From assembly GCF_021917145.1 (NCBI RefSeq), contig NC_061066.1, positions 9,088,685-9,152,684 of the forward strand: DNA of 64,000 nt, in the 5' to 3' direction. This DNA is from Hypomesus transpacificus. Taxonomy: Eukaryota; Chordata; Actinopteri; Osmeriformes; Osmeridae. The notes beneath the pieces were generated by a model that worked only from the letters and a program-made list of their open reading frames with translations, ran no database searches and was not told where the DNA came from. Shown here piece by piece: positions 1 to 64,000 of the stretch; the stretch's first letter is position 1, and every line of letters starts with the position of its first letter. The position numbers and the translations under genes were made by a program.

Positions 1-181
1 CTGGGGAAGGAAGTCCGAGACCGATGGTGAAATAGAAGAACGGAAGCAGAACCACAGACTGACATTTAGAAGCTATGGTTATTTTGACCCACTTAGGAGG
101 TGTGAAGCATGAGGGTGTTTGTGTGAGAGTGAGTGTGAAACACTGGCTGCCGTGGTGATGCTGGTCTGGTGTGTATCCTAC

Positions 182-1190
182 CTGTGTGAGGTGTGTGTGC
201 GCTGGATGTGGTGTCCAGGAGCAGGTCTGGTTCCTCCAGCTACAGCCGGCTGATACACATCTGGAACACCTGAGGATCGGGGGCCTCAACGTCAATATGT
301 TTGTTTACAAACTCCCATACATTTCCTGTCTGTCTCTAACTGTCACTGTCCAAAAATAGCTAACATTTATATTTGTTTAAAGAGACTTACAGGTCGAACG
401 TGGGGGGTCCTGTGATGCCTGAACAGTCAACCGTCTCCTTCAGCCGTTCCCCCCCCAGTCTGACCTTCACAACCATGCCTGAACAACCCAGCAGAGGTGG
501 GGGTAAAGTGGGGTTAGGGTTAGGGGCAGCTGGGTATGTAGCGTTGAGCTGGTTCTCTACACCACATCTGTATGTATCTATGCATCTTCCTTCCATCTGC
601 CTTATATCCTGTCTGTCTGTATATGTTTTAGTGGTGAGCATCACAATTCCAGGCCAATTCCGGCCAATTGACAACAAATACTATCGTATTGAATCAAGTA
701 ATCTTGTCTAGTATTGTATCTTATTGTATTCTAAAACTAATTTAGAGGCTACCGCTACTGACCTTGGATAGATAGTGTGTCCCTGGAGAGCAGGCAGGTG
801 CACATGGGGAATGATGGGTCACATAACGCTTTATCTGGGGCAAGGTTACAGGCAAATGCAGGTGTTGGCCCTACTACACTGAGATGGACCTGGATGGTTA
901 GGGTTATCTATTGGAGGGAAACGTAGAGTGATGTCAGTCAAACAAATATGACAATAAGTGCCTGTGACAAACCCTGCCTTTGAATAGCCGATGCCTGAGA
1001 GAGCTGGCTTCAAGGTACCTGTCCAGTTCTGTTCCTCTGCAGCTGGTGAGAGATCTGCTGCTGCTTGGAGTCGTCAGGAATGGAGATCCATGTGGAATTT
1101 GAGCAGTCCTCCTTAAATGTGCAGCTAGAGCAGACAGGCAGACAGACAGGCAAACAGACAGACAGACAACCAGACAGACAGACAGACAAC

Positions 1191-1237
<47 letters not shown>

Positions 1238-2227
1238 GTAGGGAGGCAGAGAGACAGACAGACAAGACAGAGGCAAACAGACAGACAAGATAGTGAGGCA
1301 GACAGGGAGGGAGGCAGAGAGGCAGACAGACAAGACAGAGGCAAAGAGACAGACAAGATAGTGAGGCAGACAGGGAGGCAAGCAGGGAGGCAAGCAGATC
1401 ACAGAGGGAATGAGATTATTGCCACATTTAATTAAGGAAGTATGACTTGATAAAACAGGAAACCATGTTTGCTGAATGCTAACTGCTAGATGAAGATTTG
1501 GTGCATGCCTCAGCTCTAACAACATGTGTCACCATGTCATGTCCCTGACCTTCTCTTAGACTCACACCAGCCACAGAATGGATCCTGGGAAGACCAGCAG
1601 TCTTTAGAAGTGATGTAAGGACCACATGTAGCCACAGGGACACGCTTCATCTAGAACAAACACGCACACGCATGTGTCAAATGTTTCACAATGCAACTTA
1701 TCACACAGTTCCTTCCACTTCTACATGGCTACTTTAACTCAGCAGACACGTGACAACCCCAAAGGACCTGAGACCTACAGAGGAGTCAAATTTACGTTGG
1801 TTAAGATTAAAATAGGACCGTTTCAGAGTACAGCTCACCTGATTCCCTAGAACCATGTAGATGTGTCTGGGATCCACTGGGTCCAGGTGCATCCTGGGAA
1901 ACACTTGGACATCATTGTCTGACCTGAACAGAACTCTGGGACAGGAGGAATTGTAGTTCTTGTCCACAGCAAGCTGACAGGAAGGAAAAGAGGAACACTC
2001 ACTATGACATCTATATCATTTAGATATATATTATACACATTTAGATGTTAATGTGCCAAGAGCAACAGCAGTGTGAAAATATTAGCAGAATGTGTAGAAA
2101 CCAAGTTGGGTTGCTTTGTGTGTGTTTTTGTGTGGGGGGGAGAGGGTGTTTGTGTGAGTGTGTGTGTTTATGTGCGGGTGTGTGTGTGTGAGTGTGTTTA
2201 TGTGCGGGTGTGTGTCTGTATGTGTGT

Positions 2228-2265
<38 letters not shown>

Positions 2266-3973
2266 ATGTGCGGGTGTGTGTCTGTATGTGTGTGTGTCTG
2301 TGTGTGTGTGTGTGTGTGTGTGTTTATGTGCGGGTGTGTGTCTGTATGTGTGTGTGTCTGTGTGTGTGTGTGTGTAGAGGCTTTGGCAAGGCTGTGCAAG
2401 CCGTTCAGCCCCAGGAAAAAGGACGACATAAAGTAATCTACTGTAGCCTTCCAGAAGGCTCACTTAGTCATGTGATTGTGGAATTAACTGTGTGTGACAT
2501 TTATGAATCATTGTGTTTGAGCAGAAATGGTGTTCAGATGCAGCTGCTGAAGTTAAGATTTAATGAGAGGTGATGTTCTTGAGGCCCAGAGGAAGGGGAT
2601 AGAGTGCATACACAACATGATACAGATCTCTTTAAGTTGTCAGTCTCTGCAAAAGCTTCACTATGACGAATACTATGTACTGTTTAACATCTGATTATGA
2701 AGGATAGTATACATAACGTCAAGTCACTCTGATTGGTCCAAGCTGCATGTCGTGGATACAGACCTTGATGAGTTGACCATCTCCTGTTCCGATGAAGAAC
2801 ACCACCCAGGAGCCCTGTCTCACTGCCAGGACCGAGGTCATGGACTTGTACTGAAACACCACAGATACTGGATGCAGCAGCTTGATTGGTGGCGGTTGGG
2901 TGTTGTCGGATTTTTCCTGCAAACACACACACGCACACCAATAGTCAAGGAGCAGCATGATTTTCTACACAGTCTGATTTAAACGTGAGGATTCACCAGC
3001 ATACCTTGCAAACCTGGTTACTGCAGAAGGCCGGGTCGGGTCCTGTACCCGGACTGATGTCATAAATGGCAAGCACGGTATTCACGGGATCTGTCGTGTC
3101 ATTTCTCGTGAAAACACCGGCCCAGAGCACTAGTGGACCGCCGGAAATCAAGGAGGATGAGAGTAGTTGCGGACGCTCTTGGTCCGCGCAGCACAGAAGC
3201 TTCGCACCTTGCAGAGACCCAAAAGTATTCCTCTTGTTTGTCTTGACCTGGAGCCAAATAAGTTGAACTGACACGGAACCTTTCCGATGGTTTCGGAACA
3301 AATATATATGTTGTTCATTCTGAAAGCCGTCAACAAAATTGAAACTCCTATCCTCGGTGGTAATTCTTGCCTCTGACTGGTCTTGGTCACGTTCAGATAA
3401 TATCCCTCCAGTCTGTTTATCGTTAATGTTTCTCAAGGTAACCACAGAACCAGCAAGAGGACACTCCGTTTTGGTTGATAACATACTCGCTGCAAAGACA
3501 TAAGTCTCTAATTTATTTTTTGTCTCGATATCGACCACAAATCCAATGGCTAAGCCGTTGGGGCTAACTTCAAGATGCTCGTAATGCACAGACTTGGAAA
3601 TGTCATCGATATCTAGCACTTCACAGTACCCGCATTTGATACTTCCACAGGTGACTAAGGTGTTATTTTTGATGAATGGCACCAACATGTTCACCTTGTA
3701 AGTTGTGTTCCAAACAGGACTGCTTCCAGTGCTTCTCTCAAATTTGTCGTTATCTATAAGTATTCCTCTCTGAGATATCTTGTTGGTAATTTGAGCCAAA
3801 TTGTGGCTCACCTTGTAGAGATAGTCATCCGTTATGGCGTAGAGTGAGCTGTTGCCAACAGCAAAGTCACGAATGTACCCATCAAAGGTGATGTCCTGGC
3901 CACGACCCCAATCCACAAGGACAACCAGGGACCCTAAAAATATAATAGACCACATAGCGCTGCACATAGTCAC
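182..3973 (-). CDS. plxnc1: plexin C1, 5' part of the gene (partial, runs off the left edge)
   Basis: Single-pass receptor for semaphorins (Sema7A in mammals), acting at the plasma membrane in axon guidance and cell adhesion. Eight coding exons are visible on the minus strand: 3973-3005 (start ATG 3973), 2916-2764, 1973-1839, 1650-1550, 1124-1019, 889-763, 478-391 and 269-182. All junctions keep phase and encode 589 residues. The first ~25 residues are a hydrophobic signal peptide ending near WGRGQ. The sema domain follows; WAGVF and FIGTGDGQLIK match the plexin C1 blades I recall, not the A/B plexins. A PSI module (DPFCGWCES, then CTFKEDC) spans the 1650 and 1124 exons. A second PSI begins at CSRCVSAGCSW in the last exon. 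The IPT, transmembrane and GAP-like cytoplasmic parts lie beyond base 1. The 2764 donor (GTCTGT) is weak but keeps phase. Assigned by remembered similarity, not by a search. Confidence 0.88.
1131..1396. repeat. (CAGA)n-rich microsatellite in plxnc1 intron
   Basis: Long run of CAGA/GACA units with scattered GGCA/AAGACAGA variants, directly upstream of the plxnc1 exon at 1124-1019. On the minus strand it forms the pyrimidine-rich (TCTG)n tract leading into the acceptor at 1125-1126. Confidence 0.95.
2119..2376. repeat. (TG)n compound microsatellite in plxnc1 intron
   Basis: TG dinucleotide runs broken by a recurring TTTATGTGCGGGTGTGTGTCTGTATG motif, so a higher-order repeat (several copies) is superimposed on the dinucleotide. 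It creates long spurious frames on both strands. Confidence 0.95.
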
Positions 3974-4616
3974 TAATATGAAGCTGCAGTCTACACTGCA
4001 TTCTTCGCTCTCCGCCTTGTCCCTGCGGTACCAAAATCAGAGTGCGTAGTGCGAAACAGTGCTCCTGGTAATACATTGAAGTGAAGTTCCGCTTTCCAAT
4101 ATTGTCCAATTATATGAAGACACACTTCCGTATATAACGGTTTAACAGATGCTTAGACTAATCAATAGATTACTATCCATTTTTACCAAACACTGATGAT
4201 TCACAGGATAGGCTATACTTTGTCATAATTCTTTCTCACAGGTGGAATTCCGTTGTGGCAGTTGAAATGCAGTCCATTGTGAATTTGGTCTTTGCTGTGC
4301 TCTGGTGGTGAAAAGGTCTACCTGCAAATTGTTATACAAAACGCCGAGTTATTACAGCTGGTGCATCTGCGCCCGCATATGGGTGTCCTGTCCAGATAAA
4401 CTAGGAGGTGCACAAGTAGGTTCAATAAATCTGGTTTATCTAGTCTTAGTTTTTCATCAAACTAAATCAACCCCAATGACACATCGCTTTGGAGATTTAA
4501 GTATAAGAATACAGAGCTACTCCTTGCTTGATGAGAAAGGAACGTGGAATTGGACGTCCAGCTCATGTAATGTCATGAAGGGGCGCTAGTGTGCTATGCA
4601 TAAGGCATTGTATTGA

Positions 4617-4962
4617 AAATGAGAGAGAGATAGGAAGACAGAGGGATAAAGAGAGAGAGAGAGAGAGAGAGTGAGGGAGCGAGGGAGAGAGAGACAGAGG
4701 GGAGGGAAAGAGGGGGGGACAGAAAGAGAGAGGGGGAGAGAAACAGGGGAGAGAGAGAAGAAGGGAGAGAGAAATAGAGAGAGAGAGGGAGGGAGAGAGA
4801 GGGAGGGGGACAGAAAAAGAGAGGGGGGAGAGAGGGACAGAGAGAGAGAGGGGGGAGAGGGAGGGAGAGGGAGAAGGAGAGAGGGACAGAGAGAGAGCGA
4901 AGGGAGAGAGAGGGACAGAAAGAGAGAGAGACAAAGAGAGAGAGAGAGGGGAGAGAGAGACT
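4617..4962. repeat. polypurine (GA)n/(GGGA)n low-complexity tract
   Basis: About 345 bases of almost uninterrupted purines (GAGA, GGGA, GGACAGA), between plxnc1 and smo. It yields artefactual Arg/Glu-rich and Ser/Leu-rich reading frames. Confidence 0.95.
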
Positions 4963-5456
4963 GGTGCTCTGTGTGTGGTCCCTGCCTTCCTGTGACTCAT
5001 TCCAGCAGCCATGTTGCTGTGATTTTAAGGAGGCCTAAGTTGCACACACACACACGCACGCACACGCACACACACAGAGAGAGAGAGAGGATGTCCCCCT
5101 TTATTCATACAAAACAGGAGGACAATTACATGTACCCGAGTCCACTGCGTGTAAGCGTTGGACATTAAATGAATCACCTGAATGAATGAAACACAATCTA
5201 GACAGAAGTGTGGATCACATGTATGTACTTTGGAGGTAGTTGTGTAATGATGTAATTGAGCTGTTCTTCTGGATTGTGAAAAGGTGGTTGTACTTTAAAC
5301 TCTATTTATGTAAAAATAAATAAACAATTAAGCCTTCGAAATAGATTTAGGCAATAAATTACGTGCAAGTTCACCCTTAACACTGAGATAGGAAGCCCAT
5401 TTCCATTATCAGGGTTCTTAGGGAAACTGATTTAAAAGTTGCTGGGAGGAAAATTA

Positions 5457-5935
5457 AGTTCAAGTTCAAGTTCAAGTTCAAGTCTTTTATTTGTCAGGTG
5501 CACAGAGCAACACAAGGTTAGACTGGGCACTGAAATTCTTAAGACAAGACAACGCAAGCACTTGGCATAACATAACATATAAGTACACAGAACAAATTTA
5601 CATCTATGCTGAGCTTAGATAAGTGAACTTCCTAAATATACAGATAGCAATAAATAAACGACTATACTAACCCTAACACTAAAACTTCCTAAATTACAGA
5701 TAACAATAAATAGTACGCTATACTAACCCTAATACACAAAATTTGCAAATTTACAGATCAGTGACTTTGTCAATGACCAAACAGGAGCCTGGTGGCGAGG
5801 TACAGTAGTGCAATGTTACTGAAGAGCAACCAGTAGCTGAAAGTGACAGTGTATAAGTGACTAGTGTGCAGTAAAGACAAATATAATAAAGGATATAAAT
5901 AAATAATAAATAACAAATAATAAGACAAATATTTG
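5457..5935 (-). repeat. interspersed retroposon-like repeat with (CAAGTT)n end
   Basis: Begins with four copies of the hexamer CAAGTT followed by CTTTTATTTGTCAGGTG. The same sequence occurs in reverse complement at about 23105-23256, ending in ACAAATAAAAGACTTGAACTTGAAC. An AATAAA-like stretch followed by a short tandem tail is typical of the 3' end of a non-LTR-derived element, so the element runs right to left here. The part at 5630-5735 also repeats itself internally (two versions of TACAGATA-CAATAAATA followed by CTATACTAACCCTAA). Family not identified. Confidence 0.6.
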
Positions 5936-7017
5936 TTCCCAACCAAATGGGCTATGGAGTTATCAACTGTGTTTCACTACCAGACCACAAAACACTATGC
6001 ATCTCCATTTACCATATTTGAATACATGTGAAAATACACTATATAACACTATGCACATATATTTGACACTATTTTATGTTGGACAGTGGAGATGTGAGGG
6101 GTTTTAAAACATACTTATTACATATAAGCAATAATGATCCTGGACAACCATTACATGCCCTATAAGTGTCTTAAAACCTGCAGATATTTGGCTAAATAAA
6201 ATGACTCATATATTTGATTTCTCGTATAAGGGTATAATAAAATTATAGACACAGATATGGTGGAAGCCGTGGTGGCATTCCCGCAGCGATATGGAGATTG
6301 TTTTGGTATTCCTAAGGCACATTCTTACCCTTGGTGAGGGGGATGGGAGAGAAGTTTTTTTTTTTTTTTTACTTGGCTCTCCCCCACCATGTGCATACCA
6401 GGGCAAAGTCAGAAAAAAAATTTGCCGACCAGACTGCAAGCGAGAAAAACAAAGACCGAAACTTATCAAACACACTTCACTGAGAATCCTTATGAATCTC
6501 TTTTTTTCGGGACACGTACTCCAGTAATTTGCCTTTTTCTGCAAAAGAGAGAGGGGCGCGTTTAAGGGGTGGAGAGAGCTCGAGATCATATTACAGAGTT
6601 CCAGACTTTTCATGGCAAGTTTTTTGATGGTGGGGGATGGTGGTTCTGTTACTTGTTCGGTTAGATTGCTTTTTCCGCTATCTAGCAAAAATCTAAAGGA
6701 ATAGTTTCACTGACCTTGCAAGGAATATTATACCTCTTCCACACGAAGTATAATCTGTTTGCGCTGTGATATAGATAATGAGGCGAATTCAAAGGATGAA
6801 TCAAGGATTGTACGAGAAATGCAAGATGAAAAAGTTTGGTACTGCTTGAAACCGTGGAAAAAAAGTTATGTTCTTTTTTCGTTACAAAGGCTATGGCAAG
6901 AAACTTGGCAGTAAATGAACGGCATTCTCTTTTAGTAAATATATAGGGTACTGGATTACAAAGTTTTTATTTTTTTTTATTTTGGGGATACTGAGTTGCA
7001 CCGTCGATCCTCCCAAA

Positions 7018-10000
7018 ATGTCTCCCTACAACGCGAGCACCATTGTTGGAGCGTTCGGGGTACTTAGCATTTGGGCTGCATGCTCATTTGTTACTCATGC
7101 GGCCATGGTACAGAAAAACGCAACACTAATGTTGGATGAACACTGTAAAAAAACAACTACATGCGAAGTGCTCAAATACAATACATGTCTGGGGTCCCCT
7201 TTACCGTACACCCACACGTCGCTTATTCTGGCGGAGGACTCTAACACTCAAGAAGAAGCATTTGAGAAGTTGGCCATGTGGTCGGGTATGACTTTTATTT
7301 TAGACAAATTTGATGAATTGCATGTTTTAGAATCTTTTAGAATACAATTAAGGGAATGTTATTAATAATAAACTTTCAACATAATTCAGTGTCAATTTAG
7401 ATGCATCCTAGATGTCATTTTTGACCAGCAAAGTTATCAATGGAAATCTAGTCTCTAGCTTCTCACTGCAAGTAAATTACCGTTACTGTTTGAAGGTAGT
7501 AAATGATGAATAAATAATACACAGAGTTAGTATTACAGGAAGAAGACCATTATTCAAACAAAATAAAACGTTATTGTCCGAAAATCTTCTGTAACCCTGT
7601 AATGTAAAGCCTTTAGAGTAGGCAAAAGTAATTTGATAATCAGTGAGCTTCACTTCCCATAAGAATCCGTAAGTGAAGTATTAACTTCCTCACCGTCTGT
7701 GGTGTCCTACCAGGGCAATAGCACCCACCTCCACAATAACCATTTGGCAGAAATCATTGAATCTTTATTTATAGGCTGTATAATTCCAGTCGGTCAGTGT
7801 CAATACCCCCTTCATCACCTTCATCACCTCCATCACCATCACAACATTCTCATCATCCTCCTCCTAATCATCCTCCCAGGAGGATGGTGAGAATGTTGTG
7901 ATGGAGGTGATGGAGGTGATGGAGGTGAAGGGGAGTGATGAATCCCATCACGTCTGCATTCAGACGCACATGCTTAAGCGGCAGGGGCATAGGTTTCATC
8001 ATACTTGGGTGGGACTCGTTCAAAACATCAAAAATATCCCCCTCACTTGTTATGAAGAAAATCATATTAAACAGCTGCATCCTCAGGTATATATAAAAAA
8101 AATACAACTGTCCCACCCATATTTGAAAACAAACCTACGCCCCTGCTAAGCACCACGCCCTCCTGTGGTCATCGCCCCTCACCCTCTGCACTCACCTGGC
8201 TCCCTGCAGGTCTGCGGAACGCCCCTCGCTGCTGGTCGGTGATCCAGCCCTTGCTGTGTGCCGTCTACATGCCCAAGTGTGACAATGGGCACGTGGAGCT
8301 GCCCAGCCAGCAGCTGTGCCAGGCCACCCGGCGCCCCTGCAGTATCGTGGACCAGGAGAGGGGATGGCCAGGCTTCCTCAAGTGCGATACCAAGGACAAG
8401 TTTCCCATGGGTTGCCCGGTAACAGAAGTCTAAATATGTCCAGACTGTGTCTGTGGCACAATTACAAATTATTTTTTTCGTTTTTTAAGAAAAAATAAAA
8501 TAAAAAAATTATGCAACATTCTATCATGCTCTCTCTCTCTCTCGGTTTGACAGAACGAGGTGCAGAAATTAAAGTTCAACTCGTCAGGCCAGTGTGAGGC
8601 CCCTCTGGTGAAGACGGATATCCAGGCCAGCTGGTATAAAGACGTGGAGGGCTGTGGCATCCAGTGTCACAACCCTCTGTTCACCGAGGAGGAGCACTCA
8701 GACATGCACGCCTACATCGCCTACTTTGGCTCTATTACCCTCCTCTGCACCTTCTTCACACTGGTGAGCATCAGAGTTTTCCTGGGAGTTTCTCGGTATC
8801 TTCCCTGAGGGTTTAGGGGTCAGATGGCTGAACGGTTAGGGAATCGGGCTATTAATCAAAAGGTTGTCGGTTCGATTCCGGGCTGTGAAAAAATGACGTT
8901 GTGTCCTTGGGCAAGGCACTTCACCTTACTTGCCTCAGGGGGAATGTCCCTGTACTTACTGTAAGTCACTCTGGATAAGAGCGTCTGCTAAATGACTAAA
9001 TGTAAATGTATGGTATCTTCATTGAGGGTTTAGGCTGGGGCAGTTCTATGGGCATATCTGAAGCCCTCTGTGACATTGCTTGTGAAGAGGGCTGTACATA
9101 TACATTTTGATTTTTCTTAGTTCAAAGAAAACTACAATACCCATGATGCCAGTGATCGTATTGTTGATGCTCGTGGGATGAAAACATTTGTTTTTCTGAT
9201 GCCAAACCAGTAGTGCCAGCTACCATTCACAATGTAATCATGTGTTCTTTGGTGATTGGTGGTTGTGGAAAAACCTCTTTGTTTCTATGAAACGGCCTGG
9301 GTTGCGATACCACTGTTCCGATGCTGCTTTTCTCTATAAACCTTCAACCTCCCTCCGCTCACAGGCCACATTTCTGGCAGACTGGAAGAACTCCAATCGC
9401 TATCCAGCCGTCATCCTCTTCTATATCAACGCTTGTTTCTTCGTGGGAAGTATGGGCTGGCTAGCTCAGTTTATGGAGGGTGCTCGTGAGGAGATTGTCT
9501 GCAAGAGTGACAAGACCATGCGACTCGGGGAGCCCTCGTAAGTCACAGGCCTCCATAGGTTCATGAGTTTTGAGATGGTCAATTTGTATTCAAATTGGAT
9601 TGTGTGTATGTATGGAAGTATGGATGCATGCATATAAGTGCACTTGATATTGATTCATCATGACCTTCTGGTGGCTTTAGACGTTTGCCCTCTATCGTGC
9701 TGTCTGCCTCTCCTCATAATCCCTCCATCTCTCTCTCCCTCCATCTCTCTCTCCTTCCGTCTCTCTCTCCCTCCTTCTCTCTCCCTCCTTCTCTTTCTCC
9801 CTCCTTCTCTATCTCCCTCCTTCTCTCTCTCCCTCTTCTCTCTCCCTCCTTCTCTCTCTTCCTCCTTCTCTCTCTCGCCTTCCCTCTCTTCCTCCAGGTC
9901 CACGGAGACTCTGTCCTGCGTCACCATCTTCATCATCGTCTACTATTCCCTGATGTCAGGCGTGATCTGGTTTGTCATGCTGACCTACGCCTGGCACGCC

Positions 10001-13000
10001 TCCTTCAAGGCCCTGGGCACCACCCACCAGCCCCTGTCTGGACGCACGTCCTACTTCCACATGATCACCTGGTCTATTCCCTTCATACTCACCGTGGCCA
10101 TTCTCGCCATCGCTGAGGTACTTTTTATTGTCAAACAGTCGACACACACACAATCGTGTGCGATAGTCTTTAGTGTTTTTTTCTCACACGAATGTTGTCT
10201 TAAATGTTAGTCTTTTTGGTTTCTGTATTTGTGAAGCAGTTTAAAAGTGTGATGTTCAGTTTTTGTTAGGTGTTTTTGTTTTCATTATTTCTCAAAGCGT
10301 TTTTTACTTAAAAAAGTGACTTTGAGCCCTAAGACTTTTGCGCAGTACTGTAGATGTCCACTGTTAGGTGCTTTCATACACCCTGAGCTACGAGTCATTC
10401 CGTTCTCTGTGACCCTCCAGGTGGATGGAGACTCTGTGAGTGGGATCTGTTTTGTGGGCTATAAGAACTACCACTACCGGGCAGGCTTTGTGTTAGCACC
10501 CATCGGAGTGGTGCTCGTTATCGGCGGCTACTTCCTCATACGAGGTGAGCGTCTGGGTGCATCCGGCACGTTTTACATCACAGAGTTAATCTTCATCGTA
10601 CCTGTATTGATATGTTGTTGTGTTCCTTCGTCTGTCTTCCCAGGAGTCATGACTTTGTTTTCCATCAAGAGTAATCACCCTGGGCTTCTGAGCGAAAAGG
10701 CAGCGAGCAAAATCAATGAGACGATGCTAAGGCTTGGTATGACAGTTGGTGTTGCTATTAGAGACAGGAAAAAAACAGGCCTAGTTCTTACACATCATAG
10801 GATGCTGTACTGAAGACTTAACCTCTCAGTAAAGTCACAGATGAATTGTTTTCAGTTGTCACAGTTTTAGTTGCATGGTATATTTTAGGCCAACTGAAGA
10901 ATTTTCCTTTTCCGCTGAAGGCCTTGAATATGCATATCTCTTTTTGATTTCAGGTATTTTTGGATTCTTGGCGTTCGGCTTTGTGTTCATCACTTTCGGC
11001 TGCCATTTCTACGACTTCTTCAGCCAAGCTGAGTGGGAGAGGAGCTTCAGAGAATACGTTTTGTGAGTTATTTTCCCTCCTGTGCAGTTATCTACGTCAG
11101 GGCCGGCTGTACAGTTATCTACGTCAGGGCCGGCTGTACAGTTATCTACGTCAGGGCTGGCCGTGCAGTTATCTACGTCAGGGTCGGCCGTACAGTTATC
11201 TACGTCAGGGCCGGCTGTTCAGTTATCTACGTCAGGGCCGGCCGTGCAGTTATCTACGTCAGGGCCGGTCGTGCAGTTATCTACGTCAGGGCCGGCCGTG
11301 CAGTTATCTACGTCAGGGCCGGCTGTACAGTTATCTACATCAGGGCCGGCTGTGCAGTTATCTACGTCAGGGCCAGCTGTAAAGTTATCTACGTCAAGGC
11401 CGGCTGTGCAGTTATCTACGTCAGGGCCGGCTAGACAGTTATTTTTGTCAGAGCCGGCCCTAGGGTTTTGGTGGCTCTAAACAAAAATAATGTAGTCAAA
11501 CCAATCGTGGGGCCTTAAACAAATGTTAAGTTTGTTTATTGGGTGGCCCGATCTACGTTAACCTCTCAGTGGTAATGATGTCCGTAATAATGTTTGGTTG
11601 CAGGTGCGAAGCCAACGTCACAATAGCTCACCAGACCAACAAGCCGATCCCAGAATGCACTATCAAGAACCGACCCAGTCTGCTGGTGGAGAAGATCAAT
11701 CTGTTCTCCATGTTTGGGACTGGTATTGCCATGAGTACCTGGGTATGGACCAAGGCTACCATCCTCATCTGGAAGCGCACCTGGTGCAAGTAAGCTGAAC
11801 TGGGAACCAGAAAACCGGAGCATTGTACCTTTACATTTACATTACATTTAGTCATTTAGCAGACGCTCTTATCCAGAGCGACTTACAGGAAGTACAGGGG
11901 CATTCCCCCCCGAGGCAAGTAGGGTGAAGTGCCCTGCCCAAGGACACAACGTCATTTGGCACGGCTGGGAATCGATCTGGCAACCTTCATATTACTAGCC
12001 CGATTCCCTAACCGTTCAGCCATCTGACTCCCTGTACCTTTTGTGCCAGACCAGTATCAACACGCTAAATGTGTCTCATGTAGATTTAAACAGGCAAACC
12101 AATCTCAAGGGAGAGACTGTCGTGACTCATAGTGATACCTCTTTGGAGAACTTTGATAAGTGTAGTCAGTATAGCCAGTCAATATCAGAGAAGCAATTTC
12201 ATTTTTTTTTTCTCAACAAAAACAGTTCATGTCATATTCCCATTTTAATTTAACAAATTACCATTTTAACCTGTCGTAGAATCATTGGCCGCAGTGATGA
12301 CGAACCTAAAAGGATAAAGAAGAGTAAGATGATCGCGAAAGCCTTCTCCAAACGCAAAGAGCTCCACAAGGATCCTGAGAAGGAGCTCTCATTCAGCCTC
12401 CACACCGTCTCCCACGAGGGGCCTGTTGGTGAGTGTGCACAGTACAGCGCCCTCTGATGCCTGAAACCGGTACTACAGAATACCACCCCATCAATTGTCG
12501 AAGCTTGCTCCCAACACGCAACATCCACACGCTTCTCTGAGTTGGATTTCATACCTCGCTATCGTAGTGGCCACTATATTTATTGTCAGAGACAACTGTT
12601 TTGTCTCAGGTTAAGGACTGAGTGACAGATTTACAAGTTCATATACACTGGGGCTGCAGTGGTTTGCCTATTTGCTTTAGTTGGAGAGACTCCATGTTGG
12701 TTTCCTCAGTTGAATACAGAACCTAGAGTTAGTTGTGTTCTGAATGGATTGTAATTGTGTGTGTGTGCGCGTGTTTTTTCTTCCCCTTACGTTCAAAGCT
12801 GGCATTAACTTTGACCTCAACGAGCCGTCCAATGACATGTCGTCTGCCTGGGCCCAGCATGTCACTAAGATGGTGGCCAGAAGAGGTGCCATCTTGCCTC
12901 AGGACATCTCTGTCACGCCCAGTTGCACACCTGGTGAGAGCTGGCATCCATTCAAATTCATTAATGCTTTATTGGCATGAACGAGTAAGCATTGTTGCCA

Positions 13001-13932
13001 AAGCCATAGATGACTGAACAAACTGTGTGTATTGTGATGCACTTAAATTTTTGTGAAGGGGATAAAATTAAATAAAACAATTCAATTAATCACAAGGAAA
13101 GCTAATATTGTAATCCAAACATATCTCTTAACGCTGCAAACAAATCTAATCTTTTGTCCTGGGCTACTTCACATCCATGGACTTCCCTGGTCTAAAAGTA
13201 TCCTTTCCCTCTCTGCAGCTTGTTTCCCCTTTTCAGTCCTCAGCCATCATTTAATCCATGCTCCCCTGCTCAATTCTAAACCTTTTTTCTGTCTCTCTTT
13301 ATTCCCCCTCCTCAGTTCCGCCTCCTGACGAAAGGAAGAAGCTGTGGATGGTGGAAGCGGAGATCTCTCCGGAGATGATGAAGAGGAAGAGGAAAAAGAG
13401 GAAGAGGAAGAAGGAGGAGCGGCCTGCGGAGGATGCGGCCGACCACCAGGGGTACCGTCGGAGGGAGTTCGGCCCCAGCTCAGTGCCTCGCCTGCCCAAG
13501 CTGCCAGGGCACAGGAGCCTGGTGGCCAACCTGTGGGAACAGCAACAGGAAGTAGGGGCTGACATCCTACCAGGGTCTTACCCCGAATCCAGGCCCTCGC
13601 ACCCCCTCCCCTATCAGGAGAGGTACACAAGCCTGGCCCCGTACCCTTCCAGCCGGCATAGCAGGAACCACGACCTCGCCCTGCTCTCAAACCCCCACGC
13701 CCTGAATGACCCACCGGAGGATCTTGGTTTAGGGCCTCGCTGCCCTGTAGCCCACTCCCGGCAGCCCAGCAGTGGCTACCGTTACCCGGGGGAGGTGGAG
13801 CCAGTGGGTGGGGGGTGGGGGAGGGCAGTTTACACCATGAGACCACAGGGGAGAAAGGCAAGGATCGATCCGATTCACTCGCAGACCAATCTGATAGAGG
13901 CTGAGCTTATGGACGCAGACTCTGACTTTTGA
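7018..13932 (+). CDS. smo: smoothened, Frizzled-class 7TM Hedgehog signal transducer
   Basis: Class F receptor that passes the Hedgehog signal from Patched to Gli factors at the primary cilium. Twelve coding exons: 7018-7285, 8210-8418, 8554-8763, 9365-9537, 9898-10117, 10421-10544, 10644-10736, 10954-11062, 11604-11789, 12280-12428, 12799-12933 and 13316-13932. They total 2493 nt in perfect phase, giving 830 aa. A signal peptide is followed by the cysteine-rich domain (about aa 35-160; [25 protein letters not shown]). The seven-helix core runs from about aa 210 to 530; helix 8 reads LIWKRTWCK, the region of the ciliary-targeting motif. The long cytoplasmic tail has [20 protein letters not shown], a very basic run in the last exon, and the conserved end ELMDADSDF. 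The ATG at 7018 is chosen because it precedes the signal peptide; the frame extends upstream only through a non-ATG codon. Conservation of the core makes this call secure. Confidence 0.97.
7806..7934. repeat. imperfect inverted repeat (hairpin) in smo intron 1
   Basis: Left arm about 7806-7862 (CCTTCATCACCTCCATCACC... ACATTCTCATCATCC) and right arm about 7877-7934 (GGAGGATGGTGAGAATGTTG...) are near reverse complements, separated by about 14 bases. The arms are made of CATCAC/TCC trinucleotide-like repeats. Confidence 0.85.
7982..8145. mobile_element. short non-autonomous hAT-like element (MITE) in smo intron 1
   Basis: Termini are CAGGGGCATAGGTTT and its near complement AAACCTACGCCCCTG, i.e. 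~15-bp terminal inverted repeats of the CAGGGGCG type common in hAT elements. Sub-terminal GGTGGGAC/GTCCCACC also pair. Flanks TTAAGCGG and CTAAGCAC share TAAGC, compatible with a decayed 8-bp target duplication. It is 164 bp, has no transposase, and ends about 65 bp before smo exon 2. Confidence 0.75.
8818..9011 (+). mobile_element. tRNA-derived SINE, copy 1 (smo intron 3)
   Basis: The 5' part has a box A-like TGGCTGAACGG and box B GGTTCGATTCC (RNA polymerase III internal promoter). The body reads GTCCTTGGGCAAGGCACTTCACC and the 3' end GGATAAGAGCGTCTGCTAAATG with an (AAATGT)n-like tail. A ~23-bp duplication with two mismatches flanks it (8795-8817 and 9012-9034, GGTATCTTC...GAGGGTTTAGG), the signature of LINE-driven insertion. 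Confidence 0.92.
9715..9890. repeat. (TCTC/TCCC)n polypyrimidine tract before smo exon 5
   Basis: About 175 bases of CTCTCTCCCTCC units running directly into the CCTCCAG acceptor of smo exon 5 (starts at 9898). It acts as an oversized polypyrimidine tract and generates spurious Ser/Leu-rich frames. Confidence 0.9.
11083..11460. repeat. 27-bp minisatellite in smo intron 8
   Basis: About 14 tandem copies of a 27-base unit (AGTTATCTACGTCAGGGCCG plus GCTGTAC) with single-base variants, beginning only ~20 bases after the smo exon 8 donor at 11063. The unit length is a multiple of three and stop-free in three forward frames, so it shows three long overlapping frames that are not genes. Confidence 0.97.
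11831..12033 (-). mobile_element. tRNA-derived SINE, copy 2, inverted (smo intron 9)
   Basis: Reverse-orientation copy of the same SINE: TTACATTTAGTCATTTAGCA tail at the left and CCGTTCAGCCATCTGACTCC head at the right. The flanks share TGTACCTTT (about 11824-11832 and 12034-12042), a probable target-site duplication. It starts about 40 bases after the exon 9 donor. Confidence 0.9.
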
Positions 13933-15611
13933 GTGAGGGGCAGGGAGGTCCGAAGGTGTTGTGTGTGTGGTCATGTTGTTTATAGACTGTAAGCTAGAAG
14001 TGCTGGATACTTCGGGATTTACAGTGCTGTCTTCCTGAAAGGGTGGTTGGGTGTTGCGGTAACCCAACTGAGGACAGACTGACTTTGACTGGACAAAAGC
14101 CAGGAATATCTATATAAAGCGACTGAAGGCAGTAGAGATAGTTTTACGTAAAAATGAGCAGATTGCTGTAGAGGACTGAAACATGGACAAGCTTAAGAAG
14201 GCCATCTGTGATATTGGCAGGTTTGTCCACAAAGTTGTTTCGGAAACATATTGTAGAAGACTCCACGGAACTCAAGAGGCAGCTCAATTTAAATATCAAC
14301 TGTTTGACATTACTTTTACTTGCCTATTAAAATATATATGTGACCGACTGAATTTGAACTCCCAAGTGTGACAAACTGTGTTTGCTAGCTAAGATTGAGG
14401 CATTTTTCTGGAGATGCTCTCTTTACACAGAACCGGGAAGTATCATTGTATGTTTGTGATTGTTTGTTTAAACGTGATTGTGTTGTCCAGTAGTCAGTGC
14501 TTTTGTTATTTTTATGTTGCCTGGTGCAATCACACACATTTCCTTCATCCAAGGATAGAGTAAATAAAAAACCTTTAGAAATTTGAAATTAAACACAAAA
14601 ACGGAATAGGGACGCAATCATTTTTAAGTGTTACAACATATTTAACATGGGTCACGTATAAATCTTTTTGTGTGTACAATTGTATTAAAAAGGGTTATTT
14701 TTTACAGTAGTTCATTGCTTAGGATTTCTACTTAATTTTTTATTATATTGTACATAATTAACATCAACTTCACTGAGTTTTGTTTGTTTTGTAATATTGT
14801 TATCGTATCATTATTATTCATAGAGTGGGGTTCAAATACAACAGTTTGTCAGTACTGTGGTTGTATTTTTGCATGCCTTGTCCATTGGCCTATACAGTGC
14901 ACCTTTTGATGGTGGTCTTCACAGCTATTTTGTATCATTTGTTGGCTTGATACAATACTTAGCCAAAAGGGAAGTGGCAACAATGTTAAGGCCAACATGC
15001 GAATGCCTCTATGCTACCAGAATATAGGGCAACCTTTAAAGTCAGAATAAGGTTGGAGCTTTTTTGGAAGTGTTCTTTTTTTTTTGTTTTACACCATTTT
15101 ATCATTCAAGTGCCTACTCACTGATTATCTGTGTACAGTATAAGAGACGTTTATTTAAGCAGTTACTCAATCTTAGAAAGAGCCAGGTGAACTGCACAGC
15201 ACTGCCGTCAATACATTGTAGTATTAGAGTTCCAATTCATGTGGATTCTCCACCATTAAAACGCACTAACTATAATTACTATACATATTCAAAATATGTA
15301 TCGAACGTGTAGGTTCATAAGAGAAGATGGGTTTGATATGAACTGACATTCAGCTACCCTGGCTTCTTTTGCATAATGTAACCTATTGAGATTTTATCAC
15401 AATCTCTTTGAGGATAAATAAAACATTTTCAACTATTTTTGTACCGTTTTGAGAAGATGCCATTAGTATTTTTCATTTTCTTGGCCTTATTGTCTGATAA
15501 AGTTTTGTTTCCCTGTGTTTTCTGTTCTTTAATGTCTGTTTCACTCCTCAATCTGTCGTACAGAATTGTATACTTTACTCGTGCAGTTGTATTTTTGTAT
15601 ATGTAAATAAA
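13933..15611 (+). other. smo 3' untranslated region (inferred extent)
   Basis: AT-rich sequence after the smo stop with no recognised exon. Polyadenylation signals AATAAA occur at 14563-14568 and 15606-15611; the distal one sits in ATGTAAATAAAGTTTT followed by A-rich sequence, and is taken as the probable end. The next gene starts at 15980. A short frame at 14183-14371 has no recognisable homology. Confidence 0.5.
15606..15611 (+). terminator. candidate polyadenylation signal of smo
   Basis: Canonical AATAAA followed within 30 bases by T- and A-rich sequence, 1.67 kb downstream of the smo stop codon and ~370 bases before the next start codon. A proximal alternative lies at 14563. Confidence 0.5.
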
Positions 15612-15979
15612 GTTTTAATTAAAAATGAATATAAAAAATGCTCGTGCTTGACTTTGTCACAGTGAAGACAAATTGGAAGATAAAAAACATAATGCAGATT
15701 TACCATCACATTCAAAAGGTCTACTGTATATAATGACTGATTTTACCAGAACTCAAATCTTCCTGAGATGGACTGAAGGTTCGAATGGTTCTTGAGATAG
15801 ATTTGTGTGCAAAGAAAACTCTACATCCCAGAATGCAATATATTTTTCCTACCAATGGACGAGCGGCGTGAATTTCAATATGAAGCTCACTTATTGATGG
15901 TGTGGAGTTTAGATGAGTTGATAACGCGTGCGGATAACACGAGCTGCAGAACCCAGGCAGTACTTCACAAACCGGCAAA

Positions 15980-18900
15980 ATGTCCAACAAAAAAGTTCCC
16001 TTGACGGTTACTGACCAAGAGAAACGTCGCCGGCGGTCCACAGCTGAAAGTTCAGGTAAGGTTGATTCCTGTTCTTCTTAATTTGTTTGCGCTGTCGATC
16101 CAAACTCAAGGTGCGCTGACATGACTGCACACAGTCGCGTGCACTTGCAAAAAAAATCTCAAGCAGCAAGATTTGGACTTGCCTTCGAAAGGGTAGTAAC
16201 TTGACAAACGTATTTGAAAGTTAACCATTCTCTGCTTCAGCTCATGACAAAATATGCAATGAATGTCAGTGTTAATTGATGGATATGATCTGCAATATTA
16301 CGTTGTTTGTCTATATATATTATCTGGTAATGGGCAAGAATTCAGTCTGGAATCTAACACAATTTGGAGGAGGAAAGGGGTTTGTTTTTTCGTTTAGCAT
16401 AGCAATATTGTCAGCAAGGGCGTAATTATATGGGGGGACAGGGGGACACGTCCCCCCCAATATTTAAAGAAGAACAATTTGTCCCCCCCCAATTTGTTCA
16501 TACTGTATGATTATGCGGGCAATATTGATGGCTGCTAGCCTACGTCTTTCTGTCCAGCTCCGAAAATATCAAATCCCGGCCAGTCCATTTCCCAAATCCA
16601 TTTGACTTTTCTACATATTAACTACATTTCTCCATGTCATGTTTTCCCTATAGCTTATACGTCAATGAGTGAGTTAGCAATGCGACATCAGACAGACGTT
16701 TAGCACATATATGGATGGTAAATATCCAGTATTTGGCTAACATAATCCATGAGATAACGACTATGTGAATTACACTAGGATTTTGAATTAATGCAAATTT
16801 AGAGGTAAGAGGTAAGCCCAACACAGAAAGTCCCACAGCTGTCCCCCCCCAATGTTTTGATTGACTATTTCGCCCTTGATTGTCAGACTAAAGTCAAGGA
16901 AGGACTCATTGATGTATTTACTATGAATCATGTGACAGACATCCCAAGTCTCCCATAAGGTCTGTCAAAGACTGTCTAATGGTCGTTTCTGGTAGAGATA
17001 GGTGCATATCGCGTGTCATGGGAGGGGGGGGGTGTACGTGCTGGTTGAGGGGGGGGGGGGGGAGCCACCTCCCGGAAATGAGTCTCTGCAGGTTGGCACG
17101 TCTGATGTAGGTTTGTTACTGGGAAAATAGGGATCATCTGTGTGACCCTAAACCATTGATTCTTGTACGCATATCAGAGCTCAGTAATGCATGTCACGAT
17201 GAGGGTCTTCTAATGAGATGAATCAGCCTTCCTCTGCACACAGGACAAATCCAAACCCCTGTCCCAAGTCCAATTCCATTTGGTATTCACGCATGGTTAG
17301 TCTATAGAGAATGTGATCAGACACACCAGGCCTCCTGCGCTGTAACGGTGGGATGATTGGCTGCTTCTAACATGTGACAATCAGGAGTCTTTTGTTAGTC
17401 ACAGATAAGTCACAGACTCAAACTCAGTGGGCACAACATGATTCCTAGAAGGGTTGAATAACCACCCCCTCCCTCCAGACTGGTGGGTTGTATTATGCAA
17501 TGGTATCATTTGTGACCAAGCTCCTTTGCCCATTCAGCTTTTCGGTCAGTGCTTTAATCCCACATGACCGAAAAACGTTAAATCAAAACGTTGTCCGATT
17601 TTACTTTCAAGATCAACATAGGAGAACAGGATAATTGTCTCCGTGTTCCCCATGCTAGCTTACGATCTAAGAGCCAGATCTGTTCCTTGACGAAGCGTTG
17701 GATGGTTTCAAGTTTTTGTCGTCTCCTCAGAGCCCCAGGTGGACCATGATCCCCGGGCCCACAAGCGCTCCATCGCCTGTGACAGGCTGTGTGTCGAGAA
17801 CAACCACCCGGACATGGCCGACCCCCTCTCCCCCGACATCTCCCACCCTCACCTCTCCTGCCAGTACACCCCCAAGTCTGTTCACAGGGGTGAGGAACCG
17901 CCCTACTGGTCAACTGTTAAACACGACCAATCCTCACCGCAGGATTCATGAAACCTTCACATTTTCATTACAATTTGGTCAGAATCGAGGCACATTCCAG
18001 TCCTTCGGTGAGGACGATGAGTAACATAAGTAGTCCCTGGCTTTTATCCAGAGACTAGATGACTGTGCATGTTTTGTTGTGTGACGTGTGTCCCTGTGTG
18101 TTGGACGTGCCAGTGCCCTTCTCCTCCGGCCGCTCCACCCCCTCTCAGTACGGGGAGGATGCGTGGCACGACACCACCGTCAGGACCACCATCAGGGCCG
18201 ACAACGAGGTGGAGGCCCATAAAGAGGCCAACAACTACAAGGTGAGAAGCGGTGAGACTCTGGAGTCTGAGACGTGAGGAGGGTGGCCTTGTGCCAAGGG
18301 CGCTGTATAGGGGGGAAAAGTTAGGACAATTTTCAAGGGCCCCTGACTGACCGGGGGGCACTCACGTGTGTGTGTATTCAGTTTGGTTTCAGGAAGTGGA
18401 AAAGCCACGTGACAGAGAGGCCCATTGAGGACAGGTCGGACGTTGTGAGGGAGCTTTACTCGGAACTAAATTTCGTCCGACCCCACGCAGGTCAGTGTCT
18501 CGTCCCTCCTCTCCTCCCTTTCCAAATCACTTTCCACATGCAGAACCTGTAATTGGACGCACGTTAGTAAAGGTCAGATGTGAGATCTCTCATGCGACGC
18601 GTCTTTCTGTTGTCCAGGTTCAGTCATCACCTGTGGAAACATCGCTTACCTGTTTATGTTTGGCTGGTGGATCTCCCTGACCTACTTCCTGGTTTGTATC
18701 CTGATGTTTCTCACAGTCATCGGGTCACCCTATGGTACGTGTTCACTCGTGTGGTCGCTGGGGTGAGGTGGAATCATGGTTTGCATTCAATGTACACAGA
18801 AAATCTGCCTTACACAATGTAAACATGGAAATATTCTTGGTTTCTTCTATCAGGGATGCTGTGTTTGAAGTTAGCATGCTACTTTATCTGGCCTTTTGGG

Positions 18901-21900
18901 AAGTCTGTACAAAAGGTAAGAAGGGGGTCATCCTCAAGGTGATGAAAGGGTTAATGTACTCTGTTCAATTTCTGCCGCCACGGTATCAGAATTAAGAGCT
19001 ATACAACATTTTAGGCCGTCTATCAGCCGTGATTGTTAGAGCGCATGTCGGAGAATAGCAAAGACACGCTTCACAGCGAGTTGAGATTGCGAGTTGATTT
19101 TCGTTGTTTGTAGGGGAGGGGGGGGTAGGGGTACGGGTAGACCTGACCTGCCCCCACTGCTAAAAAAAATCCTAGGGGAAACACTATACTCTTCTTGTGT
19201 ATATATAAAGCCATGCACAGTTCATAATGCTTACCTAAACCTTCCTCCCAGTTGTACTGACAATGGAACCAAATCAACAAATACATTTTTCTCTCTCTCT
19301 CCCTTCCTTCTTCCCCCTCCTCCTCCCTCCGTCTGGTGGTCCAGACCAGCAGTGCCGTGCGGAGGTGCTGTGTGAAGTTCCCTAACTGCGAGGCTATTCC
19401 TGAGGAGGTGGACTGCGTGGATGAGAAGGAGGTCAATGAGCTTCCGGAGTCCACGCCTCTCATCAAGTCCCTTCCCATAGCCATCGAGGTCACTCCTCCT
19501 GGGCCACAGACCCGGCTCCGTAAACACTACTGGGTATGGAGAGATGGATCAACACTGTCCGTCTGCTTAAAGATGGAATCTTTTGAAGCTTTCACTTAGG
19601 TGTGGGCATCTTTTGGTACCTCACGATTCGATTCTAATCGATTCTTGGTGTCGCAAATCGATTTCTTGCGATTCTTACAACAACAAAAAAGAACAAAATA
19701 AAGCCATTACAAAAAAATGAAAATATTTGAGAACCGCTACAAGACTGAATCGCGATTCAAATGTAATTTAAAAAAGAAAATTCACCCCACCTTCACTCTT
19801 TAATCCTTTAACGGCACAACAAGGGATTGTTTCTGCCAGCTATGCCTTGTCTCTCTAAACAAGCGCGAGCCAATCTTTAATTGTGCATAATGGTCTACTT
19901 CCTTCGTGTCTGAATACTGTTGGGTTGTGTCTGTAATGATCGTGGGATTCCTGAGTAGCGGGGGGGGGGTGGGGTCGGGAGGAATGGATAGCTCGCCTCG
20001 TACTGGTGGTTTTGTTCAGGTTTGGTTTGACGTCAGTTGTGTGTTTCTGTAATTCTCTAATCAGAAGGTTGCCGGTTCGATTCCCGGCCGTTTAAAATGA
20101 CGCTGTGTCCTTACTGTAAGTCGCTCTGGATAAGAGCGTCTGCTAAATGTAAATGTAATATAAAAGATCTCGTGGTTGTGTCGTTCGTGTGGGGTCAGGG
20201 TCGTGTGAGCACCTACATATGGCTGATACTCGGGTACCCTGTCTTGGCTGTGGCCCACGGGCTGGCCTGCTTCCTGTCCTGGCTCCTGGTGTTCACCATC
20301 CCCGTAGCCAAGGTGAATGCCCGCACGCTGGGCACTATTCTGCTCACGACTCCAGAGGACATCCACATCCACTCACACAAAAAGGTGCGTACACCTGGAA
20401 GGTGATTACCCTGTAAAGGGACCAGGAAATGCTTGGCTCTCTCTGTTTCTCTTGGGTTTATGTCACATACGGACTATGTAAGTCAGATGGATGAGCAGTT
20501 AGGGAATTGGGCTAATAATCAGAGGGTTCGATTCCCGGCCGTGCAAAATGACGTTGTGTCCTTGGGCAAGGCACTTCACCCTACTTGCCTCGGGGAGAAT
20601 GTCTCTGTACTTACTGTAAGTCCCTCTGGATAAGAGTGTTTGCTAAATGACAATGTAATGTAAGGCATGTGGGGTCTACTGCCCTGTTCCTGCAGAGCTA
20701 CCTGCCTGTGGGTTTTAGCTCCAACACTAATCCAGCACACCTGATTCTAACAAATAGCTGCTTGATCAGGTAACTAGTGTTGAATTGGGTCCACTGAGTG
20801 TGGTTGGAGAGAAAAGAGTGCAGGTATCATTGCAGGAACATGGTTGGAGACCCCTGATATAAAGGTTTAGTTGTTGTGTTTTACGGTGTCGTTCAACTGC
20901 TTCTTTGCAGGTCATAGGCTGTGAGACCAGGGTGGTGCTGTGTTGCTACAACGCTTTCAACTTGTACTATTACAAATACAGTGTGTACGGGATCAACGTG
21001 TTTGCTGTCAGTATCCTTCATCTTGCCTTGGCAAAGCTCTGGTCGTCAAACCCCACATCATCCACATGTGACAAGCAGGAGTCCCGTTTGACTCTTATGT
21101 ATATTTATATGTAAGAATTTACAGCATCGATCCAAACTCTGTACACCTCGTATTCAAACCTTTTCCTTCCCACTAGTTGATTGTGATCCTTAAAGCCACC
21201 CAGACCTGCTTCCCCTGGTGATAGTGACCCTGGTGATCGGCTACATTGACGAGGACAACCAGGTTGTCAGCTCGGAGATCAAGTTTGCAACAGCATTGAC
21301 CTCTATCATCCCCCTCTCCTACTACATCGGCATGGGTATCGCTAGGTGAAGCACAACACTCACCTCCTTTGCTTTACAATTGCTCCAAAATGTATTCTCA
21401 TAAATACACGACAACTTAAATATATACAAAATACATAATCCACATTTTGTGTAATGATTTTTTTTCTTTAATGTAGTATTTCAGCTCAGAGTAACTTTGC
21501 GGTGGGGGCAGTGGTGAACGCCACGTTCGGCTCCATCACGGAGTTGACCTTCTACATCACGGCCCTGCTCAGGGGTCACCGCGAAGGCTCCAAGTGCTAC
21601 GAGGAGATTGTGAAGTCTGCCCTCACCGGCACCCTGCTGGGATGCATCCTCTTTATCCCCGTGAGTGTGGGGAAGCTTAAATTTAACCGATAACCGACGC
21701 TCGTTAACGACCGTTAACTGACAAGATATTAGAATGGATGTGAAAAGTTTAACGCTGTAGGCTACCTAGCCTACATAATTGGCAGGTATAACAGCACCAA
21801 AGTACAATTTATTTTGTTGCTCCCCTTGGCTTTCCTGTCACACTTCAACTACAAACTATCCAAAGTGTTGACTGTGGTTCATCCCCAGGGTATCTGTATG

Positions 21901-24414
21901 ATCATTGGGGGCTTTAAGCACAGAGAGCAGCGATTCAACAGCCGCTCCGCTGGGGTCAGCTCTGCTTTGCTCTTTATATCTATCGGAGGTATGACTATGG
22001 AAACAAATTTGTGAAATGTTTTGAATGTTTTGTTTTGAGTAATTTTAAAAGGCATTGAATACTTAATATTGACATTTAAACACCAACGGCTTTGTTGGTT
22101 TTGAATTATCTTTAAAATAAGTTCATATTTCTAATTTTAAGAGTTTCATTATGATTTGGCCTTAATTCTCAGGAACGTCATTCTCTCTCTCTCACACTCA
22201 CACACCACGTACCTCATCCATACACTGTCCTTTTACCCACACAGGTGTGTTTGCTCCGACCCTGTTCTCGAAGGCCTATGGTACCCTGGTGTGTGAGCGG
22301 TGCGATAACACCCCGGGGAACGTCACTGGTCCGTTCATGTGTCAGGACTGTCACTACGAGGTGGTGGGTAGCAACCTCTCGTCACCTCCTGACAACCAAC
22401 ACGTATAAGGAAGCATGTTGTCTTTGAGATGGTGTAGTCAGCCCAAGGTAACCTTAATTTTTCTCCTTTTCGCAAAAGAGTGGACATAACCAGGCACTGT
22501 ACCTCAGTCACATTGAGTAGGTACCTTTTTATTTATATATATATTAAAAAAAAAAATGTTTTCTCAGACTTCCTGAGTGAGTGTGCTGTCTGGTTTCCCC
22601 CCAGGCCATTGGTGTACACCATTTCAGTGCTTCTGCCTGCTGCCTACCTGATTGGCCTCATCTTCACCCTGAAGACCCACTCACACATATACGACATTCA
22701 CATCAGCGATGGGTATGGTCACGGGCATGGGCAGGATGCGCAGGAGGGGGCCAACATCCATGGTGGTGTAGGTGAGCCCAACACCTTCCTCCTCATGTTA
22801 GACCACTTTGTACTGTACTCCACTTAGGTTAGAATAGGTTATAGGGTTGAATCAGATGGCTGAGCGGTGAGGGAGTTGGGCTAGTAATCAGAAGGTTACT
22901 GGATCGATTCCCCGCTGTGTCAAATGATGTTGTGTCCTTGGGCAAGGCACTTCACCCTACTTGTCTTGGGGGAATGTCCCTGTAAGCACTGTAAGTCGCT
23001 CTGGATAAGAGCGTCTACTAAAATGACCTAAATGTGAAACACACTGTATTTATTGATATCTGTAATTTAGGACGTTTTAGTATTAGTCGATAATTTATTG
23101 CTATCTGAATATTTTGGAAGTTTCACTTATTTAAGCTCAGCATAAATGTAAATTATGTTCCGTGTACTTATATGTCATGTTATGCCAGGTGCTTGCGCCC
23201 AGTCTAAACTTGTTGTTCTGTGTACCTGACAAATAAAAGACTTGAACTTGAACTAGACTTGGAGGATGAAACCTCTGGATATCCCATCATGTTTTCTAAA
23301 CTGCTGTTTGCCACAGGTTGATCTAGGCAAGCACACCTGCATTGCATCTATGTGTTTGGATTTACTATGCTGTTTACTCATTGTCGTGTGTGTGTGTCTG
23401 TGTGTGTGTTCTGACGGTGCTGTAGTTCACTGGTCGAGGTGGATGGCAATGGGGGTGTTGATTTTGGCCACTCTGCTGATGGCTGCATGTGCAGACCTGA
23501 CCACAGAGCACATCAAGCCCATCCTGGACAACTCCAAAGTGTCCCAGGTGGGCTAATGGCCTCGCAGCACCACCATGCACTTTAACAACACACACATCAG
23601 CAGTAGGAATTGGGACTTTAACGTTGGTAATATGTCGATGAACATCTAAACTGCCCTTACACAAACACACTTATAATCTTCACAGTGTGCTTTGTCAGCT
23701 AAGTGACTTTTCTCAAGGTTTTTTTTTGGTTTAGTTAGACTAAATTTGACTTGTGACCTACTCTTGCAGTATTTCATTGGAGTCACTGTGTTGGCCATGA
23801 TACCTGAGCTGCCAGAGATTATGAATGGAATCCAGTTTGCCCTACAGAACAACATCAGTCTGAGGTATGTAAGGCACTCCAGCATACGATTGATTACCTG
23901 TCAGGATGAATCCTGTGCTTGTCTGATCATGCTGACCAGACTTTGCTGGGTTGTTTTGGCAGTTTGGAGGTGGGAAGCTGTCTGGCTGTCCAAGTGTGCA
24001 TGATTCAGATCCCTTTAGTCATCCTGTTCAACGCTTTCTACGTAAGTGTTCACATTTTTTCACATTCATTATTATTTTTTATTTTTTTTTTACGAGTCTC
24101 ATTGCCTTTCTGATCTTTAAGTGATCTCTTCTCCCTTAAGGATGTGGGGTTTGTATTGATCTTCAGTGACTTGCATCTGTGGGCCAGCATTTTCAGTGTG
24201 ATTCTGGTGAACTACATCTTCATGGATGGAAAATGTGACTACTTTCAGGGTAAGCTGTGTATCCCAGCGTAGTTTGTAGTAATCAGTGGTTTCATGTCCA
24301 GATGTGCGTAACGGTTAATACCTATTTTCATCTTCTGCAGGTACTGCTCTTGTGGTGGTGTATCTCATCCTCCTGGCTGTGTATTTTTTCGCACCCTCGC
24401 CCAGCTCCTGTTGA
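15980..24414 (+). CDS. cax1: vacuolar-type cation (Ca2+)/H+ exchanger of the CAX family, with two YccF-like modules
   Basis: Exchanges cytosolic Ca2+ or other divalent metals for lumenal protons, probably in endosomal/lysosomal membranes; a zebrafish relative is linked to neural-crest development. Twenty coding exons: 15980-16055, 17731-17889, 18114-18241, 18382-18490, 18618-18734, 18854-18915, 19345-19533, 20199-20384, 20911-21010, 21204-21345, 21477-21660, 21889-21988, 22245-22360, 22479-22516, 22605-22771, 23426-23547, 23770-23864, 23963-24041, 24141-24249 and 24341-24414. They sum to 2352 nt in phase, 783 aa. The soluble N-terminus begins MSNKKVPLTVTDQEKRRRRS. Two short membrane modules resembling bacterial YccF follow (about aa 158-217, TVIGSPYGMLCLKLACYFIWP; about aa 281-330, STYIWLILGYPVL). 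The exchanger core spans about aa 400-780, with paired acidic motifs NATFGSITELTF and AMIPELPEIMNG and a His-rich loop YGHGHGQD. The exon 13 end could be 22363 instead. Exon 14 (38 nt) was inferred from phase. Intron 9 looks U12-type. The gene symbol is by family resemblance. Confidence 0.87.
16415..16878. mobile_element. non-autonomous hAT-type element in cax1 intron 1
   Basis: 464-bp element with terminal CAAGGGCG and CGCCCTTG. Exact 8-bp target-site duplications ATTGTCAG lie at 16407-16414 and 16879-16886. Inside each end is a GGGGGGAC/GTCCCCCCC block. No transposase is encoded. Eight-base duplications plus a CAxGGGCG terminus are characteristic of hAT transposons. Confidence 0.92.
17027..17063. 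repeat. paired poly-G tracts in cax1 intron 1
   Basis: Two G runs (about 9 and 14 G) separated by about 20 bases. They could form G-quadruplexes and are also error-prone positions in assemblies. Confidence 0.7.
19590..19880. repeat. probable interspersed repeat fragment (CGATTCGATT-type) in cax1 intron 7
   Basis: Contains repeated TCGATTC/CGATTCT words (CACGATTCGATTCTAATCGA) and A-rich segments unlike neighbouring intron sequence. It resembles a dispersed fish repeat I recall, but no boundaries or target duplication could be read. Confidence 0.4.
20056..20158 (+). mobile_element. tRNA-derived SINE, copy 3, internally deleted (cax1 intron 7)
   Basis: Retains the box B region (GGTTGCCGGTTCGATTCCCG) and the 3' end (GTAAGTCGCTCTGGATAAGA...TAAATGTAAATG), but the middle GGGCAAGGCACTTCACC block is missing. 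It lies about 40 bases upstream of cax1 exon 8. Confidence 0.88.
20479..20664 (+). mobile_element. tRNA-derived SINE, copy 4 (cax1 intron 8)
   Basis: GTCAGATGGATGAGCAGTTA head, box B GGTTCGATTCC, GGGCAAGGCACTTCACC body and GGATAAGAGTGTTTGCTAAA tail. A few bases next to box B are deleted relative to the other copies. Confidence 0.9.
20684..20856. mobile_element. diverged hAT-like repeat fragment in cax1 intron 8
   Basis: Ends in ATGGTTGGAGACCCCTG and begins CCTGTTCCTGCAGAGCTACC, with an interior TCCAACACTAATCCAGCACA block. This is related in layout to the element at 28841-29020 (CAGGGTTCTCCAA... CTGTCCTGCATG... CTCCAGCACA). The left terminus is degraded. Confidence 0.55.
22850..23038 (+). mobile_element. 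tRNA-derived SINE, copy 5 (cax1 intron 15)
   Basis: TCAGATGGCTGAGCGGTGAG head, GGATCGATTCC box B variant, GGGCAAGGCACTTCACCCTA body and GGATAAGAGCGTCTACTAAA tail. Confidence 0.9.
23105..23256 (+). repeat. 3' fragment of the (TTGAAC)n-tailed interspersed repeat
   Basis: Reverse complement of the element at 5457-5935 (GCTCAGCATAAATGTAAATT, TGTTATGCCAGGTGCTTGCG, ACAAATAAAAGACTTGAACT). It ends in two TTGAAC hexamers. It is 5'-truncated, as expected for target-primed retroposition. Confidence 0.75.
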
Positions 24415-24930
24415 AGGGTACCTTGAACCCACCAAACGTCTTTATACAGGGTTATCTGTGTCAGTATGTACTGTATGTGTGTTTAACGACTGTGAAAACT
24501 TAACTGATTAATACTAATTGAGGGTGACGGTAGGAAATATTTTGCACTATTAAAATGAATTCTCCTTGTTTTAACATGGCACACCTTGGTGAGAAATCGA
24601 CCTGAAAAGAGCTAACTTAATCATAAAACTATTTAATTGAAGTCCCATTGTTTTTATGTCAGGGTTTTCCTCAGCTTAAATTGTACCGTTATAGGTCAGA
24701 GTTTGTGTAATATTAAATCTGTTGCTTCAGTACCATGAGACCCCATGCTTTGTGTCACTGGGTTTTGGGTGTCGAGTTTGCGTCACATGAATGTCAACAA
24801 AATGCTTTGATGACAGAAAAGAATAGTCATGATCACTGCAATTAAAACGGAAGTACTTGTTTATAGTGGCGTGTCGTCTTGTTGCATGGGTTGTGTAATT
24901 AACTTAAGCACAGTGACCAACGTTAAATGT
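24415..24930 (+). other. cax1 3' untranslated region (inferred)
   Basis: AT-rich sequence following the cax1 stop with no exon-like features. No AATAAA is present; ATTAAA variants at 24712-24717 and 24841-24846 are the best polyadenylation candidates before the minisatellite begins. Confidence 0.4.
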
Positions 24931-24956
24931 ATTTTCATTGTCCAACCAATGAGGTG

Positions 24957-25642
24957 CCGACACACTGAGCCTTACATATCAGGTTCCACACACAGACATG
25001 TTCAGGTTCCACACACACTGAGCCTTACATATCAGGTTCCACACACAGACATGTTCAGGTTCCACACACACTGAGCCTTACATATCAGGTTCCACACACT
25101 GACATGTTCAGGTTCCACACACACTGAGCCTTACATATCAGGTTCCACACACTGACATGTTCAGGTTCCACACACACTGAGCCTTACATATCAGGTTCCA
25201 CACACTGACATGTTCAGGTTCCACACACACTGAGCCTTACATATCAGGTTCCACACACAGACATGTTCAGGTTCCACACACACTGAGCCTTACATATCAG
25301 GTTCCACACACTGACATGTTCAGGTTCCACACACACTGAGCCTTACATATCAGGTTCCACACACTGACATGTTCAGGTTCCACACACACTGAGCCTTACA
25401 TATCAGGTTCCACACACAGACATGTTCAGGTTCCACACACACTGAGCCTTACATATCAGGTTCCACACACACTGAGCCTTACATATCAGGTTCCACACAC
25501 TGACATGTTCAGGTTCCACACACACTGAGCCTTACATATCAGGTTCCACACACTGACATGTTCAGGTTCCACACACAGACATGTTCAGGTTCCACACACA
25601 CTGAGCCTTACATATCAGGTTCCACACACTGACATGTTCAGG
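24957..25642. repeat. 53-bp minisatellite between cax1 and klhdc10
   Basis: About 13 tandem copies of a 53-base unit made of two related halves (TTCCACACACACTGAGCCTT + ACATATCAGG, and TTCCACACACTGACATGTTC + AGG). Most copies differ only at CACACAGACATG versus CACACTGACATG. Two places carry a repeated single half, evidence of unequal exchange at the half-unit level. Confidence 0.97.
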
Positions 25643-27400
25643 CAGGCAAACTCACCAAGAGAAGCACAATTTATGCATGTTTATTGACTCGTCAACCACC
25701 AAACACAACGTTAACGAACATGAGGCTACAGTTCAGTGGTCGGCTCAGCCGTGTGGGGCAGATGCAAGGATCCAAGGGAGAGGGGTGACGTGCAGAACAA
25801 AAGTTAAACTAAATGTTTTTTGGATTCCATAGGAGGACAATGGAAGTAACTTGACTTAAGACTTAAAGAACTCCTGGCAATCAAAGTAAGACCTAGCACT
25901 GTGTAACGTAAAGGGAGATCGTTTTCACTTCAAAGTGCAACGTAGTTTGGCATTGCAGTTTCGGCTCAACATGCCGGCACTTTGTTTACTGATTTAATAT
26001 ATTCCTCATCCAAGTAAACACACCAGTTTTTAGAGGCATACTTGATTAGCATCATATCTGCTTTGTTGAATTATAAGTGCACACTTACGAGAATGAAAGG
26101 TTACAGGATTGGACAAGTAACATGTTTTTGAGAAGCTCAAATGTTAAGGAAAACAGTTAAGAAAATAGTGAAATCCTTGTCTCAACTTTATCAGTGATGG
26201 CATTTACACATGCAAAGACATCAAACTATCACAATAGATTTTCTGCATCTCAGCATCAATAAAACTTTGGGAAAGGCACTGAATGATTTAAATGAACATT
26301 TTACTGAATTACTGCCCCACCCCCAAATATTTAATTTGACAAATTCTTACTATTTTCTCATTGTCAGCAGAGAATCAAAAGTTTGAACAGAATTATAATC
26401 GATTTTATTTGAGTAAAAGCACAGAACTAAACGAAAGGTACAAATACAAATGAAATAAAAGCGATAGGTTGAGGAGCACCTTGATTCACAGTGATGAATG
26501 ATTTGGTTTACAGATGTAGGAACAGATGACTACTGTTAAGCACACAGGATAAAATAACGGGACCGGTTTTGAATGAGTCGTGAGCGGAAGGTTAAAAAAC
26601 CTCCCTGATTCTCGAGTCTAGAAGGTTGGTGAATGCATCTGCAGGTACAAGTAATATAGAGTGCAATGCAAGGGTTAGGTTGAAACTGAAGTGTTGTCTA
26701 GAGATTAAACCCAACTGTAGTCTTCTTTTTGCATCAAATCAAGAGTTTGGTTTAAACCAATGTTTTTTTTTTCTCTTTAAAGTTGGTAAGTAAGAAGTGC
26801 CAACAGTCTAGACCTGACATGAGTTTAGTGTCACCACAAACGGCTTCTTTTTTCACATTCATAAAACCATGCCAAATGTCTGATAGCATTTCATTTAATC
26901 TAGTGACCGTGTTTACCTATCCAAACATGTATGCCGGAGAAATGCAAACATTGTCGTTTGATGAAAACACAAAGATTTTCTTTTAGTCTTTCAAATAAAT
27001 AAACATGCGTCTCTCCTTCGAATCTGCATTCTTGTTCAAGTGGCGAAGGCTGATAAAACAACAGAACAAGAGCTTCTAAACCAGCTGACCACCAGGGGAA
27101 GTCCGCTGACAAAGAGCTGGAGTTAAGACAAACATTCCACTTTTCGTTCGTTCGTGTTTTTTTCTTTTTTTTCTTCAAATCATCAGAAGTGCAAATGTAA
27201 CAAAAAAAAGAAACGTAAAAAGGCATCCCATTGTTTTTGGTTTTAAGGCGGGCTACGTATAAGGAGGGGAAAGACCTCTGTTGCGACGAACACAAACATC
27301 TCAAACAAAATCCTGTGCTTTCCGTCATCGGGGGGTATTCTACCCTCTATTCCATCCATCCATCCACACATTAGTCAATCCCTCCGTCCTCGCATTCGTC
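25643..27400 (-). other. klhdc10 3' untranslated region / intergenic (inferred)
   Basis: AT-rich sequence between the minisatellite and the klhdc10 stop codon. On the minus strand AATAAA occurs at 26409-26404 and 25685-25680; either could end the klhdc10 transcript. No coding exon was recognised; short frames here (e.g. 26783-26986) have no recognisable similarity. Confidence 0.45.
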
Positions 27401-28170
27401 CTATTTCAAGCGCTCGATGAGTTCCTGTGTGATTCCCAGGTCCCCCAGCTCCTGGACAGGCAGCTGGGGCAGATGAGGGAAGGCTTTCAGCAGGTTCTCC
27501 CAGCACAGTTCCAGTAAGCTAGGAACAGCCAGCCAGATCTTAAACAGGGAACCAGTCCTCTTGTTCTCGCGGATGTTGACCACACCGCCGTGGATGTACA
27601 TACAGCCAGCCTTGACAGGAAGGAGACAACGTGAGTGAAATACAAAAGAAAAAAAGAGACAAACTGCGGTCATTTATTTTCAATGTCTCTTCTCAGCCTT
27701 GTTTTGGCGGTGTGGACATGAACATGAACAGGACATGAAGCTCACCGAAGTGGCAAGCTGGCAGAGAGAGCTTCATACGGGGGAACAAGAGAAACAGTTG
27801 GTACGACTGATGGAAGTGTAGGATGATGCTGACAGCTGAGACAAACCTCAGATCCATCATAAACCACCTTGTGTTTCCACAACTGATTTTCCACTATCGT
27901 TTTGAGTTACTAAACTAAAAGTACACCATGAATGAGTAGTACTGCAGTGCTACTCATCCCACAGGTGTCCTGTGTGGAGGAGCAGCCTGCTTACCGGGGT
28001 GACAGCAGCACAGTGGAAGTAGGCCGGCTCGGGCATGATCGCTGGAAGTCTGCTCCACTGGAACGTCTGTAGGTTGATCTTCCAAAGGTCGGCCAGGATC
28101 ACCTCTCCATTGTAACCCCCGCAGATAAATACGTCTGAGAGAGAGAGAGACAGAGAGAAAGAGAGGAAGG

Positions 28171-28201
<31 letters not shown>

Positions 28202-31200
28202 GGGGAGAGAGAGAGACACACACGTAAATTATACAACATACGATATTAAGATTAGTTCAAAATGTTCTAAAAGGAAAGTCATTTTGAGGACCCTCACCAT
28301 TCCTAATCTGCACACAGCTATGACATCTCCTAGGAGCAGGATATCCTGTGAAAATAAAGTAAGCACATTCTTTGAGCAGTTGGCTCGAATAAGCTGGCCT
28401 TGCATATACGTTTTCCATACAACAACTTCTACAGACCTATTTTATCATGAGGGTTAGTTCTGATCTCCTCCCAGGAATTAGTCTCCAGGTTGTAAGCATG
28501 TATCTGACCACAGGAAGAAGGAAACAGAAGTTGTTATGGCTTGCTACACCTAAATGATTTTGTGCACCATGTGACAAGCAAGGACTCAGATGATTGGTTA
28601 GTGCACCTTGTTGAGAGGGTAGGACATCCAGGAGGTTCCACCTCCCAAGATGTAGATCCTCTGTCCGTCATGCGCGATCTCGTGCCTGTACCTGTCACAG
28701 AAACGAGTACCGCTTACCCTCTCCTCTGTAGCCATCTTGGCAAAACAAACGCTTGTCATCTAACCTGTTTGATGTTGCCAGTTTTACCTTACCTTGTGTT
28801 CCAAAAAACTAACAAACCAAAAAACGTATACAGCCTAAACCAGGGTTCTCCAATACTGGTCCTCGAGGGCCGCTGTCCTGCATGTTCTAGATGTTTCCCT
28901 GCTCCAGCACACCCGAGTCAGCGAAACATCTCAAACATACGATAAACTTTATTGTCCCGCTCAGGGGGAATTGTATGCAGGACAGCTGCGGCCTTCGAGG
29001 ACCAGGATTGGAGAACCCTGGACTAAACTAATCCAAACCCTCAAGGAAGTCAAGGGTACACTCACAGGAGAAAACATGGAGGACACCCAGGGGAGGAGCT
29101 GGTCAGGGAGGGATCCTGTCCTCCAGTGGCAGTTACACTGTCATATTCCGTCTAATTTGCTTGACCAAACTAACTGAAAGATTCCCATCTGAGTCCCAGC
29201 CTACCTCTCTTCAGGCAGGTCGTGCGAGGGGTTGTTAGGTTTGAGGTGAATCCACTCTCGGGTGGTCAGATCCAGCCTGTGCAGGTCTGTGCTGTAGATG
29301 TAGCCTGTCGTCCCTCCAAACACATACAGGAAGCCGTTTATGATGGCCATTGCCTGAGAGAATCACAAAGTAGAATTCAAGTTTAACTGTCAAAAAGATA
29401 GTCTGGACAATCAAAGAATTATTTCGCAATACTCTTCCATTCAAAATACATATTATTTATGGTTTATCCAGTGCCTTATATTATATACAAATATTGAGGG
29501 TATTTATAGTGCCTTTGTAGTCTAAAAAGGTAAGCTTGTAAACCAGCCAGAACACCAACGGTACGAAAACGTCAGTTAAGAAAGTCTAATCTATTTGGTT
29601 TAGGTTCAGCACCTGTCCATAGATTCTGTTAGGCTTCTTCCCTCTACAGTTGAGCAGCGACCACCGTTTATATTTAACGTTGCACACATGGACGTCGTTC
29701 CCGTTGCTTTCCCCGAAAGGAATCCCCGTACCTCCAAACACCAACAAATTGTTTCCATGTAAAACAGCTTAGAAGGGGAGATAAACAGAAACACAGCACT
29801 CAGAGTTACATACAAAACCAACATGCAGTTCCTTACACCAAATCGAGACAGCGTGGATGGCTCATCGTAACCATCTGTGGCACAAACCCCCATAGTTGTA
29901 CCTGAAACCTCCAACCCCGGGTGCCTTTCCCTGGTAACCCTGGGTAGGCTCACCTGACATGGAGGCCAGCTCCGTGGGCATGTAGCCTTCTGTGCGCACC
30001 TGCTGCCAAGTGCCTGTGGCAAAGTGGTACCTCCACAGCTCTCTGAACAGCGGGTAGTCCTCGTTCTCCGAGCCCCCCGACTCGTCGTAGTTAGGGTTGT
30101 AGCCTCCGAACACGTACAGGTTAGTGTTGTCTGCCACACAGCGATGGCCACTCCGCGCAGGAGGTGTGCGATGGCCTGTGTGTGTGTGTGTGTGTGTGTG
30201 TGTGGTGTAGAGGGGGAAAACAGGGTGGGAGAATTTAGTACAAGAAAATTATATTTGTTCACACACTAAACACTGACACATAAGTGTTTTGCCCAACAAG
30301 CTTGGAACAACTTAGTGATGGTGGGTAATATAAATGTGACCACTGAGCTCTAATGAAATACAACTATAGACAGATAAGAGATAAATGTATTCGAAAACAA
30401 GTTATTTCACAGAGGAGGGAGAGAGGGCTTTACAAAGCCAGCAGTATGTCCTTGTCAGTGTAACTAAACACTTGTTTGCTCCATGTGCAAGCCTCAGATA
30501 TGCTTTTGCTACACACACACACACTGAGATGAGACAAGAATGAAACTTATCATCTAAACAGCTTTTAGTTGGCTGTCAAACTGGGCATCTGTCAGAAGAG
30601 ATAAAAGAGATGAGCTGAACTCTCTGATGAACCAATGGTTGGGTCAACGTGCCCTCATCATCTTTCCCCACCCTGTGCAAACCACAACACATTAACCTAA
30701 TTAAATGAGAACTTAAAAGCCAGATTATGGGTCTGGCTGGGGTCCCATATCTACTCCCTAATCACCTAAGCCACTGTTTGCTGTATTCCTGATACACTTT
30801 TGTTCAGCTAGGCCCAAAACCATCTCCACATTTTCCTTCTTTTCCTGACCGATAGACAGCCTGGATTCGTCCTCTATGCAGGGACACAATGTGAGTCTGA
30901 AAGGCCTACTACAAATGAAGTTGTGTCCTTGGGCAAGACACTTCACCCTACTTGCCTCGGGGGGAATGTCCCTGTACTTACTGTAAGTCGCTCTGGATAA
31001 GAGCGTCTGCTAAATGACTAAAATGTAATGTAAATGTAATGTAATTCCTGAAGTGGTAAACCTTGAAAGACAACCAGAATCAATGATGTATCAATCAAGT
31101 GTTGCAGTGTCAACAGAATTTGTAGTCTTGTCCAGGCATGGGCAGAGGATACTCATGCAACAGAACTAGGATATAATACTTGTTATTATTCTGCATCTCC

Positions 31201-32411
31201 ATCAGTGTCTCACACTAAAGGGAACTAGTGGTATGGTACTATAGTTACCAACTGCTATGGCGGTCTACTGCTATACTAAACTGCTGTTGTGTTGATATCA
31301 CTTCAACACTACAGATTGACACTGCTTTAGCTTGGGAATGCTAGTATTATTTGACGAGGAATTTACCAGGAAAGCAGCTAAATTATGCGGCACAAACAAA
31401 AGCCATTATTTAGTTGCTGTGGTACGTGTGTGAAAAGGATTATAGCAAAGTACCTGATATTCCAGTTGCAGTTGTTCATGCAATGTTCTTCAAGTAAGCT
31501 ACAAACACAACCTCATCAGTAGACCATTGCATGGCTCTCAAAAACGAAAAGCAACCAACTAGACTTATACCAAGGAAATAATTAGCTGAACATTTGTCTA
31601 TTCCCTTCAGACATGTCTACCATTATGTAAGAGCATCACATGAATATTAAGGGAATCCATACGTATATGAAATGATGTGTATATGAACCCTTGTGACAGC
31701 CATGGACATTACTGCTACTGGTTCAAGCAGTGTGGTATGTGTTGATGGTCATTGGGATCTTTACAAGTACGACTTAAAAATATATACTAGTAGCAGCATT
31801 TCATTTTAATTAACATTCTCTTGTGTTGCACTAGGGCCCCACTGCTAACTAAATACGTTTCAAATATCACATCAATATACCGTAACTTAATAAATGATTC
31901 TAGCTAGCTAGAGGCTAGCTGTTAGTCGGCATTAGAAGAGAAGCTTATGAGAAAATAACCAGAAAACGAATAGCAGTTTAGCCTATTGCTAACGCCTGTC
32001 TAGATTTTCTATTGAAAGAACTGGAGAGAGGCAGGTGCTCTAGCGTTAGCAAGCTAAACTAGTTTACATGGCTACAGTAGTTAAGTGTCTTCGCTGTCTA
32101 GTTTTTCTTGCATTCCTTGCAAATCAGCGTTAATAAAAACCAGATGAGATAGAGCTAGCTAGTGTAGCGAACATTGACATTTGCTCGTTGCTTAATCGGT
32201 GAGACCGTACTGTTCAAACTAGCCCAGAACATTTAATGTAGTGAACTAGCAAGCTTGTCTAAAGACACGTTAGCATGCTAGCACAGCTAGCGTGGAATAT
32301 GTCAAATGTTTTTGACTGACCTGCTGCTAGTCCTAGGGGAGGCCTCCCTGACAGTCTCTCGAATTTATTCAGCTGGTCCGAATTGCGAGCACCTTCAGCG
32401 GACGACATCAT
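27401..32411 (-). CDS. klhdc10: kelch domain-containing protein 10, CUL2 E3 ligase substrate receptor
   Basis: Six-bladed kelch adaptor for a cullin-2 ubiquitin ligase. The mammalian protein recognises C-terminal alanine degrons from stalled-ribosome quality control and also modulates ASK1 signalling. Nine coding exons on the minus strand: 32411-32321, 30175-29954, 29767-29613, 29353-29205, 28691-28607, 28503-28437, 28345-28298, 28134-27995 and 27610-27401. They total 1167 nt in phase, 388 aa. Kelch blade motifs are NLYVFGGYNP, NLLVFGGTG, FLYVFGGTTG, IYILGGGTSW, VFICGGYNGE and MYIHGGVVN. The C-terminus (SLLELCWENLLKAFP... LIERLK) is the conserved BC-box-like tail. Two adjacent ATGs open the frame (32411 and 32408). 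The human protein is 442 aa; the N-terminus here is shorter and a basic segment present in human between exons 1 and 2 is absent or unannotated. The neighbour zc3hc1 is divergent, as in human. Confidence 0.93.
28139..28220. repeat. (GA)n microsatellite in klhdc10 intron
   Basis: GAGAGA/GAGACA run next to the exon at 28134-27995. On the minus strand it becomes the (CT)n polypyrimidine tract immediately before the TCTCAG acceptor. Confidence 0.9.
28841..29020. mobile_element. non-autonomous hAT-type element in klhdc10 intron 4
   Basis: Terminal inverted repeats of about 45 bp: CAGGGTTCTCCAATACTGGT... at the left and ...ACCAGGATTGGAGAACCCTG at the right, continuing into CTGTCCTGCATG/TATGCAGGACAG. 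Flanking 8-mers GCCTAAAC (28833-28840) and GACTAAAC (29021-29028) match at 7 of 8 positions, an hAT-length target duplication. It is 180 bp with no coding capacity. Confidence 0.9.
30176..30203. repeat. (TG)n microsatellite abutting a klhdc10 acceptor
   Basis: Pure TG run directly next to exon 2 of klhdc10 (high end 30175). On the coding strand it is (CA)n ending in the CAG acceptor, so this acceptor has essentially no pyrimidine tract. Confidence 0.85.
30204..32320 (-). other. klhdc10 intron 1
   Basis: 2.1-kb intron between klhdc10 coding exons 1 and 2. Apart from a truncated SINE at 30912-31046 I see AT-rich unique sequence with TAGC-rich stretches. I looked for the 29-codon basic exon known from human KLHDC10 and did not find it. 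Confidence 0.55.
30912..31046 (+). mobile_element. tRNA-derived SINE, copy 6, 5'-truncated (klhdc10 intron 1)
   Basis: Starts at AAGTTGTGTCCTTGGGCAAG, lacking the tRNA-like head, and ends with GGATAAGAGCGTCTGCTAAA and an (AATGTA)n tail. It is antisense to klhdc10. Confidence 0.9.
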
Positions 32412-33488
32412 TTCCCCGATTCAAGTCAGTCGAATATGTTACATAAAACGGTGATTAAATCATTTGAGGAGCTGATAAAACATTACATTACAAATCATAA
32501 CATCACATCTTGGTCAGGGAAGGCCATTCACAAACACTGCTGGCTAGCCTGTGCGTCACTGGCCAATCAGAGAGCTCCTTGTTAGATGCGCGTTGCAACT
32601 GTGAAAGTTATGGGGCGGGGCGGGGTGCATCAGCTAAAAGTGCTCACCTTTGGAGCAAAGGTTTTTGAACATGGTTCTATGTGTTTGGGAACATCAATAT
32701 TTAATTTCACTCTTTTTTTGCTTCCATATTTCTCTTGCTGAGCTATTGAATATGTGTATGTTTTGGTTGTGTACTATATACAACTTTATTTCAACACAGG
32801 AGTAGCCGATCCGTAGTAAGGCTATACTTTTGGTCAAATTTAGCACCTGGGACACATCGACTTCATAATTGCCAGTTGACGTTGACTGTTCTTCACGGCC
32901 ACTCCACCTGTTACAGCTGATACTTGAAAATCTTCAACCCCGTGAACACCCATGTGTACAGAGTAGACCCTATTTAAAGTGTTTGCTAAATAAATTACCG
33001 TAGTCATACACAAATATATACAAATGCTGTCAAGTTAAGTCTCTAAATTCTATAGTGGTGGAATCTAAATGCATTAATATGCTCCTTTACATATTTGATC
33101 AACGCCTTAAAACCTCCGGGTTACACGAAGAGGGCAAAGGGATGCATGCTAATTGCTTAGGTATGGTCAGTTGGAATAGCATTACCTGTCTGGCATAATA
33201 ATACCGTGAAAAAAAACTGTCTGCGCCGTCTCCATAGTGGCCCCCACTACCTCCTCCCCAACCAGTGACCCATCATCACCTCCCCCTTGGTCTCCTGGGT
33301 GGTCGACTTCACAAAGTAGTTTTAATTTTCGTTTTAAAATTACATAATTTGACCCGGGGTATCTGTTTAAAAAAGCTTTGGAAGTAACTGGACATCGTTA
33401 ATCGTCACTGTGCATGTTGAGCGGAACGGAACTAGACAGAATGTTAGTGCTTTTTAGGAGGGGGAACATCTTGAATTCCGAACCAATC
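32412..33488. promoter_or_regulatory. divergent promoter interval of klhdc10 and zc3hc1
   Basis: About 1.1 kb separates the two start codons of these head-to-head genes. A CCAAT box (GGCCAATCAG, 32561-32570) and a GC-box cluster (GGGGCGGGGCGGGG, about 32612-32625) lie 150-220 bases upstream of the klhdc10 ATG. No TATA box was recognised for either gene, consistent with housekeeping expression. The half nearer zc3hc1 (about 32650-33400) is AT-rich with no obvious motif. Whether one element serves both genes is not shown by sequence. Confidence 0.55.
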
Positions 33489-36400
33489 ATGGCGACTTTC
33501 GGTAGTCGTGGAAATCGTCTTGTCAATTCCAATAAACAATGTAAGTCTGTTTTTGCATCTCCAGAGAAAGTGCGTGAACTTCTCAACGAAGGTGTGGTGT
33601 CAGAAGAGAACCGATCAAATGGGTATGTTTTTCTTAAACGCGCTCATGCGGTTACTTTGATCAAAAAAGGGAGCTAGCGGCAGTTCACTCTACAGTACTT
33701 GGCTTGCTAGCCTTACCCTGCGAGTGGACTCACACTTTTTGATTACAAGCAAAGCGGTTTCTACTAACGGTTGACTGTTAGTTTACAGTACAAACATGAT
33801 TAAGTAGGAATATATAACGTGATAAATTATTGGTAAATGTATTGGCTTTTTTTCTGATCACAATCTATTTTGAAAGATAATTGCACATGTATGTTACGTA
33901 ATCTACACAGCACATTCTTGGAGGCTGGACACCAGAATAACAACTGAATGTCCACCTAATGCTAGCTACCACCATTGCCTTACAATGCCAACTAGGTCTG
34001 TAATAAGTGTGTAGTTTCAATACAGTTTTGCTTCTCTACAAATCACCGTTTTTCTTGATCTCACATGTGTCCACATGCAGGCGCACATGCCATGGTATCA
34101 TTACACAAGGAAAAAGTGGGACACGATGTACAGATACAGATATTTTTTGAAAACGTGTTTCAGATATCGTAACTCTTATTAACAACGCAGTTACATATTT
34201 GTCTCATCTGTTTTTATCATTTAGAGTGAAGGGGAACTTGAATGCTGTGGAATCAAACGACATACCCAAAGTTCCTTTCGAAGCGGCCAACAAAGATGCA
34301 TTTTTCAACCGAGTGGAGTCATATTCAATATCCTTTGATTATTTTATTGACTAGATAGGATAACGCTTAATAAGAGATAAAAGCGTCCAGTTGCACACAA
34401 TTTAGATGTATTTTCTTTGGATTTTATGTTGCATGATTAAATAACACACAAATCGTTGCTTTGTCAAGGAGCATAGAACTGAATAGTTTTGTTCAAAACA
34501 ATTCCTTAGCGTGAGCACTGTTTGAAATGGGCAGGAAAACCACACAGCCTTTCTCCACTGAGGTGTGCGAGCTATGGCTGGATTAATGTGGGTTGTGATA
34601 TGCTTAAATGCTCCAGCTGCCAGGCATTTCTCTGTGCCTCGCTGCAACCAACACTGGACTTCTTGAAATGTGAGTTTGCTTTTGTAACTTTTTTTAAATT
34701 GTTATTACTGTCAAGAATTCTGTGCAAACCAAGTTTCAATAGTTGTCTGGAACAGTGTAGATAAACCCCTTGTCCCTCTCAATAGATGAGTCACGTATTG
34801 CAGAGATATCCAGGCAACTGCAGACACAGCATGAAAAGTTTTGTCCTTGGCCAGACTTCCCATGCCCAGGTAATAGCACAGACTTTCCTATCTCACACTA
34901 TGTTTTATGTACTGCCTTGGATGTTAAACTCGTATGTGGTCGTTATCTGAGAACTGAAGTTACTTAGTGATTCACTGTCAGAGGAGAGTAATGCGGTTGT
35001 CCTAATGATTCAGACCGGTTTTGGCTGGTTCCGGCAAATGAGCCCTCGGTTCTTCTCAGTGCCTTCCTGGAGCGTTTCCAGAGCGCTTGTATCCTGGAAC
35101 AGCAGCTGCCTGCCATGAGCCCTGAGCAACTCAAAAACATGGTAGGTGACGGCCATTTTGCCATAACATGAGGGAATACATTATGAAATGGAGAGGGTGG
35201 TATAAAAAAAAAATATATATATATATATGATAATAAAGTTACAATTAGTGCGAATAAGTTCACTCCCTGGTTCACTGCCAGGTTTGATGGGGGTTTGGTC
35301 TGGCTATGGCCGGATCTTTGATCAGCACTAATTTACACTTGACTTTTGTCCCTTTTGACAGTCTTTGACGGAGGATATCGTGAGTGTGCTTCTGCAGCTG
35401 ATCGAAGAGGAACAGAAGAAGCTTGGCAGAACTCTAACATCTGAAACTTTGGCTGTCCAAGTCGCTGCCTGCATCGTTTCTCTGTGTGGCTGGGCTGCTA
35501 GGTTAGAAAACTACAAAAGCTAGACGCATATCACCTATCATTTCATACCGAGTGTGTGATCGGCATTATATGATTTCCTGTTTTTGGTTTCTGTAGCCCG
35601 ACTCTGCATGCCATGAGCCTCCCCATGCTTGTGTGCTCCTACTGCATGCGCAAAGTGGGCCTGTGGAACTTCCACCAGATGGAGGGGTCATCGGGGGGAA
35701 GCGACAGCTCCGTCCCTAGCACTCCCACCAGGGTGCAGTCACCTACCCCGACCCATGTCCAGGACGCCCGTGGGGATAGGGGCACTCCCACCTCACCCTC
35801 CCCATCCTCCACCCCCAGCCGTATGAAGCTAAGGAGTCAGGACTCGACTCGCTCTGATCAGGTAGGCATCTTCACTCGGAGGTAGACTGGCTGGAGTGAG
35901 GTCGCATATTGGTAATTCCAAGGGCAATTCCTTTCGTGTGAAGCCCCTGAACATCTCAACTTTGTAGACGCACCTTGGCGAAGTACCATACACGTGCTGG
36001 ATGTGTTTGTTGCAAACAGACCGAGGGTAGTCCGTCCCCCATGGTGGTCCGCACGCGGAGCAGAGATTCCCCCAGTCCGAGTGAAGAGTTGCCAAGCCCG
36101 TTGGCCCGTGGAAAGAAGCCTTCTGCTCGAGGCAGAGGGCAGGGAGAGGGCCCTGGCAGCCCCCAACACCACCCCAAACGCCTGCGCCTGTCTTCAGCCG
36201 GTGGCCCTGTAAGAGACCATCTCCCCCACTCCCTGTTCACACACGTGTTTGGTTGACATTTTAAAGGATGTCATTCCAACCATACTTTTCTATAGATATT
36301 CTGTAAAAAAATATTATTATTTTCAGTTCATGCACAAGTTATATGTACGTTTTATGTTATTGAGGATGTCCTTCTGACTGTACTTGTGGTTGTTGACTTG

Positions 36401-36986
36401 TTGAACCGGCCAACTTGGTGGTTAAAGCGTGCGTCATACTAGTAGCTAAAGTCTCCTTTTTGATGTTTTCTTGTTCCAGGAGGGGCCCCTGCAGAGGAAT
36501 GTATTTGACCCACTGGCCCAGCACAGAGACTGGTGCCCCTGGGTGAACACAGGGAAAGAAAACAAGCCTGAGGACATTACCCTCCTAGACGGAGACGCGG
36601 AGGAGAACCAGCCGGGCTGGAAGGCTGCTCTCAACCTACTCCTGCCCATGAAGAAGACATCGGACGTTACAGGAAGAAGTCCATCCCAGGTTAGCACAAA
36701 ACGCAGGGATCATAGACAATTGCAGGTCTGCTTTAGTGTAGTTGAACTACTAAGTATTTTTGTTTGCCAAATCAGGATGAGTGTTTTCTAACATGTTTGA
36801 CATAGTGTCCACTCATATTGGTTTTACTGCTGAAATGACTTTAATCTGATGCTGAGCTATTGCTTGTAAATTGTGTTTTGGTGTGTCTAATCTTCAACTG
36901 TCTTTTCTCTCCAGGGTCCTCACGACAAGTCAAAAAGGGTGTTCGCTATATTTCGTCAGTGGCAGATATCCTCCCCATCTCAATAA
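33489..36986 (+). CDS. zc3hc1: zinc finger C3HC-type protein 1 (NIPA)
   Basis: Nuclear protein described in mammals as an F-box-like SCF component controlling cyclin B1 and as a nuclear-basket (TPR-associated) protein. Ten coding exons: 33489-33622, 34225-34327, 34519-34669, 34786-34869, 35014-35141, 35362-35501, 35597-35861, 36020-36208, 36480-36689 and 36915-36986. They sum to 1476 nt in phase, 491 aa (human about 502). The C3HC zinc finger/BIR-like domain has KCSSCQAF (Cys110, Cys113) and HEKFCPWPD (His145, Cys149). The second conserved region has CGWAA... CSYCMRKVGLWNF, followed by a Ser/Pro-rich disordered part, a basic PKRLRL stretch (possible nuclear signal), QHRDWCPWVN and the end RVFAIFRQWQ. 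I start at ATG 33489 (MATFGSRG) because it resembles the vertebrate N-terminus; in-frame ATGs lie upstream at 33414 and 33441. Intron 2 has AT-AC ends and U12-type signals. Confidence 0.93.
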
Positions 36987-37907
36987 GGGTTTTTCTTCTC
37001 TAGCTTCAACCCAGAGACAGAATCGCAGGAAAATGTTGATTTTAGTTCCTGGTGGTACGTGTTCATGTAGCACTGACAAGTGTCACTTCAGCGTACGTCT
37101 CCCATCTTTGTTTACAGTCAGAGGGAGGGTTGCAACTAAAGGAAATGTTTGTATCATAGCTCTATTTAGGACACCCATCCATGAACAGTGAAATAATTGT
37201 CACCCTATTGGGTTTGGAAGGCAAGATACCTTCATAGATAACGAGATTCACACAACATGCATGAATACGGAGGGGCATTATCAAGAGAAAGTGGGACATT
37301 AATTCCAACTGATCTCAGGCCACTGTGTACTCTCCCGGAAGACTACTTATCCCATCATGCAACACCCCTGACCGTGGTGGTTCTATGGAATATGAGGGAT
37401 GAGGAGTCTCTGAAATATCCTTGTGGGAAAGAGCCAAATGGTTAAACTCTGGAAAAACAGTTGTGTTATCTTCAGATTGTGGAAAGGTCACAGGGAAATG
37501 TGAGATTCTACTTAAAATCAAGCTAAAGCTGTGAGGAAGTTTTTTGTGTCTTTGTCATTGTATCTAGGGATTTAAAACAAAATGTATATGAATTTGTGTT
37601 GCAAAGCAATTTTGCTGAAATCCGTTTTTATACTGCTGCCAGAAAACTGGTGCCAGTAATGACAAACAAAAAAAGGTTTTCATGCTGTTTGCATTTCTGA
37701 AGTGCTAAGGTGGGATAGTGTGGTTTCTTTTCATCATAGATGTCCTGCTAGGTAGAACAAATAATGTGCCATAGAAATCTTAAGAATGTTTTGGGATTAA
37801 CCCAATTTGTTGTTCCATTGGCCTTTCTATGAACTAATCGCCAATGCAGCCTCTTCTACTGTGCATGCGCTTTCACTCTTAAGGATTTCCTAAGGGGTTT
37901 TAATAAA
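36987..37907 (+). other. zc3hc1 3' untranslated region (inferred)
   Basis: No exon-like signals after the stop. AATAAA at 37902-37907 (TTTTAATAAAATG) is the nearest canonical polyadenylation signal. From there to the ube2h start (38946) is about 1 kb of intergenic/promoter sequence without recognised elements. Confidence 0.5.
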
Positions 37908-38945
37908 ATGTTCTTTCCATAGCATTCTATCCAAGACTTCTTTTTTTCCCCAACTGCTGCATGCCAGAGGGCAACAGGTGGATTATGCAAGCGCTGAAAG
38001 GTGCTCTTCCCATTCTGAAACATCAAATTGTTGGACCGGGTGACCTCACAAAGCCAGAAGTATCTTTCTACAGCGGTATCCTAAACACATTTATTTTGTT
38101 CATGAGGATCCTGAAACGGGGACCACTGCGCTGCCCAGTGTTAAGTAAAACATTGGTATTGTAAAGACAACCCTTGAGGAATTTAAAATAAGGCTGTGCT
38201 CACTTTATAGACCTCCCTAAACTAGAGCAGAAGATGAATGAGGTTGGGCCTACTTTGGGTTCCTTTGGGACAGTCTTTTGCCTCTGCAGCGTTGCTGACC
38301 TTGTGACTAATGAGGTTGTGTGAGAGGCAGACAGAGAGATTGTGCTTGTTAAAGCTGCATGGCGGAAGGTATCACGTGGGAAAGGCTTCAGGCAACACAT
38401 TAATATTTTCATTCTGTTTTTAACTCTTGACTAATGAAACATTAGTTTTTGCTTAAATGTCTTCATATACATTTATGTTGGCTCGGAATTACAATGAGGC
38501 TACACCATTACTATCTAAGTTTGGTGGTAAATAATTTGCAGCACCGAAGTTTTGTTGAGCATACATAAACACAGGTATTACAAAGACTATTTTTTAACTT
38601 ATGGTCAGTCTATGAAGACTACAAACAGACAGTGGCCATTGATTTTTACGTATTTGTCCCACATATGTGACGACATTCGCGGAGGGATAGACCAGAACAG
38701 AGAGACAGACGTGAGAGAGAAAGTCGAGACAGAGGCACAGGGTTCCCGAAGAGACAGGGACTGGTGAACAACCAGTGGAAGTAGGAATTGCAGCAGTCAC
38801 AGAAAGGTTTTCGTGGAGACATTTCATCGTTGACATTTGAGAAATCAAATGTTAACTTTCGGATAGGTCAACTAGCTAGAAATCTAGCGTTTAAGGTGCT
38901 ATCCGTAAACTTCATTTGGGTATTCTACGGTGGAATACAGCAAAT

Positions 38946-40847
38946 ATGTCGTCTCCAAGTCCGGGTAAAAGGCGAATGGATACCGATGTGGTGAAATTGT
39001 ATCCTTTCATAACATTAACAACGCTGAATATGAATAGGATTAAAGCATTTGTAGTTGAACTCGTTATTTGGCTGTTGTTAATCGTCTATCCTTGACAGCT
39101 AACCGTAGCTAGCTTGCTAACTAGCGTATTTCTAGCCAACTTAGCTAGCTATTGCAATAGTGTTATGGTAGTGACAATAATTGTATGAAGTCAAACATGC
39201 TATTTGACGAACGTAATTGTGTGTTTGTTACTTAAGGACTTCATGGATTCAGCTATCCTAAAGCCCCAGTTTCTGATGACGGGGTTTAGCTAGATAGCAG
39301 ATCATTCTACAAAGGGGAATTGATGGCCTGCTACCGAAGGTTTTTGATATTTTGCTCGAGTGTTATTCGTCTTATCTGCATGCGCATTTATGACAAGGCA
39401 TTTTACTGTATTTGAGTATTATGCTGCCCAAAGTAAAAAACGAAGTTATATTGTTCTGCGTGTTGTGAGGACATTCAGATCAACCCTTAGGTACATGTTG
39501 ACACACTTCATTTGTTTACATAACGTCTACTCAATGAAATCGCTGCCATTGTGTATTCTTGCGTTTTCGAGACACAGCTGCAGAATCGTGTATTTTACAC
39601 TGGTGTAACTAGAGCAACTTAAAGTAACCAGTGATCAAGCTGTTCTTATCTGATTATGTTAAATGGGCATTTCCGCATAATGCAACGTTCACCTTTTCGA
39701 AATAGACCCCTTTATCAACCACTAGCCAGCGTTTGGAATTGTATAGAGATTTTTCTAGAATTGTGTTTCTAATGATGCACCAGAAAAGTGTCAGGAACTG
39801 GTATTGTCTGTATTTAGCCTTCTATTAAAAGTTTTTAAAGGGTCAATACCTCGTGTGTTCCCCTTTGTCAAACCTTTTCTAGTTACCTTTGTTCTATTCA
39901 ATTCCAGATGTTACATTCTTTGTACCTGTTAAACCAGTACAGAGGCCGTTTTTGTTATCATGATGCTGTTAAGACGAAGAAGTTTAACAATAGAGCGATG
40001 CAGAACACAAAATTGCACTTTGGCTAAATTGCAGGACCCATTTCTAATCTCCGCTATGTTCAAGAGCGAGAACATGTTGTTTTGTTTTTCGTCCTCTTGC
40101 AGTGGAAACTAGCTTAATGATTGGGTCGTCTGTTACTACCCGGAAACCTCATGAGGGTGGGACTTAGAACAGCTGATGGAATGACAGCAGTTCTTAGTCA
40201 AATATGGGTTAGAGGGTAGGCTGGTTTAAACAAACCAAGAACAAGACGGAGCCTTGACTCCAGCCAGCGAAACAAAAGCCAAGTGTGTTCTGAAGAAGTC
40301 GTTTTTACAAATTTAGAGAAACACCACTCCTCTATGTTATTTGGGAAAATCTGTTTTAAAAGTTCGTTTTTTGACTTATTTTAATAACTTGAAAAATAGA
40401 CAGTTAAGATTCCCACCAGTGGTGTTATCTAACCCACCTATCCTGTTTGTTCAAACACCATACTTCTTTGTGTGCTTTTAAACAGTGGATCTTTCACTTC
40501 AACAAATTTAAGTTTGAAGTGTACAACATGCTAATATCCTAGCCAACTTGTCTGAATCTCAATCGTTTTGGCTTCCTCATAAAGTATGTTTGTGTCAATG
40601 GTGTTAGGAGGCCACAGTGCTTGTTGGAGCAGGTTTCTCTCCTCTTTTGCCTGCAGTCAATGGCAGCCATGATACTATGGTGAGCTCAGATGTAAAACCT
40701 TGGCTGCGAGGAAGGCAGAGTGTTAAACTGCAGGCCCCAACTGTCCTCTGAAGCTTTCCCTGTGACTGTTGAGAACAGGTTTACCAGACGACAACTGCTC
40801 ACTTGCATACAAGGACCTGTGTGTGTGTGTGTGCGCGCACGCGCTTG

Positions 40848-40884
<37 letters not shown>

Positions 40885-42574
40885 CTATGAGTGTTTCAGT
40901 ATTTTAAGATGCACATGGCTAATGCTTGAAACGTATACATGGACCCATGCATGACTACACAGGTAGAGATAAAGGCTATGTAGATTCATTAATGAGTGGA
41001 GGAGCTGGGTGGTTTCCCTGTAAGTGTGTCCACAGCAGCTCTCGCTGCAGCACACAAGCTCCACTTTTCCATGTAACTAAGACTTGAAACTCATACCGGT
41101 TTAAGAGAGAACTTCTTATGGGCGGATACTGTAGTATGCACCAGATTAGTTTTCAACCGGGGCACCAGAGAGACTTAAAAAATTGAAACTCAACATGGGT
41201 TGTCAGATGGCTAAGCGGTTAGGGAATTGGACTAGTAATCTGAAGGTTGCCAGATCGATTCCCGGCCGTGGCAAATTACGTTGTGTCCTTGGGCAAGGCA
41301 CTTCACTTCACCCTATTTGCCTCGGGGTGAATGTCCCTGTACTTACTGTAAGTCGCTCTGGATGAGAGCGTATGCTAAATGACTAAATGTAAATGTAAAC
41401 ATGTCAGATCTGTCAGAGGTTGAATGAAATAGGCTTCCCTTTGTCTTGTTCAGTGGGAACCCTAGTACCAGGCAACATGCAATTCTGTTAATATAGAGAA
41501 TTGTGGAAAAAGTCAACAAGGTTAAAATCGTCACATTGTTATGCAAATTGAACAACAGTGTATTAATTTGTGATTTTCAGACCACTGTTGTTCTTTTGAC
41601 ACTTAAGGCTCATATTTTATCGTCTCCTCAGCTCTTCTCGATAACGTCAGTCCCCTATTCAAGTGGCAAGGTCTTTGTCTCGCCGCTTACAGGAGCTGTG
41701 ACCCTCCTTCTCACTGCCGTGTCGGAGCATGGCTCGCGGTATACCGGTCCACAGCCTGTTGTTGGACAGCTGGACACTAGAATGCTGTGATAGGCCCCAG
41801 TGTGTACGCCGCTCTACAGTTTGAGGGGAAAAAAACGGACGCCCAGACTTGGCATTGGTTAGCTAACTGACGTTAGCTTTCCTTTTCTAATGAGAGGAAG
41901 ACCCAAACCTCCGGCCCCTTTGTCTCTACAGATTATCGTGTTTCCTGTCGGATCAATGTGGAATGAACATCAGAATAATTTGTTTGTTGTTAAATTATTT
42001 TCATGTTTCTGTATCTAAGACTGCAGCAGTTCCTGGGAAACAGCGGTCTTGATACTTGATACATTGTTGATATGCCTGTTTTGAGGGGTACAGGAGCGGG
42101 TGAGAGCCACGAGCCCCAGTCTATAATCCTGCTGCTTAGACCGTGGAGGCTTCCTGTACGCATGGCTGAGCCCCCTCAGAATAACAGATGGATCCCCAAG
42201 TTCCTGTCTTTGTCGTCGTCGTCCCCCCCGCCATGTGGAGGCTAGTGTTGTTGTTGCTGCATGTCCCCCATGGCTCCAGCCGTGTTCTCGAACGACCCAG
42301 AACAACATTGCTGGCAGGGTATTGAAGATACACTTACCGAAGTACACGGGGTGTGTGGAATTACGTTAGCTAAATCAGTGTTGTCCATTGCCAGGAATTT
42401 ACGGTATCTTGAATGATTCTCTTTTCATGGTTCTGGGGATGTGTCTAGCTGTTTAGCCTAGATTTGGGCTGAACAGCACAGAGAGTGATGGTTTACAGTT
42501 AATCAGTCCTATTCACACCTCATAATTGACTATCTAGTGATACAGTTCCTAGTGGCACTCTGGATCCTAGGCAG

Positions 42575-42643
<69 letters not shown>

Positions 42644-45600
42644 AGAGAGAGAATGTTGTTGACTTTTTACTCTAGACTATGACCTAGCTACAGTGATATT
42701 TGCACATGATTTCAAAGTCTTGATTTCCCTTCTAAACAAAATCCACCAACAAGGATTCTTGCCTGATTGGAAAGTTTAAATTTCTAATTTATTTTACCAG
42801 CCCTCATTAAGCAATTTTCCCATTCTTAAATGTTCCTGTAACAAGCAGCCAGGCTGGTCAGCAGTATCTGGTTTATCTAGGATTATACACACAATGCAGA
42901 AATGTTCTGTAAATAGACTGTTGATGTTGTGAAGGGGGAGGAGTCGCCATGGGAGTCATTATGAACGTGGAGGGTGGGATTTCACCCAGGAGAGGAGACA
43001 AAGAACTCGAGAGACTTCCTCTGTGGAGAAGAGAGAGCTTGTTTGTTCTGCTCTGCCCCAATGCTCTCTAGCTGCTGTGGGAACCTTGTCCTCACTGCAC
43101 AGTTAAAGCTACAGGTATCCACAGGCTCGGCTCCAAGGTGTGTTGGTGATGAGGGAGGGGGGGGGTTGTAGTCGTCCCTTGTTTCTGTTTTAGGTTTTAG
43201 GGTGTTTCTGTTTTAGGTTTTAGAGTGTTTCTGTTTTAGGTTTTAGAGTGTTTCTGTTTTAGGTTTTAGGGTGTTTCTGTTTTAGGTTTCAGGGTGTTTC
43301 TGTTCTAGGTTTTGCGGGGAGTGTTTCCCCATGGGTTAGTGTTTCCCCAGGGGTGAGTGCAGAAGCTGTGTTTGGTGCAGGTGGCTGGGGCAGTTTCAGT
43401 TCCCCTTGGCTTGGTGTGTCACTGGGTACACCTGGTTAAAGGAGGTAGAGAAAGAGCACGCTAGAGAAAAACTGCTAGCTAGGCCCCCATGCTTTTCTAT
43501 AGCTGGCAAACAAGCAATACTAGTAAAACAGTTCACATAGTGCCAGCAGCTAGGTCTGTTTGTTTTGCCCTGCACATTTTGCAGTCCCCACTCTCTCAAC
43601 CTTATGTTTGACCGACTATTACTCTATCACAGAATTTTAATCGGGGAGGGAAAAAAAGAAGCATTCTGGTCTTTGAACAGCCTTCTTTTTTTTTTCTTGT
43701 TGTTGTTGCACCTTTCATTATTCATAAACAGAGATGTGTGTTTTCCTGGAGGATTTTACTTCCATTGATGTGTAAAACATGTTGAGGTTCTCTGTTTGCT
43801 CATGCGTCATTCCACACTCATCGCATCAGTATTCCACCAGCACCCCAACACCAGCCCCTCTCAGAACAGCAAGACTACTGTAGTCTTGCTGTTGTTCAAT
43901 AACACTTGGGAATTGGGAAGCTAATGCCAGCTGACAAGTGGGTTGAGTTTGTAAGAGCCTGTCATTTGCCCAGGCCATGAAATCTGATGTAATTAGCTTT
44001 AGCGCTGTTGAGGGTTGAGGGCTTAAGTTTGCATGAGGACGGAGACTGTGTTGCATCTCCCTGTGATATTTGGTTTGGCCCTTGGAGTCCCTTGGTGAAC
44101 TTTCATACTGCAGAAAATAGCCTAGCCAGCGGGGCTGTGGAAAAGTGCCAACCTGATGTCATATCCTGTCCTTCAGATTAGACACCCTTCATGGTTTTCC
44201 AGTAGTTGTTAAGTGTGTTTGTTGTTATTGAGAAACGTGTCCAGGATCACTAAAGCCTACTTGTCTCATTGTTGTAGATAAGAAATAGGATGTTCTACAT
44301 ACAATATAATGAAGCCTGTGTGTGTGTGAGCATGTGTGTGTGTGAGCATGTGTGTGTGTGAGCATGTGTGTGTGTGAGCATGTGTGTGTGTGAGCATGTG
44401 TGTGTGTGAGCATGTGTGTGTGTGAGCATGTGTATGTGTGAGCATGTGTGTGTGTGAGCATGTGTGTGTGTGAGCATGTGTGTGTGTGAGCATGTGTGTG
44501 TGTGGGCATGTGTGCCTGGTACAGTGTTGGATCAGGACTGTGACAGTGGAATAGTGAAGCAGCCTAGGTTGACCCCTCCCCCCCTCCCCTATGAGCGACA
44601 GGAAGAGGAAGGGGGAACAGCTGGTGGAGCCTCCGTCCTATTGCTCCACCTGCAATCACTTATCAGGCATGGTCAGCCAGAGCCCCACAGCCCTGGAGAC
44701 ATAAGCCAGAACCAGAGAGGAGAGGAGAGGGAGCCAGAACCAGGGAGGAGAGGAGAGGGAGCCAGAACCAGGGAGGAGAGGAGAGGGAGCCAGAACCAGA
44801 GAGGAGAGGGAGCCAGAACCAGAGAGGAGAGGAGAGGGAGCCAGAACCAGGGAGGAGAGAGAGGGAGCCAGAACCAGGGAGGAGAGAGAGGGAGCCAGAA
44901 CCAGAGAGGAGAGGAGAGGGAGCCAGGAGAGGAGAGGAGAGGAGAGGAGAGGAGAGGAGAGGAGAGGAGAGGAGAGGAGAGGAGAGGAGAGGAGAGGAGA
45001 GGAGAGGAGAGGAGAGGAGAGGAGAGGAGAGGGAGCCAGAACCAGAGAGAAGAGGAGAGGGAGCCAGAACCAGGGAGGAGAGGGAGCCAGAACCAGAGAG
45101 GAGAGGAGAGGGAGATGTTTAGGAACCAGACCCGGCAGAGGAAAGGTGGCAGGAGGCCGGCTCGTCTACGAGTCCCTCTCTTCAGTCCCTCTGATGACAG
45201 GATATATAAATAACCTAGACTAATTAGGTTGCACTTTTTGGGGGGAAACCTCCCTATTTTTCTTGCCAGTTTGTCTTCTCTTAAAGAACTGTTGTGTGTG
45301 TGTGTGTGTGTGTGTATGGTTATTAAATGTTCTGTAGGGAAGAACAGTACAGGCCATTACAGATTACTAGAACAGCATCTAATCCCTTGGTAAACAGAAG
45401 CTAAACGCCTTAAGGCTTTGTAAGTAAGGTACTGCCTGGTATGGGCCTGTTTTCCCCTCTCCTGTTACCCAGTAACCCTAAGGGGCAGAGCTAAGCGGCT
45501 ATCTTAGCACCTGAAGGTTATTTCTCCCAACGAGACCAGTGAATTAGAACTGACAGGTTTATTTCATGTCGTTCACTGTGTTTGTCATCCGCTTTTGTTA

Positions 45601-48600
45601 CTGTGGCTATGAAAAGCCTTAGTTAGGCTGAAGGCATCTGTCGCTATAGTGAGACAAGGGGACCATGTATCCCATGAAAGAGCTGTTCTAGGATAGGCTA
45701 CTACCACAGGCCTAGTAGCTTGCTCTTCTCAAAGGCTAGTAGTTAGTTCTCCCCCCCCCCCCCCCCCCCCCCCCCCCCACACACACATTTTCTTGTAGCT
45801 TTCTCAAAGACACTGTGAACATGGTGGGGCCTCTAGTCAAGGAGAGCAGTAGAAAAGAGGTAGGAGAGAGAGAGAAAGTGAGAGGGAGGGGGTTGGGGGG
45901 TACATTTTTGTGACGGGTGCAACAGATGTAACCCCTCTCGCCCATCCTCAGAATGCTTGCTTCGCTTCCCGTGCCCTCGGACTCTGGAACTCGGCGCACG
46001 TTTGTGTGGGTTGTCATACACATTATATGAATCGATCCTTACTCCTAATCTAAACTCGAGTTGGTAAAGGATTCAGGGCAGTGTAGTGTCACAGCAGGTA
46101 TCCCACACCAGTGAAACATTCCTACTGAGAATGAAAGATTAAGGATTCTAGGTGTATTCATTCCCAGGTGCTGTCTTGGACAGTGGACCAATAAGTGAGT
46201 CTGTTTGTTGGCTGTCACCCTCAGGTGGGTACGGGAGGGTTAACGTGACCAGGCTCAGCCATGGCCGCCCCAGGCATGTCAATAACCCCCACCACCAGAG
46301 AGAACCACCTGGGTATTTTGTGTCCGATCATCGCTAACATCACATACTGTATTCTGTCAACGCACGCACGGGATGTGTGAACGTGCCCCGCGGTCCGCTC
46401 TGGTGATGTCATTTAGATCCCTGGATCTGCCGTGTGGCTAAGTCAGCATTTGCTCGGCTGTATTCCCGTTCTGCCTCTATGTCCTTGTGTCCCTGCCTCT
46501 TGTGTCCCTGTGTCCCTGACTCTCTTTCCTGTGTGTCTGACTCTCTTTCTCATTACTGCTTCACCTCCCTGCCTCGCTTTCACGCTACCTCACTAATATC
46601 TCTGCCTTTCTTTCTCATTCACTACTGTTTGTATGTTCTCTCCGGTCTCTTTTCCTGTCTCTTTATTTGTCCCTGAGAGCAAGCCTGTTTTCATGATTCA
46701 GACTAGTGTTGTATCTAAAGAGGTTTGACTTTAAGGTCAAGGATTTAGAAGTCAGTGTACACCATGAAAAGAAAATTAGATGTTGTGTTGCAAGGCATGT
46801 TCCTTTAGCCTGACCCTCCTGTGTGTGGGAGTTGGAGCATTTTAAAATGTTTTTTTTGTTGTTTTGTTTCTATAGTCCAATTTAGCGTGTGTTTTTTTTA
46901 CCATACCAGCCACAGTCATATCAAGACTGTGTCCATGAGGAGAGATCTTGTTGTTGCTGAGTTATAATTTGGTGCTGGGTCAGACAGGGACAGTTAAACT
47001 GGCCAGAGGGTAGACAGACTGAGTAACAGGCACATGGGGATAGAACACTCGGGGATAGAACACTCGGGGATAGAACACTCGGGGATAGAACACTCGGGGA
47101 TAGAACACCACACCAGAGTCAACAGTTTACCAGAGCCATCGGCTTCCGCCCAGGATGAGGGTTGACTAGGTTTTGTCTTGTAGCTAAGGCATTGATTGGG
47201 CTCCTGGGCCTCAGATTATTTATGCGTGCATAGAGGAATATTGACCTGATGGTCCCCTGCAGATTATGATAATCCCAGGTGAAGGGACGGGGAGGGGGGG
47301 GGGGGGACTCATGGGGGTTTCCTCACAGCAAAGCCATAGAGTGGCACTATTATCCGCCGGTATTAAAGCCAAACCAGAATGTGAATGCTTCACATCTATC
47401 AAAGAGAGAACTTTTGCACTTGCTGCTAAACTGGCATGGACATACTTCAACATTTGGGCTAGCTTTCATTGGAGGATCTTCTAGAAGCAGATTGGATAGT
47501 TTCTAGTCAGATGGCCGAAGATGGTCTGAATATGTGCGAGTGGACAATGTTCCAAGCCGTGTGACTGCCAGTGACAGCCTTCTTATCTGCTCTACATGTC
47601 TCTGTTGTAATCAGCTGTTAAGGGCAGGCAGCCAGGGAGCGTTTCATACACTTTCTCACATCGTTTAATATCAGTCAATAAAACGTTAGTTTATGATTAT
47701 AGCCTCTTAGCCCCTTCTCTGGTGACAGGAGAGCACTGGCTCACGCTTTCTGTCCCCCCCGCCCCCCACACACACACACACACACACACAGTATTGTCCC
47801 TTTTGTTATACACACACACACACAGGACTGTCCCTCTGCTACACACACCCACCCACCACACACACATTGACTGACACCAATGAATTTTCTGGTGAGGAGG
47901 GCTACACCTTCCTGGGCCGTCTAGATAAACCAGTGGGTTGGACAGTAAAACTGCCCCGCCCCCGTGAGGAACGATGAGGGCTGAACATGAGGACATGATT
48001 CCATCAACACTGGGTTCCTTTCACGCTTTACAGACTGACAGGATGGGGAACACACAGTGTTTACATTCTGTCTCCTCGCTTTTCTCTCCGGCCAAGGGCC
48101 TGTTTTAGCATTGCGTGTGTGTGTACGCATGTTGTGTGTGTGTGCATGTTTATGTGTGTAGTAATGTGTGTTTGGTGTTTGTGTGTAGTTATAAGTGTGT
48201 GTGTGTGTGCTCTCGCAGGTGTTATGTGATAGCACAGCAGGCTCTCCCCTACAGGGCTCTCCCACGTCTCTGCGTGCAGGTCTGGTGTTGGCAGGCTGCT
48301 CTGCTCCCCGAGAGCCTAGAAGCCTCTCTCACTCAGCTGCCTGGCTCAACATGGCTGCTCCCAGCTAGCCTGCTAGCCTGCCGTGCCACTGTTGGGCTCT
48401 TCTGCTGAATCAACTCCATTAATAACCCCAACCCCCTCCCTCCTCTCCCTCTTTTCTCCTGCTGCCCTTCGCTATGTACTCAGCCTCCTGGGCAATCTCC
48501 CAACGCATTCACATTCACCATCCCCCTCTGCTCAAGGACTCCTCCTGCCCCCCAGAACCACGGGTGATGGGCTTCTGTGCTGGTGCGTTCCCCCACACAC

Positions 48601-51600
48601 ACACACACACACACACGTACGAGCGATAAAGGCAGCCGCACACTGAGCCATGCAATTCGTCCCCTAAGCCCTTCCATCGGTAGAGCACGCACGAGAACAC
48701 GCACGGTGGCATGTTACCTCTTTTGAACGTGTGTTCTTCTAGTTCTGTACATTTCGTATGCATGCATGCCCCAGACGCAATCCACAACAAATCCACTGAA
48801 TTACTAAATATGACTCGATTTTTGTCAGTCTCTATCTCGGAGACTTAAGGATCAAAATGGCTTCCTTGACTGTGTGTGGTAAAGCTGCGGAACCTCACAG
48901 ACTGACGGCACACTTCCTGGGTGAAGCAGGAGCCTCAGTCTGGCCTTGCAGATTCTCTGAAAGCTTAAAATAACCTCTCGTTTGGTTTAACCCTTTGGGG
49001 GGGTCACCGTCACCGCTAATGGGATCCTCCTCTCGGTCAGGACGGTTGAGGGCGGCCAGCTGCTGTTGTTGTTGTGGATCAGAGAACACTTTCATAACCT
49101 TCCTTCCTCTCTATCTGCCTCCCTTCCTCATCCACTGCCTTTGATATCGCGCCCTCGGTTTCCTGCACTCTGTTTCTCAAGCCCTCTCCCTCTCTCTCTC
49201 TTTCTTTACGTTTGGTTGTTTTTTTTATGTCGTTCTCCCTCCTGTGCTATNNNNNNNNNNNNNNNNNNNNNNNNNNNNNNNNNNNNNNNNNNNNNNNNNN
49301 NNNNNNNNNNNNNNNNNNNNNNNNNNNNNNNNNNNNNNNNNNNNNNNNNNNNNNNNNNNNNNNNNNNNNNNNNNNNNNNNNNNNNNNNNNNNNNNNNNNN
49401 NNNNNNNNNNNNNNNNNNNNNNNNNNNNNNNNNNNNNNNNNNNNNNNNNNNNNNNNNNNNNNNNNNNNNNNNNNNNNNNNNNNNNNNNNNNNNNNNNNNN
49501 NNNNNNNNNNNNNNNNNNNNNNNNNNNNNNNNNNNNNNNNNNNNNNNNNNNNNNNNNNNNNNNNNNNNNNNNNNNNNNNNNNNNNNNNNNNNNNNNNNNN
49601 NNNNNNNNNNNNNNNNNNNNNNNNNNNNNNNNNNNNNNNNNNNNNNNNNNNNNNNNNNNNNNNNNNNNNNNNNNNNNNNNNNNNNNNNNNNNNNNNNNNN
49701 NNNNNNNNNNNNNNNNNNNNNNNNNNNNNNNNNNNNNNNNNNNNNNNNNNTTCAACATCTGACCTCATCAAATCAAAATCTAATGAATCTGAACTCCTCT
49801 GTTCTCTCCTGTTGTCTATCATCCCTGTTGCTGCTCCTACAGATGAGGTTTTCGGACGTTGTGAAAAAGTCTTTCACAACCCCTACCGTCTAAAGTCCGT
49901 TTTAGTGAATGTAGGAAGTTGTAATCCTCTGTAATCCTCCACTACTCTTTTCTCTGATCATATCTGTCTTTTTATCCTCACTCTCCCCATCCCTCCTTAT
50001 CTCATACAGCACCATACGAAGGGGGTGTGTGGAAGGTGCGAGTCGACCTACCAGACAAATACCCCTTCAAATCACCATCTATAGGTAGTCAGCGGGGCCC
50101 AGGGTTGAAGGTTGACTATCAGCTCAGAGAACGTTGATCACAGTCTAACCTCTCGTGTTCTGATCTCTTCTTGCAGGATTCATGAATAAGATTTTTCATC
50201 CCAACATCGACGAAGCGTAAGTTGACAAACGCCCAGTTGCTGTTAAACGGACGGATGTGTTTGATCTGTGCGTTCTGATTGGCTGGCGTGTGTGACGTGT
50301 TCAGTACTGTATGTCGCCTGTTGAGAAGGCAGCGTTTGAAATATGCTGCACGGAAATGGAGCTGATGTCTTTTAGCACAGCCGTCACTGTGAAGGAATGA
50401 GGGTTAATCTGATCTGTATCACCGTAATGTTAGCTCATCAAGTCTGGCAAAATCTGCCTCTAATCTCCTCCAGCCCTGTCCACCAACACTAGGAGGACTA
50501 TTGTACACCAAATCTGTTGCTTGTAAAGGTCTTGTGGCCCTGTCGTCCTATTCCACCGCAGAGGGAAAATAAGAAACCGTTTCTTCCACGAAGTCCGCAA
50601 ATAGATGTTTTTGTTTATTTCCCAGAGATTAAAAAGTGAGAGGAATTATGGGATTTGAAAGTGCAGAACAGGAATTTGATCGGCGTAATCTCTCCTCTGC
50701 CTGTGCTCTGCTGCTCTCGACTGTGAGGGGAGCGATGGCTGGCACATCCAGGGACTTATAGAAGATCTCCTCCTCCAGCTTCTCTGTGGTCCTGAAGCTC
50801 TCCTCAGTAGTGTTATGAAGGCCTTAGGTGACCAGCGATGAACAGTATCTTCTCCCTCACCCCTCTCTCTCTTTTAACCTCTTGCTCTCCCCCCCCCCAC
50901 CCCAACACCCCCCCTCTCCAGGTCAGGAACGGTGTGTTTAGATGTCATCAACCAGACTTGGACGGCACTGTACGGTGAGTGGGATGGGGCTGGGCCAGGC
51001 TGGAGGGACACGAGCGGGACTGGTGGTAGCCGCGTCGCCCCTAATCCTCTTAGTGTGGGAGAACCGAACGCTAACTAGGTAATACCCTGAGCCAGCAAGG
51101 TCAGGGGAGGCACAGAGCTGGCCTACAGCTGCCCTCTGCGCAGAGCTGGCCTAGAGCTGGCCTACAGCTGCCCTCTGCGCAGAGCTGGCCTAGAGCTGGC
51201 CTACAGCTGCCCTCTGCACAGAGCTGGCCTACAGCTGGCCTACAGCTGCCCTCTGCACAGAGCTGGCCTACAGCTGGCCTACAGCTGCCCTCTGCACAGA
51301 GCTGGCCTACAGCTGGCCTACAGCTGCCCTCTGCGCAGAGGTGGCCTAGAGCTGGCCTACAGCTGCCCTCTGCACAGAGCTGGCCTAGAGCTGGCCTACA
51401 GCTGCCCTCTGCACAGAGCTGGCCTACAGCTGGCCTACAGCTGCCCTCTGCGCAGAGGTGGCCTAGAGCTGGCCTACAGCTGCCCTCTGCACAGAGCTGG
51501 CCTACAGCTGGCCTACAGCTGCCCTCTGCACAGAGCTGGCCTACAGCTGGCCTACAGCTGCCCTCTGCACAGAGGTGGCCTCCCACATGCAGAGATGATA

Positions 51601-53338
51601 AACTAGGAGTCAGGGGAGATGGGGGGGGGGGGAGGTCTGGGCCAGTCTCAGACACCTGACTGACTTACTTAATCTTCACTTCTTCTCTCCAGTCTCCAGT
51701 GTCCAGTCACTTTCTCTCTCGATATAGATATAGATATGTGTCCAGTCATCATTGATGTCTCTCTCTCTGCTCCTCCTATCTCACTTTCTGGGTTGTCGTT
51801 TTTTTCTCCCTGGCTTTCGATAGCTCTGAGAGGCAGGCACAGACACGCCCTCTCTCTATCTTTCTTTCTCCACCTCCTCGTTTCTCTCCCAGTGTCCAGT
51901 TGTGGTTCCTCCCCGAGGTCAGGGTTGCGGTGTGCTGGCTTAAGTGACTGTGATTATGGTCCTAACAGATGTTTCATCAGCACACCCTCTTCAGTTTCAG
52001 CCAGGCTCTCAGGGGTGGAACTGGGACCCTGTGCTGGAGGGTCACTAAATCCCCACTGTGTGTGGAGCCAGCTCTTGTCAACTTGAGATGTGCCTTTTTG
52101 AGTCCGGAACATGTTTGATTAGGCTGTCGTCGACTTGAAGTAGAGGGTAAAATTAGGGTTACATTTACATTTATGCATCTAGCAGACGCTTTTATCCAAG
52201 GTGACTTCCAAGAGAGAGCTTTACAAAAGTGCATAGGTCACTGATCATAACAACGAGATAGCCCCAAACATTGTGAGCAGCCAAAACATGAAGCATACAT
52301 TGTGAAAACCCAATAAGTGCAAAAGGGAAAAACCATAAGAGAATGCAGTTAAACAAGTTACAGTAAAAAAAAAAAACATGAAACTCAAAAAGTGCAAGTG
52401 TACCTGTAGAAAAACAATCAACAGTAAAAAAATATTTCACAGTGAGAACAAGAATTTTAATCCGTTAGGGTTTGAAAGAAAATGTTTCGACGATGGAGTG
52501 TTGGAAACAACTCAATCAATAATCCATTGTCTACATCTCAGTTCTTCATTTTAAAACAAATTATGTTGATTCGATTATTGTTATTGCAGAACCTTATTTG
52601 AATGTACGCCGATCCAGTCAAATGTTTTTGAATCGCATTTGAATGGACTCAACAGTGACACCTGGTTGAGGGAAATGGTACTGCGCTGCAGCCATTCGCT
52701 CGGACCATAACGCAGGGTCGACCTTTTGACACCCATGGGAGAGGGTTAGGCTGGAATAGTCTATCTGCATATCACAGTGTACTTTAACAACATTTTATTG
52801 TTTTCATGTACATAGAAAAGTAAGAATCTGTTGGCTATTCGGGATTTGGTCATTTAAAATGTACCTTATATTCTCCTCACTCCCCTTCCCCCCGCTCTCT
52901 CTACCTCTCTCTTTCTCTCTCGCTCTCTCCCCCCTCTCTCTCTATCCTCCCTCCCTCGCTCTCTCTCTCTACCTCCCCCTCTCTCTTTTAGATCTCACCA
53001 ACATCTTTGAGTCGTTCCTGCCCCAGCTGTTGGCGTACCCCAACCCCATCGACCCGCTGAACGGAGATGCCGCTGCCATGTACCTCCACAGGCCAGAGGA
53101 GTACAAACAGAAAATCAAAGGTACCCACCCGCCTCTCTCTCTCCTCTCTCTGTCTCTCTGTCTGTCTCTGTCTGTCTGTCTCTCTGTCTGTCTCTGTCTG
53201 TCTCATTTCTCTCTGTCTGTCTCTCTCTCTGTCTCGTGTCTCTCTGTCTGTCTCTCTCTGTCTCGTGTCTCTCTGTCTCTGTCTGTCTCTCTGTCTCTGT
53301 CTGTCTCTCTCTGTCTCATGTCTCTCTGTCTGTCTCTC

Positions 53339-53393
<55 letters not shown>

Positions 53394-53727
53394 ACATCTG
53401 CTTTGGTTTCTGCTCTTTTTATCACCTGCATGTCACTGCTGAAGGCTATAGTCCTCATTTTGTGTGTGTGCGCGCGTGTGTATGCCTGTTTTCCTGCCAA
53501 ATTCGTCAGAAGTATAATCTCTGCTCCCTGAGCTCTCTCAAAGCCAACGCTATGGTTCTGTCTGTCCCACCTTTACCCCCCACCCACCCCCTCCCCCTCC
53601 AGAGTACATCCAAAAATATGCAACAGAGGAGGCTCTGAAGGAGCAGGAGGAGGGAGCGGGCGACTCCTCGTCGGAAAGCTCCATGTCGGATTTCTCAGAG
53701 GATGAAGCCCAGGATATGGAGTTGTAG
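38946..53727 (+). CDS. ube2h: ubiquitin-conjugating enzyme E2 H (one exon hidden in the assembly gap)
   Basis: E2 enzyme; in mammals it partners the CTLH (GID-like) E3 complex, notably in erythroid maturation, and can ubiquitinate histones in vitro. Visible coding exons: 38946-38998 ([17 protein letters not shown]), 50010-50084, 50177-50216, 50922-50974, 52992-53120 and 53603-53727. The UBC fold has [18 protein letters not shown], the HPN motif (FHPNIDEA) and the catalytic Cys in [13 protein letters not shown]. The acidic tail [20 protein letters not shown] is the diagnostic C-terminus. Exon 2, which should carry the residues from Ile19 to the Gly before PYEGG, is not in the visible sequence. 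The visible coding total is 475 nt; a 183-aa protein like human would need 552, leaving exactly 77 nt, in phase with both neighbours. It most likely lies within N 49251-49750. Intron 1 begins with a U12-type donor. Confidence 0.95.
41196..41398 (+). mobile_element. tRNA-derived SINE, copy 7 (ube2h intron 1)
   Basis: GTCAGATGGCTAAGCGGTTA head, GATCGATTCCCGGCCGTG box B region, GGGCAAGGCACTTCAC body with an extra duplicated CTTCA, and tail GAGCGTATGCTAAATGACTA with AAATGT units. Confidence 0.9.
42577..42641. repeat. (GT)n microsatellite in ube2h intron 1
   Basis: Uninterrupted GT dinucleotides for about 64 bases. Confidence 0.95.
43179..43313. repeat. 23-bp tandem repeat in ube2h intron 1
   Basis: Five to six copies of GTTTCTGTTTTAGGTTTTAG plus GGT/AGT, with decay in the last copies. 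Each unit contains a TTTTAG-like string resembling an acceptor. Confidence 0.9.
44320..44512. repeat. 16-bp tandem repeat (GAGCATGTGTGTGTGT)n
   Basis: About 12 near-identical copies of a 16-base unit that is itself a TG run interrupted by GAGCA. It gives His/Thr-rich or Cys/Val-rich artefact frames on both strands. Confidence 0.95.
44704..45112. repeat. polypurine minisatellite (AGAACCAGGGAGGAGAGG... and GGAGA units)
   Basis: Two nested repeats: roughly 24-bp units with GAGCCAGAACCAG and a central pure (GGAGA)n block at about 44925-45030. Nearly all purine on the plus strand. The long frame over it (44464-45213) is a repeat artefact. Confidence 0.95.
47036..47108. repeat. 15-bp tandem repeat (GGGGATAGAACACTC)n
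   Basis: Five almost perfect copies of a 15-base unit in ube2h intron 1. Confidence 0.93.
49251..49750. other. ube2h: assembly gap, 500 N
   Basis: Exactly 500 undetermined bases, probably a placeholder length. The left flank is a pyrimidine/T-rich low-complexity stretch. It lies in ube2h between coding exon 1 (38946-38998) and the exon at 50010, so the missing second exon is inferred to be here. Confidence 0.98.
51113..51582. repeat. 39-bp minisatellite in ube2h intron (before the exon at 52992)
   Basis: About 12 copies of a 39-base unit (CAGAGCTGGCCTACAGCTGG + CCTACAGCTGCCCTCTGCA) with GCGCAGAG/GCACAGAG and CTAGAG/CTACAG variants. The unit equals 13 codons, so it gives a 184-residue repetitive frame on the minus strand that I do not regard as a gene. 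Confidence 0.97.
52158..52445 (-). mobile_element. SINE/LINE-derived interspersed repeat in ube2h intron (antisense)
   Basis: Left end TTACATTTACATTTATGCAT followed by CTAGCAGACGCTTTTATCCA is the complement of the conserved tail (TGGATAAAAGCGTCTGCTA) shared by many fish SINEs. The rest (GCTTTACAAAAGTGCATAGG, GAGATAGCCCCAAACA) differs from the SINE family seen elsewhere here, so it is a second family. The right boundary is uncertain. Confidence 0.6.
53121..53395. repeat. (TCTC/TCTG)n polypyrimidine tract in the last ube2h intron
   Basis: CTCTCTGTCTGTCTC repeats begin about 15 bases after the exon end at 53120 and finish in a pure (TC)n block (about 53340-53390). They generate Ser/Leu/Cys-rich artefact frames. 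Confidence 0.93.
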
Positions 53728-55506
53728 TGATACGAGCCCCCCCCCTCTCACGCACCCACCCCCCTTTAAAACCACAAGAGACTATATGATTTCCTAACCA
53801 TGAGAAGCAGACTATAATATTCATATTTAAACAACTTGATTTTTTTTAATCATTATTATTATTATTATTATTACTACTACTAAACAAGGATTTTTATGGA
53901 TATCTAGCCTTGGTGTATATGGCAATCCACCCCCCGGCTCCCCACAACCCCTCTACCAAACCCCAGGCTCACAACAGGTGTGTAACCCTCCGCAAGTCCC
54001 AGTCACATTGCCCCCCCCTTCCCCATTCTCTTTCAAAGGTGTGCGTGTGTGGTATAGTAACCATCCCTTCACATTCCACCAGTAGCTAAGATTAGCACCA
54101 TGCCCGCCCCCCTCCCCCCCCCCCCCCCCCCCCCCCCCCCTCTGCTCCTGACCTCTGACCTCAAACCCCTCCGTTGCATTGACTGGACCGAACGAAGACC
54201 TTTCTGGGGGGAAGGGGGCGGAGCGGAGCATCCTGAAGGGCAGAAGAGGAGGATGTCGAAGGTTGTTGTTTTTAAGGCGGTTATCGTACAGCTTTTCCTT
54301 CCTTTAGTCATACTCGTGGGGGAGGGTGAGAAAAGAAAAACAGCTTTTAGTTGGAATTGTCTCATTTATTGGATACACCTTATTTTTGGCAAACGGGACG
54401 CCTTGTTACCTGTCTTGCGCTTTGTGAGATACACCACGTGATTGGCTGTTGAGCCGATCCGTCATGTTTTGGGTTTTTTGAAAGTCCCAAACCTGAACGT
54501 CACTTTGAGGAAATCAATCATCTGTCACTTGTGTGTATTTGTTAGCTCATCACTGATGTCATTTCCTGTGGACAGGGTGGGTTCCAAGCTTTGTCTGTTG
54601 AGTGTGTTTACAGCACCTCGTACATCCTCATAGAGCCTTATGAGCCAAGCGTTGTCAAAGCGTTACGGAAGAGTTGAAGAAGTGTTTCATAACACACAAA
54701 CCTCTCTGCCCTAGACTGTCCTAACAAGTTTGGCGGTTCAACTACCTAGAAGCCTAGAGATGGACAGTGAGTCTGTCTGTTCAGTCCCCACATGTGTTAG
54801 CATATTACCTGAGCAACCATACCTTCAGTCAACGTCAGTGGATTCCTGGCAAACAATTTTTAACCTGAGCTTCAGAATACAGCTATACCCAGAGGAGAAC
54901 AGAAGGAATCACAAAGCCCCTCTTCATTTAAAAAAAATGTTAAAAGCCATGGAGGTATAAATAAAATGTAAAAAGCACAGTGTTACTTTTTTCTTATTTT
55001 TTTTATACTACCCAACCCCTCTCTCTCTGACCTCCTCATGGATTCCACTAGACTCTGTTGATTTCGTTTTGCCGAGCGACGTTTTCTTGTACAGTGTCGG
55101 GGCATAATCTGGATGTCAAGTTCTGTTGGATTTTCTGGCGCTTGTGGAACTGATTAAGGAGCTTGTGTCGCTGTAGCGTTTGAGAGCTTGAGCTATACCA
55201 GTTCTGACCTAGTGAAGGATGGAATTCACTTCACTTACTCTTCACTTGGTGGTTGTTGTTGTTAGGGAGGGTGGGGAGGATTCTGCAGGTTTTCTTTTCA
55301 TTGTTGAACTTACCAACTTTGCCTATTGCTTGTGCTAAACTCTGATAAGTGTTTGACTTGATGTAGGGATAGTTAGTTTGCTGGGTGGGGACTAGGGTAT
55401 ATCACATATAGAGCTAGCTTGTTTGAGGTAATTGTCTGATAAGTAAAACAATAAGTTCATTTAATTTGTGTACCATTCTGTGGTTTGTGTGAGATGTGTC
55501 TGCCTG

Positions 55507-55670
55507 CTTGTACCCTTACTGGCAAACTTACTGTTGTACAGATTGACGTGAGAGTGATTTAAGACAAAGACCAGTGACTCGTATTCTGTGGCAGGCCGAG
55601 GCCACATGACCCCGTCAGCCTGGTGAGGTGCAGAGGTACTCTGATAAAGAATAATCCAGAACAAACTAAT
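55507..55670. repeat. dispersed repeat, copy A (in ube2h 3' UTR)
   Basis: Shares CAGATTGACGTGAGAGTGAT, AAGACCAGTGACTCGT, ATTCTGTGGCAGG and TGATCCAGAACAAA-like words, in the same order and orientation, with 58098-58250. Similarity is clear but gapped. Confidence 0.75.
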
Positions 55671-56942
55671 GTAAGTCTGCACAATGTTTTTTTGTGTGTG
55701 TCCCCCCCCAGTATCTCCCCCCCCAAAAAAGCTTGACTGTTTAAAGCTACTGGATAATCAGCTTTCTTAGAAGCAGAGAGAGATTTGGGTGTAACCCTGT
55801 GAGTTTTTGTGGTTGGTGTTTATGGGTTTGGGTCTCTCATTCTCCTTATCCTGGCAGACAACGAGGGGTCTGCAAAACTTATGATGTCACAAGAATATGC
55901 AGTCCTGGGCTGTGTTTGGCTCAACTGTCTGTTGAGCTGAAGGATCTATTCTCTATTAGAAATATTTTGGGGGGTTTTGTGTTCGTTTTGGTTTTAATCC
56001 CAATCATTATCGAGCACCCCTGTTTAACAAACAGTTGTTTTTTTGTTTGTTTTATGCGAAACTGCCACGCTAAACCGCATTTGAAAATTGAATTTTACTT
56101 AATTTCTGGTTTTAGGTATTCTGGTTTGAATTTTGTCTTTGTTTTTACTTTTCATTTATGCAGTATTGTACTACAGTATAAGGAACACCGGACACAAGTG
56201 TAGAAATGTGATAGAAAAAGCACATTTGTAATGACACAGCCATGTAAAAAAAAAAAAGGGGGAGCTCCTGTGAAATTTTTATCTTCTTTAAAAAGAAAGA
56301 GTGCTCTTGTGTTGTACTATTGAAACCATAGGTTTTGCAGGTTCCTTTACCCACAAAATGGGCGACACGTCAACAAAATACTCGGCTTTAGCCGATTTCT
56401 ATAGTGAACATTTTGGTCAACTGTTTTTCAGTTTATTTTTCCTACCCCTCTCTTTCCCCCCCCAGACTAACTCAACTACGAGAGGAATATTTACAGCCTT
56501 TGAGTTTCCTGTTTGTTTTTAACTCTCCAGTCGTGGACAAAACAACAAAAAAAGACTTTGAATCCCCCTCAAAATGTCCAATAAACTGAAGAATGAGTGT
56601 GCTTCCGTTGCAACTTTGATTATAAATTATTTTTGGATAAAGTGTGCAAAGAACATTTCTCCCGCTTCATTTCCTTACACTGTCTTTCCCTTCTTCATAA
56701 GACCACAGGCTACCAGGTTTCACGTCTACATCAGTTTACCCACATTAAACACCCGTGTCAACCTGTGTTCAAGTATTTAGAGAGACAGGGCGCTCGGTCC
56801 ATACAGCACCCTCTTCAGTGTCACTGAGAGAACTGCATATCCAGACTTTCACAGCCCTCCCCTGGCATACCTACAACACCCTGCTTGGATTAACAAAGGA
56901 GAGAGGACCTTGACTGTCTGCCCAGCCCAGGGTGCTGTTCCT

Positions 56943-57046
56943 GTCAGTCACACGTGGACAGGAGGACCCTGAGAAGCCTGTGGTTTCACCAGCAGTCAGT
57001 CACACGTGGACAGGAGGACCCTGAGAAGCCTGTGGTTTCACCAGCA
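56943..57046. repeat. 52-bp tandem duplication in ube2h 3' UTR
   Basis: Two identical adjacent copies beginning GTCAGTCACACGTGGACAGG at 56943 and 56995 and ending in GGTTTCACCAGCAG. Confidence 0.93.
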
Positions 57047-57555
57047 GCAGAGCCAGGGTCCCTGATCCGCTGTGACGGCCCTCTGTCCCCCGTCCCTCCC
57101 CCGTACCTGTCCCGTGCACCTGCATGCTTCTGGTATGGACTGGACGGGACTAGACCCTTGTCGTTCTGTCTTTTGAGTTTCTGCCGGGTGGAAACGCACC
57201 CGACGATGGCCCACTGTTGTCACAACCAATAGAGGACAGCGTGCACACACACACACACACACACAGCATGAAAAATGGCTGTTTTTTTGTTTTTTTTGTA
57301 AACGATGTATTTGGTACCTAGTGTGTGATACTTGAAAAAAATCTTCAAAGGGTGTTTTTATTTTATTTTACCGTCCTTGGTCTTATGCTAACTCACTTTT
57401 TTTCTTTTTCATCCTTTTCCTCTAAATTTTCTCACAAATTTAATTTGCATTGTGAAGTGGGCATGCTTGTCACAAAGGACAAATGCTCTCTTATCTATAG
57501 GATTATAATCTCTTAAATAGTTGTGTATAAATAAACTGTTATAACTTCTTTTTTT

Positions 57556-57561
57556 AATAAA
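57556..57561 (+). terminator. candidate polyadenylation signals of ube2h
   Basis: AATAAA here and 26 bases earlier at 57530-57535, both in strongly AT-rich context and followed by a T/G-rich stretch (CTTGTCCCAGTGCTTTTTGTC), which fits a downstream element. Confidence 0.65.
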
Positions 57562-58097
57562 ACATTAAATGTGTATAAACTTGTCCCAGTGCTTTTTGTC
57601 CAGCTCCATCTAAAAATGTTGCATGAACACCTGAACTAATTAATACACAATGTCCAGTGTTGTGTGTAGGATATAATGTACTATAGAGCATATTCTGACT
57701 CCTGAGCATGTTTTATATCTTGTCACCAATTTGAACCTCAGCAACTGAATGATTTCTGTTTGACCACTAGGTGGCAGCCACATTCAAATCTTCCACCGCC
57801 TCAATGGCGACTTGTTCCAAGCCCATCTAACAATGTAGGCCAGTGTTTCAACCTGACTGCAGTGAAACCTGAGAAGGAGGTCAGTACCCCAGGCATTGGA
57901 AGCCACAACTTGAATCCAGTCTACTTTACTATCTACAGCATGAACTGCTGTTTGAAAATATCAAGAAAGAGGCACATTGCAGTTACTTTACCCAGAACTC
58001 ATACCCCAGATAAAGTCTGAATACTACTAGCTACCTTTTCATCTGATTTACCTTCAGTAAAAAAAATAAAAACAACTTTCAAAGATATAAATAACGA

Positions 58098-58250
58098 CTT
58101 GTAGCCCTACTGTCATACTCTTATACAGATTGACGTGAGAGTGATTTAAAACGAAGACCAGTGACTCGTGTATTCTGTGGCAGGATAAAACCAGACTACC
58201 CCGTCACCCTGGTGACTGGAGAGGTAATCTGACAAATAATGATCCAGAAC
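58098..58250. repeat. dispersed repeat, copy B
   Basis: Diverged copy of 55507-55670, 2.6 kb downstream and beyond the ube2h polyadenylation signals. Confidence 0.75.
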
Positions 58251-59047
58251 AAAGAATCAAATTCACAATAATTGTTTTGATTTGAGTATCAGCAATGGCG
58301 CTGACATAGGCATTCCGTTATTCTATTCACAGCAATTAGAATGTTTACAAATCGACTAGGTTCCAATGGAAGGTGTATGGATTGTTATCAGACGGGTTAA
58401 AATGTACCCGTTAAAGGGTTTACTGGCTAAATTCACCTGGCTCATGTCTCCAGAACACACCAAAAAACCCAGACCATGTGCAGTTCCATATTAGGCCAGT
58501 AGAGAGCACTACTGTTCTCCTCTCACATAACCATCGCAGTAAAAAGAAAAAATGGGGGGAAAAAGCCTGACATACGGCTATTTAATCTCCTCTTCACTAA
58601 AACGATGTATTCTCACGCAGCAATCTGTTCCTTCCTCTTGTCTCCCTGATTTCATGCGAACATGCGGGGCTGAAATGATGGTGAATATAAGCATTTCCTC
58701 TTTTCCTTTTGATTAAAAGTGGTTGGCGTTTGTAATCTGCATAGATATCCCTCTGAAACTCTCACTTTAGAGAGGAAGGTTTGGACATAGGACACATGAT
58801 CCCTCCCCCCTCTTTCCTCCCTCTTTCCTCCCTCTTTCCTCCCTCTTTCCTCCCTCCCTCCCTCCCTCCATCTCTCTCCTCCCCTGTTGGACCCATGCTC
58901 TTTCTTTCTCTCGACTGTGTCATTTCATCTCCATCCTTCTCTCTGAACCTCAGCCTGGTTCTGTAGCCAACTCTCTTCCAGCCCACGAGCCCCGGCACGT
59001 CCCTCACTGTGCATCCCTCTAGGGGCTTCAACATCAGGAGGAATGTC

Positions 59048-59248
59048 AGGGAGTCAGATGGCTGAGCGGTGAGGGAGTCGGGCTACTAATCAGAAGGTTG
59101 CCGGATCGATTCCCCGCCCCGCAAAATGACGTTGTGTCCTTGGGCAAGGCACTTCACCCTACTTGCCTCGGGGGGAATGTCCCTGTACTTACTGTAAGTC
59201 GCTCTGGATAAGAGCGTCTGCTAAATGACTAAATGTAAATGTAAATGA
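59048..59248 (+). mobile_element. tRNA-derived SINE, copy 8 (downstream of ube2h)
   Basis: The best preserved head (GGAGTCAGATGGCTGAGCGG) with GATCGATTCC box B, GGGCAAGGCACTTCACCCTA body, GGATAAGAGCGTCTGCTAAA and an (AAATGT)n tail. Useful as the family reference in this window. Confidence 0.93.
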
Positions 59249-62200
59249 AGCGTCTACCAACGGACCCGGCATGCAGAGCGGATTACAGGGCACACATATC
59301 GGAATATGGTGTAAGGGGTCTGGGCATTCACACACGCCAGGCACGCGATTTCCACGTCCCATCACTGACAGGAACTGTCTCTGGTGTCTGTGTAGCTGTA
59401 GAGTCAGTCGGCCTCTCCACTGCTGAAAAACAGAACCGCCCCCAACACACCCAAGCCTCTCTCATGAGCCTCCCCCCAAGCCCCCTCTCTAGCCTCCCCT
59501 CCTTTGCCCACAAGCCTTCCTCCTCCCCTCATCCTTTTCCCCAAGCCTCCTCCCCCCGGCCTCTCCCTGCAGCTACAGAGCAGGAGGCGAGGCAGGGGCG
59601 TCTGCCTCTTGACTGTCCTGACCTCCAGGGCTTGTGCAACCCGAGCTCCTCAATGAAATATTTAGAGCTATTTTATCCGCAGTGCGTTGGTCTGGAGACC
59701 TGTGGGCCTTCATGACGTGATGCCAAAGTCCCGCATCGGAGCTCTGATTGGACACGGGAGAGCAGGACCAGTGACTCTGGTGTTTTTAAATCATCACAAA
59801 GCCCCCAGACTCCACAACGGGTGGGTGGTACAACACCAACCCTGTGTTAAAAAGACATAATTCTCCACAGTAAAGGTGTATTTTATTCTACTGTATTTTT
59901 GGGGGGAAAATCAATAAATGTAGATTTATCCACAGAAAATTCACAATTTTACCAATAAACACAAAATAAAATGGTTGGTAGAAAGGCCTAATCATCTTCA
60001 CCATGTCAAGACTGTCCATGTGAACTGCCAAGGACTGGTCATGCAGTCTCTCTGTCTCTTAAAATGCTGGGATGAGGGTATGGATTGGAATCTGAAATCC
60101 CAAAATGCCGCAGTGGTCTTGAGCCACTGGTGGGCCAATCCCTGTACTTGTGAAAGATGGATACGAACGTACCACCCTGTAAGGTCTGAAATCCTCAGTG
60201 GTTTCAAACCGGATGTGTGTTTGGCTGCTTGCATACTGCAGCATCTCTGCGTAGATTAGCTAATGTAACTGATAAAGAAGGCATGTTATGATCGTTGTCA
60301 ATAGGAATTTTAGAGGAATTAAAACTATTAAACTGGTCGTTTCATTAGTGTGACAGTTAAAGTGAGGGGTACTTGTTATCCAGGATGAAATGCCATCCTT
60401 CTGGCAACTGGCGGAATATGTTACCAAGATAGGCAAGATGGCATCTTTTTGGTAGTGTTTCAAGGGAGACTAGAGTGACAGACAGTGGATGGTCTCATGT
60501 TGCAGGCTCTGTTACAGTGAAACTGTGGGGCCTTTAGCAGGATGATCCCAGGTCTCTACTAATAGATGGCCCCCTGATAAACAGGACCTCCCAGGTACTG
60601 TCTTACTGGACCCGTCAGCCCGGAAGCTGGGGTGTCTATCTGATAGACCAAACATAGTTGTTATGGTGGTCCAAGCGTGTAGGAAAACCGACGCTACCTC
60701 CATGGCATGCTTTCAAACTTAAACATTTAAATATACCCTTATGCTTAACTATTCAAAATCATATTGTCTTAGATGCTCTATGTAGCTTTTTTCATTATTT
60801 CATCATTTTTTGTTAATATTTTGGATTCATTGACTTGTGACGGTACCTTTGTCTGTGCTTCGGCCCGGCTGCTTTGACGTGCAGACCGTCAGCAATTTAC
60901 TTTTGGGGAGAGGGGGTGGAGGGGTTTTTATTTGTATGAAAACATAAATAATTAGAACGGTCTTCTAAAATTATTAAAACAATAAATTACAGTCTCTGAT
61001 CGAGATGTAAATCAGAAAATGCTAAAGCTAAATAAATTAAAGGGCTATTAAAGTGTATTTGCCTACCTAGATAGATAGTTCACGTTTTGTACGAATTCAC
61101 TAGCCTGTCTGTCTTATCTTTTATCTATATCCCTGTCTTGGTATTTAGATAAATGACACAAAAGTAGGCTGAAAATATTCCAATAATATTCATTTATGAT
61201 ATATTTTGTGTGGTCTGTCAGTTCCGTATATGCGTTTGCGTATTTTTCTTGATAATTTATCAACCAGGCGCTGACGTCCAGTTCTAATTCGTTAATCCGG
61301 ATTATTAGCTCTGAAGATGCCTGAGATTTTCAAAGTAATATTGACAATATGCCCACCATATGTGATATACTAAACTGTAGGCTAACCTGCAAGTCATCAG
61401 CGCGTTTTTTTATTTGTATATATAGGCCTATATTATGAATAACCCTAACCCTAAATGTAGGCTAGTTCGGGATTTTTTTTTGTTTTATCATGCTATCCTA
61501 TTTATTAAACGGAATAGTAATGTTGATGTGAGGTCAAAACGCGAATCCTAAAAGCACTTTATTATCTTTAGATGACCGTGACCTTCAATAAACAAAAAAA
61601 ATACAGAATTTAGCATTTTGAGTCTGCTAATTATTGCGCATTATTATTTCAGTGAGTGCCCCTATCGTGTAGCCTATAGTCCCTGAAAAATACATGTCAT
61701 GCCACAAGAGCGCTCTGTACATTCGATAGCCTACTTTTCCTGGCAGGTGTTACATGGACTGGGCCCACAAAGTCATCTGGAACTGGGGAAGGAATGAGTA
61801 GAACTAAATTAGTATTTTAAAAATTAATCGGCCCTTCTCGTCTTCTATACGGTCCGTCTCACACACAGATGATCCGCAGCTAAAGTTACAGGTTTTCCAG
61901 GTGGAAACAAAGTATGCGGTTTGGAGAAGAGTGTGTAAGGATGGTCTAGGCCGTCCTTGAGGTCACAAAGCTGACGGTGATGATGTGTCACCAAGGATGG
62001 ATTTCACTGTCGCTATTGAGTTTGAAAGGATGTAACCAAACCCGCAACACTAACGCCAGTCGGTTCACTAGAAAATATTGGACCTTTTTTTTTCTCCACA
62101 CCGCTATCTGTCTAATTATCAACAGCAGGTATATGGACTCAAGCGAACCGCCGGAGAGGAGTATGGGTAGAATTGACCTCCATATATTAGGCATCCTTCC

Positions 62201-63769
62201 ACCATTGCATATGTCATCCTTTACTGATTCACTTTGCCTCACCGTAGGCCGCAGTGAGTCCTTGCGTAAAACGTTAAGCGTGACCGTCGGTTCAATCCTC
62301 TTGGGTCCGTTGCTTGGACGACGAGGGAGTGACACCTACATCGAAGGGGTTGACTACCAGCCGCGTGGGCTCTCATCCCATCTCAGGTTGTATGGTTTAC
62401 TGATGGTTTTGTTGATGCAATCGGTCTGCTAAGTCTAAAGCTAAGAAAGGCTAAACAAATAATTGGAAATAAAATATAACCTTTCTTCCAAATATGTTTA
62501 CCTGATGATGTTTATTTTGATTTAAGCCATAGGCTACACTAGATGTTTTGTGGACTCAGTAAAATGTGTAACTATGAGAGAAGGGGTATACAGAACAGAC
62601 TCCACATATTAGGCAGGGCCACAGACTGTTCATATGAAAATGCAGTATTTTTTCCTCTGTTCTTGATAATCATTGGCCATCTGGACAGGGTCATTTGATC
62701 CTGCAGCAATTCAACCCAAGAACTGCAGGCTCAACACTATGACAGCCGACTAAATCTAATCCTAAAGTGGGGGCTGGTAAGATTCCGCAATTGTCTCTGT
62801 GTCCCAGGTTTAATTTCGGAAAATGCAGCACTCGCCTACCTCCATGATTGCCACTATCAGCTTGCGGCGTGGCGTGGTGAGGCCGCATGCACGGTCACAG
62901 CTCGTGCGTAAAATCTGGCATTCATTTAGAGACAACATTGCTTTTTTTTATATTATGCAATTAATGAAATGTGAGAAGCGTTAAATGTTTTAAAAGTGCC
63001 AAGAAGGCATAATGCTGTAAACGGAAATTAACGTAACAGAAAGAAAATAGAACTAACGCGAGTTGCTTTTTTCCAAGCAGGCCATGTCTGCCCGCGCGGT
63101 TAAGTAAGTCTACCATTTCCCCTTTTCTGTTCCTATAGTCCTCAAGACAGACCCTCTATTGTCTACTGGTACTACAGGTAAACACCTGTCTTAAAGTCCC
63201 GCGGACACAATATTTGGGCTGCTTTCCTGCATGTAGTTCTATAAAAATGATAAAACAACAAAAGTCACATAAAAAATCTAAGAAAACGAAATAGGCTATA
63301 GTCAAATGTTTCACTTTCTGTATGGCGATAGCGCTGAAATGATGCAGCAATTTTCCTCGGTGATAAATTGACATCGTAAATGCCCGCATTGCGTGAATGT
63401 AGGCTTTTTTTTAAAGCACAACATATTATTTGTAAAGGTAATTATGGCAATCTTTACAAATCTCCAACATGGTTACCTTGACTAGTTTATTTTGGGGGGA
63501 CTTGGACCTTAGACTATAGTTCATGCCATCAATAAAGAGAAGGTGGACCAAATAATTCGCCATGAAAGCGTTTAATCCGGTCAACAACCAATCCGCATCT
63601 CTTTAGGCTGCTATAGCCCTGAAGCCAAAATCTAGGCACTTTTATCGTTGCCTTGCCTCCCGCGAGCTCCACCTTAAAAGAAAAAAACCCCACCTGAGGC
63701 AGTGACATCGCAAAATACGCGAGACAGAGGTGGGTTGGATTATTCCTTTGGTACAAGGGTAAGATGCTT

Positions 63770-63951
63770 ACAAACTAATTATCTTCTCCACTGGCAAATC
63801 CTTGCTCTCGCAGCCCAAACAAGGAGAGCGGCTTGGGGGCAGAAGCAGAGACGATAGCTGCGCGCGGAATAGACGGTGGAAAACGGAGCCAACAGGAGGC
63901 TCGCACACCTGGAGTCGCCACAACGCCGCGTGCTCAGCCTTTTTCTCAGGT
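63770..63951 (+). other. possible 5' first exon of a downstream transcript
   Basis: The base composition changes to GC- and CpG-richer sequence (AGCTGCGCGCGGAATAGACG, CACAACGCCGCGTGCTCAGC) and ends at CTTTTTCTCAG followed by GTAAAAAAG, a reasonable splice donor. No ATG-initiated frame of note is present, so it would be a non-coding first exon or 5' UTR. The start coordinate is a guess. The gene it belongs to is outside the window. Confidence 0.3.
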
Positions 63952-64000
63952 AAAAAAGTATGCAGGGGAGAGGGGCTGAATTTGATATTTGATACTCAGG

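Follow-up and report, generated by a model that had tools for sequence, protein, structure and literature searches.

Introduction

What defines a U12-type intron is its 5' splice site and branch site, with no distinct polypyrimidine tract, and either A of the branch consensus is described as usable (PMC3584512). For zebrafish, 662 such introns have been quoted (PMC9501576), and the AT-AC subtype is given a share of 22% there (PMC7367187). A human AT-AC intron from SMYD2, listed in Table 1 of PMC7367187 as ATATCCTTTA ... CTTTCCTTGACT ... AGCAC, is a described case that closely resembles the intron studied here, the second intron of a fish gene that is very probably zc3hc1. Both have ATATCCTTT as 5' site, a branch motif containing TTCCTT and an AGCAC end at which AG would be skipped for AC. 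They lie in different genes and differ in phase (1 in SMYD2, 0 here) and in the branch motif, TTCCTTGAC in SMYD2 against TTCCTTAGC in zc3hc1, where the second A is a G.

Judged by its sequence, intron 2 is a new but unremarkable example of a class that is already well described. Literature searches pairing zc3hc1 with 'U12-type intron', 'minor intron' or 'nubaid' returned no match, and the one match with 'U12' was on microgravity; among the matches listed for zc3hc1 with 'spliceosome' none was titled on minor introns, and the name zc3hc1 was counted 0 times among the matches listed by a broad search.

Results

Gene model and identity

The source genome comprises 437 Mb in 376 contigs. Within the window, by which we mean the whole 64-kb stretch of DNA analysed, a coding model of ten exons spans 33489-36986 (+) and translates into 491 aa with 0 internal stops. 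Its exons are as follows, in window positions:

33489..33622, +, zc3hc1 coding exon 1, with the ATG
34225..34327, +, zc3hc1 coding exon 2, ending ...RVESYS, phase 0
34519..34669, +, zc3hc1 coding exon 3, starting CLKWAGK
34786..34869, +, zc3hc1 coding exon 4
35014..35141, +, zc3hc1 coding exon 5
35362..35501, +, zc3hc1 coding exon 6
35597..35861, +, zc3hc1 coding exon 7
36020..36208, +, zc3hc1 coding exon 8
36480..36689, +, zc3hc1 coding exon 9
36915..36986, +, zc3hc1 coding exon 10, with the TAA

Eight of the nine introns in this model have GT-AG termini, the exception being intron 2, with AT-AC. Pfam recognizes the zf-C3HC/NuBaID N-terminal domain at residues 67-191 of the protein (119.7 bits) and the NuBaID C-terminal domain at residues 236-456 (69.3 bits). 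Peptides at 32334-32411 (-) and 53027-53116 (+) flank the gene; the upstream one, on the opposite strand, probably belongs to a KLHDC10-like first exon, and the downstream one to a UBE2H-like exon. Because this flanking order matches the human order at 7q32, presumably KLHDC10 - ZC3HC1 - UBE2H, the ten-exon gene is very probably zc3hc1: it shares with ZC3HC1/NIPA both NuBaID domains, N- and C-terminal, as well as the KLHDC10-like and UBE2H-like neighbours. We take ZC3HC1/NIPA to be a nuclear-pore basket protein, a role that fits the name of the Pfam domain.

A sequence search of the PDB with the protein gave a single irrelevant match (E 0.64). Relatives were absent from viral contigs, searched with all 491 aa, and from bacterial and archaeal contigs, searched with the first 200 of the 491; these collections are uninformative on vertebrates.

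The rest of the window holds five UnaL2 LINE 3' elements, each over the gathering score (8948-9001, 20103-20156, 30970-31023 and 59181-59234 on the plus strand, 11846-11899 on the minus strand). Two repetitive stretches, 44600-45220 and 51090-51660, are open in several frames on both strands, with GEERR-like and other units. A cysteine-rich peptide at 8338-8385 (+) is presumably smoothened-like, and a long open frame at 2993-4036 (-) looks to us like an exon of a semaphorin/plexin-type receptor. The 500 N at 49251-49750 are probably an assembly gap.

Sequence elements of intron 2

The elements that bear on the class of the intron are these:

34328..34518, +, intron 2 of zc3hc1, AT-AC, 191 nt, 32% GC, phase 0 (sequence and gene model)
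34328..34336, +, U12-type 5' splice site ATATCCTTT, 9/9 to the consensus (sequence and matrix)
34352..34354, +, in-frame TAG that is met on retention of intron 2, after ...ESYSISFDYFID (translation)
34502..34510, +, putative U12 branch site TTCCTTAGC, with 34508 as the likely branch A (motif)
34508..34509, +, rival AG acceptor that keeps phase and adds REH (junction enumeration)
34514..34515, +, rival AG acceptor that keeps phase and adds H (junction enumeration)
34517..34518, +, AC 3' splice site of intron 2 (sequence and gene model)

A preliminary description of this DNA, made from the sequence, had read the intron as U12-type AT-AC from its 5' site, a near-consensus branch motif near the 3' end and the AT-AC termini. 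This interpretation is supported here by these features and by the lack of a clear polypyrimidine tract. The termini are as it described them, with ATATCCTTTG beginning at 34328 and ...GTGAGCAC finishing at 34518. At the 5' site, ATATCCTTT agrees at all 9 of 9 positions with the U12 consensus (A/G)TATCCTTT. The branch motif is more equivocal: TTCCTTAGC does lie at 34502-34510, as described, and agrees with TTCCTTRAY at 8 of 9 positions, but its single mismatch falls on the usual branch base, a G in place of A, which the description had overlooked. An A is present at position 9 of the branch 12-mer, and 12-mers were required to have A at position 9 or 10 for the branch matrices of intronIC (PMC7367187). 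From this A, at 34508, to the intron end at 34518 there are 10 nt. The quoted optimum for U12-type introns is 11-13 nt (PMC3584512), perhaps on another way of counting; on ours, intron 2 is one below it.

Pyrimidines make up 10 of the 22 bases just before the 3' site, the lowest value among the nine introns of the gene (the others have 11-18). This agrees with the lack of a polypyrimidine tract, although the contrast is weak, since the next-lowest introns, both U2-type, are nearly as poor, with 11/22 and 12/22. When intron 2 is read through, translation stops at intron bases 25-27, after eight intron codons.

AT-AC termini can also be handled by the major spliceosome, as in intron 21 of human SCN4A (PMC2831892). 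At our locus, the complete match of the 5' site to the U12 consensus and the few pyrimidines before the 3' site argue against a U2-type AT-AC intron, which we regard as extremely improbable. Introns of that type generally have a 5' site resembling that of other U2-type introns.

Matrix scores and chance expectation

Scores for the U12 5' site and branch site come from hand-set matrices built on the U12 consensus, which differ in this from the SpliceRack or intronIC matrices. The preliminary description had proposed scoring the intron with a U12 weight matrix, and the outcome favours it: on the hand-set matrix, the 5' site of intron 2 reaches 15.6, while the other eight introns of zc3hc1 range from -26.7 to 1.8. 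The best branch score is 8.4 (0.0 to 5.2 in the other eight), about half of the possible 15.9.

Neither motif is rare enough to be telling by itself. ATATCCTTT occurs twice on the two strands of the 64 kb, against a shuffle mean of 0.66, and 16 of 100 shuffles reach two; TTCCTTARY occurs three times in the window, against 2.73 by chance. With the hand-set matrices, 4 of the 127982 9-mers in the window score as high as the 5' site of intron 2, and 54 of the 127976 12-mers as high as its branch motif. An equal or better branch motif is found 8-20 nt upstream of 38 of 8030 AC-ended sites (0.47%), intron 2 counted in. Each motif alone is within chance, so the weight comes from their position at the exon ends: the 5' motif starts at the exon end that the protein demands, and the branch A lies 10 nt before the AC where the protein resumes. 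Since the boundary was chosen with the motifs in view, these chance figures are not independent of one another and their product would mislead.

The further exact copy of ATATCCTTT lies at 5888-5896 (-), and two GTATCCTTT 9-mers are found on the plus strand, at 13198 and 38999. Across the whole genome ATATCCTTTG occurs 1744 times (865 + 879) against 603 (303 + 300) for the reversed letters. This excess is larger than the usual number of AT-AC minor introns in a vertebrate, and may stem from composition or from a repeat.

Which junction keeps the protein

Joining 34327 to 34519 gives the open frame of 491 aa with the peptide ESYS/CLKWAGK, as first proposed. We take human ZC3HC1 to read RVETFSSLKWAGK, equal in length to RVESYSCLKWAGK. 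Alternative junctions were enumerated with donors GT, GC and AT at 34245-34420 and acceptors AG and AC at 34430-34599, leaving out GT-AC and GC-AC. This yielded 53 in-frame, stop-free pairs: 18 AT-AC, 20 AT-AG, nine GT-AG and six GC-AG. Changes in protein length, taken from the 40 least-changing pairs plus all 15 GT-AG and GC-AG pairs, were measured from the junction proposed at first, for which the value is 0 by construction; it is therefore the Pfam score that serves as an independent test. Five of the 53 junctions were scored against zf-C3HC, the AT-AC pair 34328/34545, which loses nine residues, being among the other 48.

The best score of the five, 120.8 bits, belongs to AT-AC 34328/34518, followed by AT-AG 34328/34515 (118.4 bits, 2.4 below), AT-AG 34328/34509 (114.5 bits), GT-AG 34313/34515 (103.7 bits) and GT-AG 34313/34509 (103.6 bits). 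If the subtype is read from whichever junction preserves the protein best, intron 2 is AT-AC, the top of the five by 2.4 bits. AT-AC is clearly ahead of GT-AG and modestly ahead of the nearest AT-AG.

A conventional U2-type intron would use the weak donor GTGGAG at 34313 with the AG at 34509 or 34515, leaving the U12 motifs to chance. Nine of the 53 pairs are indeed GT-AG, but none of the GT-AG pairs with donors at 34245-34420 and acceptors at 34430-34599 keeps the length of the protein. The closest two, 34313/34509 and 34313/34515, have a net loss of two and four residues, and the remaining seven make the protein longer or shorter by at least 13 residues. Using the donor at 34313 also costs the VESYS residues and some 17 Pfam bits relative to the AT-AC junction. 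GTGGAG moreover departs from the GTRAGT consensus, few pyrimidines precede the 3' site, and a full U12 5' site would be left unexplained. We give this arrangement next to no credence.

Another reading is a U12-type intron that shares the 5' site and ends with AG at 34515 (or at 34509), in the main form or in a minor isoform. The preliminary description had held that no AG acceptor keeps phase, which proved incorrect: splicing to the AG that ends at 34509 or to the one that ends at 34515 leaves the frame open, with REH or H added to the protein, and for 34515 the drop in Pfam score is slight. Introns with AT-AG and other AT-AN termini are known, too (PMC8280824). Nevertheless, both acceptors bring in extra residues and score lower against Pfam, and both fall short of the 11-13 nt optimum, the one at 34515 ending 7 nt from A34508 and the one at 34509 overlapping it. 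AT-AG combinations are, besides, described as disfavoured (PMC3584512), and on balance we find this ending improbable, though less so than excision by the major spliceosome with either kind of termini.

Discussion

Intron 2 of zc3hc1, which lies in phase 0, is very likely a minor intron, U12-type and of the AT-AC subtype. The class is assigned here from sequence, as it is by intronIC (PMC7367187). Some features of the locus count against this assignment: the usual branch A is a G in TTCCTTAGC, the branch score is about half-maximal, A34508 is slightly nearer to the intron end than the published optimum, the AC is preceded by two in-frame AGs, and two U2-type introns of the gene have almost as few pyrimidines before the 3' site. 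Phase 0 is also described as disfavoured among U12 introns, which goes against a U12 reading of a phase-0 intron (PMC7367187).

On the other side, CENATAC is reported as a factor favouring AT-AN minor introns (PMC8280824), and a profile search with PF14968 points to a putative CENATAC/CCDC84 relative in the same genome, which we count in favour of the U12 AT-AC assignment. It gave four matches, each of them above the family cut-off, on a single contig, C371, the best with E 3.3e-22; two of the four contain one internal TAA, so that an intact gene is not implied.

If the intron is indeed excised by the minor spliceosome, the U11/U12 di-snRNP would recognize ATATCCTTT and TTCCTTAGC jointly. The attack on the 5' site would then come from the first A of the branch motif, at 34508, and not from the usual second one, because the second A is a G here and only the first can serve as branch. 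The AC at 34517-34518, 10 nt downstream of A34508, would be chosen as 3' site, and the AG at 34514-34515 passed over. The end of this AG is just 7 nt from A34508 and AT-AG is disfavoured, which together would explain the use of AC.

With this assignment, intron 2 adds one example to a class that has hundreds of members per vertebrate genome. An annotation that admits GT-AG introns only would misplace its junction and distort the protein, which makes the gene model worth recording. A more speculative, and on present evidence rather unlikely, scenario is that the branch site lost its preferred A in the lineage of this fish, so that splicing would depend on the first A while two in-frame AGs compete with the AC, a slow step that would tie a nuclear-basket protein to the activity of the minor spliceosome. 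Were this true, intron 2 would be prone to retention or to the production of isoforms.
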